Shown here: in pieces, positions 1 to 64,000 of the stretch
How positions within the stretch are numbered: the first letter of the stretch is position 1
How the letters are laid out: every line of letters starts with the position of its first letter
Source of the DNA: an uncultured Prevotellaceae bacterium
GTDB lineage: Bacteria; Bacteroidota; Bacteroidia; Bacteroidales; Muribaculaceae
Direction of reading: 5' to 3'
Length of the DNA: 64,000 nucleotides
Assembly (NCBI GenBank): GCA_900319525.1
Contig: ONOU01000014.1
Coordinates: 99,480-163,479 of the forward strand
The notes under the pieces: generated by a model
The model's database searches: none
The model's input: the letters and a program-made list of their open reading frames with translations, nothing else
Told to the model about the DNA's origin: nothing
Made by a program: the position numbers and the translations under genes

Positions 1-1
1 C

Positions 2-115
2 CCGGCCATGTACAACGAGCTGCGTGAGAAAGGCCTCGCCGAGGTCAACCAGATCACCTGGGACAAGGCCGGAGCCAAGGTCATCAATATCTACCGCAAC
101 CTCATCAACCGTTGA
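2..115 (+). CDS. C-terminal end of a glycosyltransferase (partial)
   Basis: The window opens inside a rightward reading frame; 37 codons remain before the TGA at 113-115. The visible residues (MYNELREKGLAEVNQITWDK, then AGAKVINIYRNLINR) look like the last helix of a GT-B glycosyltransferase of family 4. The gene ends 54 bases before a GH57 amylase. In Bacteroides a GT4 enzyme and a GH57 amylase lie side by side in the storage-glucan cluster, usually after a debranching enzyme. The call rests mainly on that known neighbourhood; the fragment is too short to prove the family. Confidence 0.5.
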   Translation, partial: PAMYNELREKGLAEVNQITWDKAGAKVINIYRNLINR

Positions 116-126
116 GGCATAACTAA

Positions 127-166
127 AGAACTAAAAACCAAGAACTAAAAACTAAGAACTAAATAA
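127..166. repeat. Short tandem repeat of an AACTAAAAACTA-type unit
   Basis: Between the glycosyltransferase stop and the amylase start the DNA is made of near-repeats of AGAACTAAAAACTA with a 7-base rhythm. Similar arrays lie at 17207-17293 and 45838-45910. The leader just before the start codon, (A)ACT(G)AATATA, is also close to those at 34655-34673 and 45905-45918. Confidence 0.7.
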
Positions 167-169
167 TAT

Positions 170-1606
170 ATGAAAGCGATTTGTTTTTATTTCCAGATTC
201 ATCAGCCGTTCCGTCTGAAGCACTACCGCTTCTTTGACATCGGTAATGACCACTACTATTATGATGACTTTGCCGACGACGACATTATCACGCGCATCGC
301 CCAGCGGTCGTACATGCCCGCCAACCAGATGTTGCTCGACATGATCAAAGAAAACGGCAAGAAGTTCAAGGTGGCCTTCTCTATCAGTGGCACCGCTCTA
401 GAGCAGCTCGAACAGTATGTGCCCGAGTTCATCGACTCGATGAAGGAACTGGCCGCCACCGGATGTGTAGAATTCCTGAGCGAGACCTATGCCCACAGCC
501 TGTCGGCACTGTATGATCCCGACGAGTTTGTCGCACAGGTCAAGGCCCACGATGAAAAGATCTTCCAACTCTTCGGTCAAAAGCCCAAGGTGTTCCGCAA
601 CACCGAGCTCATCTATGACGACGACATTGCGTCCATGGTGTATGCCATGGGCTTCAAGGCCGCCATCACCGCCGACGCCAAGCATGTGCTGGGCTGGCGC
701 TCGCCTAATTTCCTGTACAGCAGCGCCTCGGCACCCAAGCTCAAGCTGCTGCTCAAGAACGGCAAGTTGAGCGACGACATCTCGTTCCGCTTCAGTAATC
801 CCGAGTGGGCATCCTATCCCCTGACCGCCGACAAGTATATCCACTGGATCAACGAGTTGCCACAGGAAGAACAGCTCATCAACCTGTTCATGAACTATGA
901 TGCCTTTGGCGAGCTGCAGCCTCGTGAGAGCGGTATCTTTGAGTTCATGAAGGCCTTGCCGCGCTTTGCTGCCGAGAGCAACATCCAGTTCTGGACTCCC
1001 AGCGAAGTCGTTTCCAAGTTCAAACCCGTTGCCGAACTCGCTGTGCCCTACCCCATGTCATGGACCGACGAGGCCCGCGACACCAGCGCATGGCTGGGCA
1101 ACACCTTGCAGCAGGAGGCTGTCAAGAAGCTGTACTCCATTGGCGAACGCGTGCGCCTGTGCACCGACCGCCGCATCAAGCAGGACTGGAACTACCTGCA
1201 GGCCAGCGACCACTTCTTCTACATGTCCACCAAGCACAACGATGACGGCTCGGTTCACTCGCATTACAGCCCTTATGACTCGCCCTACACGGCGTTCACC
1301 AACTACATGAACGTCTTGAGCGATTTCTTGACCCGCGTCGAGGAGCAGTATCCCGCTAGCATCGACAACGAAGAGCTGAACTCATTGCTGCTCACCATTC
1401 GCAATCAGGAGCAAGAGATCGAGAAGCTGCACCGCGAGGTAGAATTGATGCGCAACAATATCGTCAAGGACACCACCGGTGACTTCCCCATCGAGGAACC
1501 TGCCGAGGAGGAGAAAAAGAAACCTGTAGCCAAGAAAAAGGCCGCCAGTGCAGCCAAGAAAGCGGCTACAACAAGGAAGAAAACCACCGCAGCTAAAAAG
1601 AAATAA
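170..1606 (+). CDS. Glycoside hydrolase family 57 alpha-amylase-type enzyme
   Basis: A cytoplasmic alpha-glucan hydrolase or transferase of 478 residues with no signal peptide. GH57 landmarks appear in order: HQP at residues 11-13, the GCVEFLSETYAHS strand at 98-110, FRNTELIYDDD at 142-152 with Glu146 as the likely nucleophile, and MNYDAFGE at 241-248 with Asp244 as the likely acid/base. Residues 395-425 form a coiled coil. The last 35 residues are almost only Lys, Ala and Thr, like a histone H1 tail, which the fold does not need. It follows a probable GT4 gene, so a role in making or breaking glycogen-like polymer is likely. The ATG at 170 is the first start after the repeat leader. A strong terminator follows. 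Confidence 0.88.
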   Translation: MKAICFYFQIHQPFRLKHYRFFDIGNDHYYYDDFADDDIITRIAQRSYMPANQMLLDMIKENGKKFKVAFSISGTALEQLEQYVPEFIDSMKELAATGCVEFLSETYAHSLSALYDPDEFVAQVKAHDEKIFQLFGQKPKVFRNTELIYDDDIASMVYAMGFKAAITADAKHVLGWRSPNFLYSSASAPKLKLLLKNGKLSDDISFRFSNPEWASYPLTADKYIHWINELPQEEQLINLFMNYDAFGELQPRESGIFEFMKALPRFAAESNIQFWTPSEVVSKFKPVAELAVPYPMSWTDEARDTSAWLGNTLQQEAVKKLYSIGERVRLCTDRRIKQDWNYLQASDHFFYMSTKHNDDGSVHSHYSPYDSPYTAFTNYMNVLSDFLTRVEEQYPASIDNEELNSLLLTIRNQEQEIEKLHREVELMRNNIVKDTTGDFPIEEPAEEEKKKPVAKKKAASAAKKAATTRKKTTAAKKK

Positions 1607-1632
1607 GCAGCGGACACAATGATTTTCCACAG

Positions 1633-1669
1633 GTCCACCGCCATCGCTATGATGAGGCGGTGGACTTTT
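1633..1669 (+). terminator. Rho-independent terminator after the amylase gene
   Basis: A perfect 10-base stem, GTCCACCGCC at 1633-1642 and GGCGGTGGAC at 1656-1665, is followed by TTTT. It closes the glucan operon. Confidence 0.85.
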
Positions 1670-1948
1670 AACTGTCAATATGTAACACTGAGAGCACACC
1701 CGCAGTTAGGGCTAATTGCGGATATGCCCCGATGCGGCGGCCATGCTGCGGTGTGAAATCATTAAAAAATCAGCATGATTTCTTGCGAAATGTAACATAT
1801 TACAAATTATCGACTCATTTTTAGTGAAAACTGAATTTTTTAGACCAAAAAGCATTAAAAATTAGTCTAAAATCGTTACCTTTGCACCGCAAAATGCGAA
1901 ATTTATAAATATTTGCAAATATATTCAAAAAAACAAAAAGTTTAGTAA
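1670..1948 (+). promoter_or_regulatory. Leader and probable promoter of pyruvate phosphate dikinase
   Basis: The gap between the amylase terminator and ppdK holds no gene. It turns A+T-rich from about 1760. TACCTTTG at 1877-1884 matches the Bacteroidetes -7 box TAnnTTTG and would start RNA near 1890, leaving a leader of about 59 bases. I see no clear TTTG at the -33 position, so the promoter call is moderate. Confidence 0.55.
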
Positions 1949-4666
<2,718 letters not shown>

Positions 4667-4691
4667 GCTAACTCTAACTAAAGAAGTAAAG

Positions 4692-4722
4692 GGACCTGTC
4701 CGTTTGAGCAGGTCCTTTTTTT
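4692..4722 (+). terminator. Rho-independent terminator after ppdK
   Basis: GGACCTG (4692-4698) pairs with CAGGTCC (4709-4715), followed by seven T. A second inverted repeat, AATCGTC at 4723-4729 with GACGATT at 4744-4750, follows at once. Confidence 0.88.
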
Positions 4723-4926
4723 AATCGTCAGAAGAGGGCTCCCGACGATTAATGACTAAAAACGTCGCACAATCTGTGACAATTTGTGCCTCTGATTTGC
4801 GGTTCGCAATTATTTTAGTATTTTCGCCAAGGAATTTTTCATTGCGTATTTCGTTGCAAGTAATAGAGAACAGCATGATAAATAGATATCGGAATTTAGT
4901 GGCAATAATGATAGAACGAAATCAAG

Positions 4927-5922
4927 ATGGAACAGAAAACTAAATCAAAAGGACTGATTGCTCGTATTTTGGGAGAACAGCCTACACCAGACCAGAAAAC
5001 CGTTGTCAAGATTATGCTTCTAGCACTGTTATTTTGGCCGATAGGTTTCTTTGTGTCCATATTCTTTTGGGATGCGCCAATCCAATCCTCTATCGACAAA
5101 TTTTGCCGTTGGGGTGCAACGTACACCATCTGGCTTTACCCGATCTATCTGATTCCATTAATAAGGTTGTGGTTTGTACTTTCCAAAAAACTGGGAAGGG
5201 CATGGCTGTTCAATTATTGCCCATGGATACCTGTGGCTGTTTTCTTCCTTTTTCTGGTAGTCGCATCAAGTTCATTCGCCGAAAGTAAACCTGAAGGATA
5301 TGATCCTTCGACCTATAAACGCCTAAACGAATTGTATACATTCGATGTTAACCATGTTTATTATAGGTATAATAATAGCTATAAGATATTGGAAGGGGCA
5401 TACCCAAGTACATTCAAAGCCCTGAGCGTTGATTATGCAGCCGATATGCACCATGTATGGTTTCATCGCAATATGATAGAAGGAGCAGATCCTGCCACTT
5501 TTGTCTTACCAGATGGCGATATTTTATCTCTTGGTTTTGCTCTTGCTCATGACGCACACGATTACTACATGGGAGAAGTGCCTCTCCATGTGGCAAATAT
5601 GGGAAGTTTCAGACTGATTGACAGTCATTGGGCTTTAGATAGCCTTCAGGTCTATTATCTCGGTATCGTTGGCAATACATATAATAGAGCTGTGTCTGCA
5701 GGTGATTACCGCACGTTTAAGGTTTTAAATGAATTCTATGCAGTTGATTCCAAGTGTGTCTATTACAAAAATAACATAGTAGAGGGGGCAGACCCAGCGT
5801 CTTTCGCTGTATTGAAGGGGGAAGATCTCTATGGCCAAGACAAGCACCATGTGTACTATGAGGGAACACGAGATCGACTACGTGAAAAATCGCTTCAACG
5901 AAAATCTCAAGTTAGCAAATAA
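4927..5922 (+). CDS. Membrane protein with DKNYY-type repeats
   Basis: The function is not known. The 331 residues begin with about three membrane segments (residues 23-46, 57-80 and 95-117) before a soluble region of roughly 210 residues. That region repeats the pattern L.E.YA.D..HVYY....I.EGADP.TF, as in LNELYTFDVNHVYYRYNN, VLNEFYAVDSKCVYY and LYGQDKHHVYY, which is the DKNYY family signature. The protein is probably anchored in the inner membrane with the repeats in the periplasm. Base composition is clearly richer in A+T than the flanking genes, which suggests recent gain. The gene stands alone, facing the cluster to its right. An upstream ORF at 4752 overlapping its start looks non-coding. 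Confidence 0.7.
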   Translation: MEQKTKSKGLIARILGEQPTPDQKTVVKIMLLALLFWPIGFFVSIFFWDAPIQSSIDKFCRWGATYTIWLYPIYLIPLIRLWFVLSKKLGRAWLFNYCPWIPVAVFFLFLVVASSSFAESKPEGYDPSTYKRLNELYTFDVNHVYYRYNNSYKILEGAYPSTFKALSVDYAADMHHVWFHRNMIEGADPATFVLPDGDILSLGFALAHDAHDYYMGEVPLHVANMGSFRLIDSHWALDSLQVYYLGIVGNTYNRAVSAGDYRTFKVLNEFYAVDSKCVYYKNNIVEGADPASFAVLKGEDLYGQDKHHVYYEGTRDRLREKSLQRKSQVSK

Positions 5923-5991
5923 GTAAATTCCGATTTAGAGGATATGACATAAAAAATTATATCTGCCGCTAATCTCGCGGTGCAAACAATG

Positions 5992-6056
5992 GCTCAGCGG
6001 AAAATTAGCGGGGGCAAGCATGAGGTCGAAAGACCTCGCCAAGGCCAGCGGCCTTG
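5992..6056. repeat. 65-base double-hairpin dispersed repeat, copy 1
   Basis: Base-for-base identical over 65 positions to 56774-56838. It holds two adjacent perfect hairpins, GAGGTC-GAAA-GACCTC and AAGGCC-AGC-GGCCTT. The second copy lies next to a broken REP-associated transposase, so this is probably a REP-like element. It lies between two convergent genes. Confidence 0.85.
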
Positions 6057-6092
6057 CTGTGGCCTTCGACCACACCGCCCCCAAAATCAAGC

Positions 6093-6140
6093 ACGCACAA
6101 CAGGGGTTGTATTGGTTGTCAACCCGTGTTGTGCGTGTCG
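6093..6140. terminator. Long hairpin between convergent genes, probable two-way terminator
   Basis: ACGCACAACAGGGGTTG (6093-6109) and CAACCCGTGTTGTGCGT (6120-6136) pair over 17 positions with one mismatch and a 10-base loop. It lies between the stop of the DKNYY gene and the stop of the leftward thioredoxin-like gene. Confidence 0.7.
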
Positions 6141-6182
6141 TTTGATAAAAGTACTTTAGTCTAATAGGAGCTTGCCTGACGA

Positions 6183-7190
6183 TCACTTCATGAGGTCGGC
6201 GAGTTTGTTGGCCAGGTCATCGCCCAGCAGATTGCGTGACAGGATCTTGCCGTCGGGGCCAAAGACGATGATGTGGGGGATGCTCTTGATGCCGTAGAGG
6301 TCGGTGGGCTCGGTCAGCTTGTGTGTGCCAACGATGACGGGCCAGGTGATGTTGAGCTCCTCGATGGCCTTGCGGGTGTCCTCAGGATTGTCCCACACAG
6401 CGATGCCCACCACGTCAAACTTGTCGCCATACTTGGCCTTCAAAGCCTGCAGCTTGGGAATCTCGGCACGACAAGGCGGGCACCAGCTGGCCCAGAAGTC
6501 GGCCACAACAACCTTGCCCTTGCCCACATAGTCAGACAGCTTCTGCACCGCTCCATCCTCAGCTTTCACCTCAAAGTCGGTGAATGGTTGTCCCTCGGCC
6601 GTGACGATGAGCTGGCGGGCTGCTTTTTTGATTTTCTCGACGCGTCTGAGCTGGGCATACTCGGCAGGTGCCTCTTTGAGCAGGCCGTCAATCTCAGCTT
6701 CGGTGAAATCTTTATACATCAGGTAGTTGCAGAATGCCCAGGGCCCAATGGCATTGTTCTTGTTCTCCTCATAGAGTTTCTTGAGTCCCTCGGCATAGCG
6801 GGCTTCGCCCTCGGCCTCGCTGACGGTGGTGTCATCAGCCACCTTCTGCATCTCTTTGCTCCAGGCAGCAATCTTGTCATTCAAGGGGCTGATGGCTGTA
6901 CCCGCAGCAATATCGAGTTTCACATCGCCCGGTTCAACGACAAAGCCGTAAGGGTTGCCGGCCGCATACAGACGAGCGAAAAATCCCTTGTCTATCGTTC
7001 CCTCGAGCACACAGGTCCTGTTCTCTACCGTAGCAGTGGCGATGGTGTCGCCTGTGTCATAATTGGTCAGGAAGACCGTCTCGCCATTGGTACTGTCATC
7101 AGGAAATGTGACAGTCACCTTGTAACCCTCGCTGCACGATACCATCAACAGCAGTGCCGCAAAAATAAAAACAAACTTTTTCATCATCAT
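6183..7190 (-). CDS. TlpA-like thioredoxin lipoprotein with an N-terminal DUF4369-type domain
   Basis: A 335-residue exported thiol-disulfide protein. The N-terminus MMMKKFVFIFAALLLMVSC is a lipoprotein signal with the lipobox Cys near residue 19. Residues 25-110 resemble the beta-rich DUF4369 domain that Bacteroidetes place before thioredoxin domains. A helical linker follows. The thioredoxin fold starts near residue 205 (FTDFEVKAEDG) and carries the active site ADFWASWCPPCRAEIPKL. The family reduces disulfides or serves envelope maturation. It is last in a leftward cluster, 64 bases after the GH3/beta-lactamase gene. Three ATG codons in a row begin the frame; the exact start is open by two codons. 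Confidence 0.88.
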   Translation of the reverse strand: MMMKKFVFIFAALLLMVSCSEGYKVTVTFPDDSTNGETVFLTNYDTGDTIATATVENRTCVLEGTIDKGFFARLYAAGNPYGFVVEPGDVKLDIAAGTAISPLNDKIAAWSKEMQKVADDTTVSEAEGEARYAEGLKKLYEENKNNAIGPWAFCNYLMYKDFTEAEIDGLLKEAPAEYAQLRRVEKIKKAARQLIVTAEGQPFTDFEVKAEDGAVQKLSDYVGKGKVVVADFWASWCPPCRAEIPKLQALKAKYGDKFDVVGIAVWDNPEDTRKAIEELNITWPVIVGTHKLTEPTDLYGIKSIPHIIVFGPDGKILSRNLLGDDLANKLADLMK

Positions 7191-7254
7191 ACTCTTGTCT
7201 TTTAGTTATTGATTGACCAGAAAACCCACTTTGTCCCAGAGGGAAATCCATTCT

Positions 7255-10200
7255 CTAGTCCTTGATAGCCCGGTAGATGAGCGTATTGATGTGGCTGCGC
7301 GCGCTGATGCGTCCAAAGTTGGGGTTGTTGCGCGTGGGGCTCACACGATTGCTCAAGAAGATGTAGAACATGTCATTCTTAGGGTCAACCCAGAAGCAGG
7401 TGCCCGTAAATCCCGTGTGACCGAAGGTCTCGGGGGTGGCTTCGGGGCAAGTGTTGCTGGCGTCAGGATCACCGATAACCGGCTTGTCAAAGCCCAGGCC
7501 ACGATGGCTGTTGGGGCTCTTCTGGGTCGTAAAAGTCTCAACAGTCGAGGCCTTCAACAGGCGCACGCCGCCATAGGTGCCTCCATTGAGCCACATCTGG
7601 AACAGCTTGGCCAAGTCATTAGCGTTGCTGAAAAGTCCCGCATTGCCCTGCACGCCACCCGAGAAGGCGGCCAGCTCGTCGTGGACGTAGCCATGGATGT
7701 GCTGACGACGCAGGTAGGTATCCACCTCGGTATAAGCGATATCGTCACGGCCAAACTTGCTCAACGGGCGGTACATCGTGTGATAGGCCCCGAGAGGCGC
7801 AAAGATGTAGTTGTTCACATAGTAGTTGAGCGGCGAGTGCGTCATGCGCTGTACCGCATCGGCAAGCAACGAGAAGTTGCAGCAGCTGTACAAGTATTTC
7901 TTCTTGCCCAGTTTAGCGTGATAGATGCGGTTCATGATCGAGTCATAGGTAACGCGTCCGCCCCAGATGCCATCGGCAATAGCGATGTTGAACTTGTCGG
8001 TCTTGTGGGTAGAGAGGATGTCGGTGCGCAACTTGGCGTCCTTGTGTCCCCAGGCGCCGTTCATCACCTTGATGGGATGGTTGGCATCCTCGGCCCCAGC
8101 GATGAGAACGCCGCTATAGGTCTTGGGATCCATCATCATCTGCCACATGTTGAGCGAGGCTGGCATACCGGTCTCGTGATAGAGCAGGTCGCGGAAGGTG
8201 ATGTCCTCCTTGTCGCCGTCGCGCAGGCCGGGAATATACTGGCTTGCCTTGTCGTCAAGGTCAAACTTGCCGTCGTCAAAGGCCTTCATCACACCACTGA
8301 TGGTACCCGTGGCCTTAGATACCGAAGCGAGACCAAACAGCGTGTTGTCATCGACCTTGACCTTGCTGCCATAGTCGATGGTGCCGAACGATCCCTTGTA
8401 AACCACCTTGCCATGACGGGCAACGATCACCTGACAACCAGGGAAGGCGTGCTGCTGCACACCCAGGCGGCACACCGAGTCGATCTGCGCCGTCAGGCGG
8501 GCATCAAGCCCCACCTCGGCCGGGATGGAATAGCCCAGACGGGTAGCCGGATAATGGATGCCGTGGCCGGCGTCATAGCGGGTCTTCTTGCCCTCGAAGG
8601 ACAAAGAGACGGGCAGATTGCCCCCTGCCGCATTTCCACCAAAGATGGTCTGTGCCGCATAATCCTCGGCAAGCTTATTATTCTGGTAGGTCAACACGAC
8701 AGCCTTGACATGCTTGTTGGTAACGGCGGCACCATAATTCTTGATTTCGTAGGGTTTGCAAGTAAGCACCACAATGAGGTTCTTGCACTTCTTGACAACG
8801 GCGTTGAGGGCCGCGCGGTTGGCGGCATTGTCAGCCCCCACCTCCACGATAATCGTGTTGAAATGGCCATCATGCAGCTGCTCGGCCAGGTCGCTTGCCG
8901 ACCCCATCTTGTCCAGGTCAAAACGCTTAACCTCGGCATAATCGGCACAGCGGCGCGTGAACATTGACGCGGTGCCGTCTTCATTGCCGATCGTGGCGAC
9001 AGCGATGTGACGGCTCTGCAAGTTGTGGATGGGCAGAATATTGTCGTTGTTCTTGATGACCGTGATGCTGCCTGCGGTGAGCTGACGCTTGAGCACCGTG
9101 GCGCGTGACGAGTTCACGTCATTGACCAGATTGGCGGTATTGACATGCTGCGGGCCAGTGAGTTGCAGGGCATACTTGTAGCGCAGCATCTTCTTGCAGC
9201 GCTCGTCGATGACGCTCTGGCTGATGACGCCGCTGTTGACAGCGTGCAGCACTGCGGCCACCTCGGCACCGACATTCTCGGGCATGAGCAGCACATCATT
9301 GCCCGCCAGCAATGCATTGACACACGCCGACCCCTTGAGCATCTGGGTCGCACCCTTCATGTTCAAGGCATCGGTAAAAATCAAGCCTTCAAAGCCCATA
9401 TCGTCACGCAGGAGCTTGCCCACACAATCGGGCGACAGACTCGTGGGCGCCTTACCTCCCTCGATGGCCGGCACGAGCAGGTGGGCGGTGAGAATGCCGC
9501 TCAAGCCCGAGTCGATAAACCGACGGAAAGGCACCAGCTCGCAGGTGTTGATTTCCTGCAACGACTTGTTGATGACCGGCAAGGTCTTGTGAGAGTCCTC
9601 ACTCGATGAGCCATGACCGGGGAAGTGCTTGCCCACAGCCATCACGCCGCCGTCCTCCAGACCGCGCGCAAAGGCGATCGCATGCCGTGCGACCAGCTCA
9701 GGGCTCTCCCCGAAGGAGCGGTCACCGATAACAGGATTCAACGGGTTATCGTTCACATCGAGCACCGGCGCAAAATTCACGTGGATGCCCATGTGGCGGC
9801 ACTGGCGCGCCACCTCACGACCGTACTCATAGAGCAGCATGTCGTCATCCAGAGCACCCAGGATGAGGTTGCGCTGGAAATTGGGCACCTCCTTCAATCT
9901 CATGCCCAGTCCCCACTCGCCATCGATGGTGATCATCAGCGGCACAGCGGCCAGCGATTGGGCCAGGTTGGTCACAGCAGCCTGGTCGGCTATCGAGCTC
10001 TCCTCATAGATGAGACCGCCCACCAGATTCTGGGTGACCAGTCGCTTCACCAGCTCGCGTGTGGCATCATTGCCCGACGGTGTGACAGCGGCAATAATGA
10101 GCTGCCCGACGCGCCCCTCGGGCGTCAATGAGTTGAACACACTATCCACCCACTGATTCATGGCCACTTGATCCACTTGATTGAACAGGTTGGGTAAACG

Positions 10201-10278
10201 CGTGGCACTGCGGCCCATGGCACTCATGCAGAGCGACACGGCCACCAATAGCATCAGAATACGTTTGAATTTGGTCAT
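7255..10278 (-). CDS. GH3 beta-N-acetylhexosaminidase fused to a class C beta-lactamase-like serine hydrolase
   Basis: A 1007-residue exported two-enzyme protein. After a signal peptide (residues 1-22), a NagZ-like GH3 domain holds KHFPGHG at 217-223, DSH with His230, and TDALNMKG with nucleophile Asp303. A GH3 C-terminal domain spans about 395-570. The second enzyme begins near 585: SVSK (Ser652, Lys655) is the SxxK catalytic pair, followed by YSCCNF as the probable YxN region and HTGFTG in place of KTG. Such fusions are frequent in Bacteroidetes and suggest combined cutting of the glycan and peptide parts of peptidoglycan, but substrates cannot be read from the sequence. It lies between a 5'-nucleotidase gene (56 bases upstream) and a TlpA-like gene, probably one operon. 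Confidence 0.92.
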   Translation of the reverse strand: MTKFKRILMLLVAVSLCMSAMGRSATRLPNLFNQVDQVAMNQWVDSVFNSLTPEGRVGQLIIAAVTPSGNDATRELVKRLVTQNLVGGLIYEESSIADQAAVTNLAQSLAAVPLMITIDGEWGLGMRLKEVPNFQRNLILGALDDDMLLYEYGREVARQCRHMGIHVNFAPVLDVNDNPLNPVIGDRSFGESPELVARHAIAFARGLEDGGVMAVGKHFPGHGSSSEDSHKTLPVINKSLQEINTCELVPFRRFIDSGLSGILTAHLLVPAIEGGKAPTSLSPDCVGKLLRDDMGFEGLIFTDALNMKGATQMLKGSACVNALLAGNDVLLMPENVGAEVAAVLHAVNSGVISQSVIDERCKKMLRYKYALQLTGPQHVNTANLVNDVNSSRATVLKRQLTAGSITVIKNNDNILPIHNLQSRHIAVATIGNEDGTASMFTRRCADYAEVKRFDLDKMGSASDLAEQLHDGHFNTIIVEVGADNAANRAALNAVVKKCKNLIVVLTCKPYEIKNYGAAVTNKHVKAVVLTYQNNKLAEDYAAQTIFGGNAAGGNLPVSLSFEGKKTRYDAGHGIHYPATRLGYSIPAEVGLDARLTAQIDSVCRLGVQQHAFPGCQVIVARHGKVVYKGSFGTIDYGSKVKVDDNTLFGLASVSKATGTISGVMKAFDDGKFDLDDKASQYIPGLRDGDKEDITFRDLLYHETGMPASLNMWQMMMDPKTYSGVLIAGAEDANHPIKVMNGAWGHKDAKLRTDILSTHKTDKFNIAIADGIWGGRVTYDSIMNRIYHAKLGKKKYLYSCCNFSLLADAVQRMTHSPLNYYVNNYIFAPLGAYHTMYRPLSKFGRDDIAYTEVDTYLRRQHIHGYVHDELAAFSGGVQGNAGLFSNANDLAKLFQMWLNGGTYGGVRLLKASTVETFTTQKSPNSHRGLGFDKPVIGDPDASNTCPEATPETFGHTGFTGTCFWVDPKNDMFYIFLSNRVSPTRNNPNFGRISARSHINTLIYRAIKD

Positions 10279-10334
10279 ATTCTAGAAAATGTTAAATACC
10301 CCCATTGATTGTCTCAAGAGGTGATTCTATCTTT

Positions 10335-11852
10335 TCACTTCTTCTTAATTCTCACATCTTCCTTAGCGTCAATCTTCTTGCCTTGGGCTTGAAGCTGCTT
10401 GACGTAATTGAGGATGTGGTTACCATACTTCTGAGTATCGACAAACAAGCGCTTGCACCTGGTCATCGGGGTCATGTAGTCGCCGCCGTTGGCCAGATAA
10501 TCAATCGTTGCCACGATATAAGTCTTTTTGGGATCAATATTCTTGCCATTGAGTTTGGCACTCATGAGTTCTCCCTTGTCATTATAGGTAGCAGACAATT
10601 CCTTGCTCACCGCATCACCGCCACGGCCACACATCAGCCTAATGCTCTCGATGAGTTCGTTGCCAGGCATCTCCAGCACGACAAAGCGATTGTCAAACGG
10701 GAACATCGAGCCGATGACACCCTCGGTAACGGTGCCCTTGGGCATATCGCAACGCAGGCCGCCCTTGTTCATGATGGCACAATCGATACTCTTGAAGCCC
10801 GTGAGCTCCTTGATGATCTCGATGGTGGCATCACTCACCCAGTTCTGCAGGGCATGACTGGAATTCTTCATGAACCGTGCGCTGGTAGCCACAGGGTTGT
10901 TCATGATGCTGTCCACACCGTGGCGGTAATTGTCCAGCCACGCGTTCATTGCAGTGTATCGGCTGGCGGCCTCGTCCCATGAGGCATCCACGGGGATATG
11001 GTTATAGACGATTTCCCCGGTTTCCAGGTCCAGGTCATAGGTGGCAACCAGCTTGCCGCTCTTGCCGTTCTGGCCGATGGGAATCATCTTGCCGTCGGCA
11101 TTGGCGATACGGTCCTTCCCACTACCGGGCTTGATGGTCGTGTGGGAATGTGAACTGATGACCATGTCGATGTAATGGCTTTGGCTAATGATGAGCGAAT
11201 CATTAGGCTCGGTAGGCTCATAACTATCGTAACCGATGTGCGATACCATGATGGCGTAGTCCACGCCCAGAATCTGCTTCAGGTAGCGCGCCGTAGCATC
11301 GGCAACCGATGGCGCATAACGGTATCCCAGGTTCTCGCAGTTCATGTCGGCAATCAGCCCGACGGGATTGACGTTGATGCCAAAGAAGGCCACGCGCTTG
11401 TCGCCAACGGCCTTAATCCAGTAAGGCTGGAACAAGCCATTGAGGGGCGTTGCGCTAAAGTCGTAGTTGGTACTTATCTTCACAGCGTCCACATTGCGGT
11501 AATGTGCGGCGAGCTCTTCCATACCGTTGTCAAACTCATGGTTACCCAGGATAATGGCGTCATAGCCCAGCGTGTCCATCAGCGCATATTCCACCTCGCC
11601 ACGATAGAGCGAGAAGAAGAGCGTGCCTTGCACGGCATCTCCAGCATGGATGAGCGCAGTGTTGGGGTTGTTAGCCCGGAGCTGGTCATAGATGGCTCGC
11701 CTGCGAGCCACGCCGCCCTTGCCGTCACTGGCCGGATCAATCTGGCTGTGGGTGTCATTAACTGCGATAATCATCAGGTGCTCGGCGTGCACAGCGGTGA
11801 AAGCCGCCAGGGCGCACAGGGCAATAATCATGAGGTTGCGGAATCTTGCCAT
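10335..11852 (-). CDS. Periplasmic 5'-nucleotidase / metallophosphatase (UshA family)
   Basis: A 505-residue exported phosphohydrolase that should release nucleosides from nucleotides or related phosphoesters. The signal peptide is MARFRNLMIIALCALAAFTAVHA. The metallophosphatase domain shows NDTHSQ, GDAVQGT, GNHEFDNGMEE, HIGYDS and SSHSHT, together the two-metal ligands. The 5'-nucleotidase C domain follows, with NKGGLRCDMPKGTVTEG and FPFDNRFVVLEMPG. Many Bacteroidetes split the two domains over two genes; here they are one. It is the first gene of the leftward cluster. Confidence 0.93.
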   Translation of the reverse strand: MARFRNLMIIALCALAAFTAVHAEHLMIIAVNDTHSQIDPASDGKGGVARRRAIYDQLRANNPNTALIHAGDAVQGTLFFSLYRGEVEYALMDTLGYDAIILGNHEFDNGMEELAAHYRNVDAVKISTNYDFSATPLNGLFQPYWIKAVGDKRVAFFGINVNPVGLIADMNCENLGYRYAPSVADATARYLKQILGVDYAIMVSHIGYDSYEPTEPNDSLIISQSHYIDMVISSHSHTTIKPGSGKDRIANADGKMIPIGQNGKSGKLVATYDLDLETGEIVYNHIPVDASWDEAASRYTAMNAWLDNYRHGVDSIMNNPVATSARFMKNSSHALQNWVSDATIEIIKELTGFKSIDCAIMNKGGLRCDMPKGTVTEGVIGSMFPFDNRFVVLEMPGNELIESIRLMCGRGGDAVSKELSATYNDKGELMSAKLNGKNIDPKKTYIVATIDYLANGGDYMTPMTRCKRLFVDTQKYGNHILNYVKQLQAQGKKIDAKEDVRIKKK

Positions 11853-11908
11853 AAGTAGTGTTTTATGAGTTCTTTTGTTTAATATTATTGTCTATCACTA
11901 TTAAATTA

Positions 11909-11916
11909 CAAAGGTA
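11909..11916 (-). promoter_or_regulatory. -7 promoter box for the leftward nucleotidase cluster
   Basis: CAAAGGTA on the + strand is TACCTTTG on the - strand, matching TAnnTTTG, 57 bases before the nucleotidase start. I do not see a good -33 box. Confidence 0.55.
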
Positions 11917-11999
11917 CAATAAAGTTTTCACTTGTGTTGCCGTGATTTTAATTTTTCTTTTTTTTACGATATTAAAAGACCTATGAACAAAAAAAGCAG

Positions 12000-12007
12000 T
12001 ATCTTTG
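12000..12007 (+). promoter_or_regulatory. -7 promoter box for the 124-residue gene
   Basis: TATCTTTG matches TAnnTTTG. RNA would begin near 12014, which excludes a more upstream TTG start at 12018 in practice and favours the ATG at 12045. Confidence 0.6.
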
Positions 12008-12044
12008 TCGATTGTAATTGAAAAGAACTACATTATTTACTAGA

Positions 12045-12419
12045 ATGGACACCAATACAAAAAAAATACTGGACAACGACACCAACGGGCTGTTGACCTA
12101 TGAGTACATTGCCAACAACATGGGCAGCATTGACGAAGACATGGACGCCCTGGTTGACAACATGATCCTGAAGGACCGCACGGGACAGTTTGTCGTGAGC
12201 ACAGCCCGCTACCTCAACGCCATCGACCGCGAGAAGTATGCCGCAAGCATCGACATGCTGGTCAAGGCCGCTATTGCCAAGGACCGCGATCACGTCTATC
12301 TGTCCTACCTCGCCTCATCGCTGTGGGGTGCCGATTACAAGGAACGTGCCGCCGAATTGAGCGCCACCGACGACAACTTCAGGCGCATCTATAAACGGCT
12401 CTTCCCCGTGGGAATTTAA
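12045..12419 (+). CDS. Hypothetical protein, 124 residues
   Basis: I do not recognise a family. The protein starts MDTNTKKILDNDTNGLLTYE, has no signal peptide or membrane segment, and appears all-helical and acidic: two helical blocks around residues 20-60 and 65-115. Codon use matches the host genes. A promoter-like box lies 38 bases upstream. The gene stands alone between a divergent nucleotidase and a cyclophilin lipoprotein. The ATG was preferred to an in-frame TTG at 12018 because the latter lies almost on the predicted RNA start. Confidence 0.7.
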   Translation: MDTNTKKILDNDTNGLLTYEYIANNMGSIDEDMDALVDNMILKDRTGQFVVSTARYLNAIDREKYAASIDMLVKAAIAKDRDHVYLSYLASSLWGADYKERAAELSATDDNFRRIYKRLFPVGI

Positions 12420-12552
12420 TATTCAAGCTTATAGAGTGGCTGCCCCACTTTATAACTTGAGGTTAAAGGATAAAGGTTAAAGGTTAATGACGGACCTTTA
12501 AACATTAAACAGCAAGCAAGTTGATTACTTGCATTTAATAAATATATAAATA

Positions 12553-13398
12553 ATGAAGAAGAATTTGTTTTTATCCATCTTGATGGTGGCATTCACGCTC
12601 ATGTCGTGCTCGGCAAGCAGTACCGAGGGCAACGCCAGCAATCCCGCCAATGACAAGAACGATAACAAAATGACAAAAGTTAAACTTGAGACCTCACTGG
12701 GCGACATCGTCGTTGAACTCTACAACGAGACGCCTAAACACCGCGACAACTTCATCAAGCTGGTCAAGGAAGGTTACTATGACGGCGTGCTGTTCCACCG
12801 CGTGATTAAGGATTTCATGATCCAGACCGGTGACGGCAATTCCAAGAACGCCGGTCCCGAGACCACCCTGGGTGATGGCGACCCCGGCTACACGATCGAA
12901 GCCGAGTTTGTCTATCCCAAGTATTTCCACAAGCGTGGAGCGCTGGCCGCAGCGCGCACCGGTGACCAATTCAACCCCGAGCGCCGCAGCAGCGGTAGCC
13001 AGTTCTACATTGTCACTGGCAAGATATATAACAGCGAGGATCTCATACAAGCGTCCAAGAGGTATAAACAAGAGATCATGTACCGCCTGATGACCGAGAA
13101 CGGCGCAAAAATCAAAGAGTTGCGTGATGCACAAGACAATGCCGGCATCATGGAGCTGCAGAACCAGCTCATCGAGCAGACCAATGCCGAAGCTGCCAAG
13201 GGCCCCTTTGCCAACACTGACGAGCAGCTCAATGCCTACACCAGCGTGGGTGGCACGCCCCACCTCGACGGCCAGTACACCGTGTTTGGCGAGGTCGTTT
13301 CGGGCATGGATGTTGTAGATAAGATCCAGAACGCGAGAACCGATCGCATGGATCGCCCCACCATTGACATCAAGATTGTCAAGGCAACCATCCTCTAG
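12553..13398 (+). CDS. Cyclophilin-type peptidyl-prolyl isomerase, lipoprotein
   Basis: Catalyses cis-trans isomerisation of prolyl bonds in the envelope. The 281 residues begin with a lipoprotein signal (MKKNLFLSILMVAFTLMSCS, lipobox Cys19) and a Ser/Asn-rich spacer. The cyclophilin domain starts near residue 38 (MTKVKLETSLGDIVVELY) and shows YYDGVLFHRVIKDFMIQTGDG, SGSQFYIVTGK, and near the end TPHLDGQYTVFGEVVSGMDVVDKI. Between the QFYIVTG and HLDGQYTVFG motifs sits a helical insert of about 70 residues that is usual in Bacteroidetes paralogues but absent from E. coli PpiA/B. It is followed by a clear terminator and seems to be a one-gene unit. Confidence 0.94.
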   Translation: MKKNLFLSILMVAFTLMSCSASSTEGNASNPANDKNDNKMTKVKLETSLGDIVVELYNETPKHRDNFIKLVKEGYYDGVLFHRVIKDFMIQTGDGNSKNAGPETTLGDGDPGYTIEAEFVYPKYFHKRGALAAARTGDQFNPERRSSGSQFYIVTGKIYNSEDLIQASKRYKQEIMYRLMTENGAKIKELRDAQDNAGIMELQNQLIEQTNAEAAKGPFANTDEQLNAYTSVGGTPHLDGQYTVFGEVVSGMDVVDKIQNARTDRMDRPTIDIKIVKATIL

Positions 13399-13435
13399 AG
13401 ATATCACAAAGCGGCATCACTGCCGAGCACATTAA

Positions 13436-13478
13436 CAAGGCTTATAAGACCGAGGAGGCTTATGAGTCTTGTTTTTTT
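13436..13478 (+). terminator. Terminator after the cyclophilin gene
   Basis: CAAGGCTTATAAG (13436-13448) pairs with CTTATGAGTCTTG (13459-13471), with two G-U pairs, and TTTTTTT follows. Confidence 0.85.
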
Positions 13479-13761
13479 GAGAAAAATGGGGCAAAAAATG
13501 AAAAAAAACGAACAAATGACTTTGCACATGAGAAAAAATGACTAAATTTGGGGTTTAGAATTTAACATGGGGTATGTCATAATTCTGGCTTGTATCATTG
13601 TCCGTGCTACGCACGGAGAAATTAAACAAAAATTTGTATAAAAATTAAGTAAAACAAATTATTATTTAATTTTTGTGATTTTTGTTAAATTTCACGGCCG
13701 TTAGGCCGATCAACAGTTATGAGGCGAATTTTGACACATCCTCAACAAAAATTTTTTGATT
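13479..13761. other. Gene-free A+T-rich stretch before the DUF349 gene
   Basis: I see no gene here. The one structured piece is a small hairpin CCGTGC-TAC-GCACGG at 13602-13616. A near-identical hairpin, CCGTGC-AAA-GCACGG, lies between genes near 19226-19241. The last 80 bases are A+T-rich leader of the following gene. Confidence 0.6.
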
Positions 13762-15663
13762 ATGATGGAACCGCGTGAACAATCTGAATCGATGAACAAT
13801 CTCGAGAAGGATCAAATCTTGAACACTGAGGCCCAGAATGAGCCGCAAGAAGTTGTGAATGAAGAAGTAAAAGTAGAAGAACCCGTAGCCGCAGCTACCG
13901 AGGAGAAACCCGAGCCCGCTCAGGAGCCCGAGCCCGCCCAGGAGCCCAAGGCCCAAGCAGCGCCCAAGCTGGACCTTGCCGGCAAGAGCAAGGAAGAGCT
14001 GGTTGACCTGATGCGTGAAGCCGCCACCCGCCCCATCGAGGAGGTGAAAGACGACGTGCAGGCCATCAAAGCCGCATTCTTTGCCCTGCGCCGTGAGGAA
14101 GTGGCAAAGGAAAAAGAGGCTTTCCTCGCCAACGGCAACGAAGAGAGCGACTTCACTCCCAAGGAAGACTCCTGCGAGAGCGACCTGAAGGAATTGCTCA
14201 ACGTGCTCAAGGAACGCCGCACCGAATATAACGCAGCCCAGGAAGCCAACCGCGAGGCCAACCTCGAGAAGAAGCGCCAAATCATTGCGCTGATCAACGA
14301 GATTGCCAACGACCCCGACAACATCAACCGTCAGTTCAATCGCGTGAAGCAGCTGCAACAGGACTTCAAGGATGCCGGAGAGGTACCCGCCACTGCCGAC
14401 ACCGAGATCTGGAAAGAGTTCCAGCGCGCCACCGAGCGTTTCTATGACGTCCTGAAGATGAACAAGGAACTGCGCGACTATGACTTCAAGAAGAATCTGG
14501 AGTTGAAGCAGCAACTGTGTGAGGAAGCCGAGGCGCTGGACGACGAGACCGACATCGTTGCCGCCTTCAGGAAGCTGCAGGAACTTCACAACAACTGGCG
14601 CGAGATCGGTCCCGTGGCCAAGGAACTGCGCGAGGAACTGTGGGCACGCTTCAAGGCCGCCTCGAGTGCCATCAACAAGAAGTACCAGACATTCTTTGAG
14701 GACCGCAAGAGCAAGGAGAAAGAGAATGCCGACGCCAAGACCGAGTTGTGTGAGAAGATCGAGCAGATCTCTACCGATAACCTGAAGACCTATGCCCAGT
14801 GGGACGAGGTGACCAAGCAGATCATCGCCCTGCAAGAGGACTGGAAGAAACTGGGTTACGCTTCACGCAAGGCCAATGCCGCCCTGTTTGCCCGCTTCCG
14901 CAAGTCCTGTGACGAGTTCTTTGCCAAGAAGGCCGACTTCTACAAGTCCATGAAGGAGGAGCTCACTTCCAACCTGGCTAAGAAGATTGACCTGTGTGAG
15001 CGCGCCGAGGCGCTGATGGACTCTACCGACTGGAAAGAGGCCACCGACAAGTTCGTCGAGATGCAGAAGGAGTGGAAGACCATCGGTCCCGTCATCAAGA
15101 AGTACAGCGACAACGTGTGGAAACGCTTCATCGCCGCCTGTGACCACTTCTTTGAGCAAAAGAAGAAGCAGAACGTCAACGTCCATGCCGTCGAGCATGA
15201 GAACCTCAAGGCCAAGAAGGAAGTCATCGCCACACTCAAGGCCACTATCGAGGAAGCTGCCGACGATGCCGCACAGACCGTTCGCGACCTGATGGACCGC
15301 TGGCAGGAAATCGGCCATGTCCCCTTCAAGGAGAAGGATAAAATCTATGCTCAGTACCGTGAGCTGGTGGACAAAGCGTTTGACACGCTCAACATGCGCG
15401 GTTCACGTCCACGCGGCGAGGGCGGCTCACGCGGCCAGCGTCAGTCGGGAGGCGACCGCAACCTGAGCGAACGCGACCGCCTGGTGCGCACCTATGAACA
15501 GCGCCTGAGCGAACTGAAGACCTTTGAAAACAACATGGGCTTCCTCACGGCCAATACCAAGAGCGGCAACTCGCTGGTTCAGGAAATGGAGCGCCGCATC
15601 GCCAGGCTCAAGGAGGAAATTGCTGAACTGGAGCAAAGGATCAAGGAAATCGACAACGCCTAA
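13762..15663 (+). CDS. DUF349-repeat coiled-coil protein
   Basis: A cytoplasmic helical protein of 633 residues. A disordered acidic Glu/Pro/Ala-rich head (residues 1-75) is followed by several DUF349 repeats of about 70 residues, each with a W..IGPV/W..LG..P signature: NNWREIGPVAKELREELWARF, EDWKKLGYASRKANAALFARF, KEWKTIGPVIKKYSDNVWKRF and DRWQEIGHVPFKEKDKIYAQY. A Gly/Arg-rich hinge (about 545-565) and a C-terminal coiled coil end the protein. The function of the family is not established. An in-frame TTG lies just upstream at 13756; the ATG at 13762, or the next one at 13765, is the likelier start. Confidence 0.88.
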   Translation: MMEPREQSESMNNLEKDQILNTEAQNEPQEVVNEEVKVEEPVAAATEEKPEPAQEPEPAQEPKAQAAPKLDLAGKSKEELVDLMREAATRPIEEVKDDVQAIKAAFFALRREEVAKEKEAFLANGNEESDFTPKEDSCESDLKELLNVLKERRTEYNAAQEANREANLEKKRQIIALINEIANDPDNINRQFNRVKQLQQDFKDAGEVPATADTEIWKEFQRATERFYDVLKMNKELRDYDFKKNLELKQQLCEEAEALDDETDIVAAFRKLQELHNNWREIGPVAKELREELWARFKAASSAINKKYQTFFEDRKSKEKENADAKTELCEKIEQISTDNLKTYAQWDEVTKQIIALQEDWKKLGYASRKANAALFARFRKSCDEFFAKKADFYKSMKEELTSNLAKKIDLCERAEALMDSTDWKEATDKFVEMQKEWKTIGPVIKKYSDNVWKRFIAACDHFFEQKKKQNVNVHAVEHENLKAKKEVIATLKATIEEAADDAAQTVRDLMDRWQEIGHVPFKEKDKIYAQYRELVDKAFDTLNMRGSRPRGEGGSRGQRQSGGDRNLSERDRLVRTYEQRLSELKTFENNMGFLTANTKSGNSLVQEMERRIARLKEEIAELEQRIKEIDNA

Positions 15664-15713
15664 TCCACATCCGGCAGTGGAGACAGTTCAGTTCAACCCT
15701 GCATCCAGTATAT

Positions 15714-15750
15714 GACGGCTGGGGAGTGTTTATCACTCCCCCGTCGTTTG
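15714..15750 (+). terminator. Terminator-like hairpin after the DUF349 gene
   Basis: GGGGAGTG (15721-15728) pairs with CACTCCCC (15734-15741), extended by GACG/CGTC, followed by the T-rich GTTTGTTG. Confidence 0.65.
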
Positions 15751-15805
15751 TTGAAATAACCGCAACTACCATTTACCACCGCACTACAACTACCACTACG
15801 ACCCA

Positions 15806-17209
15806 ATGAAAAGTAAAGGCAGATATGGCCAATTTGTCAGATGGATATTCAGCATTGTCGATTTGCTGATTGTCAACCTGACGTTCCTTGCGTCCATGTA
15901 CTACTGGCAACGCTCGACAACGCCGGTTGACAGCAACGGGTTGTATTCCAGGCCCGTGTGGCTCGTGCTCAACGTAGCCATGGTAGTGGGGCTGTACTTC
16001 TACAGCAATGTTCACGAGCGCCGCGTCTTCTATGCCGAGAAGGTCGTCGGCCAGGCCGTGAAACTGGTGCTTACCCATGCGGGAATCTTTGTCACGCTCA
16101 CCTCCTTCCTGGGCCCATCCGATGCCCCGTGGCAGCCCGTGCTGTGGTTCTACGTGGTGTTCTTTATCGTATTGTCCACCTGGTGGGTCATCTCCCGACA
16201 GTTTGTGAAGCTGTACCGCAACCGGGGCTTCAACTTCAAGCGTGTGATCGTCATTGGCGGCGGCACCGTGGGTGTGCGCCTGATCAACGAGATGCTGGCC
16301 GATCAAGGCTACGGCTACCACATCGTGGGATTCTTTGACGACAATCCCAAGGCACGGTCGGCCTCGGCAGCCTATCAGGGCACCCTCAACGATGTAGAGC
16401 AGTTTGTCAAGACACATCAAGTGGACGAGATGTTCTGTGCCGTGCCCGACATCGAGGACAATCAGAACGTCTCACGCATGATTCGCATTGCCGACAACAA
16501 TGCGGTCGATTTCTATTACGTGCCACAGTTCGGACGAACGGTAACGCGCCAGTTTGAGTTGCAATCGGTAGGCGACGTGCCCATACTGGCCGTTCACCCC
16601 TACCCCTTGAAAAATCCCATCAACCGCTTTGTCAAGCGGACCTTTGACCTGCTGGTCTCGACCATTGTGCTCATCCTGTCGCCGCTGGTCATCATCCCCA
16701 TCGCCATCGGCATCAAGCTGTCATCGCCCGGCCCCATCTTTTTTGTACAGAAGCGAACCGGATACCGTGGACAGGCCTTTGACTGCTACAAGTTCCGCAC
16801 CATGCGCCTGAATGACGACAGCGACACCAAGCAAGCCGTCAAAGGCGATCCCCGCGTCACACGATTCGGGAATTTCCTGCGTCGCACAAGCATTGACGAA
16901 CTGCCGCAATTCTATAATGTGTGGCGTGGCGAGATGAGCATTGTGGGTCCGCGCCCGCACATGGTGGCCCAAACCGAGCTCTACAGCGAGCTCATCGATA
17001 AATACATGCTGCGCCACACCATCAAGCCTGGTATCACAGGGTGGGCACAGGTGCGTGGCTACCGAGGCCAGACCGAGGAACTCTGGCAGATGGAAAAACG
17101 CGTGGAGTATGATGTGTGGTATGCTGAGAACTGGACTTTCTTCATGGACCTGAAAATCATCTTCCGCACTGTCTGGAATGCGTTGAAGGGTGAGGATAAT
17201 GCGTATTAA
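15806..17209 (+). CDS. Undecaprenyl-phosphate sugar phosphotransferase (WcaJ/WbaP type)
   Basis: Starts assembly of a surface polysaccharide repeat unit by moving a hexose-1-phosphate from a nucleotide sugar to undecaprenyl phosphate at the inner membrane. The 467 residues have four or five N-terminal membrane segments (about 10-125), a Rossmann-like CoA_binding_3 domain (FKRVIVIGGGTVGVRLINEM), and a C-terminal bacterial sugar transferase domain with FVQKRTGYRGQAFDCYKFRTM, RTSIDELPQFYNVWRGEMS and IVGPRPHM. No polysaccharide cluster is seen around it, so it may act as the housekeeping initiating enzyme. The sugar cannot be told from sequence alone. The stop codon runs straight into a heptamer repeat array. 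Confidence 0.93.
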   Translation: MKSKGRYGQFVRWIFSIVDLLIVNLTFLASMYYWQRSTTPVDSNGLYSRPVWLVLNVAMVVGLYFYSNVHERRVFYAEKVVGQAVKLVLTHAGIFVTLTSFLGPSDAPWQPVLWFYVVFFIVLSTWWVISRQFVKLYRNRGFNFKRVIVIGGGTVGVRLINEMLADQGYGYHIVGFFDDNPKARSASAAYQGTLNDVEQFVKTHQVDEMFCAVPDIEDNQNVSRMIRIADNNAVDFYYVPQFGRTVTRQFELQSVGDVPILAVHPYPLKNPINRFVKRTFDLLVSTIVLILSPLVIIPIAIGIKLSSPGPIFFVQKRTGYRGQAFDCYKFRTMRLNDDSDTKQAVKGDPRVTRFGNFLRRTSIDELPQFYNVWRGEMSIVGPRPHMVAQTELYSELIDKYMLRHTIKPGITGWAQVRGYRGQTEELWQMEKRVEYDVWYAENWTFFMDLKIIFRTVWNALKGEDNAY

Positions 17210-17293
17210 GTTTTAAGTTTTAAGTTTTAAGTTTTAAAGTTTTAAGTTTTAAGTTGTAAGTTTTAAGTTTTAAGTTTTAAGTCTTAAGTCTTT
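17207..17293. repeat. TTTTAAG heptamer tandem array
   Basis: About twelve near-perfect copies of a 7-base unit TTTTAAG, beginning in the stop codon of the sugar transferase gene and ending about 30 bases before recQ. Variants (TTTTAAAG, TTGTAAG, TCTTAAG) show that the array is drifting. Confidence 0.95.
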
Positions 17294-17321
17294 AGGCTTC
17301 AGGTGTTTTTAGATTATCAAT

Positions 17322-19172
17322 ATGGGCGGTAATAATGGGTTGACACGTCATGAGTATGCATTGGCGCTGCTGCGGAGCTGTTATGGTTATGACAGCTTTC
17401 GTGGTTCTCAATGGGACATCATCAATCACACGTTGGATGGTGGTGACAGCATTGTGCTCATGCCTACTGGTGGCGGCAAATCACTTTGTTACCAGATTCC
17501 CGGACTGATGAGCGAGGAAGGCTTTGCCGTCGTCATCTCACCACTACTGGCACTCATGAACGACCAGATTGACGCCCTGCAGCAGAATGGTGTACCCGCC
17601 CTAGCCCTCAATAGCGAGAAAAGCGAGAGCGAGAACCGGCAGACGATGGATCTGCTCATGCAGGGCAAGGTCAAGCTGCTCTATATATCTCCCGAGAAGT
17701 TGCTCAGCGAGATAGGCCGCTGGTCCACAAGCATCACCCAGCGCATCAGCCTGTTTGCCGTTGATGAGGCGCATTGCATCTCGCAGTGGGGGCATGACTT
17801 CCGCCCCGAGTACACCCAGCTCGGGACCCTCAAGCAGCACTTCCCCCAGATTCCCGTGATGGCCCTCACCGCCACTGCCGACCGAATCACGCGCGATGAT
17901 ATCGCCAAGCAACTCAACATCCCCGAGGCCAGACTGTTTATCAGTTCCTTTGACCGGCCGAACATCTCCCTTAACGTGGTGACCGGCTCATCAGGCCGTC
18001 AAAAGCTGCGCCAGATTGTCCAGTTCATCAACCTGCACCAGGGCGAGAGCGGCATCATCTACTGTCTGCGCCGCAAGGACACCGAGAACATGGCAGTCAA
18101 CCTGAGCCGCCTGGGCATCAGCGCTAAGGCCTTTCATGCGGGCATGAGCGTTAGGGACAAGCAGCAGGTGCAGCGCAGCTTCATCAACGAAGACGTGAAA
18201 GTGGTGTGCGCCACGGTCGCCTTCGGCATGGGCATCGACAAGAGCAACGTGCGCTACGTCATCCACAGCAACATGCCGCGCAACATCGAGAGTTACTATC
18301 AGGAAATCGGGCGTGCCGGACGCGACGGCCTGCCAGCCGAGGCCCTGATGTTCTACAACTACGGCGACGTGGTCACCTTGCAGCAGTTTGCCCAGCAGTC
18401 GGGTCAGGTTCAAGTCAATATGGACAAGCTGCGCAGCATGCAGCAGTTTGCCGAGAGCGGCGTGTGCCGCCGTCGCATCCTGCTCAGCTACTTCAACGAG
18501 CGGTTTGACCACGATTGCCACAACTGTGACGTGTGTGACAACCCGCCGGAACGTTTCGACGGCACCACCTTTGCCCAGATGGCGCTGAGCGCCATCAAGC
18601 GCACTGACGAGCAGATCGGCATGTATGCCGTCACCGACATCCTGCGCGGGATGCGCAAGGGTGAGATCATCGACAAAGGCTACGACAGGCTCAAGACCTT
18701 CGGTGTCGGTCACGACTTGAGCAACTATGAGTGGAATGCCTACCTGTTGCAGATGCTGCAGCTGGGACTGTTTGATGTCGCCTATGACGACAACAAGCAC
18801 CTGAAAATCACCGAATATGGCAACGAGGTGCTGTTTGGCCGCCAACAGATTGAGCTGAATCGCGTGCAGCGCCGCAAATTCACCGCCAAGAAAGAGCCCG
18901 CCACGCCAACTATCGTCACCCAGGAGACGGCACCTGCCAAGCGACTCGACCGGGAACTGTTCGAGAAACTGCGCGACGTGCGCAAGGCCATTGCCCAGGC
19001 CAGCAAGATTGCCCCCTACATGGTCTTCAGCGACAAGACCCTCACGGCCATGGCCACCGAGAAGCCCACCACCCAAGCCGAGTTTGGCATCCTCTACGGT
19101 GTGGGCGACGTGAAGTGCCAAAAATACTGGCGTACTTTTACCGCCGCCATCCGCAGCCACCTTGGGCTATAA
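17322..19172 (+). CDS. recQ: ATP-dependent DNA helicase RecQ
   Basis: A 3'-5' SF2 helicase in recombination and fork repair. The 616 residues carry all parts of RecQ: Walker A PTGGGKS at 48-54, [17 protein letters not shown] from 148, TATA in motif [30 protein letters not shown] and the [10 protein letters not shown] motif VI. The zinc site is [12 protein letters not shown] followed by CHNCDVC. A winged-helix domain and a C-terminal HRDC-like domain ([14 protein letters not shown]) complete it. It follows the heptamer array, with 112 bases from the preceding stop. The start at 17322 gives the expected N-terminus, which is one turn longer than in E. coli. Confidence 0.96.
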
Positions 19173-19359
19173 TCATCGCCTTAGAACTATTGATAGGGTA
19201 ACGCAAAACTCAACGCCGCTTTATTTTCTCCGTGCAAAGCACGGATCATATTGCAAGCACAGCATGATGACCCAGCCTCTCATCGACCTGCTTTGCTACT
19301 CGAGTCTCTCCAGGACGTGATGGGGTGTCTCGTTGCGGGAAAAAGGGTGGATGCCAGGG

Positions 19360-21150
19360 TTAGCGGTACTGGGCGACGAAGTCGTCGATGTTATCGACAC
19401 CCAGCTTGTGGGCAATCTGGATTTTCTTGTTGGAGACGGTGCCCAGGCTCTTATATTTCATGCAGATCATGATTACCGTCCTCGAGAATCCACAGCAGTA
19501 AAGCGCCAAGAAGTTCACCTCGCTGTCGTTGAGCGTGCCGCCCGCGATGCGTTGTGCCTCATGCAGCACGTCGTGGTGCAGGTCGTTGGCCAGGGTGTGC
19601 AGATTGCTCCAGTAGGAGTCGGTGGGCACGGCACCCTCGTCTGGGATTGTCATCAGCTCGGTGAACTTGCGGGTAAATGTCGCCTCGGTGCTCTCATAGG
19701 AGAGTTGCATCAGCTTGTGAATCACCTGTATCTGGTTATCGACGATGGAACGCATCTCGTCACTCTGGCGCTGCTTGGCCTCCAGGGCGGCGATTTCCTC
19801 GCTCATGCGCGCCTCGTTGCCCCGCAAGGCGTCCTGCGCGGCCTTCAGGTCCTGCTCCTGGCTGGTGATGGTCGTCCTCATCTGCTCCAGGCTTGACAGC
19901 GAAGCGTCCAGGTCGGCCCGTTGCAGCTCATACTCAATCTCCTTATGCTTGAGGCGGCTGCGGTAACGCCAAGCCAGCATCGTCAGCGCCAAGGCCAGCA
20001 ACGCCAGCAAGGCTGCCAGCAGGATGGCGCCGCGCGTGCGGGACTCGCTCCTCACCTTCTTGAGTTCCTCGAGCTGGATATCATATTTCTTCTCAATAGC
20101 CAGATAGTTCTTGTTGACATTGGCGACCAGCACCGAGTCGGCCATCTCATTGGCCCGCTCATAGTAGGTGGTGAACTGATTCCAGTCCTTGTTGGCTTTG
20201 GCAATTTCACTCATGAGCCGGTAATACATCACGCTGTCGCTTGTCGTCTTGCTGATTCCGGGGCCGCTGGGCGCATGATTCAGGTAATACAGTGCCGAGT
20301 CGGGCTTACCCAGGTTCAGATAAGCCTCGGCAGCGACGTAATGAGCGCGGGGATGGTCAATCTCGTTCTGGCCGGCCTCCAGCGCCTTGAGGACATCCAC
20401 ACGGGCCTTCTCATACTCCCTGGTAATCAAGCAATAGAGCTCAGCGCGGTAATAGAGGTTCTGGAACAGGAACCAGTTCTCGTGCTCGGCCTGCGAGAGC
20501 CGGATGGCTTGATTGATATAGTAGAGGGCGCTGTCGCGATCGGTGGATATACTGCGGTAAAAACCGCCGATGTCGGTCAGGCACACGATTTGGTAATGCT
20601 TGTCGTCCAGTTGGTTGTATAGGTCAAGCGCCTCCTTGTATTTCCTGATCTTCAGGTCGGCATAGTTTGAATTGTCGGCATAGAGGGTGGCCAATCGCAG
20701 CTTGGCAAAGGCCTTGTTTTCCAGATCATCGGCCGCAGCCGCGTTCTCAGCATCCTTATAGGACGCTATCGCCTTCTCGGCATCGCCCATCACCTCATAG
20801 ACACAGCCTTGATAGAGCAGCGAGCGGGTGTATTTCTCGAGGTCACCGGCGTTTTTATAGTAGTCCACGGCGATGTTGATGACGGCATCGGTGGTGTCGT
20901 TGATGTAGTTCTTGTAATGGGACTGGGTAAGCAGCAGGCTATAGTAGGCGCGCTCGGCCTTGTTCATGCCAGCGGTGCTGAGCGAGTCCAGGCGTTGCTG
21001 AGCCAATTCATACTGGCGCGCCACCCGCAGCAGCGAGTCGATGCCGGCAAGCTCGCGCATGGTGGCGGTATTGGTGTCACTATTGCAACTGGCCAGGGCC
21101 AGAGCAAGAACAACTATTAATGCGGTAAAAGCGATATTTCTTGTATTCAT
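19360..21150 (-). CDS. TPR membrane regulator with C-terminal LuxR-like HTH
   Basis: A 596-residue signalling protein of a layout common in Bacteroidales. The N-terminus (MNTRNIAFTALIVVLALALASC) is a lipoprotein-like signal. TPR-like helical repeats fill residues 30-350 (for example YYLNHAPSG and LYNQLDDKHYQIVCLTDIGG). A membrane helix (about 385-403, ILLAALLALLALALTMLAW) leads to a coiled coil of about 90 residues. The last 60 residues (LNDSEVNFLALYCCGFSRTV and beyond) fit a LuxR/GerE-type helix-turn-helix. A periplasmic sensor with a cytoplasmic DNA-binding end is the natural reading, but no target or ligand is known. It is transcribed alone, away from the BspA pair. Confidence 0.8.
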   Translation of the reverse strand: MNTRNIAFTALIVVLALALASCNSDTNTATMRELAGIDSLLRVARQYELAQQRLDSLSTAGMNKAERAYYSLLLTQSHYKNYINDTTDAVINIAVDYYKNAGDLEKYTRSLLYQGCVYEVMGDAEKAIASYKDAENAAAADDLENKAFAKLRLATLYADNSNYADLKIRKYKEALDLYNQLDDKHYQIVCLTDIGGFYRSISTDRDSALYYINQAIRLSQAEHENWFLFQNLYYRAELYCLITREYEKARVDVLKALEAGQNEIDHPRAHYVAAEAYLNLGKPDSALYYLNHAPSGPGISKTTSDSVMYYRLMSEIAKANKDWNQFTTYYERANEMADSVLVANVNKNYLAIEKKYDIQLEELKKVRSESRTRGAILLAALLALLALALTMLAWRYRSRLKHKEIEYELQRADLDASLSSLEQMRTTITSQEQDLKAAQDALRGNEARMSEEIAALEAKQRQSDEMRSIVDNQIQVIHKLMQLSYESTEATFTRKFTELMTIPDEGAVPTDSYWSNLHTLANDLHHDVLHEAQRIAGGTLNDSEVNFLALYCCGFSRTVIMICMKYKSLGTVSNKKIQIAHKLGVDNIDDFVAQYR

Positions 21151-21504
21151 TTTTTATAAAAAAGGAAAACAATAAGTACAAAAAATACTAATCATTCATT
21201 GTCAATTATATTTGATTGTATTTATTGTTGTTTTATTATCTAATTCGCGAAATCCGTTGTTTTTCCAGGACAAAATTACATCATTTTTTCCCAACACTTC
21301 CTGCCCAATTGGGCCGAATTATGTCAAAATGAACTTTTTATTTTTCAACACACTGATAATCAATCATCTAATTTAGCCAAAATGAAGTCACAATGATGTA
21401 TGTTTCTCGTCCAAATTCCAATTATTTGCAGTAACTTTGCAGTGACCGGTTACCACGCTGTGACCCTCATTTCCTGCTATTGAGCGTAAACACCCAAATG
21501 GGTA
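21151..21504. other. Divergent gene-free region before the BspA-like pair
   Basis: An A+T-rich stretch between the leftward TPR regulator and the rightward BspA-like genes. It contains a TAnnTTTG-type box (TAACTTTG, 21432-21439) without a good partner, and a small inverted repeat ACCCA-AA-TGGGT (21492-21503) that abuts the -33 box of the promoter at 21505. That repeat could be an operator. No gene seen. Confidence 0.55.
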
Positions 21505-21535
21505 TTGCGAGCCACAAAACCGAAGAGTAATTTTG
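21505..21535 (+). promoter_or_regulatory. Promoter of the BspA-like genes
   Basis: TTG at 21505-21507, 20 bases, then TAATTTTG at 21528-21535 fits the Bacteroidetes consensus. The predicted RNA start near 21542 excludes a TTG start at 21533 and fixes the ATG at 21563. Confidence 0.75.
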
Positions 21536-21562
21536 CGACAAACAACAAAACCTCAATTCAAT

Positions 21563-23470
21563 ATGAAACAGACATTTTTTCATACCACCCTTGTAGCCTT
21601 GCTGATGTTGATGCCGATGACAGCAAGGGGCTATGACTTCTGTGTAGATAACATCTACTATAATATCCAGGAGGATGGCACCCTGTGTGTGACTTACGCC
21701 AGGCCCAAGCCTACCGGTGAGTTTTATAATGGTGACTACAGCGGCAATGTCGTCATACCGGCTACAGTTACCCATGATGGCATCACCCGCACGGTCACGG
21801 CAGTTGGCGTGCAAGCCTTCTGCAACAGCGAGGGCATGAACAGCGTGAACCTGCCCGCGACGGTAACAACCATCGGGGACTATGCCTTTGCAGGATGCAC
21901 CCATTTGTCAACTGTCAACATACCCAGCGGTGTGGACACTCTGGGCAATGGCGTGTTCAACGACAACCGCATGATGGCGTCCATTGAACTGCCGGCCACG
22001 CTTAAGGCTATCGGCAACCGCTGTTTCCATGGCAGCGGCCTGACGTCCATCGACCTGCCCCCGTCACTTATCAGCATTGGAGACGAGGCATTCAGGGATT
22101 GTGACAAACTGGTAGACGTCGTGATACCTAACTCGGTAGAACACATGGGCATATCGGCCTTTCAATGGTGTGACCGCCTTGAGACCGTTGAGCTCTCCAG
22201 CAACCTCGCATCGATCCAGCCTCAGGCGTTCTATGAGTGTTATAAACTGCGCCAAATCACAATTCCTGAAGGTGTACAAACGATAGATGAATGGGCCTTC
22301 GTCAGTTGTAATGCCCTAGAGCAAATTGACTTTCCCGAGTCCCTGACGTCGATTGGCAAGGGCGCCTTCAACAAGTGCATTGCATTACAGCAAGTCAATC
22401 TGCCAGGCTCGCTCATGTCATTGGGCGACTATGCGTTTGCCAATTGTACAGCAATGACCAGCCTAAACGTTGGCGGCGGCTTGCATCAGCTGGCTGACCA
22501 TGCGTTTTACAGCTGCACGCAGTTGCGGCAGATTGACTTTGGCCCATCGCTTGAGGTCATCAGCAGTTATGCCTTTGCCGATTGTCAAGGGTTGAGCGAG
22601 CTCACCATCCCTGCTCCCGTCAAGCAGATTGACAGGATGGCATTTAATCAATGTACGGGACTGACCAACTTGGTCATCGGCGACTCAGTCATCACGATAG
22701 GCGAAGAGGCATTCAGGGATTGTAACTCATTGCTGACCGTCACGCTAGGCAACAGTGTGCAAATCCTCGACGAAGGAGCATTTCAGGATTGTGGCCTCAC
22801 CTCAATCAATCTCCCCGCCAGCCTGAGGGCCATCGAAGATGATGCCTTGAGGGATTGTTATGACCTTCAAGAACTTAAACTACCTGATGGCCTTACAAGA
22901 ATCGGGTATTTTGCCTTCAGCGGATGCAGGAGCATCGATTCACTGGTGATTCCCGAGACGGTTACTGTGATACCAATTGGCATGTGTGATGAATGCTATG
23001 AGCTCAAGCAGGTTGTCATTCCTGCATCGGTTGACACGGTAGAGTATTCTTCTTTCCGCAGATGTAATCAGCTGGTTACCGTTATTTGCATGGCTGTTAC
23101 GCCGCCCGAAATCACACACTTCTGGGCAGGTGGTGATGACGCATTTTATTGCCATGAGCAGGCGACGCTCTATGTCCCTGCCGGATCTGTCAGCGATTAC
23201 CGCGCTCACGAGCGCTGGGGACGTTTCCTGAACATCGAGGCCATCAGCATTGATATTCCGGGGGATGTGGATGGTGATGGCAAAATCACGATTGCCGACG
23301 TGAGCGGCGTGATCGATGTTATCATCAACGGCGGCAGCCATGGCCACAACCATGCACCCCTGCCCGAAGACGAATTCTTCACATGCGACTTCAATGGTGA
23401 CGGCGATATCAATATTCAGGACGTCGTCGATCTTATCGACTTCCTCCTCTCGGGAGGTGTCAACCGGTAG
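21563..23470 (+). CDS. BspA-like leucine-rich repeat surface protein with dockerin-like end
   Basis: An exported protein of 635 residues with a signal peptide MKQTFFHTTLVALLMLMPMTARG. Residues 40-560 are about twenty LRR_5 (BspA/Treponema type) repeats of 23 residues, pattern I...AF..C..L..I.LP.S, such as YAFAGCTHLSTVNIPSG and EAFRDCDKLVDVVIPNS. The C-terminus (from about 570) has two calcium-loop helices, DVDGDGKITIADVSGVIDVI and DFNGDGDINIQDVVDLIDFL, as in type I dockerins. Surface LRR proteins of this kind bind host proteins or other cells, but the ligand is unknown. It lies 26 bases before a second gene of the same design. Confidence 0.92.
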   Translation: MKQTFFHTTLVALLMLMPMTARGYDFCVDNIYYNIQEDGTLCVTYARPKPTGEFYNGDYSGNVVIPATVTHDGITRTVTAVGVQAFCNSEGMNSVNLPATVTTIGDYAFAGCTHLSTVNIPSGVDTLGNGVFNDNRMMASIELPATLKAIGNRCFHGSGLTSIDLPPSLISIGDEAFRDCDKLVDVVIPNSVEHMGISAFQWCDRLETVELSSNLASIQPQAFYECYKLRQITIPEGVQTIDEWAFVSCNALEQIDFPESLTSIGKGAFNKCIALQQVNLPGSLMSLGDYAFANCTAMTSLNVGGGLHQLADHAFYSCTQLRQIDFGPSLEVISSYAFADCQGLSELTIPAPVKQIDRMAFNQCTGLTNLVIGDSVITIGEEAFRDCNSLLTVTLGNSVQILDEGAFQDCGLTSINLPASLRAIEDDALRDCYDLQELKLPDGLTRIGYFAFSGCRSIDSLVIPETVTVIPIGMCDECYELKQVVIPASVDTVEYSSFRRCNQLVTVICMAVTPPEITHFWAGGDDAFYCHEQATLYVPAGSVSDYRAHERWGRFLNIEAISIDIPGDVDGDGKITIADVSGVIDVIINGGSHGHNHAPLPEDEFFTCDFNGDGDINIQDVVDLIDFLLSGGVNR

Positions 23471-23496
23471 AAGTAAAATTAATAACCGATAGGAAT

Positions 23497-25053
23497 ATGA
23501 AAAATTTGAGAATCATGCACCTCTTGCTCGTGGCCACGATGATGGCTGTGCCGTCGGTCAGCAAGGCATTTATGGTTGACGGCATCGAGTACAATTTTTA
23601 TGATGATTTTACAGCTTCTGTCATCCACTGCATTGATAATGACACGGTGAGGATTCCGTCCCATGTGACCTATGAGGGGAACACTTATACGGTGACTTCG
23701 ATCAGGGATTTCTATAATCCATATTGGAATGCTTATGACTGGTGTAAAACCGTTCATGTGTCCTTGCCCAACACCGTCAAGACCATCGAGGACGAAGCGT
23801 TCAAGGATGCGACGGACCTCCGAAGCATTGAGTTGGGCGACTCGATTGTCAGCATCGGCGCTTCTGCCTTTGAAAATTGCTGGGCTCTAGAAAACATAGC
23901 GTTTCCCGGCACGGTCACCAGCATCGGGAAGCGGGCGTTCGCCACTTGCTGGCATTTGAGTTACCTGGACTTGAGCGGCACGTCTATCAGCAAGATTGAG
24001 CCTCAAACGTTCTACGCCTGCCCCAATCTGGAAAGCATCGACCTGCCGTCATCGTTGACGACGATTGAAAAATACGCCTTCCAGTCGGCAAGAATTAAGC
24101 ACATCACGTTGCCCGAAGGAGTAGTGAGCATCGGATACGGTGCCTTTGACGATTGTGATTCATTGATGTGGGTGTCGTTGCCCGAATCGCTCACCACTAT
24201 CGATGGGGCGGCCTTTTGGAACTGCGTGAAACTGGATAGTCTGTTTATCCCCCGTGGTGTCAATACCATTGCCCAATGCATTACGGCGGCGTGCTCTGGC
24301 CTGAAGTCGCTTGTCATTGACAGCGAGAACCCCATCTATGATTCGCGAGACGGTTGCAACGCCATCATCCTCACTGCCGAGAACAAGTTGATTCAAGGCA
24401 GCCCCACCGCTTTCATCCCCGAGAGCGTCACCGCCATCGGCGACTATGCTTTTTGGGCAACATACATTCCCAGTACGTTCACAATTCCCAATTCAGTCAG
24501 AACGATTGGGAACAAGGCGTTCATGGGCACCAAGTTTGTCAACCTCATTATCCCCGATTCAACAGAATGGATTGGAGACCAGTCTTTCGCACTTTGCCAA
24601 TCGCTCGCATCGTTGACCCTCCCCGCCTCGCTGGCACACATCGGTGATGAGGCATTCTACGGTTGTCAGGCGTTGAAAGAGGTGAAGGTCTATCAAAGCG
24701 AGCCGCTGGCCATCAACGAGAATGTGTTTGAGAACAAGGCCTATCAGAACGGAACGCTCCACGTGCCCGTGGGCTGTGCCGACAAATTCCGTGCTGCCGT
24801 GGGCTGGAGCCGATTCTCGCACATCATTGGCGACATCATCCTGCCAAACCCTGCCGACGTGAACGGCGACGGCGAAATCAACATTGCCGACGCGAACAAT
24901 GTGGTGGTCATCATCATTAACGGTGGCGGCAGCGGCGGTCACGGCCATGCGCCCCAGCCCGAAGGCGAGGCGATCATCGGCGACGTGAACGGTGACGGCG
25001 AGGTCAACATGGCCGACGTCAACGCCATCATCAGCATCATCCAGGACCGATAG
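23497..25053 (+). CDS. Second BspA-like LRR protein with dockerin-like end
   Basis: An exported protein of 518 residues built like its upstream neighbour. A signal peptide (MKNLRIMHLLLVATMMAVPSVSKA) is followed by LRR_5 repeats (AFKDATDLRSIELGDSIVSI, FAFATCWHLSYLDLSG-type units), a short Gly/His-rich insert GGGSGGHGHAPQPEG, and two EF-like dockerin helices, DVNGDGEINIADANNVVVII and DVNGDGEVNMADVNAIISII. The sequence is similar in plan to the neighbour but diverged in the repeats, which points to an old duplication. The two genes share the promoter at 21505. Confidence 0.92.
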   Translation: MKNLRIMHLLLVATMMAVPSVSKAFMVDGIEYNFYDDFTASVIHCIDNDTVRIPSHVTYEGNTYTVTSIRDFYNPYWNAYDWCKTVHVSLPNTVKTIEDEAFKDATDLRSIELGDSIVSIGASAFENCWALENIAFPGTVTSIGKRAFATCWHLSYLDLSGTSISKIEPQTFYACPNLESIDLPSSLTTIEKYAFQSARIKHITLPEGVVSIGYGAFDDCDSLMWVSLPESLTTIDGAAFWNCVKLDSLFIPRGVNTIAQCITAACSGLKSLVIDSENPIYDSRDGCNAIILTAENKLIQGSPTAFIPESVTAIGDYAFWATYIPSTFTIPNSVRTIGNKAFMGTKFVNLIIPDSTEWIGDQSFALCQSLASLTLPASLAHIGDEAFYGCQALKEVKVYQSEPLAINENVFENKAYQNGTLHVPVGCADKFRAAVGWSRFSHIIGDIILPNPADVNGDGEINIADANNVVVIIINGGGSGGHGHAPQPEGEAIIGDVNGDGEVNMADVNAIISIIQDR

Positions 25054-25104
25054 TTTAATGCTCGCGTTGCTCGCGGTTTAGAGCTTAGAGCTTAGGGCTG
25101 GAAA

Positions 25105-26451
25105 TCAGATGATACCGGTGAGGTAAAGGAAGATGAAGAAGATCGAGACGGGAGCGATGTAGCGCAGGCAGAAGATCAGGTAGGGCTCCACGAGCGTGCC
25201 CTTCAAGCGGCCGCCGTTGGTCAACTGGTCGTGCACGACCTTGCGGTCGAGAATCCATCCCACATACACTGCCGTGAACAGTCCACCCAGCAGCATGAAG
25301 ATGTTGCTGGCGGCATAGTCCATCATGTCAAAGATGTTCTTGCCCCACAGCTTGACGTCGTCAAGCACATTGAACGACAGGGCCGCAATCGTAGCCAGCA
25401 CAAAGGTGAACAGGGCCGTCCAGTTAATCGCACGGGGGCGTGACAACTTGCGCTCCTCGATGAGGAAGGTGATGGGAATCTCGCTCAACGAGATGGTCGA
25501 GGTCAACGAGGCAAAGAACACCAGCAGGAAGAACAGCAATGCCCATACATATCCACCCGTCATCTGCTGGAAGATACCAGGCAAAACCTCAAAGATCAAT
25601 CTGGGACCTGCCGTGGGCTCCAAGCCAAAGGAGAACACTGCCGGGAAAATCATCACGCCCGACAGGATAGCCACCAGTGTGTCCATTACGGCAACGGTTG
25701 TCGCGTCCTTGGCCAGCGAAGTGTCGTCTTTAAAGTATGAACTGTAGGTCACCAGGCACGAGATACCGATGGACAGCGAGAGGAAGGCCTGACCGAAGGC
25801 ATCAAGCACGCCACGCATCGTCAGAGCCGAGAAATCGGGATAGAACAGGAATCGCAGTCCCTTGCGGGCATCAGGCATCAGCAACGAGTTGATACAGAAG
25901 ACAATGAGGACAACAAACAGCAGAGGCATCATGATGCTGGCGACCCGCTCAATACCCTTCTCAATGCCACGGCTCATCACCAGGAAATTGATCACCAGGA
26001 AGAGCGCCGTCCACCCAACGCAGCGCCAGGGACTTGCCAGCAACGAGGAGAACATGTCGTTATACTCTTGCGGCGTGTGGCCACTCAGATGTCCCAAAAG
26101 CGCCTGATAGAGGTACTCGATGATCCATCCACAAACCACACTGTAGAAGCCAATGACAATGAAGCTGCCCAAGATGCAGATGTAAGTAAACAGGTAATAT
26201 TTCTTACCTGGAGAGAGTTGCTTCAATGCCGACTTCATGTTACTGTGGGTCGAACGGCCAATGATGAATTCACTCAATATCACGGGAATGCCCATTACCA
26301 GGATGCAACAGATGTACACCAGAATAAAGGCGCCACCACCATTCACTCCTGCCTCATAGGGGAAACGCCAGATGTTCCCCAATCCTACTGCCGAGCCCAC
26401 CGCAGCCGCGATGGCTCCCATACGGGTCGCAAATCCTGCTCGTTTTGCCAT
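25105..26451 (-). CDS. Sodium-dependent transporter of the NSS (SLC6) family
   Basis: A 448-residue sodium symporter for an amino acid or related amine in the inner membrane. The start, MAKRAGFATRMGAIAAAVGS, leads into AVGLGNIWRFPYEAGVNGGGAF, which is the unwound first helix with sodium and substrate contacts known from LeuT/MhsT. About eleven membrane helices follow; bacterial members often have eleven rather than twelve. Motifs such as VVCGWIIEYLYQ, LSIGISCLVTYSSY (substrate/Na site) and FFASLTSTISLSE are recognisable. The substrate cannot be told. It is a single gene with its own promoter. Confidence 0.93.
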   Translation of the reverse strand: MAKRAGFATRMGAIAAAVGSAVGLGNIWRFPYEAGVNGGGAFILVYICCILVMGIPVILSEFIIGRSTHSNMKSALKQLSPGKKYYLFTYICILGSFIVIGFYSVVCGWIIEYLYQALLGHLSGHTPQEYNDMFSSLLASPWRCVGWTALFLVINFLVMSRGIEKGIERVASIMMPLLFVVLIVFCINSLLMPDARKGLRFLFYPDFSALTMRGVLDAFGQAFLSLSIGISCLVTYSSYFKDDTSLAKDATTVAVMDTLVAILSGVMIFPAVFSFGLEPTAGPRLIFEVLPGIFQQMTGGYVWALLFFLLVFFASLTSTISLSEIPITFLIEERKLSRPRAINWTALFTFVLATIAALSFNVLDDVKLWGKNIFDMMDYAASNIFMLLGGLFTAVYVGWILDRKVVHDQLTNGGRLKGTLVEPYLIFCLRYIAPVSIFFIFLYLTGII

Positions 26452-26477
26452 AGCATCACATTATTTAAGTTTTGGTA

Positions 26478-26509
26478 CAAAGGTAGCACAATCTGCCCAA
26501 AGGGTCAAA
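26478..26509 (-). promoter_or_regulatory. Promoter of the NSS transporter
   Basis: Read leftward: TTTG (26509-26506), 20 bases, TACCTTTG (26485-26478). A full consensus match 27 bases before the start codon. Confidence 0.82.
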
Positions 26510-26543
26510 CCAAATAGATTTTTTTTGCTAAAAAAGGGAGTGT

Positions 26544-26864
26544 TCAGAATTGAGGAACCGGGTCCAGCCGCCGTTGAGGCGGTGGTGAGGGCTTACCCTT
26601 CTTGGCAGCACGGCGCTTTGAACTCTGCCGCTTGCCTGAAGGCTTGACCGGCTTAACCTTATCGACGGTGAAAGTCACAGAATCGGCAGCGGCCTCAAAC
26701 GTCCGGACATCAACCACCGTGGTGTCCTCACCAACCGGGGACACGCTCCTGTGAGTTCTTGCAAAATGCGAGCACGCTATCAGTACCGCTATTATCAACA
26801 GCAATACGATAGTTCCTTGACGCTCACGCCTCGTCATCGCATAAAGTTTTCTCCATTCTTTCAT
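26544..26864 (-). CDS. Small membrane protein resembling the N-terminus of a ComEA-like protein
   Basis: A 106-residue protein with one membrane helix (about 19-34, TIVLLLIIAVLIACSHF) after MKEWRKLYAMTRRERQG, then a basic Lys/Pro-rich tail ending LDPVPQF. The W-x(6)-RRERxG start before a single helix is what I know from Bacteroidetes proteins whose second half is a ComEA-type helix-hairpin-helix. There the text continues FDPNTAD. Here the frame stops at about that point, so it may be a truncated relative or an independent short form. Codon use is host-like. Confidence 0.55.
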   Translation of the reverse strand: MKEWRKLYAMTRRERQGTIVLLLIIAVLIACSHFARTHRSVSPVGEDTTVVDVRTFEAAADSVTFTVDKVKPVKPSGKRQSSKRRAAKKGKPSPPPQRRLDPVPQF

Positions 26865-27008
26865 CTCTTGGGCAATGTGCCAACAAAATTACCTAAAAAT
26901 GCCATACAACGACCTTATTACATAGTTCTTTTTTGCAATATTTCCATCTCCTGAATGATTTTATGTCATTTTTTCTAACAAAACAATTCAGTATAAGGGA
27001 AATTTGAT

Positions 27009-27016
27009 TACTTTTG
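27009..27016 (+). promoter_or_regulatory. -7 promoter box of the VanZ-like gene
   Basis: TACTTTTG fits TAnnTTTG, 36 bases before the ATG at 27052. Confidence 0.5.
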
Positions 27017-27051
27017 CAACTTGAAAAAATTATTGAGATACAAACGCACTG

Positions 27052-27504
27052 ATGAAGAGCTTTATACTGTCTATCCCGAGAGGAATTCCATCGGTATTCA
27101 TGTTGCTGATGGTCTTTTATTTCACCCTTGCCAACAATCCATTGGGAATTAACGCGCTGAACGTATTTCCCTATGCAAGTCAAGTTGGCCACTTCATCCT
27201 CTATTTCCTGACTGCATTGGTATTCATCCTTGACTATGCCAAAGCAAGGTTGCCTCACCACTCCAAAATCAATAAGGAGATGGCGCTGGCGGCTGTGAGT
27301 GCCGTGTTATCACTGCTGATGGAGATTGTTCTCATGTGGCGGACCAACGGCAATTATGAAATCAAGAATGTGTATGCCGGCACGATCGGATCCATTCTCG
27401 CTTTTCTGTTCTACCACTTCTGGCTGCTGCATCCCATGCGTCACTACCTGTATCACTCAATGCAGCATCACTGGCGCTATCAGCACCGTCGCAAGAAGAA
27501 ATAA
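27052..27504 (+). CDS. VanZ-like small membrane protein
   Basis: A 150-residue inner-membrane protein with four predicted helices (about 12-30, 44-62, 80-98 and 108-126) and a His/Arg-rich cytoplasmic tail. The loop pattern NPLGIN...FPYASQVGHFILYFLTALVF and the later E-x(5-10)-R..N..D/YAGTIGSILAF resemble VanZ-family proteins, whose biochemical role is mostly unknown. The gene lies alone, 118 bases before the HTH-methyltransferase fusion. Confidence 0.65.
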   Translation: MKSFILSIPRGIPSVFMLLMVFYFTLANNPLGINALNVFPYASQVGHFILYFLTALVFILDYAKARLPHHSKINKEMALAAVSAVLSLLMEIVLMWRTNGNYEIKNVYAGTIGSILAFLFYHFWLLHPMRHYLYHSMQHHWRYQHRRKKK

Positions 27505-27546
27505 GAGCGCCGCAACACTTAAAAAGGCAAGAAATATCAGATTTTC

Positions 27547-27583
27547 TAGGCAATATCTTTGACAGTCAAAAAGATATTGCCTA
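27547..27583. promoter_or_regulatory. Perfect inverted-repeat operator over the methyltransferase promoter
   Basis: TAGGCAATATCTTT (27547-27560) and AAAGATATTGCCTA (27570-27583) are perfect 14-base arms with a 9-base spacer. They cover the -33 box and touch the -7 box of the following gene, whose own N-terminus is an XRE-type DNA-binding domain. Confidence 0.85.
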
Positions 27584-27589
27584 TATTTG
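27558..27589 (+). promoter_or_regulatory. Promoter of the HTH-methyltransferase gene
   Basis: TTTG (27558-27561), 20 bases, TATATTTG (27582-27589): full Bacteroidetes consensus. RNA should begin near 27596, so an in-frame TTG at 27559 cannot be the start. Confidence 0.85.
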
Positions 27590-27621
27590 TGGTGTTCAAA
27601 CAATTCATTGCCTTTAAGACT

Positions 27622-28791
27622 ATGTTATTCTCGGATAAGATCAAACAGTTGAGACAGGAGAGCGGCAAACGGCAAAAGGATTTAGCGCGCGCAATCGGTG
27701 TGGACATTCCTGCTTACAGCCGCTATGAACACGGCGAGCGGCGTCCCAAGAGAGAGCAGGTGCTCAGGCTTGCACGCATCTTCAAGACCGACCCCGATGA
27801 GCTGGTCGCCATGTGGCTCGCCGATGAAGCATACAGCCACATCGCCCACGACAAGATGTCGGACCGTGCCACAACATTATTATATGGCATGCTGACGGCT
27901 AAACCCGGTGAGGACTTAACGCCCGATCAGGAAGCAGAGCATCCCACTGTCACAGCAACAGACCAGGAGGCCGCTCCCCACCGAGACATGGTCAGCCGGC
28001 TGGGGCGGTCGGCAATGCCCCACTATGTACAAGGCGATGCCGCCACCGTGATGCAGCACATCGAGGATGAGAGCATCGACAGCATTGTCACTACCCCGCC
28101 CTACTGGAGACGGCGCAGCCAGGGCACCGAGAGCATCACCGCCACAAGCAAGGAGGAATTTGTTGACGGCCTGTTGCAGGCTATGGCTCAGGCATGGCGA
28201 GTGCTCAAGCCGCAAGGATCACTGTGGCTCAATATGGGCGACGACACCACCGACGGCTTTATTCAGGGCATTCCCTGGCGCGTAGTGCTGCAGATGATCG
28301 ACAAACAGGGATGGCATCTCGTTAACGAGGTAGTGTGGAACAAAACAACCACATCGCCCCAAGGGAGCCAAGACCACCTGCGCAAGGTGCATGAGTTCAT
28401 GTTCCATCTGGTCAAGAACGACGACTTCTATTATAACGACGAGGAGTTGCGGCGCACTTATGCCCTCATCATGCACAACGAGGACAAAGCACGCGGCAAG
28501 CTCAGCAAAGGGAAGCAGCACATGGGGCAGATTCCCAGCGACGTGTGGACCATAGGCGTACAACGTTCGGGCATAGCCCACTACTGCGTCGCTCCCGACA
28601 CACTCTACCGACTGCCCATTGTCGCCACCACGCCTCACGACGGCATCGTGCTGGATCCCTACTGCGGCACTGGGACGGCGTGCAAGATCGCCTATGAGAT
28701 GAACCTGCGCAGCATCGGCATTGACATCAATGGCGACTACATCAAGCAGGCCCGAGCCACTACCGAAGCCAAGCCACTGAGCCTTTTCTAG
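27622..28791 (+). CDS. DNA methyltransferase (beta class, m4C/m6A) with N-terminal XRE helix-turn-helix
   Basis: A 389-residue fusion. Residues 4-65 are an XRE/Cro-type helix-turn-helix (IKQLRQESGKRQKDLARAIG, then IPAYSRYEHGERRPK). After a linker of 70 residues comes an S-adenosylmethionine DNA methyltransferase in beta order: catalytic motif IV TTPPYW at 157-162, target region in the middle, and cofactor motif I LDPYCGTGT at 344-352. TPPYW is typical of N4-cytosine enzymes, though N6-adenine cannot be excluded. No restriction nuclease lies beside it, so it looks like an orphan. A perfect palindrome over its promoter suggests that the HTH part represses its own gene, as known for M.SsoII-type enzymes. 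Confidence 0.87.
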   Translation: MLFSDKIKQLRQESGKRQKDLARAIGVDIPAYSRYEHGERRPKREQVLRLARIFKTDPDELVAMWLADEAYSHIAHDKMSDRATTLLYGMLTAKPGEDLTPDQEAEHPTVTATDQEAAPHRDMVSRLGRSAMPHYVQGDAATVMQHIEDESIDSIVTTPPYWRRRSQGTESITATSKEEFVDGLLQAMAQAWRVLKPQGSLWLNMGDDTTDGFIQGIPWRVVLQMIDKQGWHLVNEVVWNKTTTSPQGSQDHLRKVHEFMFHLVKNDDFYYNDEELRRTYALIMHNEDKARGKLSKGKQHMGQIPSDVWTIGVQRSGIAHYCVAPDTLYRLPIVATTPHDGIVLDPYCGTGTACKIAYEMNLRSIGIDINGDYIKQARATTEAKPLSLF

Positions 28792-28835
28792 AAAAACTTG
28801 ACTATCCAGAGTTTCTTGAGTTTCTAGGTTTTTTG

Positions 28836-28843
28836 TAATTTTG
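28836..28843 (+). promoter_or_regulatory. -7 promoter box of the ABC-F gene
   Basis: TAATTTTG fits TAnnTTTG, 23 bases before the start. The nearest TTG upstream is at 17-base spacing, so the -33 part is weak. Confidence 0.5.
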
Positions 28844-28865
28844 CGGCCAAAATTACAGTTCGCGC

Positions 28866-30806
28866 ATGATTTCGATTCAAGGACTCAAAGTGGAATTTGG
28901 CAGCCAAGTGCTGTTTGAGAACATCAGCTATGTCATCAACAAGCGTGACAAGATCGCACTGGTGGGCAAGAACGGCGCCGGCAAGACGACCATGTTAAAA
29001 ATCATCACTGGCGAGCAACAGCCCACAAGCGGCACTGTTGCGCGCCAGACCGACATCACCATCGGTTACCTGCCACAGCAGATGCAACTCAAGAACGAAT
29101 ACACCGTCAAGCAGGAAGCCGGACGGGCATTTGAGCACCTGCAACAAATGGACGCCGCCATCGACCGCATGAATCAGGAACTGGCCGAGCGCACCGACTA
29201 TGACAGCGAGGACTACCAGGAACTCATCGAGCGGGTAGCCCAAAAGACGGAACTGCGAGCCCTGATGCAAGGCGAGAACATCGAAGCCGAAATCGAGAAG
29301 ACCCTGATGGGCCTGGGATTTGAGCGCAGCGACTTTGACCGCCCGACGAGTGAATTCAGTGGCGGGTGGCGCATGCGCATCGAGCTGGCCAAGCTGCTGC
29401 TGCGCCGACCCGACGTGCTGTTGCTCGACGAGCCAACCAACCACCTGGACATCGAGTCCATCCAGTGGCTGGAGGCCTTCTTGAAAAACCGCAACGGCGC
29501 CCTGTTGCTTGTATCGCATGACCGCGCGTTTATCGATAATGTGACCAACCGCACCATTGAGATCTCGCTGGGCAAAATCTATGACTACAAGGTGAGCTAC
29601 AGCAAGTTTGTGGAGCTGCGCAAGGAACGTGTAGAGCAGCAGATGAGGGCCTATGAGAACCAGCAGAAGCTCATTCACGATACCGAAGATTTTATCGAGC
29701 GCTTCCGCTACAAGGCCACCAAGGCCGTGCAGGTGCAAAGCCGCATCAAGATGCTCGACAAGTTGGAACGCATCGAGGTTGACGAGGTGGACCGCAGCCG
29801 CATGAGGCTCAAGTTTCCTCCAGCACCCCGCAGCGGCGACTATCCTGTCATTGCCGAGGACCTGCGCAAGGACTACGGCAACCTGAACGTGTTCCATGAC
29901 GTGACATTCACCATCAAGCGCGGCGAGAAGGTTGCCTTTGTCGGCAAGAACGGCGCGGGCAAATCGACCCTTGTCAAGTGCATCATGGGCGAGATTCCCT
30001 TTGTCGGCAAGCTGCAGATCGGGCACAACGTCAAGATAGGTTATTTTGCACAAAACCAGGCACAGCTGCTTGACGAGAACCTGACGGTGCACGATACCAT
30101 CGACTATGTTGCCGTGGGCGACATACGCACCCGTATCAACGACATCTTGGGCGCCTTCATGTTTGGCGGCAGCAACGCCGACAAGAAGGTCAAAGTCCTG
30201 AGTGGTGGTGAGAAGAGCCGCCTGGCAATGATTCGACTGCTGTTGCAACCCGTCAACCTGCTCATCCTCGATGAGCCCACCAACCACCTGGACATGCCCA
30301 GCAAGGACGTCCTCAAGGAGGCGATCCAGGCCTTTGACGGCACCGTCATCGTCGTGTCTCACGACCGCGACTTCCTGAACGGCATCGTCAGCAAGGTGTA
30401 TGAGTTCGGTGAGCATCGCGTGAAAGAACATCTGGGCGGCATCTATGATTTCCTGCACAAGAAACGGCTTGACTCATTACAACAGCTCGAAATCAAGAAT
30501 ACGCCCACGGTATCGGCCAGCGAGGCCGATACAGCCGAGTCCACGGCCAGTCAGGGCAAACTTGACTACCAGAAGCAAAAGGAACGCGAGCGCCGCATAC
30601 GCCAAGCCGAGAAAAAGGTAAAGACCTGTGAAGCAAAAATCAGCGAATTGGAGCAGCGACTCGCCGACATCGAGAATAAACTGTCCACCGCTACCAGCGA
30701 GGATGTGGATATCTACTACAAGCATTCCCAGATCAGCCGTGAACTCGACGAGGTCATGACACAATGGGAAGAAGCCAGCGCTGAGCTGGAAGAAGTCAAG
30801 AATTGA
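28866..30806 (+). CDS. ABC-F family ATPase
   Basis: A 646-residue soluble protein with two ATP-binding cassettes and no membrane part. Cassette 1: GKNGAGKTT near 36, SGGWRMRIELAKLLLRRPDV, LLLDEPTNHLD. The 80-residue interdomain linker follows (YDYKVSYSKFVELRKERVEQ onward). Cassette 2: GKNGAGKST, LSGGEKSRLAMIRLLL, LILDEPTNHLD. A C-terminal coiled coil (about 555-646) resembles Uup-type proteins. ABC-F proteins act at the ribosome, gating or rescuing translation; some give antibiotic protection. Long linker and coiled-coil tail favour a housekeeping Uup/YdiF-type role rather than resistance. The next gene starts one base after its stop. Confidence 0.93.
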   Translation: MISIQGLKVEFGSQVLFENISYVINKRDKIALVGKNGAGKTTMLKIITGEQQPTSGTVARQTDITIGYLPQQMQLKNEYTVKQEAGRAFEHLQQMDAAIDRMNQELAERTDYDSEDYQELIERVAQKTELRALMQGENIEAEIEKTLMGLGFERSDFDRPTSEFSGGWRMRIELAKLLLRRPDVLLLDEPTNHLDIESIQWLEAFLKNRNGALLLVSHDRAFIDNVTNRTIEISLGKIYDYKVSYSKFVELRKERVEQQMRAYENQQKLIHDTEDFIERFRYKATKAVQVQSRIKMLDKLERIEVDEVDRSRMRLKFPPAPRSGDYPVIAEDLRKDYGNLNVFHDVTFTIKRGEKVAFVGKNGAGKSTLVKCIMGEIPFVGKLQIGHNVKIGYFAQNQAQLLDENLTVHDTIDYVAVGDIRTRINDILGAFMFGGSNADKKVKVLSGGEKSRLAMIRLLLQPVNLLILDEPTNHLDMPSKDVLKEAIQAFDGTVIVVSHDRDFLNGIVSKVYEFGEHRVKEHLGGIYDFLHKKRLDSLQQLEIKNTPTVSASEADTAESTASQGKLDYQKQKERERRIRQAEKKVKTCEAKISELEQRLADIENKLSTATSEDVDIYYKHSQISRELDEVMTQWEEASAELEEVKN

Positions 30807-30807
30807 C

Positions 30808-31344
30808 ATGAAACAGATTCAGATCAATAGCGGAAATGCGGATAATGTGGAGTTGAGGCAGCTGTATGGGACGGCATTCCCCGTTGAGGAACAGATTCCC
30901 TACGATGACCTCATCTACCTGCTCGATAAACTCGATATCGACTATACCGCCTATCTTGACGGAGAGACGTTTGTCGGCCTTACGATGGTGCTGAGGCTGC
31001 CACGCTATAACTGGGGATGGTACTTTGCCGTGCGCGAGGAGTTGCGAGGCAAGGGCTATGGACAGGAGATTCTATCGACCGTCCTCAACAAGTACCGTAC
31101 AGGGGGGCCCTTTATCATCGACATCGAGTCACCACGGCAAGCCGATGCCCCCAATCCTGAACAACGGCAGCGACGCCACGCTTTCTACGTGCGCAACGGG
31201 TTGAAGGACACGCCCACAAGCCGCACATTTGACAACATCACCTATACCATCATGACAAACAGCGAGGAGCCGTTCACGCAGGAGGACTATGACGACATCA
31301 TCGCTGCGCTGCGCGCTGTGTGGGAAAACATGCCTCGCGAATAA
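30808..31344 (+). CDS. GNAT-family N-acetyltransferase
   Basis: A 178-residue acetyl-CoA-dependent transferase. The fold is recognisable from TAYLDGETFVGLTMVLRLPR (strands 2-4) and the cofactor loop EELRGKGYGQEIL at about 72-84, which is the R/Q-x-x-G-x-G/A motif. HAFYVRNGLKDTP is the usual strand-5 region. The substrate is unknown. The ATG sits one base after the ABC-F stop, so the two are co-transcribed and probably translationally coupled. Confidence 0.85.
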   Translation: MKQIQINSGNADNVELRQLYGTAFPVEEQIPYDDLIYLLDKLDIDYTAYLDGETFVGLTMVLRLPRYNWGWYFAVREELRGKGYGQEILSTVLNKYRTGGPFIIDIESPRQADAPNPEQRQRRHAFYVRNGLKDTPTSRTFDNITYTIMTNSEEPFTQEDYDDIIAALRAVWENMPRE

Positions 31345-31367
31345 TAAGACTATTTAACCTTTATCGC

Positions 31368-31398
31368 TTGTCGATTTCATCCTGATCGTCTATTTTTG
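31368..31398 (+). promoter_or_regulatory. Promoter directly before the secreted-protein gene
   Basis: TTG (31368-31370), 20 bases, TATTTTTG (31391-31398). The start ATG at 31404 lies only five bases after the -7 box, so the message would have almost no leader. Confidence 0.7.
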
Positions 31399-31403
31399 CG
31401 GTG

Positions 31404-32366
31404 ATGAAGCGGATTTTATACATAATCATGGCGTTGACGGCTCTCACCGGTTTTTCCCAGGAGAACCAGGGTATCAAGCTGCAGTTTGATCAGTCCAAGA
31501 TCAGCCCGCAGTTCACCATGCCCGCGATGCCCATGACCGTCATGCCCGCCACCAATATCAAGCCCACATTTAGCAGTAAGCTGCCCACCGCTGCCGACCT
31601 GCAACTGGATTTCAACGCGAGCCGTCTCACCGATTCACTGGCCTACTACCAGCAGGACTGGAATGATAACCGGATGAGCGCCCTACCGCAATTCCGCTAC
31701 GACACCAATCCCTACAGCCGAGACTGGTCGTCAAGTGGTGTCATCACACGAGTGGGAGCAGGTTACCTCACAGGGGCAGGTTCCCACACGACTTATCCAG
31801 GCATGGGCAATATAGCCAGCGCCAGCATGGCATTAACGATGCCCCTGGGTGACCGTTTTCAGGTCACGGCAGGCGTGACGGGCAGTAAATACCATGTTGA
31901 CCGCGCCGCGTGGAATGACTACGGCGTGTTTGGCAACGCCTCGTTCCGTCTCAACGACCGCTTCTCACTCAACGCTTTCGGGCAATACTACGTCAACCAG
32001 CAATTCCACTCGGTGGCAGCCATGCCCTTCCTAGGCAGCTCTTCCTACGGCGGCACACTCGGGTGGCGTGCCAGTGACAAATTCTCACTCGACGTGGGCG
32101 CCCGCCGCATCTATGACCCGTACACCGGCCGCTGGCTCACATTGCCCGTCGTTCAGCCCACGATTAACGTGCTTGGAGCCCCCATCTCCTTTGATGCCGG
32201 CCCATTGATTTATCAACTGCTGGACGGCCTGTTCGGCAAGGGCAAGAAAGGCCGTGACTGGGGCGACCCGCGCTATCGGCCCGTTGCCGCTCCCGGCGCC
32301 GTGATGAACCAGCCAGGCTTCAACCCCAACAGTCCCGTACCCATTCCCGACGCTTTTCGCCACTGA
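31404..32366 (+). CDS. Secreted or outer-membrane protein, Bacteroidetes-specific, unknown function
   Basis: I do not recognise a named family. The 320 residues start with a signal peptide (MKRILYIIMALTALTGFSQ). Residues 20-60 are rich in Pro and Met (FTMPAMPMTVMPATNIKPTF). From about 110 the text is alternating hydrophobic/polar strands rich in Gly, Ser and aromatic residues, as in ASMALTMPLGDRFQVTAGVT and RFSLNAFGQYYVN, which would suit a small outer-membrane beta-barrel. The C-terminus turns Pro/Asn-rich and does not end in the classical aromatic residue. An in-frame GTG sits at 31401, one codon upstream. Confidence 0.7.
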   Translation: MKRILYIIMALTALTGFSQENQGIKLQFDQSKISPQFTMPAMPMTVMPATNIKPTFSSKLPTAADLQLDFNASRLTDSLAYYQQDWNDNRMSALPQFRYDTNPYSRDWSSSGVITRVGAGYLTGAGSHTTYPGMGNIASASMALTMPLGDRFQVTAGVTGSKYHVDRAAWNDYGVFGNASFRLNDRFSLNAFGQYYVNQQFHSVAAMPFLGSSSYGGTLGWRASDKFSLDVGARRIYDPYTGRWLTLPVVQPTINVLGAPISFDAGPLIYQLLDGLFGKGKKGRDWGDPRYRPVAAPGAVMNQPGFNPNSPVPIPDAFRH

Positions 32367-32399
32367 TTGAAGAGTTTTTAAGTTTTTTAGAGGTATGGA

Positions 32400-32431
32400 T
32401 TTGGGCAGGTGCAAAAGTTATTGTAATTTTG
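32400..32431 (+). promoter_or_regulatory. Promoter of the Crp-like regulator cluster
   Basis: TTTG (32400-32403), 20 bases, TAATTTTG (32424-32431), then 19 bases to the ATG. Full consensus. Confidence 0.82.
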
Positions 32432-32450
32432 CATGTTAAAACGCTATTGA

Positions 32451-33152
32451 ATGGATATTAAGGGCACTATAGAGGACATTATCAGGGAAGACCTGGCCGA
32501 TATCTGGTCCATCTTGAACAGCGACGAGAAGCATCTCATCGCTGAGCATTTTGTTGTCCACAACTACCGTAAGGGACAGATCATCTATGCCGAGAAGGAC
32601 GAGCCCGAGTTCCTGTGGGTCCTCATCAAGGGCAAGGTGAAGCGTTTCAAGAACGGCATCGGCGGCAAGCAGCAGATCCTGCGGCTGTACCGTCCCATTC
32701 AATACTTCGGCTACCGCGCGTGGTTTGCCCACGAGCCCTATGTAGCCAGCACGATGGCCATCGAGCCATCACAGGTGGGCGCCCTGCCCATGACTCTTGT
32801 CAAGCAGCTCATTGACGGCAACATCCAGCTGGCCTGGTTCTTCATCAACGAGTTGTCCAAGCATCTGGGCGGCAGTGACTCCAAGGTGGTCAACTTGACA
32901 CAAAAGCACATTCGCGGCCGTCTGGCCGAGGCCCTGTGCATATTGGTGGACAATTACGGCTACGAGGATGACGGCAAGACGCTCAAGATCTACATGGCAC
33001 GTGAGGATCTAGCCAATCTGTCGAACATGACCACTGCCAACGCCATACGCACCCTCTCAACATTTGCCCAGGAACGTATCATCACCGTTGACGGTCGCCG
33101 CATACGCATCGTCGACGAGCCCACATTGCGTAACATCAGCCGATTTGGCTAA
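32451..33152 (+). CDS. Crp/Fnr-family transcription regulator
   Basis: A 233-residue DNA-binding protein. The N-terminal half is a cyclic-nucleotide-binding beta-roll (HFVVHNYRKGQIIYAEKDEP, then LWVLIKGKVKRFKNGIGGKQ and ILRLYRPIQYFGYRAWFA). It lacks the PRSA-type cAMP contact of E. coli Crp, so it may respond to something else. A long dimer helix follows, then a winged HTH (IYMAREDLANLSNMTTANAI, RTLSTFAQERIITVDGRRIRI). There is no Fnr-type cysteine cluster. It heads a group with DUF4924, rfbD and prfC genes, an order I know from other Bacteroidales. Confidence 0.92.
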   Translation: MDIKGTIEDIIREDLADIWSILNSDEKHLIAEHFVVHNYRKGQIIYAEKDEPEFLWVLIKGKVKRFKNGIGGKQQILRLYRPIQYFGYRAWFAHEPYVASTMAIEPSQVGALPMTLVKQLIDGNIQLAWFFINELSKHLGGSDSKVVNLTQKHIRGRLAEALCILVDNYGYEDDGKTLKIYMAREDLANLSNMTTANAIRTLSTFAQERIITVDGRRIRIVDEPTLRNISRFG

Positions 33153-33157
33153 CGACT

Positions 33158-33718
33158 ATGATTATCGCACGACAAAAACGCCAAGAAAACATTGCCGAAT
33201 ATCTCCTCTATCTGTGGCAGGTAGAGGATCTGCTGCGTGCCTGTAAACTGGATATCGACACGGTCGAGAAGACGATCATTTCCCGATATGACGTGGACCA
33301 GAAGACGCGGCATGAAATCAAGGAATGGTATGAGTCGCTCATCAAGATGATGGAGCTCGAGAACGTGCGTGAGCGCGGTCACATACGCGTGTGCCACAAC
33401 GTGCTCATCCGCCTGAACGACCTGCACCAGCAGTTGCTGGCCGACCAGGGCCGTTTTCCCGACTACCATGCCGACTATTACCGCACCCTACCCTACATCG
33501 TCCAGTTGCGTGCCACCTTGCCCGATGAAGAACGGCCCAGTGAACTGGAGACGTGCTTCAACGCCCTGTATGGCGTGATGATGCTGCACCTGCAAGGCAA
33601 AGAAATCACCCAAGACACGGCCGCAGCTATCAGCCAGATTTCGCACTTCATCGGCATGCTGGCAGCCTATTACAAGCGTGATGAAGAGAAACCGTTGTTT
33701 GGCGAGGAGGATGGTTAG
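33158..33718 (+). CDS. DUF4924 family protein
   Basis: A 186-residue cytoplasmic helical protein. The start MIIARQKRQENIAEYLLYLW followed by QVEDLLRACKLD is the hallmark of DUF4924, a Bacteroidetes family of unknown function that sits next to Crp-like regulators and rfbD. No enzyme motif is visible. It begins five bases after the regulator stop. Confidence 0.85.
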   Translation: MIIARQKRQENIAEYLLYLWQVEDLLRACKLDIDTVEKTIISRYDVDQKTRHEIKEWYESLIKMMELENVRERGHIRVCHNVLIRLNDLHQQLLADQGRFPDYHADYYRTLPYIVQLRATLPDEERPSELETCFNALYGVMMLHLQGKEITQDTAAAISQISHFIGMLAAYYKRDEEKPLFGEEDG

Positions 33719-33750
33719 GTTTTAGGTATTTAAGAATAATTCTGAATATA

Positions 33751-34644
33751 ATGGCAATAACCAACATACTGATCACCGGCGCGAATGGTCAACTGGGCCA
33801 TGAGATGCGCCATGCGCTTGCCGACGACAAGCGCTTCAACGCCATCTATACCGACGTGGCCGGAGACGACGTCACGCTACTCGACATCACCGACGAGGAC
33901 GAGGTCGAGCGCATGGTAGGCGACCATGGCATACGGCTTATTGTCAACTGTGCGGCCTATACGGCCGTTGATGCCGCCGAGGATAACGAAGCCGCAGCAG
34001 CCCGCCTCAATGCCGACGCCGTGGGCATCCTAGCCCGCGTGGCCAAACGTCATGACGCACGCATGGTGCACGTCTCGACCGACTATGTGTTTGACGGACA
34101 AGCATGCACGCCTTATGCCGAGGATCATCCCACCAACCCGCAATCGGCCTACGGCCGCACCAAGCTAGCTGGTGAGCGCCTCCTGCTCGATACGCTGGGA
34201 GACGGGGCCGTCATCCTGCGCACCGCATGGCTCTATTCACCCTATGGCAAGAACTTCGTCAAGACGATGGTTAGCCTAGGCCAAACCAAACCGGCGTTAA
34301 AAGTCGTATTTGACCAAGTGGGCTCTCCCACCTGCGCCCGCGACCTGGCCCGAGCCATCGTCACAGTCATCACTGCCAGCGAGTGGCATCCAGGCATCTA
34401 TCACTACAGCAATGAGGGCGTCATCTCGTGGTATGACTTCACACTCGCTATCCACCGGCTGGCAGGCATCACGACATGCGACGTACAGCCATGTCATAGC
34501 GACGAATTTCCCGCCAAGGCTCATCGTCCTGCCTATAGTGTGCTCGACAAGACACGGTTCAAAACCACCTTCGGCACCCGGGTTCCCTACTGGCTCGACA
34601 GCCTCGAGGAGACCCTGCATCAACTCAGTATTGCTAACAACTAA
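33751..34644 (+). CDS. rfbD: dTDP-4-dehydrorhamnose reductase
   Basis: Last enzyme of dTDP-L-rhamnose synthesis, an NAD(P)H-dependent short-chain reductase of the cytoplasm. The 297 residues match the family. The Rossmann motif is [12 protein letters not shown] at 8-19; [14 protein letters not shown] is the conserved RfbD strand; [20 protein letters not shown] (catalytic Tyr and Lys) and [18 protein letters not shown] follow. The other rhamnose genes rfbA-C are not in the window. Confidence 0.95.
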
Positions 34645-34670
34645 CAACTAAAAACTATCAACTGAATATA

Positions 34671-36248
34671 ATGTCCCTAACAACCGAAATCACCCGACGC
34701 CGCACATTTGCCATCATCTCTCACCCTGATGCCGGCAAGACAACGCTGACCGAAAAGCTGCTGCTCTTTGGTGGCGCGATCCATGTGGCAGGCGCTGTGA
34801 AATCCAATAAAATCAAGAAGACCGCCACCAGTGACTGGATGGAGATTGAGAAACAACGTGGCATCTCGGTCGCCACTTCGGTCATGGGATTCAATTATGG
34901 CGACTACAAGATAAACATCCTCGACACCCCTGGTCACCAAGACTTTGCCGAGGACACTTACCGCACCCTCACCGCCGTTGACAGCGTCATCATCGTCGTC
35001 GATGTCGCCAAGGGTGTAGAGACCCAGACCCGCAAGCTGATGGAGGTATGCCGCATGCGCAACACACCCGTCATCATCTTTGTCAACAAGCTCGACCGCG
35101 AGGGCCGCGACCCGTTTGACATCCTCGACGAGCTGGAGCAGGAACTGAAGATTGACGTGCGTCCCCTGAGCTGGCCCATCAACATCGGAGCACACTTCAA
35201 GGGCGTGTATAACATCTATGAGCACAACATCAGCCTGTTCAAGCCCGACAAGCAGCACGTGACCGACCGCGTCGATATCAATGATATCAACGACCCAGCC
35301 ATCGACAAGGCCGTGGGCGCCGCCGACGCCGAGAAGCTGCGCGCCGACATCGAACTCATAGATGGCGTCTATCCCGACTTCAACACGCTCGATTACCTGG
35401 ATGCCAAGGTGGCACCGGTCTTCTTCGGGTCTGCCCTGAACACCTTTGGCGTGAAGGAGCTGCTCGACTGCTTTGTGCGCATCGCTCCGTCGCCCCGTCC
35501 CGTTGACGCCATCGAGCGCACCGTAGAGCCCGGCGAAGACAAATTCACCGGTTTTGTGTTCAAGATTCATGCCAACATGGATCCCAACCACCGCAGCTGT
35601 ATCGCCTTTGTGAAGGTCTGCTCGGGCGTTTTCCAGCGCAACGGCAACTACAAGCACGTGCGCAGCGGCAAGAGCTACCGCTTCAGCGCCCCTACCGCCT
35701 TCATGGCTCAGAAGAAGGAAATCATCGACGAGGTTTATCCCGGCGACATCGTGGGTCTGCCCGACAACGGCATCTTCAAGATCGGTGACACGTTAACCGA
35801 GGGCGAAGAGCTTCACTTCAAGGGGCTGCCCAGTTTCTCTCCCGAGATGTTCAAGTACATCGAGAACTCTGACCCGATGAAGACCAAGCAGCTCAACAAG
35901 GGTCTGGAACAGCTGATGGACGAGGGCGTTGCCCAGATGTTTGTCAACCAGTTCAATAACCGCAAGATCATCGGCACAGTAGGACAACTGCAGTTTGAGG
36001 TCATCCAGTACCGCCTGCTGCACGAGTACGGCGCACAGTGCCGTTGGGAGCCCATTCACCTGTACAAGGCATGCTGGATCGAGAGCGATGATGAAGAGGC
36101 GCTCGACGCTTTCAAGAAGCGCAAGCACCAGTTCATGGCGCTCGACACCGAGGGCCGTGACGTGTTCCTCGCCGACAGCAACTACGTCTTGCAGATGGCC
36201 CAACAGGACTTCCCCAAGATCACCTTCCACTTTACCAGCGAATTCTAA
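34671..36248 (+). CDS. prfC: Peptide chain release factor 3
   Basis: A translational GTPase that recycles RF1/RF2 after termination. The 525 residues fit RF3: G1 [13 protein letters not shown], switch [22 protein letters not shown]3 DTPGHQDF, G4 [10 protein letters not shown] and domain [17 protein letters not shown]. The C-terminal domain holds [18 protein letters not shown]. It lies 26 bases after rfbD; the leader resembles the AACTAAAAACT repeats seen elsewhere. Confidence 0.97.
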
Positions 36249-36287
36249 TATCACCATACAAACACCATTTTAAAAATAAAGATAGCA

Positions 36288-37751
36288 ATGGAAAGACTAA
36301 AGAAATTATACGAGCAGTTCGTCGGATCGCAACCCACCGATGTCAAGCTCATGGACAAGGCCGGTTCTAACCGTCAGTACTACCGCCTCACGGGCGAGCG
36401 CTCCATCGTGGGCGTCATTGGTGAGTCACGTGAGGAGAACGATGCGTTCATCTACATCGCGCGGCACTTCCGAGAGCAGGGACTTTCGGTGCCAGAGGTA
36501 TATGGCGTGAGCGAGGACCACATGGCCTATATCCAGGAGGACCTGGGCAAGAAGCCCGAAAATATCCTGTGGAACAAGATTCGCCGCAGTTCCATCACCC
36601 ACGCCTTTACCAGCGAGGAGAAGGAGCTGCTGCGCCGTGCCATGCGTGACCTGGTCGACATCCAGTTCCGTGGTGCAAAGGACTTTGACTACAGCAACTG
36701 CTATCCCGCCAGCTGCTTTGACGAGCGTTCTATCAAGTGGGACCTCAACTACTTCAAGTACTGTTTCCTCAAGGCTACAGGCGTGAACTTCAACGAGGCC
36801 AAACTGGAGAACGACTTTGAGAAACTGACTCACGACCTGCTCACCGTTCCCAGCGACACGTTCATGTACCGCGACTTCCAGACTCGCAACGTGATGCTCG
36901 TGGGCGATGCCGACCACCCTGCCGACTGCAAGCTGGCCTTCATCGACTTCCAGGGCGGCCGCAAGGGACCGTACTACTATGACGTCGCCTCATTTGTTTG
37001 GCAAGCCCGTGCCAAGTACCCCGACGAGTTAAAGAAAGACCTTGTGGCAGCCTACCTGAAGAAGCTCAAGGAGTACCTGCCCGACCTCGAGGAGAAGGAA
37101 TTCTATGACAAGCTGCGCCTGTTTGTGCTCTTCCGCACGCTGCAGGTGCTGGGCGCCTATGGTTTCCGCGGCTACTTCGAGAAGAAGCCCGACTTCATGA
37201 AGAACAGCATCGTGCCTGCCGTTGCCAACTTGCGCAAGCTGGTCATCGACAAGCCCTTCACCCAATACCCCTACTTGAGTCTCGTCATTGACGAGCTGGT
37301 TAACCTCAAGGACTTTGTCAGCGAGGACAAGGGGCTCACCGTCAGAGTCATGAGCTTTGCCTACAAGAAAGGCATTCCCCACGACCCATCGGGCAACGGC
37401 GGCGGCTTCGTGTTTGATTGCCGCGCACTGAACAACCCTGGCAAGTATGACAAGTACAAGGCCTTCACCGGTCTTGACGCCAACGTCATCGAGTTCTTGC
37501 AAAAAGAGAGCACCATCGACAAGTGGCTGGAGCATGTCTATGCCCTCGTTGATGAGTCGGTAGAGCGCTATGTGAACCGCAAGTTTACCGATTTGATGGT
37601 GTGCTTCGGTTGCACGGGTGGCCAGCACCGCTCGGTGTATGCCGCCGAGCACCTTGCCGAACACATCCACCAGAAGTTCAATGTGCGCGTCGAGCTCTCG
37701 CACCGTGAGCAGCCCGACCATGAGCGCACCCTCAATCCCGTGGTACAATGA
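36288..37751 (+). CDS. Sugar kinase-like (APH fold) protein fused to a RapZ C-terminal domain
   Basis: A 487-residue fusion. Residues 1-335 have the aminoglycoside phosphotransferase fold: MYRDFQTRNVML (catalytic loop, Asp and Asn) and LAFIDFQGGRKGPYYYDVAS (metal Asp), as in AmgK, which phosphorylates the anomeric hydroxyl of MurNAc/GlcNAc. Residues 345-487 are a RapZ C-terminal domain: MSFAYKKGIP, DCRALNNPGKYD, VCFGCTGGQHRSV. In E. coli that domain senses glucosamine-6-phosphate. The gene overlaps a MurU-like nucleotidyltransferase by four bases, so an AmgK-MurU type salvage of cell-wall amino sugars with built-in sensing is a reasonable inference. Antibiotic resistance is unlikely. Confidence 0.85.
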   Translation: MERLKKLYEQFVGSQPTDVKLMDKAGSNRQYYRLTGERSIVGVIGESREENDAFIYIARHFREQGLSVPEVYGVSEDHMAYIQEDLGKKPENILWNKIRRSSITHAFTSEEKELLRRAMRDLVDIQFRGAKDFDYSNCYPASCFDERSIKWDLNYFKYCFLKATGVNFNEAKLENDFEKLTHDLLTVPSDTFMYRDFQTRNVMLVGDADHPADCKLAFIDFQGGRKGPYYYDVASFVWQARAKYPDELKKDLVAAYLKKLKEYLPDLEEKEFYDKLRLFVLFRTLQVLGAYGFRGYFEKKPDFMKNSIVPAVANLRKLVIDKPFTQYPYLSLVIDELVNLKDFVSEDKGLTVRVMSFAYKKGIPHDPSGNGGGFVFDCRALNNPGKYDKYKAFTGLDANVIEFLQKESTIDKWLEHVYALVDESVERYVNRKFTDLMVCFGCTGGQHRSVYAAEHLAEHIHQKFNVRVELSHREQPDHERTLNPVVQ

Positions 37752-38512
37752 AGGCGCTCATCTTTGCCGCAGGACTGGGAACACGCTTGCGTCCCTTGAC
37801 CGACGACCGACCTAAAGCCATGGTCGAGATCGCCGGCCGCCCCATGCTGCAACACGTCATCGAGCGCGTGGCGGCCGCTGGATTTGACGACATCACCATC
37901 AACATCCACCACTATGGGCAACTGATTATCGACTTCCTGGAGCGAAACAACAACTTCGGCCTCAACGTCCACATCAGCGACGAGCGCGGCCAGCTGCTCG
38001 ACACCGGCGGCGGCATCCTCAAGGCACGCCAGTGGCTGGATGGCGACGAGCCCTTCCTAGTGCACAACACCGATATCATCAGTTCGCTGGACCTGAAGGC
38101 TTTCTACGACTATCACATCCAGCACGATGCCCTGGCGACGATACTTGTCAAGGAGCGCAAGACACAGCGTTACCTCCTCTTTGACAATAACGACCGCATG
38201 TGCGGCTGGACCAACAAGGCCACGGGCGAATTCAAGCCCGATGCCGAGAAACTTCAAGGGCTTGACCTGAAGGAACTGGCCTTCGGCGGATTGCACATCA
38301 TCTCACCGAATATTTTCCCGTTGCTGGAACGTTACCGCCGTCAGCAGGGAGAAAAGTTCTCAATCATCCCCTTCTACATCAACGAGTGCAAGCACCACCT
38401 CATCCACGGCTACCATCCCGAGGGTGACTACCTGTGGCTAGACATCGGCAAACCCGAGACACTAGCCCAGGCACAGGAATTACTATTGGCTAATCCAAGT
38501 AACTCACGCTAA
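37748..38512 (+). CDS. Nucleotidyltransferase, MurU-like
   Basis: A 254-residue sugar-1-phosphate nucleotidyltransferase. AAGLGTRLRPLTDDRPKAM at 8-26 is the nucleotide-binding signature, followed by GRPMLQHVIERV, the metal/substrate region LVHNTDIIS, and FGGLHIISPNIF. Length and motifs fit the short MurU/HddC class rather than long GlmU or RmlA enzymes. ATG overlaps the stop of the kinase/RapZ gene (ATGA), so translation is coupled. It most likely makes UDP-MurNAc or a similar activated sugar; the base and sugar are not provable here. Confidence 0.85.
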   Translation: MKALIFAAGLGTRLRPLTDDRPKAMVEIAGRPMLQHVIERVAAAGFDDITINIHHYGQLIIDFLERNNNFGLNVHISDERGQLLDTGGGILKARQWLDGDEPFLVHNTDIISSLDLKAFYDYHIQHDALATILVKERKTQRYLLFDNNDRMCGWTNKATGEFKPDAEKLQGLDLKELAFGGLHIISPNIFPLLERYRRQQGEKFSIIPFYINECKHHLIHGYHPEGDYLWLDIGKPETLAQAQELLLANPSNSR

Positions 38513-38754
38513 GTCGCAAAGACGCGAAGTTTTATTGCTCGCTGCGCGAGAGGTCAAGAGTCTAGGGTATAAAGTTTATAGAGGCTGACGCATTCTGAAC
38601 CTCGCGCTAAGCCGCTAAGTCGCTAAGGTTTTGAATGGGTTGTATTAAGTTATTGATATTCAGTTATTTGTTTAATTTTGTAATTCCGATTTTGGAAAGA
38701 AAAGAACCGCTAAAAAGAACCGATTTTGTTGAACTTTTTAGTACATTTTCAATC
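38513..38754. other. Left junction of the integrated element
   Basis: No gene. The host part has a small hairpin CTCG-CTG-CGCGAG region near 38541-38552 and a GCTAAG-rich repeat (CGCTAAGCCGCTAAGTCGCTAAGG, positions 38604-38627, written here only as a landmark of three CGCTAAG units). CCGCTAAGT at 38612-38620 recurs at the right end (45800-45808). Inside the element AAAAGAAC occurs twice with a 13-base period (38700-38707 and 38713-38720), again mirrored at the right end. TAATTTTG at 38673-38680 may be the integrase -7 box. Confidence 0.5.
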
Positions 38755-40425
38755 ATGCAAACATTAAACAATGTGAAATTGAGCCTCAATTTCAACGTGA
38801 GACAACCCAACGCAAAAACGGCAAGCCCTATATATTGCGTGGTAAAGATTGACACCAAGCAGTTAAAAGTCCCCACGGGGCAAAAAGTCAATGCTTGGCA
38901 ATGGGACAAGCAACGGCAGCAATGCAGCGTTAACGCCAACATGGTAGCCACGGAACAGGCCAACAACGCCAATGCCAATCGAATTATTAACGCCATCCGT
39001 ATGGCCTACGATGATTTATTTATGTACCTTTGCGGGAGCGGGGACACTTACACCGCCAACGAGATAGAGAAATTAATCCGTGAGACCATCACGGCAAAAA
39101 CCGACAATGATAACAACATGAGCAACCCTAATGCGATACCGCCAAAGCGGACAATTACCGCCACAACATTATTAAAGAAAGCCTTTGCCACCTATTACCC
39201 CGAGGGCAAGGGCAAGGCAAGCACTTATTTTGTGAATGTTGGTTTGTTCAATGCCTATTTGGATTATATCAAGGCAAGCGCAAAGGGTGACACCCCGAAA
39301 AACTTTTTAAGTCAAACAGCCGTTAATGAATATCAGCAGACACTCAAGGCTGAGGGGCTTGCAGCCACGACCATAAACAAGCGCGTGGGCATAGTTAAGC
39401 GATTGATTAACCATCTTGCAGGACTGAGTGAGGGCGTAAAATACGGCATCCATCGAGTAGTTACCGAGAGCGTGAAAGACAGCCGCAGCCACGGAGAGAA
39501 CAAGAAATTTTCTCTCACGGACAAGCAACTGCAAGCCATAGCAGACTGTAACAACTTGACCGACCAAGAAAAGCAATATAGAGACCTTTTTTTGCTGCAA
39601 ATCGAATGCGGGCAACGTGTTAGCGACCTGCCAAAAGTATTGCAGTGCATGGGTAAAATTGAAGAGTATGAGGGTCAAAAATCATTAGTCATTATGACCC
39701 AAAAAGAGAACATCCCCGCCACCATCTTTTTAACCCCGTTTGTTGAACAAATGCAAAGCCGTTACCAAGCAGGTGAATTCAAAGACGTACATAACAAGTA
39801 TTTTTCGCAGCACTACAACGAGAAAATAAAGACCGTTGCACAAAAGGCAGGACTTAATGAAAGTGTTACCTATATGGATGATAAGGCAGGGGCAAAGGTT
39901 GAACAAGTCCGACCGCTTTACGAGTTGGTAACTACCCACATTGCCCGCCATACATTCATTACCCGCAAACTCAAAGAGGGCTACAGCCCCGACAAACTTG
40001 CCTACATGACGGGACACGCTGATGATACAATGATTAAACGTATTTACAGCCATTTGACCGCAGCCGACAAAGCAAAGGCCGCAACACTTGAATTAATGAG
40101 GGTCAAGGGCGCAACGGAGACCGAGACGAAAAACAGCGATGAGACCGCCAACGCCATCATAGCGGAACAAGCAAAAGAGAACTACAAGCAGCGCAACATG
40201 ATTACAAGCCAACGGCAGATGATAGCCATCGAAAAGCAGAGACGAGAAATTAGCGAGTTATTGAAGAATGCAGAGGATGAAAACATGAAAGATTTGCTTA
40301 CACTCGTACAAATGCACCTGGATCACGGAGACGTGGAGCAAGCCCAAGAAGTAATAAAAGACCTTGTGAAATATGGTGCAGGGGTTCAACTTTTGGACGA
40401 TGAAGATGCCCGAGAATTTGAATAA
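38755..40425 (+). CDS. Tyrosine recombinase / phage integrase
   Basis: Integrates and excises the element. The 556 residues contain an arm-type N-terminal region (LSLNFNVRQPNAKTASPIYC, the Arm-DNA-binding fold of Bacteroidetes integrases), a SAM-like core-binding domain (about 135-245), and the catalytic domain with Arg288 (CGQRVSDL), His395 and Arg398 (HIARHTF), His421 (MTGHAD) and the nucleophile Tyr431 (IYSH). A C-terminal extension of about 110 residues is a coiled coil (TANAIIAEQAKENYKQR onward), longer than usual. The frame is open further upstream, but the ATG at 38755 directly precedes the family start MQTLNNVKL. A terminator follows. Confidence 0.92.
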   Translation: MQTLNNVKLSLNFNVRQPNAKTASPIYCVVKIDTKQLKVPTGQKVNAWQWDKQRQQCSVNANMVATEQANNANANRIINAIRMAYDDLFMYLCGSGDTYTANEIEKLIRETITAKTDNDNNMSNPNAIPPKRTITATTLLKKAFATYYPEGKGKASTYFVNVGLFNAYLDYIKASAKGDTPKNFLSQTAVNEYQQTLKAEGLAATTINKRVGIVKRLINHLAGLSEGVKYGIHRVVTESVKDSRSHGENKKFSLTDKQLQAIADCNNLTDQEKQYRDLFLLQIECGQRVSDLPKVLQCMGKIEEYEGQKSLVIMTQKENIPATIFLTPFVEQMQSRYQAGEFKDVHNKYFSQHYNEKIKTVAQKAGLNESVTYMDDKAGAKVEQVRPLYELVTTHIARHTFITRKLKEGYSPDKLAYMTGHADDTMIKRIYSHLTAADKAKAATLELMRVKGATETETKNSDETANAIIAEQAKENYKQRNMITSQRQMIAIEKQRREISELLKNAEDENMKDLLTLVQMHLDHGDVEQAQEVIKDLVKYGAGVQLLDDEDAREFE

Positions 40426-40450
40426 AACCGATTCCGACCGACAACGATAT

Positions 40451-40485
40451 AAACCGCTTGACCCCTTGACGGGTTGGGCGGTTTT
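40451..40485 (+). terminator. Terminator after the integrase gene
   Basis: AAACCGC (40451-40457) pairs with GCGGTTT (40478-40484) around an inner ACCC/GGGT pair, followed by T. A near-copy ends the capsid gene at 45429-45462. Confidence 0.8.
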
Positions 40486-40495
40486 TGCGTCATGG

Positions 40496-40515
40496 GGGCA
40501 AAGCGTCAAGGGGTG
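40496..40515. repeat. 20-base element motif, copy 1 of 4
   Basis: GGGCAAAGCGTCAAGGGGTG, identical at 42985-43004 inside the replication gene. Two variants lie at 45471-45490 and 45561-45580. Confidence 0.9.
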
Positions 40516-40522
40516 GAACATG

Positions 40523-40561
40523 GGCAAATGAATGGCGAAACAAGACCCTTTGCAGGTGGGG
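40523..40561. repeat. 39-base direct repeat of the element, left copy
   Basis: Identical over 39 bases to 45588-45626; begins GGCAAATGAATGGCGAAAC and ends CCCTTTGCAGGTGGGG. Both copies follow a terminator and a 20-base motif. Confidence 0.95.
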
Positions 40562-40992
40562 ACGTGTGTCAAGACCTAAAGCGCACACCCACGACCACAA
40601 GCAAGCCCCACCATCGAGAGAACGAGAGCAGCAAGCACAAAGGCAGGGGCGCACACATTCAGCCAATGAGCAGCCGCACCGATCCCGAGCCGTTAACGAG
40701 GGGCAAAAACGGTTGGTGAATTTTTGCCGTTTGTGTAAATGAAAGTGGGGGGCGGTTTAACGTGTTCAGCATCGAAAAAACACCCTCCCCCCCATATTTG
40801 CAGAGAGCGAGGGCAAGACGTAAATTAACGCTGAATGATTGGCGAAATATCACCATCAAGACCGTGACAAACGGCAGTACCTTTGCAGATGATGAAAAAA
40901 ATTGAAAAAATCTTTACTTTTTGGAAACTACAGGCTATTTATTATTAAACGGGATTCCAAACCGCAATAATACGCTAATTTAAAACACATTC

Positions 40993-41226
40993 ATGGGCAG
41001 AGCAAAGACGGAAATACACAAGCAGAAAATCAGCGAGGGAGTTAAACGGTACTACGAAAATGAAACGCCCGAGAAACGAGCCGAGCGCATCAAAAATTTG
41101 TCGGAGTATCGACAGCGAGAGACCAAAGTATATCGATACATCAAACGACATATTGACGTGCTCAAGCGAGTAGTAGAAGAAGTGAACCGAGAGAAAAAAG
41201 ACAACGACCCCAACAAGGGCGAATGA
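40993..41226 (+). CDS. Small basic helical protein of the element
   Basis: A 77-residue, highly charged protein: MGRAKTEIHKQKISEGVKRY, then YENETPEKRAERIKNLSEYR and a second helical half ending in KKDNDPNKGE. No membrane segment. The QKISEGVKRYYEN stretch vaguely resembles NUMOD3-type DNA-binding segments, which is not enough for a call. Its place between integrase and replication gene would suit an excisionase or repressor, but nothing visible proves that. Confidence 0.55.
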   Translation: MGRAKTEIHKQKISEGVKRYYENETPEKRAERIKNLSEYRQRETKVYRYIKRHIDVLKRVVEEVNREKKDNDPNKGE

Positions 41227-41232
41227 TGATAT

Positions 41233-41295
41233 AAGGTTGACCGTAATTCTATTTTTATAGACTATATTTCAAATGTTTTTACAGCGGTCAACCTT
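41233..41295 (+). ncRNA. Structured leader module C
   Basis: AAGGTTGACCG (41233-41243) and CGGTCAACCTT (41285-41295) form a perfect 11-base closing stem. Inside, TCTAT-TTTT-ATAGA (41248-41261) is a perfect hairpin. It is the first of three tandem modules before the replication gene. It could act as RNA or as a DNA cruciform. Confidence 0.5.
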
Positions 41296-41305
41296 CAGGT
41301 TATAA

Positions 41306-41380
41306 TGTGGTGGTGTATGCCCTTAACGGGCAGGTGAAATCATCCTCAACACCTTAGCCAATACGCACCACAATTTTTTT
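41306..41380 (+). ncRNA. Structured leader module A, three-way-junction fold
   Basis: Closing stem TGTGGTG (41306-41312) with CACCACA (41366-41372), continued by GTAT (41315-41318) with ATAC (41361-41364). Hairpin 2: GCCC-TTAAC-GGGC (41319-41331). Hairpin 3: AGGTG (41332-41336) with CACCT (41350-41354), loop AAATCATCCTCAA. A T-run follows the closing stem, so it could end a short RNA. TTTACA-N17-TATAAT (41278-41306) just upstream resembles a sigma-70 promoter. Confidence 0.55.
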
Positions 41381-41421
41381 TAAGAAGTTGAAAAAGGTAG
41401 CGAATTACCTTTATATGATAT

Positions 41422-41484
41422 AGTGGCGGGTAGTCTTTAGACGTGGCGTTTTCATCCCTCAGAGCCATACCAACGCCCGCCACT
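41422..41484 (+). ncRNA. Structured leader module B, same fold as module A
   Basis: Closing stem AGTGGCGGG (41422-41430) with CCCGCCACT (41476-41484). Hairpin 2: GTC-TTTA-GAC (41433-41442). Hairpin 3: TGGC (41444-41447) with GCCA (41464-41467), loop GTTTTCATCCCTCAGA. The loop octamer TCATCCCT (41452-41459) is the exact complement of AGGGATGA (41551-41558), which contains the start codon of the replication gene. TACCTTTA at 41406-41413 is a near -7 box that would start RNA just before this module. Confidence 0.6.
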
Positions 41485-41554
41485 TTAAATTAAATTGTTG
41501 GTCAAATGGGATGATGCAGGGATATAAAATAAAGTTGGTAAATACTCAAAAGGG

Positions 41555-43579
41555 ATGATTTCTAATTACATTAATTACTCCGTCTCAACCGAGACACAAG
41601 ACCGCAACGGAGACCCCAACGAAGTAGGCAAAATAACATGGCATGAAAAGCAGGGCACTATCTCCACACTAATAGAAGATATAAAAAACGGTTACGCCTA
41701 TTGCGGCAACTTCTACCATCATGGGGCTACCTTTTCAATGAAGCAAAAGACCCGAGACAATTTCAAAAGCACATACTTTATCAGTTTTGATTTTGACGCT
41801 GTAAGACTGACAGCGGGGGAGTTTTACGGCTGCATGATAGGCACGGAAATAACCCCGTCAATCATCTACACCACGGCAAACGATGGACATTACAAGGTGG
41901 GCAAAAATGAGACCTATTGCAACCGATACCGTGTAATATATCTGCTTGATGAACCGATAACAACGGCAGAGACCTACACCGCCATTCACACGGCATTAAA
42001 GAACGACATTGCCGCAACGGTGAACGATGAGAATATCTATAATGATAAGTCGGACAATGATGGGCAGGCCGAGAGGTTTTACTTTGGCAACGTCAATGCA
42101 GAGATATATGCCGATATGATGGATGATGTTATTACCCCATTGGCGTGGCTGTTTGATAGGTACGGAGTTATGGAAAAGTGCCAAAAAGTGGGATTAGGTG
42201 AATATATAGAGAGCGAAAGTAATATACACCCAAGCCCCCAAAATGGCACTTTTTCAAATGCGGGTATATGGGAGGCGTTCACGTCTGACTACAGCAAAAA
42301 GGGGACTACATTCTATAGCCTTTATAAAATGTATCGAGGGCATTTGCAGCCACTACCCACGGCAGAGGATATAACACCCTATCTTGAGGCAAGCGACCCA
42401 CACAAATTATATATTGAAGTTCCGGCCAACTTCAAAGAGATACGGCACAAGAAAGCAAAGACACAAAAGATGATAAACGGGGAAATGCGGGACGTGTGGA
42501 CTAACTACAAATATAAGGATGGGGAACTTAGACACGCCAAAATATTCAACTACCTCATGCGGTTACGCACAATCACCCCGAGCGCAACAAAGGGGCTGTT
42601 ATTGTGGGCAGCGGTCGGGTACATGATAGAGCATATCGACAACAGCAAGGACGCAAAAACCAAAGCGCAAATCATGCGAATAGTTGAGGATGTTTTGAGC
42701 AAAGACATTGCCAAATATGGGCGTTTATGGGACAATCAAAACAGAGCCTTTAAGGTGAACCGAGAAGAGGCAGCAAATAGAAATATATCCGTTAGACGTG
42801 CGGGGCTTGATGCACAACACGAGAGAGCCACGGACAAAAAGAAAGAGAAATACCAAATCATTGCAGCACATTACGACCCATCACGGAGCGATAAGGACAA
42901 TTTAAAGATACTTTCAAATGCGGGGCTATCCGTCACAGCGGATTACCTCAAGACGTGGAAAAAGGACAACGGACTAACAAAGCAGGGCAAAGCGTCAAGG
43001 GGTGAAAAGATAGCAGCGCATTACGACCCATCACGGAGCGATAAGGACAATTTGCAGGCTCTCAAAGATGCAGGGGTTAATATCTCCATGCGAACCCTAC
43101 AAAGGTGGAAATCTGAAAACGGCTACACGAAACAGCGGGCAAAGAACCCACAAGAGCCAAATAGAGCCGTTGAGGGCGTTTTTAATGCCGTGGGTGAAGA
43201 CTTGACCAATGAGCAAACGAGGCGCAAGCAGGGCGCAAATGTGGACGTATTGAGCACGTTTGAAATAATGGAACTTGCAGCAAATTTTCTCAACGGTGGA
43301 ACGGCTGAACATGAGACCGTGAAACCATTGGAGACCTGCAAGGATTTTGACCCGTGGGACTTCTACAAGAGCCACAACCCCGAGGGCGTGAAGTACGGGC
43401 GGGACGTAATCAAAGACCGTGAACAAGCGGCAAGGCGTTGGCAAGAGATGGAAACAAGCGGCATAGACTACAACAGCATGACGGACGATGAATTTTGGCA
43501 AATGCTGTTTGACGAGAGCAAGCAGGAAGTTCGCACCGCTGCAACGCTCGATGATGAAATAGAGGACGAGCCGTTTTGA
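41555..43579 (+). CDS. Replication protein with primase-like N-terminal domain and tandem HTH repeats
   Basis: A 674-residue protein, probably the element's replication initiator. Residues 70-135 show an archaeo-eukaryotic primase-like pattern: YFISFDFDAVR (Asp79, Asp81 as the DxD motif), PSIIYTTANDGHYKVG, and YRVIYLLDEPIT (Asp132). A helical region of 300 residues follows. Residues 436-483 and 486-533 are two copies of a unit IAAHYDPSRSDKDNL, then W..ENG.TKQ, each likely a helix-turn-helix; their DNA is identical over 35 bases with a 150-base period. No helicase Walker motif is seen, unlike P4-type primase-helicases. The acidic C-terminus is unremarkable. A family name is not certain. Confidence 0.68.
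   Translation: MISNYINYSVSTETQDRNGDPNEVGKITWHEKQGTISTLIEDIKNGYAYCGNFYHHGATFSMKQKTRDNFKSTYFISFDFDAVRLTAGEFYGCMIGTEITPSIIYTTANDGHYKVGKNETYCNRYRVIYLLDEPITTAETYTAIHTALKNDIAATVNDENIYNDKSDNDGQAERFYFGNVNAEIYADMMDDVITPLAWLFDRYGVMEKCQKVGLGEYIESESNIHPSPQNGTFSNAGIWEAFTSDYSKKGTTFYSLYKMYRGHLQPLPTAEDITPYLEASDPHKLYIEVPANFKEIRHKKAKTQKMINGEMRDVWTNYKYKDGELRHAKIFNYLMRLRTITPSATKGLLLWAAVGYMIEHIDNSKDAKTKAQIMRIVEDVLSKDIAKYGRLWDNQNRAFKVNREEAANRNISVRRAGLDAQHERATDKKKEKYQIIAAHYDPSRSDKDNLKILSNAGLSVTADYLKTWKKDNGLTKQGKASRGEKIAAHYDPSRSDKDNLQALKDAGVNISMRTLQRWKSENGYTKQRAKNPQEPNRAVEGVFNAVGEDLTNEQTRRKQGANVDVLSTFEIMELAANFLNGGTAEHETVKPLETCKDFDPWDFYKSHNPEGVKYGRDVIKDREQAARRWQEMETSGIDYNSMTDDEFWQMLFDESKQEVRTAATLDDEIEDEPF
42869..43053. 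repeat. 150-base tandem duplication inside the replication gene
   Basis: Bases 42869-42903 and 43019-43053 are identical over 35 positions, marking an in-frame duplication of a 50-residue unit. The two copies have diverged outside that core, so the identical core is either recent conversion or under DNA-level constraint. Confidence 0.88.
42985..43004. repeat. 20-base element motif, copy 2 of 4, within coding DNA
   Basis: GGGCAAAGCGTCAAGGGGTG, identical to 40496-40515. Here it encodes GKASRG between the two HTH units. Confidence 0.9.
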
Positions 43580-43662
43580 TGCCCCTTGAAAAAAATTTCA
43601 TTGACCACTGATTTTTTAGTGAGTAGAGACTATTTATTATAAAAGACAAAAACGATTTAGAC

Positions 43663-43824
43663 ATGAGTATATCGAGCATTATTTTATTGGTTGTTGCATA
43701 TCTGTTCGCTGTCTGCCTTTTGTCAGTAATTGCAAATGAGGTCAAGCAGGTGAACAAGCAACTAAAGGACATTTGGAGAACACAAAAGCATAGAAATAAA
43801 CCCCAAAATATCGAGTACCGATGA
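43663..43824 (+). CDS. 53-residue single-span membrane peptide
   Basis: A short gene: MSISSIILLVVAYLFAVCLL starts with one membrane helix (residues 5-24), then a charged tail (NEVKQVNKQLKDIWRTQKHR and on). The stop overlaps the next start as ATGA, a sign of translational coupling and so of real coding. Holin-like or membrane-anchoring roles are possible; nothing is proven. Base composition matches the element. Confidence 0.65.
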   Translation: MSISSIILLVVAYLFAVCLLSVIANEVKQVNKQLKDIWRTQKHRNKPQNIEYR

Positions 43825-44099
43825 AAGCAATAGAAAAACGAATAATTGACGACCCAATTAACAACATTGCGACCCGTGAATTAGCCATTAACCAAGCAAA
43901 GAAGTGGCGCAAAGCGGCAAAGACAGCAAAGGAAAAACGAGACCTTGACAGCACAATTTCAAGGCTTGAGGGTGAAGTTAGAGCCATTAAGGAAAAGAAG
44001 AATTTAGCGGAGCAGAAACAAGCCCTTTTACATCGTCTCGACAAGATACAAAAGGACTTCAACGACTTTTGCAGGGAATCCGCAAAGGGACTGCTTTAA
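43821..44099 (+). CDS. 92-residue coiled-coil protein of the element
   Basis: A basic, almost fully helical protein with heptad repeats: NQAKKWRKAAKTAKEKRDLD, then STISRLEGEVRAIKEKKNLA and a last helix ending FCRESAKGLL. It starts inside the stop codon of the membrane peptide and ends nine bases before the next gene. Its position two genes before the capsid gene and its coiled-coil nature would suit a scaffold or size-determination factor, but that is a guess from place and shape. Confidence 0.6.
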   Translation: MKAIEKRIIDDPINNIATRELAINQAKKWRKAAKTAKEKRDLDSTISRLEGEVRAIKEKKNLAEQKQALLHRLDKIQKDFNDFCRESAKGLL

Positions 44100-44108
44100 T
44101 AACACGGC

Positions 44109-44447
44109 ATGAACGGCAGAGCAATGAATTATAGGAACTACAAGGACATCGAGCAAAGAGCCAATCAAATAGGCTTTGCACTTGCCAAAATCGTGAATAA
44201 CTATTGTGACGTGCTGACCCCAACGGGGCTAAAAGAGTATATCAGCAAGGGTGAACTTTTGGGGATGCTATACTTTGACGGAGCAGCGAACATGATAAAG
44301 TTGAGACCCGATTACCGAGACTTGATTTTTGACGCTGTTTCACTCACTGAGTTAAGCAGGGCATTAGATGCAGAGCAAGACACGCCGATCGGCAGAGACA
44401 AGCAGCAGCACCCCGAGCAGTCAGGGAGCGACCAAGAGAGCAAATAA
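44109..44447 (+). CDS. 112-residue protein of the element
   Basis: Unrecognised. Helical N-terminal half (YRNYKDIEQRANQIGFALAK), a middle stretch YISKGELLGMLYFDGAANMI, and a disordered polar C-terminus (DKQQHPEQSGSDQESK). No signal or membrane segment. The first ATG gives MNGRAMNYRN; the second, at 44124, is equally possible. It lies 23 bases before the capsid gene, in one operon. Confidence 0.6.
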   Translation: MNGRAMNYRNYKDIEQRANQIGFALAKIVNNYCDVLTPTGLKEYISKGELLGMLYFDGAANMIKLRPDYRDLIFDAVSLTELSRALDAEQDTPIGRDKQQHPEQSGSDQESK

Positions 44448-44470
44448 TAATATCAAATACTTTCATTATA

Positions 44471-45355
44471 ATGAGACAAGCAAATTTATTTGGTAAAATC
44501 CAAGATTTTATTAACAAAAAGACGGTGAACAACACCGACACTAAAGACCTATTCCGACGTGCCCAAATCGCCCCAATCGGGCAGATACAAATGAGGGGTG
44601 CAATTACCGCAAACGGCTATGCAGGTACAGCCGTTAACCGCCCCGAGGGACAACAGCGAGCCGCAAACCTAATAGAGCAGTTGGGCGTTAAATACATTGA
44701 GGGTCTAACGGCAAATTTCAGTTACCCACGTTTTGACGGTAATACATCCGAGTGGGTAGGTGAAACCGAGAGCGGCAACGTATCAAGCACGACCGTTGAG
44801 GGCGTGAAACTGACCCCACGCCGTTTGTTGTCTTATGTGGAATACTCCAACGAGGTAGTATTAAATCCAAACACCGATGTAGCGGGAGCGATTGAGGATG
44901 ATTTGATTGCAAGCATTTGGGAAAAAGTGCAAGATACGATGTTTAACGACATCTATACGGCTCAAGGTGCTACCACGATAGCCAACTATAACAATATTGT
45001 GGCGTTTGAACTTGCAGCAAGCCAAAAGAAGATTAACAACGGGGTTTATCTCGTTAGCCCGATTGCAGCAAGCAAGTTAAAGAAGATGATGAACGGAAAC
45101 ACCCCCGTAATGAATAACGGAATGATAAACGGCTACAAGGTAGTAGAAACTCCAAGCCTTGACGGTGAAAAGGTGATTTTTGGCGACTTTTCAAAATTGC
45201 TTTTGGGGCAGTTTGGCGGGTATGACGTGACGTGTGACAATGTGACAATGCAGCACGTTGCGACCATCAAGTTAATTATAAATTCTTGGTGGGATTGGGG
45301 GAAAATCGACCCTAACGCCTTTGCATTTGCCACGACCGCAACAACAAACAACTAA
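44471..45355 (+). CDS. HK97-fold phage major capsid protein
   Basis: A 294-residue capsid protein. Hallmarks of the HK97 family: RRAQIAPIGQIQMRGAI near the start of the shell domain, FSYPRFDGNTSEWVGETESG (E-loop region), GVKLTPRRLLSYVEYSNEVV with the following DDLIASIWEKVQDTMFNDIY (spine helix), and the A-domain stretch GYKVVETPSLDGEKVIFGDF, SKLLLGQFGGYDVTCDN. Only about 40 residues precede the shell domain, so there is no long delta (scaffold) domain, and no protease gene is nearby. The place of a single intact capsid gene in a 7 kb integrated element points to a capsid-forming or capsid-modifying satellite. An encapsulin is less likely given the integrase context. Confidence 0.82.
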   Translation: MRQANLFGKIQDFINKKTVNNTDTKDLFRRAQIAPIGQIQMRGAITANGYAGTAVNRPEGQQRAANLIEQLGVKYIEGLTANFSYPRFDGNTSEWVGETESGNVSSTTVEGVKLTPRRLLSYVEYSNEVVLNPNTDVAGAIEDDLIASIWEKVQDTMFNDIYTAQGATTIANYNNIVAFELAASQKKINNGVYLVSPIAASKLKKMMNGNTPVMNNGMINGYKVVETPSLDGEKVIFGDFSKLLLGQFGGYDVTCDNVTMQHVATIKLIINSWWDWGKIDPNAFAFATTATTNN

Positions 45356-45428
45356 CTAATTGGCAAACGGCTGTTTTTATTTTCTTCATAGTCTGTTTGA
45401 CGCTGTTACCATTCATTGAGTTGTTTTC

Positions 45429-45462
45429 AAACCGCTTGACCTTGACGGGTTGGGCGGTTTTT
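45429..45462 (+). terminator. Terminator after the capsid gene
   Basis: AAACCGC (45429-45435) pairs with GCGGTTT (45454-45460), followed by T. Near-identical to the integrase terminator. Confidence 0.8.
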
Positions 45463-45470
45463 CCGTTAGG

Positions 45471-45580
45471 GGGCAAGCCTCAAGGGGTGGAGGGGTGAAA
45501 ATGGATGGCGAATAATGCCCCATGTGGATAAATGGCGAATCGGTTTGCACGGTGAAAAGAGGGCAAAGCCTCAAGGGGTG
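45471..45580. repeat. 20-base element motif, copies 3 and 4
   Basis: GGGCAAGCCTCAAGGGGTGG at 45471-45490 and GGGCAAAGCCTCAAGGGGTG at 45561-45580; compare 40496-40515 and 42985-43004. Confidence 0.88.
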
Positions 45581-45587
45581 GGACGTA

Positions 45588-45626
45588 GGCAAATGAATGG
45601 CGAAACAAGACCCTTTGCAGGTGGGG
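45588..45626. repeat. 39-base direct repeat of the element, right copy
   Basis: Identical to 40523-40561 over all 39 bases. Confidence 0.95.
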
Positions 45627-45685
45627 GCGGTATCGAGTTTTTAGGCTGATATGAGCCGAGACCATTCGCGAAAAAGTGTTAATGA

Positions 45686-45717
45686 TTTGGTTATATGGGA
45701 AATAGTGCCTACCTTTG
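45686..45717 (+). promoter_or_regulatory. Outward promoter at the right end of the element
   Basis: TTTG (45686-45689), 20 bases, TACCTTTG (45710-45717): full consensus. It points across the putative att core towards the FMN-binding gene at 45916; no element gene lies between. Confidence 0.8.
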
Positions 45718-45837
45718 TAAAAGAACAGCGGAAAAGAACTTGACATTTTGGAATTTCTTAAACAACTGAAACACAACAAATTAATCACAAAACTCTAAAC
45801 CGCTAAGTTTTCTTTTAAACTTTTGAGTCAATTGTCA

Positions 45838-45910
45838 ATCAAAACTAAAAACTAAAAACTAAAAACTAAAAACTAGAAACTAGAAACTAGAAACTAAAAA
45901 CCAGAAACTG
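45838..45910. repeat. AAAAACT / TAGAAAC heptamer tandem array
   Basis: About ten 7-base units (AAAAACT, then AGAAACT variants) in the leader of the FMN-binding gene, ending six bases before its ATG. Confidence 0.95.
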
Positions 45911-45915
45911 AATAT

Positions 45916-46371
45916 ATGAAAAAGACTATCATCATCGCAGCTATCATGCTGCTCGTAGCAGGCACCGTATCGCTCGATGCCAAAACCAAGAAAAGTGCCA
46001 AGAAAGCTAAAGCCAGCGCCACTCAGGTCATCTACACTGGCGAAATCGCCAAGAAAGTGATCGGTTACAACGGCCCTGTGCCCTTGAACATCACCATCAA
46101 GAACGGCGTTATCGAGAACATCGAGGTGCTTGACAATCAAGAGTCTCCCGGCTACCTCAAGCGCGCCACCGCCAAGGTGCTGCCACAGTACATCGGCAAG
46201 ACCGTAGCCGAGGCCAAGAAACTCAATGCCGACGTCGCAACAGGAGCTACCTACACGAGCAAGGCCCTCATCCAGAACATCCAGATGGGTCTGGATCAGG
46301 CCAAGTCCAAGTCCACCTCGACCAGCAAGAAGAAAGCCGGCAAGAAAAAGGCGACCAAGAAACGTCGTTAA
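45916..46371 (+). CDS. FMN-binding domain protein, exported
   Basis: A 151-residue envelope protein. A signal peptide (MKKTIIIAAIMLLVAGTVSLDA) leads to an FMN_bind domain (about 40-130): GPVPLNITIKNGVIENIEVL and NADVATGATYTSKALIQNI. The ATGATYTS segment matches the site where ApbE attaches FMN to a threonine, so it is probably a flavoprotein of an extracytoplasmic electron-transfer chain. Lys/Ala-rich stretches flank the domain on both sides, the last 25 residues being nearly all Lys, Ser and Thr. Its leader is the heptamer array. Confidence 0.86.
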   Translation: MKKTIIIAAIMLLVAGTVSLDAKTKKSAKKAKASATQVIYTGEIAKKVIGYNGPVPLNITIKNGVIENIEVLDNQESPGYLKRATAKVLPQYIGKTVAEAKKLNADVATGATYTSKALIQNIQMGLDQAKSKSTSTSKKKAGKKKATKKRR

Positions 46372-46420
46372 AGGCGAGACGACCTCACTCACTCGCATTA
46401 ACAAGACAACATGAGACAGA

Positions 46421-46460
46421 AACACTGCAGTGCCCCACAAATGGCCTGCAGTGTTTTTTT
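46421..46460 (+). terminator. Terminator after the FMN-binding gene
   Basis: AACACTGCAG (46421-46430) pairs perfectly with CTGCAGTGTT (46446-46455), followed by a run of T. Confidence 0.88.
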
Positions 46461-46480
46461 GACGATTAAACCACCATGGT

Positions 46481-46495
46481 GATGCAAGATTTGTC
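46481..46495 (+). promoter_or_regulatory. Motif shared by the sigma factor and serpin upstream regions, copy 1
   Basis: GATGCAAGATTTGTC ends seven bases before the sigma factor start. GATGCAAGATT recurs at 48314-48324 before the serpin gene. It may be an ECF-type regulatory site. Confidence 0.4.
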
Positions 46496-46501
46496 CTCCA
46501 C

Positions 46502-47062
46502 GTGAGTTTAGATGAAACAGTGACCGAGCAACAGATTGTCAACGGAGTCAAGAACGGCGACCGGAAGGCCATGCACGCGATGTATGACCTGCTGGCAGGC
46601 TCTGCTATGGCCACTGCGGTGCGTTACCTGAACGATGGTGACGACTGTCGCGATGTGCTGCAAGAGTGTTTTCTCAAGGCATTTACCCGCATCAATGAGT
46701 TTTCCTATCGCGGACAGGGGTCACTGCGCGCCTGGATGACCAGGATTGTCGCCAACGAGTCCATTAACCGCCTCAAGCGGCAATCCCGACTGACATTCCT
46801 CGACGAGATTCTTGTGGAAGAGCCTGAAGATGAGCCACCCGACATCAACGTTATCCCACTCGAGGAAATCAACAGGATGATTGCGGCACTGCCCACGGGC
46901 TACCGCATGGTGTTCAACCAATTTGTGTTTGAGCGCAAGAGCCACAAGGAAATTGCCCACATGCTGGGCATCAAGGAAAATTCCTCGGCTTCCCAATTCC
47001 TACGGGCCAAGCGCCTGCTGGCCAAGATGATTAACCAATACAAACTAGAGCATGATGACTGA
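46502..47062 (+). CDS. ECF-type RNA polymerase sigma factor
   Basis: A 186-residue group 4 sigma factor. Region 2 shows DCRDVLQECFLKAFTRINEF and SLRAWMTRIVANESINRLKR; region 4 shows LPTGYRMVFNQFVFERKSHKEIAHMLGI, then SASQFLRAKRLLAKMI. The start is a GTG at 46502; an ATG at 46512 is out of frame and the next in-frame ATG would remove region 2.1. The following gene starts 11 bases before its stop, which is the usual sigma/anti-sigma overlap. Confidence 0.92.
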   Translation: MSLDETVTEQQIVNGVKNGDRKAMHAMYDLLAGSAMATAVRYLNDGDDCRDVLQECFLKAFTRINEFSYRGQGSLRAWMTRIVANESINRLKRQSRLTFLDEILVEEPEDEPPDINVIPLEEINRMIAALPTGYRMVFNQFVFERKSHKEIAHMLGIKENSSASQFLRAKRLLAKMINQYKLEHDD

Positions 47063-48215
47063 CAACGACTGGATAAAACAACTGCAAGACAAGATGGACG
47101 GCCACAAGGAGGCCGTCCCCAACGGGCTGTGGCAGGACATCGAGGCTCGCATTCAGCCCAATAAAGTGATGCCCGTTTGGCGCCGCTATGCCGCAGCCGC
47201 AGCGGTTGTCCTTGCTGTCATTGGCACTGGCAGCCTCTTGTGGAACAGAGATAACGACACATCTGTCGAAAAAAACACAACCACTATGACCAGAGTTGAG
47301 GGGAATGCTCCAGAGCCCGAAGTCCTCGCCCAGAACGACGTCACCAGCCCTGCTGTTGATGAACCGGTCGCCTCCCATCATGCCATTCATGCTGTTTCCG
47401 TCATTAAGTCACCAGCTACTGGCCTCATTAACGACACAGCCAAGGCTGTGCCCCAAACTGCCAGCGATAACCAGCCGAGGAGGGATGAAATGGCCCATGA
47501 AACAAATCCGTCACTAGAGGCACCTGAAGACAACGAGCCGGCGCTTGCATTCATTGGTGAAGGGTCCGTCCAGCCATCTCCAGTCAACAGCATCCGGTGC
47601 CTGTCCCGCAAAAGGGAGCCGATAAGCATCGGATTGTTTGCTTCTAACGCTGTCGTCACTCCAAAATTGGAGAAGACAGGACTTTTTACGGCTTCTCTGA
47701 TGAGTGATACGTATGGTACTCCCATATCGGTGTACACCTATACCAAGCATTACAAGCCTGTCACCCTAGGTGCCAGCGTGCGTGTCCCCATTGGCGGGCG
47801 ATGGTCTATTACCAGTGGGTTGACATATTCACGCCTCAAGTCCAAAACAACAATTCAAGACACCTACCAAGAACAGGTATTGCACTATGTGGGAGTTCCA
47901 TTGGGAGTCATATACTCCATTTGGAGCTATAAGCACTTCAACGTCTATGCCACAGGTGGCATCCAGGCCGATTTTAACGTCAAAGCGACGCTTAAAAAAA
48001 ACACCTTGCTTGATGTGACCAGCATAGGTAAAGACCGAGTGCAGTTCTCGGCCTTGGCCGGTCCGGGCTTGCAGTTCGACCTGTTGCAGAGCCTCGGAAT
48101 CTACTTTGAGCCGACAGTCCGCTATTATTTTGACAACGGCAGCGGAGTTGACAACTATTTCAAGGACAAGCCTTGGAACATCAACTTGAATGCCGGCTTG
48201 CGACTTTCCTTGTAA
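47052..48215 (+). CDS. Anti-sigma-like membrane protein fused to an outer-membrane beta-barrel
   Basis: A 387-residue protein of two unlike parts. The N-terminal 45 residues (MTDNDWIKQLQDKMDGHKEA, then VPNGLWQDIEARIQP) look like a cytoplasmic anti-sigma segment, followed by one membrane helix (about 46-62, AAAAAVVLAVIGTGSLLW). A disordered region of 110 residues leads to a C-terminal PorT/OmpA-like beta-barrel (about 210-387) with strands such as YKPVTLGASVRVPIGGRWSI and a final NINLNAGLRLSL. It overlaps the ECF sigma gene, so it is probably its regulator. Whether one chain spans both membranes or is cut is unknown. Confidence 0.78.
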   Translation: MMTDNDWIKQLQDKMDGHKEAVPNGLWQDIEARIQPNKVMPVWRRYAAAAAVVLAVIGTGSLLWNRDNDTSVEKNTTTMTRVEGNAPEPEVLAQNDVTSPAVDEPVASHHAIHAVSVIKSPATGLINDTAKAVPQTASDNQPRRDEMAHETNPSLEAPEDNEPALAFIGEGSVQPSPVNSIRCLSRKREPISIGLFASNAVVTPKLEKTGLFTASLMSDTYGTPISVYTYTKHYKPVTLGASVRVPIGGRWSITSGLTYSRLKSKTTIQDTYQEQVLHYVGVPLGVIYSIWSYKHFNVYATGGIQADFNVKATLKKNTLLDVTSIGKDRVQFSALAGPGLQFDLLQSLGIYFEPTVRYYFDNGSGVDNYFKDKPWNINLNAGLRLSL

Positions 48216-48313
48216 TAACAGTTTTCTGTTTCTAAGGCATCGCTCTACCTGCTAGACGGAGTACTGCACCTTGTGCTGCAAGACGCCCGAGCTATGGAAA
48301 TTGATGGCATGAC

Positions 48314-48324
48314 GATGCAAGATT
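48314..48324 (+). promoter_or_regulatory. Shared motif GATGCAAGATT, copy 2, before the serpin gene
   Basis: Same 11 bases as before the sigma factor gene, 55 bases upstream of the serpin ATG. Flanks are also alike (CATG before, GTC after). Confidence 0.4.
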
Positions 48325-48378
48325 GTGTCAGAATGTTGTTTAACTGATAGAAACTATTCAAACATCAATATGATAACA

Positions 48379-49653
48379 ATGGAAAAATTCTGGAAAAATC
48401 TGGCTATCGCATCACTGATGCTGGTAGCGATGACATCGTGCAGCAGCGATGAGGATGTAACCATCGGCGAAGACGAGGTTGTACAGTTGTGCGACATGCC
48501 AACTCCCATCCAGCTCACCGAAGCGCAAAAGCAGATGCGCGACAACAACAATGAGTTTGCATGGCGTCTGTTCCGCACCTTGCAGGAAGCTGACGACAGC
48601 CATAGCAGCAGCATCGTGTCGCCCCTGAGCGTGACCTACCTGCTCGGGATGATGGATGCGGGCGCCGCCGGCAGCACACGCGACGAAATCACCGACGTGC
48701 TGGGGTTCGGTAACGATGTGGCAGCCGTCAACGAGTACTGCAAGACCATGATTGACTGCAGTGCCATTGCCGATCCTGCCGCGACAGTAAAAACGGCCAA
48801 CTGCATCGATGTGAATTCCGCCAAGGGCATCAATCTGTTCCCGCAATTTGTCGAGAACATGAAGCATTACTATTATGCTCAAATCGACGCCCTGGATTTC
48901 ACCAAGGGCAGCTCCCTCGACAAGATCAACAGCTGGTGCAACGACAACACCGACGGCATGATTCCCTCGATCCTTGACCAGCTCAATCCCGACCAGGCGA
49001 TGGTCATGCTCAACGCCATCTATTTTAAGGCAAACTGGAACGCGAGATTTGACAAAAAGTACACACGCAAGATGGACTTCACCCTCCCCAATGGCACAAC
49101 CGCCAAGCGTGACCTCATGCACATCAAGGTCCGCACGTTCTACGGCCAGAGCGATAGCTGCTCGGTTCTGCGTCTCCCCTTTGGCAGCGGAGCCTATGGC
49201 ATGTATATCCTGCTCCCAGCCGAGGGCGTGAGCCTTGAGGAACTCATCCAGGGCATGAGCTTCCAGGACCTGAATGCGTACATGAACATTCGCTACAACC
49301 TAGTCATGGGGGACATCGATGTCCTGTTGCCAAAATTCGAGACCTCAAGCGAAACCCAACTGATCAAACCGCTCAGCGACATGGGCATCAAATCGGCATT
49401 TGACCCCTTCGGTTCCGATTTCTCAAACATGACGAATGTTCCGCTGTACGTATCCGAAATGCTGCAAAAAGCCAAAATCGAGGTCAACGAAGATGGAGCC
49501 AAGGCGGCCGCTGTCACCATGGCGGGTTTTGTATTTACAAGTATAGAGCCTTACCAAAATATCGACTTCCATGCCACCCGTCCCTTCCTGTATCTCATCG
49601 TGGAGGAGAGCACACGGTCGATCTTCTTTATCGGAACCTATCAGGGGAGTTAA
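48379..49653 (+). CDS. Serpin-family lipoprotein
   Basis: A 424-residue serine protease inhibitor of the envelope or cell surface. A lipoprotein signal (MEKFWKNLAIASLMLVAMTSC) precedes the serpin fold: EFAWRLFRTLQ, SSSIVSPLSVTYLLGMMDAG, TVKTANCIDVNSAKGINLFP, AMVMLNAIYFKANW, and FHATRPFLYLIVEESTRSIF close to the end. The hinge of the reactive loop, EVNEDGAKAAAVTMAG, keeps small residues, as in inhibitory members that trap proteases; the loop then runs FVFTSIEPYQN. Gut bacterial serpins act on host or bacterial proteases. The frame is open to a GTG at 48325 and an ATG at 48370; the ATG at 48379 gives the cleanest signal peptide. Confidence 0.9.
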   Translation: MEKFWKNLAIASLMLVAMTSCSSDEDVTIGEDEVVQLCDMPTPIQLTEAQKQMRDNNNEFAWRLFRTLQEADDSHSSSIVSPLSVTYLLGMMDAGAAGSTRDEITDVLGFGNDVAAVNEYCKTMIDCSAIADPAATVKTANCIDVNSAKGINLFPQFVENMKHYYYAQIDALDFTKGSSLDKINSWCNDNTDGMIPSILDQLNPDQAMVMLNAIYFKANWNARFDKKYTRKMDFTLPNGTTAKRDLMHIKVRTFYGQSDSCSVLRLPFGSGAYGMYILLPAEGVSLEELIQGMSFQDLNAYMNIRYNLVMGDIDVLLPKFETSSETQLIKPLSDMGIKSAFDPFGSDFSNMTNVPLYVSEMLQKAKIEVNEDGAKAAAVTMAGFVFTSIEPYQNIDFHATRPFLYLIVEESTRSIFFIGTYQGS

Positions 49654-49681
49654 GAGTTAAGAGATAAGAGATTTATAGTAA

Positions 49682-49716
49682 AAAAGTTGTCAAGGGAGGC
49701 CTTGACAACTTTTTTT
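49682..49716. terminator. Two-way terminator between serpin and a leftward gene
   Basis: AAGTTGTCAAGG and CCTTGACAACTT form a perfect stem with loop GAGG or shorter; runs of A before and T after make it work in both directions for two convergent genes. Confidence 0.9.
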
Positions 49717-49741
49717 AATCTAGTCTTTGTTAACCGTTGAC

Positions 49742-50191
49742 TTATTCGGGATTGGTCTTGATCTCGTAGATGACCTTGGCGGCCTCGGCTACGGTCTCGA
49801 TGGGAGAACCGGAGGGGATAACGCTCTCGGTATTGGCCATGTCGGGGTTGGCATACTGGTCGATAATGTTGCCCTGCTCATCATATACCGATACCTGAAC
49901 GATATTGAAGTTGTTCCAGTCGTCGGTGAACTTGTAGAGGGTCAGCTTGTAGGCCACAGTCTTGTCGTAGCCACGGTCACGCGTGTAGAACTCACGCGAC
50001 TCAGGCAGGTCAAAAGAATTGCGCACCCAGACCAGAAAACTCACACCTCCATCGGCAGTGGTGATATCGGGATTTACCGCAAGGGTCTCACCCCCATCAG
50101 ACAGCACGTCAAACCAGTCGGCAGCATTGGCCGTCGGGGCAACCACAAACAGCGCAACCAGCGCTATGAGGTTTATAAAGAATTTCTTCAT
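49742..50191 (-). CDS. Small exported protein, adhesin E-like
   Basis: A 149-residue protein with a signal peptide (MKKFFINLIALVALFVVAPT, cut after ANA). The mature part (ADWFDVLSDGGETLAVNPDI, SFLVWVRNSFDL, AYKLTLYKFTDDWNNFNIVQ and VSVYDEQGNIIDQY) has the length and strand pattern of surface-adhesin protein E-like domains: a W near the start, a D followed by a V-W-V strand, and a final query-like VSVYDEQGN strand. That is a weak resemblance; the function is unknown. Starts three codons upstream are possible. Confidence 0.68.
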   Translation of the reverse strand: MKKFFINLIALVALFVVAPTANAADWFDVLSDGGETLAVNPDITTADGGVSFLVWVRNSFDLPESREFYTRDRGYDKTVAYKLTLYKFTDDWNNFNIVQVSVYDEQGNIIDQYANPDMANTESVIPSGSPIETVAEAAKVIYEIKTNPE

Positions 50192-50234
50192 CGTCGTCAA
50201 TCTTACTTATTGTAAATAATGATTAGTTGTGCGG

Positions 50235-50242
50235 CAAAGGTA
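50235..50242 (-). promoter_or_regulatory. -7 promoter box for the leftward small exported protein
   Basis: CAAAGGTA reads TACCTTTG leftward, with a CAA (TTG leftward) at 22-base spacing, 44 bases before the start. Confidence 0.55.
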
Positions 50243-50367
50243 TAAAATAATCATTGTTTGGCTGCAAGAGATGGACAACTTTTTGATTCATTTTTATTAA
50301 AATGTTATCCAAAATGGGAGATTTGACTGTTTTGCGAGAATGCGTTTATCAAAAAATGTCTAAAAAA

Positions 50368-50399
50368 TTTGCACAATTCAACCAGTCGTTATACCTTTG
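50368..50399 (+). promoter_or_regulatory. Promoter of a tiny transcription unit
   Basis: TTTG (50368-50371), 20 bases, TACCTTTG (50392-50399): full consensus. A terminator follows at 50432. Confidence 0.82.
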
Positions 50400-50404
50400 C
50401 AGCA

Positions 50405-50461
50405 ATATGATACTTTTTTCCTAGCAAGGCAGCTTCGTCGTGAGACGAGGCGCTTTTTTTA
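50405..50461 (+). ncRNA. Putative 55-base small RNA
   Basis: Bounded by the promoter at 50368-50399 and a strong terminator: GCTTCGTC (50432-50439), loop GTGA, GACGAGGC (50444-50451), then a T-run to 50459. It holds only a five-codon frame (ATG ATA CTT TTT TCC TAG). A second full promoter for the mutase gene lies downstream, so this unit is separate, either a small RNA or an attenuated leader. Confidence 0.5.
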
Positions 50462-50491
50462 TCCACCCAGCTGATAAAAGTCCCTAAAAAC

Positions 50492-50523
50492 TTTGATGCA
50501 TTGCAGAATTTGCAGTAACTTTG
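50492..50523 (+). promoter_or_regulatory. Promoter of the phosphosugar mutase gene
   Basis: TTTG (50492-50495), 20 bases, TAACTTTG (50516-50523): full consensus, leader about 49 bases. Confidence 0.82.
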
Positions 50524-50578
50524 GCAGTTTGAAGAGACATTAACAATATCAGAACATAAATATTAAACCTTTTCGAGT

Positions 50579-52333
50579 ATGTACGACGAGAAATTATTAC
50601 AGGAAGTGACCGCAAAGGCCCAGACGTGGCTCAGTGACAGTTATGACGAGCAAACGCGCGCCGAGGTACAGGCAATGCTCGACAACGAGGACAAGACCGA
50701 ACTTGTCGAGTCGTTCTACAAGATCCTCGAGTTTGGCACTGGAGGCCTGCGCGGCATCATGGGTGCCGGCTGCAACCGCATGAACATCTACACCGTGGGC
50801 AGCGCGACCCAGGGTCTTGCCAACTACCTGAAAGAGGCTTTCAAGGACCTGGGACGACAGATCTCGGTTGTCGTGGGTCATGACGTGCGCAACAACAGCC
50901 GCTTGTTTGCCGAGACCGTTGCCAACATCTTCAGCGCCAACGGCATCAAGGTCTATCTGTTTGAGGGTCCGCGCCCCACTCCCGAGGTGAGCTATGCCAT
51001 CCGTCGCCTGGGCTGCCAGAGCGGTGTGAACATCACGGCCTCGCACAACCCCAAGATCTACAACGGCTACAAGGCCTACTGGGACGACGGTGCACAGGTT
51101 GTCGCTCCCCACGACGTGAACATCATCAATCACGTGAACGCCATCGAGGACGTGCGTGACATCAAGTTCAACGGCAATCCCGACCTGATCCAGATCATCG
51201 GCGAGGACATCGACGCTCCCTACATCGAGGACATCGCCACCCTGTCGCTCAGCCCCGAGGTCAACAAGAAATACCACGACCTGAAGATTGTCTATACCCC
51301 CATCCACGGCGTGGGCCGTTACATCGTGCCCCGCTCGATTGAGCGCTGGGGCTTTGACAACATCATCCACGTGCCCGAGCAGGACGTGATGAGCGGCGAG
51401 TTCCCCACCGTGGAATCACCCAACCCCGAGAATCCCAGCGCCATGGCCATGGCAATCGCCAAGGCCGAGGAAGTGGATGCCGACCTGGTACTGGCCAGCG
51501 ACCCCGATGCCGACCGCATCGGTCTGGTGATCAAGAACACCAAGGGCAAATATGAGCTTGTGAACGGCAACCAAATCCAGATCATCTTCCTCTACTACCT
51601 GATGGTGCGCAACCGCGAGTTGGGCCGCCTGACCGGCGACGAGTACATCGTCAAGACCATCGTCACCAGCGAGACCATCGCCAAGATTGCCCGCAAGGAG
51701 GGCATCAAGATGTTTGACTGCTACACTGGCTTCAAGTGGATTGCAACCGTCATGCGCGAGATGGAAGGCAAGGGACGCTACCTGGGTGGTGGCGAGGAGA
51801 GCTACGGCTTCCTGCCCGAGACCTTTGCCCGCGACAAGGACTCGGTTTCGTCCATCCCCCTAATGTGTGAGATCGCTGCTTGGGCCAAGGACAAGGGCAT
51901 GACCCTGAACGACTTGTTCATTGACCTATACATCAACTACGGCTACAGCAAGGAGCGCGGCATCAGCGTCGTTCGTCCCGGCAAGAGCGGTGCCGACGAG
52001 ATTGCCCAGATGATGGTGAACTTCCGCGAGAACCCGCAGCAGACCATCGACGGCTCTCCCGTAGTGCTCATCAAGGACTTCCAGAAACTCGAGCAGCGCG
52101 ATATGCGCACCGGCGAGGTCACCAAGCTCGACATGCCCGTGACCAGCAACGTGCTCCAGTATTACACCGAGGACGGCACCAAGGTATCCATCCGTCCCTC
52201 GGGCACCGAGCCCAAGATCAAGTTCTACATCGAGGTGCATGACACCCTCGACAAAAAGGAGAACTACGATGCCAAGAACGAGTGGGCCGACCAGAAAATC
52301 GACCGCATCTGCCAGTCGCTGGGCATCGCGTGA
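50579..52333 (+). CDS. Phosphoglucomutase / phosphomannomutase (alpha-D-phosphohexomutase)
   Basis: Interconverts hexose 1- and 6-phosphates in the cytoplasm. The 584 residues fit the long PgcA-type branch. Order of sites: GTGGLRGIMGAGCNRMN (substrate loop), TASHNPKIYNGYKAYWDDGA with the phosphoserine, DPDADRIGL (Mg site), GGGEESYGFLPETFARDKD (sugar specificity loop) and RPSGTEPKIKFYIEV (phosphate loop). It is a one-gene unit with its own promoter. Glucose, mannose or another hexose cannot be told apart by eye. Confidence 0.94.
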   Translation: MYDEKLLQEVTAKAQTWLSDSYDEQTRAEVQAMLDNEDKTELVESFYKILEFGTGGLRGIMGAGCNRMNIYTVGSATQGLANYLKEAFKDLGRQISVVVGHDVRNNSRLFAETVANIFSANGIKVYLFEGPRPTPEVSYAIRRLGCQSGVNITASHNPKIYNGYKAYWDDGAQVVAPHDVNIINHVNAIEDVRDIKFNGNPDLIQIIGEDIDAPYIEDIATLSLSPEVNKKYHDLKIVYTPIHGVGRYIVPRSIERWGFDNIIHVPEQDVMSGEFPTVESPNPENPSAMAMAIAKAEEVDADLVLASDPDADRIGLVIKNTKGKYELVNGNQIQIIFLYYLMVRNRELGRLTGDEYIVKTIVTSETIAKIARKEGIKMFDCYTGFKWIATVMREMEGKGRYLGGGEESYGFLPETFARDKDSVSSIPLMCEIAAWAKDKGMTLNDLFIDLYINYGYSKERGISVVRPGKSGADEIAQMMVNFRENPQQTIDGSPVVLIKDFQKLEQRDMRTGEVTKLDMPVTSNVLQYYTEDGTKVSIRPSGTEPKIKFYIEVHDTLDKKENYDAKNEWADQKIDRICQSLGIA

Positions 52334-52446
52334 TTAGGCGTTAGGCTTTAGGTTTTAGGCTTTTGACTTGACAACCTGAAACCCAATTCATAAAAAGGAC
52401 CATTATCAATAAACCAAATAAAAACAATTTTAAAAACATCGATTTT

Positions 52447-54081
52447 ATGTCAGAAAAGATTCAGACTTTAAGAGATTCTGCTGCAATGCGCTGGACAGCG
52501 CTACTGTTGCTCGCACTGGGCATGTTCTGCAGCTACATTTTCATGGACATCCTGTCTCCCATCAAGGACTTGCTGGAGTCCTCTCCCAACCTTGCATGGA
52601 GTTCAACGGCATTCGGTACCGAGGAGAGCGCCGAGGTATTCCTCAACGTGTTTGTGTTCTTCCTGATTTTTGCCGGTATCATCCTCGATAAGATGGGCGT
52701 GCGCTTCACTGCCGTCCTCTCGGGTGCAGTGATGCTTATCGGTGCCATCATCAAGTGGTATGCCGTGACCGACGCCTTTGTGGGCACGGCTCTCGAGACC
52801 TGGTTCACCAACAACCTGAACTATATTCCCGTCTTTGACGAGCTGGGCGTGTCACCCTTCTATGAGGGCATGCCTGCCAGCGCCAAATTGGCCGCCTGCG
52901 GCTTCATGCTCTTTGGCTGCGGTGTCGAGATGGCCGGCATTACCGTCAGCCGTGGTATCGTGAAGTGGTTCAAGGGCCGCGAGATGGCACTGGCGATGGG
53001 TAGTGAGATGGCATTGGCCCGCCTGGGTGTCGCCACCTGTATGATCTTCTCGCCCTACTTCGCCAAGTTGGGTGGCAACATCAGCGTTAGCCGCGCCGTT
53101 GCCTTTGGTGTAGTACTGATGTGCATCGCTCTGATAATGTTCATTGTTTACTTCTTCATGGACAGCAAGCTCGACAAGCAGACTGGCGAGGCCGAGGAGA
53201 AGGACGATCCCTTCAAGGTCAGCGACATTGGCAAGATTCTCACCAACAAGGGTTTCTGGCTGGTATCGCTGCTGTGCGTACTCTACTACAGCGCCATCTT
53301 CCCCTTCCAGAAGTATGCCGTGAATATGCTGCAATGCAACCTCACGCTCGTTGAACCCGCCGAGGGCTCATTCTGGGCTGGTGACTCGGTAGCCATCTGG
53401 CAATATATCATCATGATCGTTGTTGCCGCAACCGCCTTCATGAGCAACTTCATGAAGAAGAGCAAGAGTGCCAAGTCTGGCCTGCTGTGCGTATCGATTA
53501 TCGCGCTGATCTGCTACTGCTACATGGGTTACATGCGCCAGAGCGCCGAGAGCGTCTTTGCCGTATTCCCCCTGCTGGCTGTGGGCATCACCCCCATCCT
53601 GGGTAACTATGTTGACCACAAGGGTAAAGCCGCTTCGATGCTCGTGCTGGGTTCGTTGCTGCTCATCTTCTGCCACTTGACATTTGCCTTCATCCTGCCG
53701 ATGTTCAAGAGCAGCACCGTGGGCGGCATCATCATCGCCTACATCACCATCCTCGTGCTTGGTGCCTCGTTCTCGCTGGTACCCGCCGCACTGTGGCCCA
53801 GCGTTCCCAAGCTGGTGGACTCCAAGATCATCGGTAGCGCCTACGCGCTGATTTTCTGGATTCAGAACATCGGTCTGTGGCTCTTCCCGCTGGCCATCGG
53901 CAAGGTGCTGGACAAGACCAATCCCGGTGTGACCGATCCCACCCAGTACAACTACACGTGGCCGCTCGTGATGCTGGCCTGCCTGGGTATCGCAGCCCTG
54001 CTCATCGGTCTGTACCTCAAGGTGGTTGACCGCCAGAAGCACCTCGGCCTCGAGGAGCCCAACATCAAGCCAGAGGCATAA
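52447..54081 (+). CDS. MFS transporter, first of a tandem pair
   Basis: A 544-residue inner-membrane transporter of the major facilitator superfamily with about twelve helices and an enlarged periplasmic loop after helix 3 (about 115-145). ILDKMGVRFTAVLSG matches the loop 2-3 MFS motif region (G..aDr.G.r), and LGASFSLVPAALWPSVPKLV is the equivalent in the second half. Cytoplasmic loop 6-7 is charged (DSKLDKQTGEAEEKDDPFKV). The substrate is unknown. Its neighbour at 54179 is a shorter paralogue with the same motifs, so the pair arose by duplication. Confidence 0.88.
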   Translation: MSEKIQTLRDSAAMRWTALLLLALGMFCSYIFMDILSPIKDLLESSPNLAWSSTAFGTEESAEVFLNVFVFFLIFAGIILDKMGVRFTAVLSGAVMLIGAIIKWYAVTDAFVGTALETWFTNNLNYIPVFDELGVSPFYEGMPASAKLAACGFMLFGCGVEMAGITVSRGIVKWFKGREMALAMGSEMALARLGVATCMIFSPYFAKLGGNISVSRAVAFGVVLMCIALIMFIVYFFMDSKLDKQTGEAEEKDDPFKVSDIGKILTNKGFWLVSLLCVLYYSAIFPFQKYAVNMLQCNLTLVEPAEGSFWAGDSVAIWQYIIMIVVAATAFMSNFMKKSKSAKSGLLCVSIIALICYCYMGYMRQSAESVFAVFPLLAVGITPILGNYVDHKGKAASMLVLGSLLLIFCHLTFAFILPMFKSSTVGGIIIAYITILVLGASFSLVPAALWPSVPKLVDSKIIGSAYALIFWIQNIGLWLFPLAIGKVLDKTNPGVTDPTQYNYTWPLVMLACLGIAALLIGLYLKVVDRQKHLGLEEPNIKPEA

Positions 54082-54106
54082 TCATCAAGCGATCAAACTA
54101 ATCACT

Positions 54107-54151
54107 AGGGACTTTAAGGACCTTAAAGACTTTAAGGACTTTAAAGTCCCT
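54107..54151. repeat. Inverted repeat with internal GACTTTAAG units between the MFS genes
   Basis: AGGGACTTTAA (54107-54117) and TTAAAGTCCCT (54141-54151) are perfect inverted arms. Between them GACCTTAAA and GACTTTAAG units repeat about every 9-10 bases. It could fold in RNA and separate the expression of the two transporter genes. Confidence 0.85.
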
Positions 54152-54178
54152 ATAATATGAAACCGAAAACCAAGTAAC

Positions 54179-55549
54179 ATGAGAGAACAGGTAAGAGAAA
54201 CGATTGCCAGTAAGGCATGGGCACGATGGACCGTGCTCGCTATTGTGTCGTTCACGATGATGGCAGGCTACGTCGTGGCCAAGGAGATGTCACCGTTGCA
54301 GTACATGCTCGAACAGACAGCGGGCAACGGCGGCATGGGCTGGACGAGCGGCGAGTTTGGCATCTTTGCAGGGTCACGCGGTTTTTTCAATGTGTTCCTA
54401 TTGATGCTCTTTGTGGGCGGCATCATCCTCGACAAGATGGGCGTGCGCTTCACGGGCATCCTCTCATGTGTGCTGATGCTGACAGGTGCAGCAGCCGTCT
54501 ATGGCACCATCACTTACACTTCTCCCGACCCGATGTGGAACGTGCCCCTGCTGGGCAACATCAAGCGCCAGGTCGCATTGGCTGCGCTGGGGTTTGCCTT
54601 TTTCGGCATCGGTTATGAGATGTGCGGTATTACCGTGTCCAAGGTCGTGGTGCGCTGGTTCTCCGGTAAAGAGATGGCCCTCGCGATGGGACTGCAGGTG
54701 GCCATGGCACGACTGGGCACAGCGCTAGCACTCAACTTCAGCCTGCCCATTGCTCTGAATTGGGGCTTGCCCAAGCCGCTGCTCATCGGCGTGTTCAGCG
54801 TGGGTGTGGGACTTATTGCCTATCTCTATTACTGCACGATGGACCGTCGCCTCGACAAGGAACAAGGCAAGCAAGACACGTCACAAGGCGAAGACGAGAA
54901 ATTCCATTTTGCCGACATGAAGATCACCATCAAGAATCCAGGATTCTGGCTGATCACCTTGCTGTGCATGTTCTACTACTCGGCACTCTACCCATTCCTC
55001 GACTTCGCGACCAAGCTGATGATTTCCAAGTATGGCGTTGAGGCTCAGTTAGCAGGTGCCATCCCCTCGATTCTCCCCTACACCAGCATTGTGCTCACGC
55101 CACTCTTTGGTGCCTGGTTTGACAACAAGGGTCGCGGAGCCACGATGATGGTCATTGGCAGTGTGTTGCTGACCATCACGTTGTTTGTATTTGCCATGCC
55201 GCTCAACTCCAGCTGGATTGCCGTGACACTGATGTGCGTGCTGGGCATCGCCTTCTCGCTGCTGCCCGCAGCCCTGTGGCCCGCTGTGCCCAAGATTGTC
55301 CCGATGAAGCAATTAGGCACGTCCTATTCTATCATTTATTACATACAGAATATCGGCCTCATGCTCATCCCTATTGTCATCGGCAAAGTACTGGAGCGCA
55401 ATACCGTCGGTGAGCAAGTGGACTATACCCACTCGCTCGTCATCTTTGGCATTATCGGCATCTGTGCCATCGCCACTGCAACGGCCCTGTTGTGGATGGA
55501 CCGCCGCCGTCACTACGGCCTGGAGGATCCGAATATAGATAAGAGATAA
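54179..55549 (+). CDS. MFS transporter, second of a tandem pair
   Basis: A 456-residue, twelve-helix transporter, paralogous to the preceding gene: MSPLQYMLEQ, ILDKMGVRFTGIL, EMCGITVSKVVVRWFSGKEM and LPAALWPAVPKIVPMKQLGT all have counterparts there. It lacks the long periplasmic loop. GKEMALAMGLQVAMARLGTA is the conserved helix 4-5 region. The substrate is unknown. It ends 20 bases before the nitroreductase fusion gene, so they probably share a transcript. Confidence 0.88.
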   Translation: MREQVRETIASKAWARWTVLAIVSFTMMAGYVVAKEMSPLQYMLEQTAGNGGMGWTSGEFGIFAGSRGFFNVFLLMLFVGGIILDKMGVRFTGILSCVLMLTGAAAVYGTITYTSPDPMWNVPLLGNIKRQVALAALGFAFFGIGYEMCGITVSKVVVRWFSGKEMALAMGLQVAMARLGTALALNFSLPIALNWGLPKPLLIGVFSVGVGLIAYLYYCTMDRRLDKEQGKQDTSQGEDEKFHFADMKITIKNPGFWLITLLCMFYYSALYPFLDFATKLMISKYGVEAQLAGAIPSILPYTSIVLTPLFGAWFDNKGRGATMMVIGSVLLTITLFVFAMPLNSSWIAVTLMCVLGIAFSLLPAALWPAVPKIVPMKQLGTSYSIIYYIQNIGLMLIPIVIGKVLERNTVGEQVDYTHSLVIFGIIGICAIATATALLWMDRRRHYGLEDPNIDKR

Positions 55550-55569
55550 AAGTTATTTAACCAATATTC

Positions 55570-56733
55570 ATGATGAGAATTAAACACTTGATCGCAGTGG
55601 CATTGCTGGTGACATCAGCCCTGACCGCGACCGCCCAAAACAACAACAGACAGCTATCTAACGGTATGGAAGAAATCGTTCTCGACAACATCCTGGCACG
55701 CACCAGCATCCGCTCCTATCAGGACCGCCCGGTGGAACAAGACAAGATTGAGAAACTGCTGCGCGCCGGCATGGCCGCCCCGTCGGCAGTGGATAAGCGC
55801 CCGTGGCACTTTATCGTCGTGACCGACAAGCAGGTGCTCAACGGTCTAGCCCAGGCCAACCCCAACGCGGGTATGGCCGCCCGCGCCCCGCTGGCTATCG
55901 TGGTGTGCGGCGACAAGACCAAGGCCTTGACCCGCGTCCCCGATTACTGGGTACAGGACGCGTCGGCCGCTACCCAGAATATCCTGCTCGCGGCCCAGGG
56001 CATGGGTCTGGGCGCCGTGTGGACAGGCACCTATCCCGTCACCGACCGTGTCGAGAAGGTGGCCCTCGCGCTCAACCTGCCCGAGCACATCGTCCCCTTC
56101 TGCACCATTGTCATCGGCTACCCCGAGAAGTATCAGGCACCCAAGGACAAGTGGGACGAGGGTAACATCAGTTACAACACCTATGGCGGCAAGAAACCCG
56201 ACGCCATCGAGCCCGAACGCACCTTCCACGAGTTCACGGTAACCGAGGACTTCCTGCTCAATCCGTTCAACTACTTCTCGCAACCCGGCGGCATGCTCGT
56301 GTGTGCCGGCAATAAGGAGAAGAGCAATGCCATGACCATCGGCTGGGGCGCCCTGGGAAACCTGTGGGGACATGGCACCAGCACCGTGACCGTCTATGTA
56401 GCCGAGAAACGCTTTACCCGCCAGTTCATGGAGGACAACGAGTACTTCACCATCATGACCTTCAAGGACAGGGATGTATTGCGTTACATGGGCACCAAGA
56501 GCGGGCGCGACGGTGACAAGGCCGCTGCCCTGGGCCTGCATGTAGCCTACACCGAGAACGGCACGCCCTACTACCAGGAAGCCGAGTGCGTCATCGAGTG
56601 CAAGACGATGTACTCCCAGGAGTTTGACCCCAAGCACTTCCGCGACGACGTGCCGCGCGACTTCTACGACGGCTTCAGCGCCGGATTCCACGCCTTCTAC
56701 ATCGGCAAAATCGTCAAAGCCCTCAAGAAGTAA
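55570..56733 (+). CDS. Exported nitroreductase fused to a flavin reductase-like domain
   Basis: A 387-residue two-domain flavoprotein. MMRIKHLIAVALLVTSALTA is a signal peptide. Residues 35-195 are a nitroreductase: ARTSIRSYQDRPVEQDKIEK, LRAGMAAPSAVDKRPWHF (FMN phosphate contacts) and AAQGMGLGAVWTGTYP. Residues 215-387 are a split-barrel flavin reductase/FMN-binding domain: FNYFSQPGGMLVCAGNKEKS, NAMTIGWGALGNLW and VYVAEKRFTRQFM. This pairing would couple flavin binding and electron transfer outside the cytoplasm; the electron source and acceptor are unknown. A start one codon later is possible. Confidence 0.88.
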   Translation: MMRIKHLIAVALLVTSALTATAQNNNRQLSNGMEEIVLDNILARTSIRSYQDRPVEQDKIEKLLRAGMAAPSAVDKRPWHFIVVTDKQVLNGLAQANPNAGMAARAPLAIVVCGDKTKALTRVPDYWVQDASAATQNILLAAQGMGLGAVWTGTYPVTDRVEKVALALNLPEHIVPFCTIVIGYPEKYQAPKDKWDEGNISYNTYGGKKPDAIEPERTFHEFTVTEDFLLNPFNYFSQPGGMLVCAGNKEKSNAMTIGWGALGNLWGHGTSTVTVYVAEKRFTRQFMEDNEYFTIMTFKDRDVLRYMGTKSGRDGDKAAALGLHVAYTENGTPYYQEAECVIECKTMYSQEFDPKHFRDDVPRDFYDGFSAGFHAFYIGKIVKALKK

Positions 56734-56773
56734 CAAAATGCGATTTCGACGCAGCCCCGTCGTTGTTTTATCT

Positions 56774-56838
56774 GCTCAGCGGAAAATTAGCGGGGGCAAG
56801 CATGAGGTCGAAAGACCTCGCCAAGGCCAGCGGCCTTG
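56774..56838. repeat. 65-base double-hairpin dispersed repeat, copy 2
   Basis: Identical over 65 bases to 5992-6056. It lies 35 bases before the left inverted repeat of the broken REP-associated transposase unit and is the probable REP-like sequence of that system. Confidence 0.88.
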
Positions 56839-56901
56839 AATTGAGGCAACCCCAGGGCGCACTGGCCGAAGGGGGCCACTCATGTCAGACAAAAACATCG
56901 C

Positions 56902-56932
56902 TTGTCATTGTGCTGGTTTTATTGTAAATTTG
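56902..56932 (+). promoter_or_regulatory. Promoter of the broken transposase gene
   Basis: TTG (56902-56904), 20 bases, TAAATTTG (56925-56932), 20 bases before the ATG. Confidence 0.72.
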
Positions 56933-56952
56933 CCGCCTAAAACTGATTTGTC

Positions 56953-57399
56953 ATGAGTGCTGTCACTGCCATCTATCACATCGTCATCAACACCCACAGT
57001 CGTGAGTTGACATTGCCCCTGGCATCCTCCGACCAGTTGTACCGTTATATCGCACGCGTGGTGCAGAATACCTAATCGACCCTTTTTGCCATCAATGGCA
57101 TTGAGAATCACATCCACCTGTTGATTAACCTGCATCCGTCAGTACGTTTGTCCGACCTCGTTCGTGACATCAAACTGTCAACCAGCCAGTGGATCAAGCA
57201 GAATCGAGACTTATTCCCGCAATTTGCGGGATGGGGAAAGGAGTATGGAGCCTTCACCTACGCTTTGCGCGACAAAGAGATGGTTGCCAATTACATTAAG
57301 AACCAGCGTGTGCATCATCAACGGGAATTTTTTGAAGAGGAATACCGCAAACATTTGCAGAATGCCGAAATAGAATGGAATGACTACCGCCTGACGTGA
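56953..57399 (+). pseudogene. REP-associated tyrosine (IS200-like, Y1) transposase, broken by a stop codon
   Basis: The frame reads MSAVTAIYHIVINTHSRELT and continues to VVQNT, then TAA at 57073-57075 (codon 41), then goes on in the same frame to the TGA at 57397. After the stop, GIENHIHLLINLHPS carries the HUH metal-binding motif (His-Ile-His), and NYIKNQRVHHQREFF holds the likely catalytic Tyr. Total length without the stop would be 148 residues, normal for this family. One nonsense change is the only damage seen. A rescue by reinitiation at 57121 would lose the HUH motif's first strand. Confidence 0.85.
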
Positions 57400-57581
57400 G
57401 TGGCCCTCGACGAGGCCCGTGTGCGGTTTGCCTTGTACCCCACGCACACATCACTGGCCCCTTGTAGTTGTCTAAACCGACGGACAACTGCAATATCCAC
57501 TGTTATATACGATTACAGCGACTCGCTCAAATATTTTTGCACGAGCCACTATAATTTTTGTTTATTCGCTTCTAGCCTTCT

Positions 57582-60500
57582 TTAACTGGTAATAACTTGC
57601 AAGTCAATACCCGTTTTATCCTTTAAGTAACTATCCGTAACACCCAGTAGTGTCAAAATCTCATTGCTTGCCCCTGCTTTTGAAGCTCCCGGCTGCACTA
57701 TATAGATGCTGTATTCTACAGGAATCTTCTTCTTTGCCAATTTAAGCAGTTTAACCAATGTCTCCTTATCACCTTTTTGTATTCGGCTGCATTCATAGCC
57801 GCCTTCGTGCTTCGTCTCGCGCCTCAACATATGGTCAACCAGTTCTTCTGCCTCTTTGTACTTCCAATTTGCGGACTTCTGCGCCTGACCACATACCTCG
57901 TAGAAATTGCCAATCCGGTTAGACACCATGCCCTCCTGGGCAAACTTCAAGTGATACAGTCCGATATGCAACTTATTATCCAAATGTTTCATCGTAATGA
58001 CATCCGCGATTTCTCCAGCATTGTCATCATCATATATGATGTCAAAATCTCCTGCCATCAGTTCTTGGATAACGTGATATTGAATAGATTTAATTTTCAG
58101 ATTTGGAGCAACTCCCTGAGAATCTTCTCCAAGGTTCACACCCTGCCAATCCCACTGAATAATGCGGTTCCTGTCATAGATGGCTGGAGGCGTGTTCAAC
58201 TCTATATATTCCGTACCACATAAGCTGGCACCGTCAGCGAAGAAAATAGTTGGAGCATTATCATACAGGAATTCTTCCAAATTTATCATTTTTCGGCCAT
58301 AACTGATGGTAGCATTTCCTTCTGTCAACTTTGTGATTCGATAATCTGTATATACATTGTTCGGATTCTGTCTGTTTTCAAACAGCTCCATCTTGAATTC
58401 TACACGCTGCGTGCCATTAGTTACGGCAAAGAAAACTGAATTACCCCGCACAGGGTTATCGCTACTGAGAACCAAATCCGTATTGAATAGACGAGATTCA
58501 ACCCCTAACAAGCAGAATATAAAATAATTCTCCCGTTCATCCCACATTATACTATCCCAGTCAATAGCAAACGCTACTGCCTTATTGGGCATGTTGTGTA
58601 CCGTCTTTGGTATCAATGTCTGTGTAAGTATCTGATTGCCGTCGATACTCTCGTCTGTTAGTTTCTCGCCCTGTTCTATACACCAGTCCTTAAAAGTAAG
58701 CACATTACCAGCCCCATTCAGGCTCCAGATACGTCCCTTGTAAGATGCTCCAATTGAAGTTTTGTCACCATTCTCAAAACCGTCTCCAACCACAAATGCT
58801 TTTTCGCTGTTCTGCAACTCTGCATCAGACAAGGCCCTTTCTACATCCCTGCCTGCATGCATACGGTATCGGACATCCTTCCCCAAGTAAACTTTCAGTC
58901 CTACATTTCGCAATTTTGTCCGTTTTAGGTTGTGGAAAGTCCTAAACACATCCATTCCTTTTATCAGCACTGGCACCCTTCCATCTTCTCCTACCACATG
59001 ATTAGCTATTTCCTTAAAGACGCTACCATTGTCAGAGCTATTGATATACAACAGGTTCTTGTTCACATCCCAGAACAATACCAAATAACTCCACGCCAAC
59101 GTCTTCACATCTTTCACATGTATTCCTTCAACGTTTTGCTCTTTTGCATATACGGCAACCACCAATTTCTCCGCATCATTAACATCGTATGACGTAAAAT
59201 CCAAATCATCATAGCCTCGAATACCTTTCAAAAAATCATCCGGATGCCATGTGTTGCTATTGCTCTTATATACCACGGCACTGAGTTTGGGATATATGCT
59301 GCTCACAGGTATCTTTGAATTCACGCCATTACGGAAGCCATCCAGCAGCTGCTTATATTCTTCTTGGCTCTCTACCCTATTGTCATTCGCATTAGCAAGA
59401 AGCATGTTCCAGTCAGCATCCTCCTCAAAAAGATTATCCAACTCCTGCTGCACAACCACATCAGCCAGATTGGCCACAAAGGAGGCGTTACCCAAATTAG
59501 CATCTCTACTGGTTCTGGTGAACCGACCCGCAAATTGTAGCGTAACTGGCAGACTCTTCCTAATGTCATGGAATGCCGCAATTTTCAGTTCTGGTAAGTC
59601 AAAGCCCTCACCTAGCATATTGACGCATACTATCACTTTCGTTTCCCTACGCACAATGGTTCCATAGTTCTCTTTATATTGGGGGTGACCAGAATAGATG
59701 ACTACGGGATTCAAGTCAGGACACAGCTCCTGATAGATTTCATAAGCCTCAACAGCCCTTCTTTTGCTCTCACATCGTGCCATCAGCATATGGTGATAGC
59801 CCGCATCCAAGTCAGATCGCAATTGTTCAATAGCCCTCACCGCTATAGCCCTGTCCGCTTTGTCATCTTCATACTCCCTGACGGAGAGAAAGTTGATGGT
59901 TCTGTAATATCCATCTGCCTGAGCTTGTTTTAGCGGATAGTTGAAGATAATCTTTCCTTCAAGCCGCTGGCCGTCATTTCTGAATGGCGTTGCTGTGAAC
60001 TGTATCAACTGATTCTTAGGAAACCTATCTGCAAACTTCCTCCATGATGTCGCTACAATGTGATGCGCTTCATCTACAAACACATTCGTAAATGCGCTAA
60101 CATATACATCTTGTTGGTCTTGTGGAGCAGAGTTGATAATCTGCATCGTGGTTATCACCACATTGCACTGAACAATAAAGGCAGCAAGTTCTTCCGCCGT
60201 GTCAAAAGCCGCATTTACAACGCCAACTATTGGGTATAGCGCACTATCACCGACAATACCAAATTTTGGATTCTTCAGCACCCCCAGTGTTTTAAACTTC
60301 CCATACATCTGGTTTCTAAGGGCAGACGACGGAACCGTAACAAGAAGTTTCCGACATTTTCCCGCAACCATCGCTGAAAGCATTGTCTCTGTCTTTCCCG
60401 TACCTGTCGGCAAAACAACGGTAGCAATATCAGTTGGTGACAAGAAATGCCCAAGTAGAGCATGGAGCGCACCCAGCTGGGGCTTTCTCAGACCGGGATG

Positions 60501-60665
60501 ATCTTCATCCACCTCTTCTTTATACACAAATACATTAGTCCAGGAATCCAAGACTTCCTCCGCCGTATGCCCTGCCATTTTCGGGTGTTTCAGCCACTTT
60601 TTCTGCTGAACCGTTCCCCTCCAGAAGTTTTTGCTTGGTCGGTGCTCGGTCTGTAAGAACGACAT
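57582..60665 (-). CDS. SF2 helicase with C-terminal nuclease-like domain
   Basis: A 1027-residue DEAD/DEAH-type helicase, probably in phage defence. Motifs: LPTGTGKTET (Walker A, 88-92), FVDEAHHI (198-201), FTATPFRND (224-227), CVNMLGEGFDLPEL and FAGRFTRTSRD (motif VI). The middle 400 residues are unassigned. Near the C-terminus, FDIIYDDDNAGEIADVITMK then LHIGLYHLKF fits a PD-(D/E)xK-like nuclease (acidic residues, then H-x-K), followed by FYEVCGQAQKSANW. It lies downstream of an AAA15 ATPase gene in one operon. The start is doubtful: a stop codon precedes the ATG closely, while an overlapping frame supplies a plausible missing N-terminus (see 60535-60858). Confidence 0.82.
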   Translation of the reverse strand: MSFLQTEHRPSKNFWRGTVQQKKWLKHPKMAGHTAEEVLDSWTNVFVYKEEVDEDHPGLRKPQLGALHALLGHFLSPTDIATVVLPTGTGKTETMLSAMVAGKCRKLLVTVPSSALRNQMYGKFKTLGVLKNPKFGIVGDSALYPIVGVVNAAFDTAEELAAFIVQCNVVITTMQIINSAPQDQQDVYVSAFTNVFVDEAHHIVATSWRKFADRFPKNQLIQFTATPFRNDGQRLEGKIIFNYPLKQAQADGYYRTINFLSVREYEDDKADRAIAVRAIEQLRSDLDAGYHHMLMARCESKRRAVEAYEIYQELCPDLNPVVIYSGHPQYKENYGTIVRRETKVIVCVNMLGEGFDLPELKIAAFHDIRKSLPVTLQFAGRFTRTSRDANLGNASFVANLADVVVQQELDNLFEEDADWNMLLANANDNRVESQEEYKQLLDGFRNGVNSKIPVSSIYPKLSAVVYKSNSNTWHPDDFLKGIRGYDDLDFTSYDVNDAEKLVVAVYAKEQNVEGIHVKDVKTLAWSYLVLFWDVNKNLLYINSSDNGSVFKEIANHVVGEDGRVPVLIKGMDVFRTFHNLKRTKLRNVGLKVYLGKDVRYRMHAGRDVERALSDAELQNSEKAFVVGDGFENGDKTSIGASYKGRIWSLNGAGNVLTFKDWCIEQGEKLTDESIDGNQILTQTLIPKTVHNMPNKAVAFAIDWDSIMWDERENYFIFCLLGVESRLFNTDLVLSSDNPVRGNSVFFAVTNGTQRVEFKMELFENRQNPNNVYTDYRITKLTEGNATISYGRKMINLEEFLYDNAPTIFFADGASLCGTEYIELNTPPAIYDRNRIIQWDWQGVNLGEDSQGVAPNLKIKSIQYHVIQELMAGDFDIIYDDDNAGEIADVITMKHLDNKLHIGLYHLKFAQEGMVSNRIGNFYEVCGQAQKSANWKYKEAEELVDHMLRRETKHEGGYECSRIQKGDKETLVKLLKLAKKKIPVEYSIYIVQPGASKAGASNEILTLLGVTDSYLKDKTGIDLQVITS

Positions 60666-60858
60666 ACTCCGAGTCTGGGTCTAAAATATTGGGATTGCAT
60701 GTGAAACAGTATCGAACAGCATCATCAATAGCGACAACATAGCTCCTCGTTTCCTCAACATTCTCAAGAGAAATCGTCTGACTAGAAGCCAGCAGTTGAC
60801 AAATGATATTCTTTGTACCACTCTTGGAATTCAGTTCTATTAATGTGTATTCATCCAT
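60535..60858 (-). pseudogene. Probable detached N-terminus of the helicase (frameshift)
   Basis: An open frame of 107 codons starting MDEYTLIELNSKSGTKNIIC that overlaps the helicase start by 131 bases. Its first 75 residues, to about VVLTDRAPTKQ, look like real protein; the rest, in the helicase overlap, does not. Removing one A from the A5 run (T60628-T60632 on the + strand) would join it to the helicase frame as TDRAPTKQNFWRGTVQQ. So the gene seems to carry a one-base insertion, or the sequence an error, or the site shifts frame. A separate small overlapping gene is the alternative. Confidence 0.55.
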
Positions 60859-60893
60859 AAGTCACTTCTTCTATGTCAACTACCACCTACCTC

Positions 60894-62177
60894 TCAACAT
60901 CCAAACTCATCATCAAAATACGGGATGGCGTTATATTTCCCTTCCAGATAGTTCTTCTCGTAGTTGCTGTCCGTCCTGGGCTTCGCTCCATTCTCCATCT
61001 TTATGCTCATCATCGGAGTTAGATGGGTCATCGCCTTCTTGTCTTTCTCCACAAATACCACCTGGTCTCTGCGTAGCAGTTTCCTCGACAGCATATTCGT
61101 GTCATGCGTAGTGAATACCAGTTGAGCCCCTTTGGGGTTTGTTTTCGGATAGTTGAATCGCTTCACAATCTGTCTTGAAAGCAATGGGTGCAACTCTGCG
61201 TCCAATTCGTCGATGAATAACACTTTCCCTTCACGTAGCGTGTCCACGATGGGGCCTGCCAGATTGAATAACTTCCTCGTTCCGTCCGACTCCTTCTCGT
61301 CGATGTCAAAATCCACTAATCCCACTTCATCACCCTCATCATTATACTTTGTATGACGAGCGTAAGCCGTAATGGGCGGATGTTCTTTCAACGAAGAAAT
61401 CAGTCCTGCTGGGAATCCCTTCGGAAGTGATAATTCATCAATGTTTTCCTGTTCTGTTGTGACTTCATCGAACCCCAAATCCAAACCACCTATAAACCCC
61501 AACACATCTTCACGATAGTCCACATGAGCATGTAGCATCTCCTTGGTCACCCGTGAAAAATCATTATCCCTCAAACCAGAGATAACATTCAATTGTGTCC
61601 TGAACCACTCAATCACCCTTTTCGACACTTCGCCACCCAACTGAGCAGCAAGAGAGATAAACAGCCTGTTACTGTTCAGCGGCACGCTACCATTCTTGAT
61701 GTTTAGCCCTTCTGAAAATCTTTGCTCATCTATCTCTATACCCTCTGCGGTGCGCCTGAGTAGTGTTTTCTGCGATCTTCTGGGATATTTGGCCATCAAC
61801 CACTCCTCCTCAATCTGTTTTGCTGTGTAGCTGAACCCATATGTAAATCTGTCGGTTCCGTCAACGAACGACAACTCGAAGCGCGTAGGACGCAACGGAC
61901 TGTCAGAGAGCAGAAACGGGTCATAGTTTAGAGATTCGTTGTCGTTCAGACGCACCGACTGCACTATCAGGCTCCGCATACGTCCGATGGCCTTAAACAC
62001 ATTCGACTTACCACTTGAGTTGGCTCCGAAGATAGCCATTGCGTTCAGTATGTTTTGGCCATTTATAACGGTATAGCCCTCATCCTCGGTGTCCTTTATC
62101 CCCATTGAGGCGGCAAAAGACAACTCCACTCGTTCGCTGATAGAACGGTAATTTTCTGCGCAGAAATTGGTTATCAT
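60894..62177 (-). CDS. AAA15-family ATPase (AbiL/RloA-like)
   Basis: A 427-residue ABC-type ATPase of the kind found in OLD, RloA and AbiLii. The start MITNFCAENYRSISERVELS is typical of AAA15 proteins. Walker A is GANSSGKSN (51-59), Walker B VLFIDELDAELHP (about 318-330), and VFTTHDTNML supplies the switch His. There is no TOPRIM nuclease at the C-terminus, so it must act through partners, here the helicase/nuclease encoded 36 bases downstream. The codon use is A+T-richer than in the host core. A two-gene defence operon is the likely meaning. Confidence 0.85.
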   Translation of the reverse strand: MITNFCAENYRSISERVELSFAASMGIKDTEDEGYTVINGQNILNAMAIFGANSSGKSNVFKAIGRMRSLIVQSVRLNDNESLNYDPFLLSDSPLRPTRFELSFVDGTDRFTYGFSYTAKQIEEEWLMAKYPRRSQKTLLRRTAEGIEIDEQRFSEGLNIKNGSVPLNSNRLFISLAAQLGGEVSKRVIEWFRTQLNVISGLRDNDFSRVTKEMLHAHVDYREDVLGFIGGLDLGFDEVTTEQENIDELSLPKGFPAGLISSLKEHPPITAYARHTKYNDEGDEVGLVDFDIDEKESDGTRKLFNLAGPIVDTLREGKVLFIDELDAELHPLLSRQIVKRFNYPKTNPKGAQLVFTTHDTNMLSRKLLRRDQVVFVEKDKKAMTHLTPMMSIKMENGAKPRTDSNYEKNYLEGKYNAIPYFDDEFGC

Positions 62178-62557
62178 ATCTTATTCTTGTGACTTTAGCT
62201 CATATTCTGGTTGCAAAAATACAGAACAAAATCCAACTACAGCCATATTTGAGCAAATTTCTCAATTTCACAGACAAATTGTCAGTGAGGTTGGCAGATT
62301 CCGTGACACACAATCCAACTCTATAAAATGGCTTAAAATTTCAGAATCACCAAATTTTCAAGCAAATACCACACCCGTTAAACGGGTTTTACAATTATTT
62401 TTGAGCCTTTCTCTCAAAAATTGCCGATTTTGGCACGCCTATTGTATGATTGAGTAGCGGAAAACAACGGATAGTCCAAATCCGCAGTCAAATCCGAAAG
62501 CCTTGGACAAGCTTTCACATAGGCCTGCTAAAGGACAGGCGTAAACCAACCAGGCTT
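62178..62557. other. Divergent gene-free region with hairpins
   Basis: Between the leftward ATPase gene and the rightward GIY-YIG gene. CAAAAATA at 62214-62221 (TATTTTTG leftward) may be the -7 box of the ATPase gene. Hairpins: ACCCGTT-A-AACGGGT near 62367-62381 and TTTTTGAG-N7-CTCAAAAA (62398-62420). TGGCAC-GCCTA-TTGTA at 62431-62446 resembles a sigma-54 promoter except for GT in place of GC at -12. I accept no gene here. Confidence 0.5.
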
Positions 62558-62809
62558 ATGGGTAGAGATACGTATAAGTACGAACTTCGCGATGGCAACC
62601 GCGTGGTGTATGTTGGTATCACCAACGACCTCGAACGGAGAGAGGCAGAGCATCGTGCCGAAGGAATGGATTTCACCAAAATCCAAAAAATCGGCAATGT
62701 CACCACTCGAAGCGCTGCCGAAGAATGGGAAGCCGACAGAATTGCGACCTACAAGCGCAATCACGGAGGCGACCGACCGGAGTATAATCAGAACGACACC
62801 GGCAAATAA
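62558..62809 (+). CDS. Small GIY-YIG domain protein
   Basis: An 83-residue protein, about one GIY-YIG domain: YKYELRDGNRVVYVGITNDL at residues 5-24 provides the two tyrosines (Y-x-Y...VVYVG) and the helix with Arg (ERREAEHRAEG). A Glu at AAEEWEADRIATY may be the metal ligand. Typical for small nucleases of mobile or defence regions. An upstream extension of the frame reads poorly, so the ATG at 62558 (MGRDTYKYE) is chosen. Confidence 0.75.
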   Translation: MGRDTYKYELRDGNRVVYVGITNDLERREAEHRAEGMDFTKIQKIGNVTTRSAAEEWEADRIATYKRNHGGDRPEYNQNDTGK

Positions 62810-62818
62810 GGTGGGTGG

Positions 62819-62842
62819 GGAGTACTGTTGCAGCAGTACTCC
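62819..62842 (+). terminator. Hairpin after the GIY-YIG gene
   Basis: GGAGTACTG (62819-62827) pairs perfectly with CAGTACTCC (62834-62842); TTCTTCCCC follows, so the U-run is poor. Confidence 0.6.
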
Positions 62843-62910
62843 TTCTTCCCCGTTTCTCCCGTAACCTGATGTTCTTCCAACTTATAGATTAGACATTTAA
62901 CAATAAAAAT

Positions 62911-63882
62911 ATGAAAAAAAACATTCACTTCAGAAGGATTCCTGACTATATCGAGCAGGAACTTCGCCGCACCAACTCGCAGCATGTCAAAGTTGCTGCC
63001 ATCGTAAATGCCTCCAAGGCAGACATCTCCCGCAATGTATTCCGCAAGTTTGGTATCACGCTCAACGACGGCACTGTTCAGATGCCGGACTTGATCGCAC
63101 CCAATCGCCTTGAGGGCCTCTACGCTCGCAGGAATCGCAATGGCATCATCTGGGTTCTCAAGAACCTCCCTAAAGTCAAGAAGACTTACTCTTGGGAGAC
63201 TCCCAACTTTGGAGACCCCGACAAAGGCTATCACACCACTTATATGGACCGTGATGTCTACCAGCGACGTTTCGAACCTCCTCGCGATTGGGACATCAAT
63301 CTGTCTGTTGTGTCCGAGATCACAGATAGGATTTGTTTCAAGGCCACTATCAACACCGTTCTTGACAAGCAAGACCCCGACTTCCGCTACGACCTGTTCT
63401 TTGCCGTCAACCTGCTTCAGGAGCAGTTCCGTGATTGCCACGTCTTCGATGCCAATTTGTCTGACGAAGAACTGGCCCGAATTACAAGCGTGGGATGGGA
63501 AATCTTCCCTCCGGGCACTCTCGATAATGTCATCCACACCGTCACAGACAGGATGCACACCCCTACCGAGAGCCGCAAACATACCATACAGCAACGCACA
63601 CAGGCCTTAGACCGTCTACATCCGAGCGAATATATCGTAGGCCAAGGAATGAACTCCCGTTACTTCGGGGCAAAATTTGGCGACAACATAGTAGCTTTCG
63701 AAAATGCCGACTATGGTAATGCACTGTACATCTTGTTCGACAATTGGCAAGAGATTAGTCAGATGAGCCGCATCGACATCCTCAAAAGGCACGAGCGCGA
63801 TTATATCCGCATCATTCACAAAGATGGATGGGAGGAAAAACTCAGAGAGGCTATCACAGATTTACGTACTGCCAACAGGTAG
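62911..63882 (+). CDS. Unrecognised 323-residue protein
   Basis: I know no family for it. It begins MKKNIHFRRIPDYIEQELRR, has no signal peptide or membrane span, and seems a mixed alpha/beta soluble protein. Notable stretches are YARRNRNGIIWVLKNLPKVK, GYHTTYMDRDVYQRRFEPPR, DPDFRYDLFFAVNLLQEQFR and NADYGNALYILFDNWQEISQ. Composition is host-like to slightly A+T-rich. It lies between a GIY-YIG gene and an insertion sequence, beyond the ATPase/helicase pair, so a defence or mobile-element role is possible but unproven. Confidence 0.65.
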   Translation: MKKNIHFRRIPDYIEQELRRTNSQHVKVAAIVNASKADISRNVFRKFGITLNDGTVQMPDLIAPNRLEGLYARRNRNGIIWVLKNLPKVKKTYSWETPNFGDPDKGYHTTYMDRDVYQRRFEPPRDWDINLSVVSEITDRICFKATINTVLDKQDPDFRYDLFFAVNLLQEQFRDCHVFDANLSDEELARITSVGWEIFPPGTLDNVIHTVTDRMHTPTESRKHTIQQRTQALDRLHPSEYIVGQGMNSRYFGAKFGDNIVAFENADYGNALYILFDNWQEISQMSRIDILKRHERDYIRIIHKDGWEEKLREAITDLRTANR

Positions 63883-63916
63883 CGTAAGTACTTTTTCTCA
63901 CGAGGGTGTGTCATAA

Positions 63917-64000
63917 TGAAGTGGACCCCAAAAGTTGGACAAAAAACTTTTGGGGTTCATTATGTATAAGCACCATTCATTAGAAGAAAAGAAGGAAATC
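63917..64000 (+). mobile_element. Left end of an IS3-like insertion sequence (cut by the window)
   Basis: TGAAGTGGACCCCAAAAGTT is a typical left end of IS3/IS150-group elements in Bacteroidetes. A perfect hairpin ACCCCAAAAGTT (63925-63936) with AACTTTTGGGGT (63945-63956) lies directly before the transposase start. The left boundary is set to a few bases only by resemblance. Confidence 0.65.
63962..64000 (+). CDS. Start of an IS3-type transposase gene (partial)
   Basis: Thirteen codons, MYKHHSLEEKKEI, run to the window edge. The short basic start before a helix-turn-helix is usual for OrfA of IS3-group elements. Nothing more can be said from 39 bases; the call rests on the terminal repeat before it. 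Confidence 0.6.
   Translation, partial: MYKHHSLEEKKEI

Follow-up and report, generated by a model that had tools for sequence, protein, structure and literature searches.

Organization of the integrated element

The window, a stretch of 64,000 nucleotides from an uncultured Prevotellaceae bacterium, contains an intact integrated element of ∼7.2 kb at positions 38607-45808. In order, its genes encode a tyrosine integrase, a small protein, a replication-type protein, three more small proteins, and a single capsid protein of the HK97 type. All seven frames are open and share one direction. Features are listed below with their strand; L numbers designate loci.

38607..38627, +: left attachment region, within the dispersed host repeat CGCTAAG; forms a 14-nt repeat with 45795-45808, with one mismatch
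38701..38720, +: pair of AAAGAAC motifs spaced by 13 nt, candidate arm-type sites of the integrase, with the same layout near both ends
38755..40425, +: tyrosine integrase with arm-DNA-binding domain (PF00589, PF17293)
40705..40798, +: conserved noncoding block that may serve as replication origin or packaging signal; similar block in relatives
40993..41226, +: orf77, small conserved protein with a weak NUMOD3-like motif; homologues in L015 and L016
41227..41554, +: structured noncoding region upstream of the replication gene (RNA fold, likeness to L016)
41555..43579, +: replication-type protein with prim-pol-like N-terminal motifs and two C-terminal tri-helical repeats (homologues, motifs)
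43663..43824, +: 53-aa protein, its sequence reading as one membrane-like stretch (open frame)
43821..44099, +: 92-aa protein, coiled-coil-like by its sequence, candidate assembly partner or scaffold; homologues in L015 and L016
44109..44447, +: 112-aa protein with a homologue in L016 (38% identity)
44471..45355, +: HK97-type capsid protein without delta domain, 294 aa (PF05065)
45668..45771, +: conserved right-end stretch with AAAGAAC at 45720 and 45733; 87.5% identical to the L016 right end over 104 nt
45795..45808, +: right attachment site CTAAACCGCTAAGT; the empty site of L088 keeps CGCTAAGTTTTCTTTTAAAC unbroken

A preliminary description had listed the integrase, three small genes, and the capsid gene as an intact unit in one direction, and all of these are found as open frames; its list was incomplete, as orf77 at 40993-41226 is an additional conserved gene. 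Searches of the seven proteins against Pfam, PHROGs, and NCBIfam give no convincing match to terminase, portal, protease, tail, or lysis families, in agreement with the absence of such genes noted before. Neither a relaxase or cargo enzyme nor a regulator family of the AlpA or Stl type is matched among the seven proteins, whose genes all run one way; orf77 may be an unrecognized small regulator. It shows 47% identity to its homologue in L015 and 43% to that in L016, and NUMOD3 is matched in the L015 homologue with an E value of 0.019, which misses the cutoff. Small hydrophobic proteins hold the place of the 53-aa protein in L015 and L016, and a homologue of the 112-aa protein is not clearly present in L015. 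The integrated element brings its own integrase and lies apart from any prophage, and as judged from its recognized genes, it has too few to make a virion.

Ends, integrase, and integration site

The matching repeats described earlier at the two ends are present (9 nt exact, 14 nt with one mismatch). Their value as proof of attachment sites is small, because they are copies of a sequence dispersed in the element's own host genome, and the repeats were rejected as sole proof for this reason. Better evidence for the ends is given by empty sites and paired AAAGAAC motifs. An empty site is present at 15 of 15 relative loci examined; the empty-site script took these from 20 fetched loci, leaving out L085 (the element's own locus) and L101-L104, and the remaining fetched rows show a single flank or have their flanks on different contigs. 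Pairs of AAAGAAC spaced by 13 nt lie near both ends of the window element and of L016, an arrangement found in 0 of 2,000 simulated first-order Markov sequences; two further single copies lie within genes of the window element. The integration target is a dispersed repeat for the window element and a different sequence for L016, with paired end sites present.

The integrase matches PF00589 with an E value of 6e-9 and shows 57% identity to the integrase of L016 and 37% to that of L018. Residues R288, H395, R398, H421, and Y431, which we take to be the catalytic set of tyrosine integrases, are invariant across these three aligned proteins. Alignment with the two relatives also indicates that translation probably starts at 38755 rather than at 38635.

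Replication-type protein and noncoding blocks

The replication-type protein is 46% identical to its homologue in L015 and 44% identical to that in L016. Within a family of 15 members, D79, D81, R124, R126, and D164 are invariant, forming DxD and RxR motifs that are presumably prim-pol-like. Searches of Pfam, PHROGs, NCBIfam, and the PDB return no firm match to a primase. Of the primase-like gene named in the preliminary description, the replication-type protein with its invariant motifs is confirmed, and a firm primase family is not; as a label drawn from motifs, "primase" is not established. The structure model, made from a two-sequence alignment, has a mean pLDDT of 41, too low for a reading of the fold, and only blocks around residues 431-520 reach 57 to 82. 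No relative of the protein is matched among INPHARED phages or plasmids, nor does the replication alignment find one in viral contigs.

Noncoding blocks similar to 40705..40798 lie upstream of an orf77-like gene in L015, L016, L074, and L078, with or without a capsid gene, and the block is a candidate replication origin or packaging signal. The RNA fold of 41226-41560 has a z score of −2.2, with 2 of 100 shuffles equally stable, and the part at 41424-41542 is 76% alike in L016; Rfam gives no match for the noncoding stretch before the replication gene.

Capsid protein and its candidate coiled-coil partner

The capsid protein matches PF05065 (E value of 5e-16; Pfam positions 34-275 of 280) and phrog_617 (E value of 1e-27). 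It is 72% identical to the capsid protein of L015, 50% identical to that of L016, and 27 to 29% identical to prophage capsid proteins. Related prophage capsids contain an N-terminal scaffolding (delta) domain, which is absent from the element capsids. There is no space for this domain in the stop-to-stop frames of 334, 309, and 316 aa that hold the proteins of 294, 302, and 311 aa. Compared with L015, the capsid gene shows a dN/dS of 0.12, the lowest among four genes compared, at a high dS of 1.8 to 2.3; judged from these sequences, the element capsids look to be under purifying selection. In a tree with 12 other capsids, the element capsids form one clade (support of 100/100, branch length of 2.09). 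L081 and L082, with interrupted frames, were left out of this tree, and L083, L117, and L105, which are fused to a protease, were trimmed by 190, 190, and 200 residues. As a component of the element, the capsid gene is conserved and belongs to a single clade. The structure model of the capsid protein (mean pLDDT of 30 from a two-sequence alignment) is unfit for reading the fold.

The 92-aa coiled-coil protein is 59% identical to its counterpart in L015 and 33% identical to that in L016. Of 101 genomes of the genus, only those of the three elements give a strong match to a profile built from these three proteins, and a search for scaffold families matched none.

Related elements and phages

Three elements carry this capsid: the window element, L015, and L016, at least one of them from a metagenome-assembled genome. 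They occupy three sites, use two unrelated recombinase types, share a common core order, and measure ∼7.2, 7.8, and 7.9 kb from repeat to repeat. Reading of L015 and L016 shows no protease, portal, or terminase. The check proposed earlier, a search for the same gene order between different flanks, is borne out for this core order; terminase, portal, and tail neighbors or fixation at a single site, named there as speaking against a satellite, are not seen in the three capsid elements. Further relatives without the capsid gene share the recombinase type, an orf77-like gene, the replication protein, and the noncoding block, which makes the capsid module an optional part of the wider family.

In 3 of the 101 genus genomes, there are related phages that carry terminase, portal, and protease: L017 (with L134 and L135), L019 (with L133), and L018, which is cut by a contig end. 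Two of them are complete, tail genes included, and extend over roughly 26 kb as measured between their outermost genes, so that the elements, at 7.2 to 7.9 kb, reach ∼0.3 of the size of the related phages. All three phages have a capsid related to that of the window element. A related replication protein is present as well in L019, and a related integrase in L018. In contrast to the window element, the phages encode terminase, portal, and an S78 protease, and their capsid protein is longer; tail genes are seen in two of the three, whereas the element has no recognized tail gene. L019 was considered as a tail-less element like the capsid-forming PICIs (cfPICIs) and rejected as such, with tape-measure and tail genes lying beyond the replication gene; because its flank shows these genes, genome G097 holds a full prophage. 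L018, for which a tail-less reading had once been suspected too, begins at the contig end.

In the element's own genome (94.5% complete), a Pfam portal search gives no match, the same search being positive in 4 of 14 control genomes, and a terminase of the related phage type is not found. A packaging site common to the element and L017, L018, and L019 was not found either, the longest exact noncoding match being 14 nt. Among INPHARED phages, 31 records match the capsid, all below 60% identity (23 to 26% among the 20 matches listed), and among plasmids, 3 records match at 20 to 25%. In viral contigs, the capsid query alone finds no relative, and the capsid alignment gives one, L105, an ordinary phage as read from its genes. 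A scan of genome contigs gives one relative, L015. Surroundings were read for 9 of the 20 capsid matches at the family level, 7 of the 9 at the order level, and 1 of the 3 at the class level; the remaining matches come from 14 distinct genomes. Profiles A1, A2, A4, and A9 were built from element or phage rows, which match by construction, so only matches and absences outside these rows are informative.

Comparison with known satellites

Staphylococcus, Vibrio, and Gammaproteobacteria have well-studied capsid-pirating satellites; no description from Bacteroidales was found in the openly licensed literature. P4-type satellites combine an integrase and a replication protein in a small genome and control capsid size by an element protein. 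The window element resembles them in integrase, replication protein, and small genome. P4, however, resizes through the scaffold Sid, not a capsid homologue, and its alpha protein is a primase-helicase, whereas the window element carries a capsid homologue instead. The cfPICIs possess terminase, portal, and protease within a more complete packaging and head module; none of these three is present in the window element or was seen on reading L015 and L016. The cfPICIs are reported to produce their own capsids, which is their point of likeness to an element with a shell protein of its own.

The closest parallel is SaPIbov5, a cos-type SaPI of the PICI group. It is reported to have a single HK97-type capsid homologue, Ccm, while the helper supplies the capsid protein and the rest; the window element has a lone homologue as well. 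Ccm is 24% identical to the helper capsid protein and occupies pentamers; the 27 to 29% observed here is a similar distance, measured to candidate relatives only. Ccm has a delta domain that is cleaved off and measures 87 residues, compared to 128 in the helper protein, whereas the window capsid has none. The host phylum of SaPIbov5 also differs, and no repressor is recognized in the window element. The Gammaproteobacteria PICIs PmCI172 and EcCICFT073 are both reported to carry a capsid homologue, like the window element; deletion of the capsid gene of EcCICFT073 neither lifts interference nor affects transfer. The capsid strategy is hence less unusual than the preliminary description had suggested. 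Escherichia coli PICIs carry AlpA and Pri-Rep, neither of which is recognized in the window element, where the counterpart of Pri-Rep is a replication-type protein with a DxD motif and no firm family match. For PICIs, a size ratio of one-third is stated, compared to ∼0.3 of related phages for the window-type elements. The marine Charybdis elements, which PMC12324425 describes as having no known virus hallmark, were set aside as relatives.

Proposed role of the capsid gene

This discrete, intact element is best read as a satellite that has a shell protein of its own, as the preliminary description had proposed. More specifically, its sequence suggests, with a probability of roughly 0.55, that the lone capsid homologue redirects helper capsid assembly as does Ccm of SaPIbov5. 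Upon infection by a related phage, the element would excise, replicate via its own initiator protein, and express the capsid homologue. This protein would join the growing helper shell at some positions, because HK97-type subunits lacking a delta domain are unlikely to build a shell themselves. The mixed shell would be pushed to a small size that leaves room for the element but not for the helper genome, with assistance from the coinherited coiled-coil protein, while the helper would supply portal, protease, terminase, and tail. The mechanism need not equal that of Ccm, since Ccm keeps its delta domain. To judge from these searches, four features are new: the host group, the capsid without a delta domain, the linked partner, and the replication protein.

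A shell made entirely from the element's own capsid protein, in which the coiled-coil protein would replace delta as a separate scaffold and the helper would give portal, terminase, and tail, is rather unlikely. The joint absence of delta domain and protease, the coiled-coil protein traveling with the capsid, the capsid match to Pfam positions 34-275 of 280, and the similar sizes of the three elements are consistent with it; the element lacks its own portal, however, and the presumed scaffold matches no scaffold family, its coiled coil being read from sequence. A somewhat better, still tentative, chance is given to the idea of a capsid "born mature" in a new Bacteroidota satellite family, which would have lost both fused scaffold and protease and would assemble with a separate small coiled-coil partner, possibly into a very small shell. 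If true, HK97 assembly would have been simplified by evolution within a parasite.

That the capsid is mainly a weapon, poisoning the capsids of invading phages and protecting host and element without packaging the latter, is improbable. Expression of Ccm by itself is reported to cut the helper titer strongly, and the lack of a shared packaging signal with the genus phages fits such a role. Transfer is favored over it because the integrase with its expected residues, the paired end sites, and the replication protein are kept. An integrative element that spreads through conjugation or general transduction, its capsid being an encapsulin-like compartment or other cargo, is slightly less probable again; the optional nature of the capsid module suits this explanation, but no relaxase or cargo enzyme is matched, and the capsid matches fall in phage capsid families. 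A decayed or domesticated prophage keeping one structural gene is rejected as very improbable, despite homologues of capsid, integrase, and replication protein in prophages of the genus, by the same reduced gene set, which recurs in three elements at separate sites without packaging or tail genes alongside, the single, long-branched capsid clade, the open genes with low dN/dS, and the presence of both ends.

The satellite reading poses the question of whether an HK97-type shell or a resized helper shell can be formed from a delta-less subunit and a separate partner, and it allows a direct test of delta-less assembly because the lone capsid gene comes without scaffold or protease. The wider family, with its swappable recombinases and a capsid module present or absent, provides a natural series for satellites gaining capsid control.

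Structure and boundaries of the element

The element at window positions 38607-45808 is real and intact, a discrete unit with a conserved capsid protein lacking the delta domain (the N-terminal scaffolding part of HK97-type capsid proteins) and a co-occurring coiled-coil partner. It contains seven open genes, all on the + strand, which bears out the preliminary description of an integrase and a capsid gene lying intact in one direction.

Genes of the element, in order, within window 38607-45808
Start most likely at 38755, where two relatives start, +, tyrosine integrase
40993-41226, +, orf77, small conserved protein
+, replication-type protein
+, 53-aa protein
+, 92-aa protein
+, 112-aa protein
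+, 294-aa HK97-type capsid protein

Family searches with the seven proteins give no convincing match to terminase, portal, protease, tail or lysis families, in agreement with the absence of such genes noted at the outset. The label "primase-like" for the replication protein is tentative: a primase-like motif is present, but two PDB profile searches, a Pfam scan and a PHROG scan yield no firm primase identity, the nearest signal being a PHROG primase match of 1 of 15 relatives (E 0.0076).

The matching short repeats described at the ends are likewise present, but they are copies of a motif dispersed across the host genome and are therefore not evidence by themselves. Better evidence for the ends comes from empty relative loci and from AAAGAAC pairs. 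The element is absent from 15 of 15 relative loci examined, where the left and right flanks align at most ~170 bp from each other, and locus L088 carries the right-end sequence uninterrupted, in the form of a pre-insertion site. Pairs of AAAGAAC with 13-nt spacing are found near both ends of the window element and of L016, another capsid-bearing element of the genus. The four paired copies are the only ones in the 7.87 kb of L016, and the window element holds two additional single copies within genes; pairs at both ends occur in 0 of 2000 simulated sequences. The two elements also share, at 87.5% identity, a 104-nt stretch whose end lies 24 nt short of the right repeat. Intergenic repeats of CGCTAAG units and AAAACT arrays are scattered over the host genome and its relatives, including window 38507-38627 and 45801-45921. 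Further inside, a 69-nt direct repeat (93% identical) follows the integrase gene at 40496-40564 and the capsid gene at 45561-45629, with two similar inverted-repeat sequences close by.

Related elements and phages of the genus

Capsid relatives are present in 6 of 101 genus genomes. Three are compact elements (the window element, L015 in G030 and L016 in G078) and three are phages (L017 in G067, L018 in G093 and L019 in G097). The core order of orf77, replication protein, small hydrophobic protein, coiled-coil protein and capsid is the same in the three elements, so that the search proposed earlier, for this gene order with different flanks in Bacteroidales genomes, succeeds with L015 and L016. 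The integrase of L016 is related to that of the window element and is found at another insertion site with a 15-nt flanking repeat; L015 encodes a recombinase of the serine type and is flanked by a 14-nt repeat. A locus fixed at one site is at odds with the 15 empty loci and the other site of L016. A decayed prophage, whose genes would always stand beside terminase, portal and tail genes in homologous loci, is made unlikely by the compact form of three of the six capsid relatives.

L017 and L019 encode a terminase and an S78 protease by Pfam and a longer capsid, with a portal matched by Pfam in L019 and recognized by likeness in L017; tape-measure and tail genes are read from their sequences. 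L018 has terminase, protease and portal in a locus cut by the contig end. A recombinase gene and the host boundary directly follow the tail-tube gene in G097 (L019 5495-9289 with L133 8450-15130) and in L018 (8772-11333). The tape-measure and tail genes of the G097 prophage lie at the opposite end from the recombinase, and the att site seems to split its structural gene cluster. A NUMOD4-HNH endonuclease gene stands immediately upstream of the capsid in L015 (6120-6623), and in L017 and L018 similar HNH-type proteins are read upstream of the small terminase.

The replication-protein profile matches 34 of 397 family genomes. At locus L074 the replication protein occurs together with a serine recombinase, an orf77-like gene and small proteins, with no capsid; L073 and L078 show the replication protein and no capsid, the L078 contig ending there. 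The six genomes with capsid relatives include none of these three. A noncoding block upstream of orf77 is common to the window element, L015, L016, L074 and L078. The capsid thus seems to be an optional part of a broader family of elements. The serine recombinases of L015 (near 8037-9404) and L074 (near 13678-18846) are related, and both adjoin genes reading as BspA-like leucine-rich repeats, possibly a common target family of the two elements; the 14-nt repeat of L015 is not found in L074.

Capsid protein and coiled-coil partner

In the capsid tree, a branch of length 2.09 with support of 100/100 separates the proteins of the three elements from 12 other capsids. The capsids of the window element and L015 are 72% identical with a dN/dS of 0.12, lower than for the coiled-coil protein (0.18), the replication protein (0.22) and orf77 (0.22), values that are rough because dS is 1.8-2.3; comparisons with L016 are mostly saturated. 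Aligned with the genus phage capsids, the element capsids begin near a conserved FSLVKAIR stretch. The region before it in the phage proteins, which probably also contain a cleavage site, is taken to be the delta domain, and stop-to-stop frames leave room for at most ~40 codons of a hidden N-terminal part in the element capsids. A profile of the coiled-coil protein derived from these three elements matches strongly in their own genomes by construction and in none of the other 98 genus genomes; three further matches (E 0.004-0.006) look like chance. Predicted structure models of the capsid and replication proteins show no usable fold.

Proposed mechanism and known satellites

It is plausible that the window element is a satellite, which would be packaged with the aid of a helper phage whose capsid assembly it redirects. 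The delta domain is reportedly essential for HK97 assembly, according to the title of one study. The nearest tested mechanism is that of Ccm from the staphylococcal satellite SaPIbov5, likewise a lone capsid homologue. Ccm is described as sharing 24% identity with the capsid protein of its helper, occupying pentamer positions and yielding T=4 shells, and as unable to form shells by itself (PMC8569155, PMC5052747). Given this inability and the reported role of the delta domain, it is more likely that the element's capsid protein assembles together with that of a helper, or with the aid of a separate scaffold, than that it builds a shell unaided.

Capsid-forming members (cfPICIs) of the phage-inducible satellite class PICI have a fuller head module. 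They are described as producing their own capsids (PMC11389934), and capsid homologues are reported in two more PICIs, PmCI172 and EcCICFT073 (PMC6092414, PMC6893505). At 7.2-7.9 kb, the elements reach about 0.3 of the span of the two full genus prophages, L017 and L019 (roughly 26 kb by outermost genes); PICIs are given as about one third of helper size (PMC6092414). No resident helper is evident, because the element's own genome has neither a related terminase nor a Pfam portal match, and no packaging site shared with L017-L019 is found. Searches covering mainly open-access literature return no description of such an element among satellites in Bacteroidales, Bacteroidetes, Bacteroides, the rumen or Muribaculaceae; in the available part of a study of Porphyromonas phages, which have a Bacteroidales host, satellites are named only in a reference (PMC10367356). 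The proposed strategy would be of a known kind, though in a host group new to it, and the element has an unusual capsid, without a delta domain, and a linked partner.

Distribution beyond the genus

The capsid profile matches 20 of 397 family, 9 of 393 order and 3 of 395 class genomes. Among the matches with surroundings read (all but 14 genomes), no further element of the window type is found; the matching contigs of G618 and G692 are too short to judge. An odd match lies in a distant Bacteroidales genome (L116, G476:C12:30000-49999), where a compact stretch at ~1-10486 encodes, by PHROGs, two integrases, a replication initiation protein, a tape measure, a head protease and a 329-aa capsid apparently without a delta domain; neither terminase nor portal is seen there. 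In two phage regions with a related capsid, L081 (G130) and L082 (G160), late genes are interrupted by in-frame TAG or TAA, possibly through stop-codon reassignment or poor sequence.
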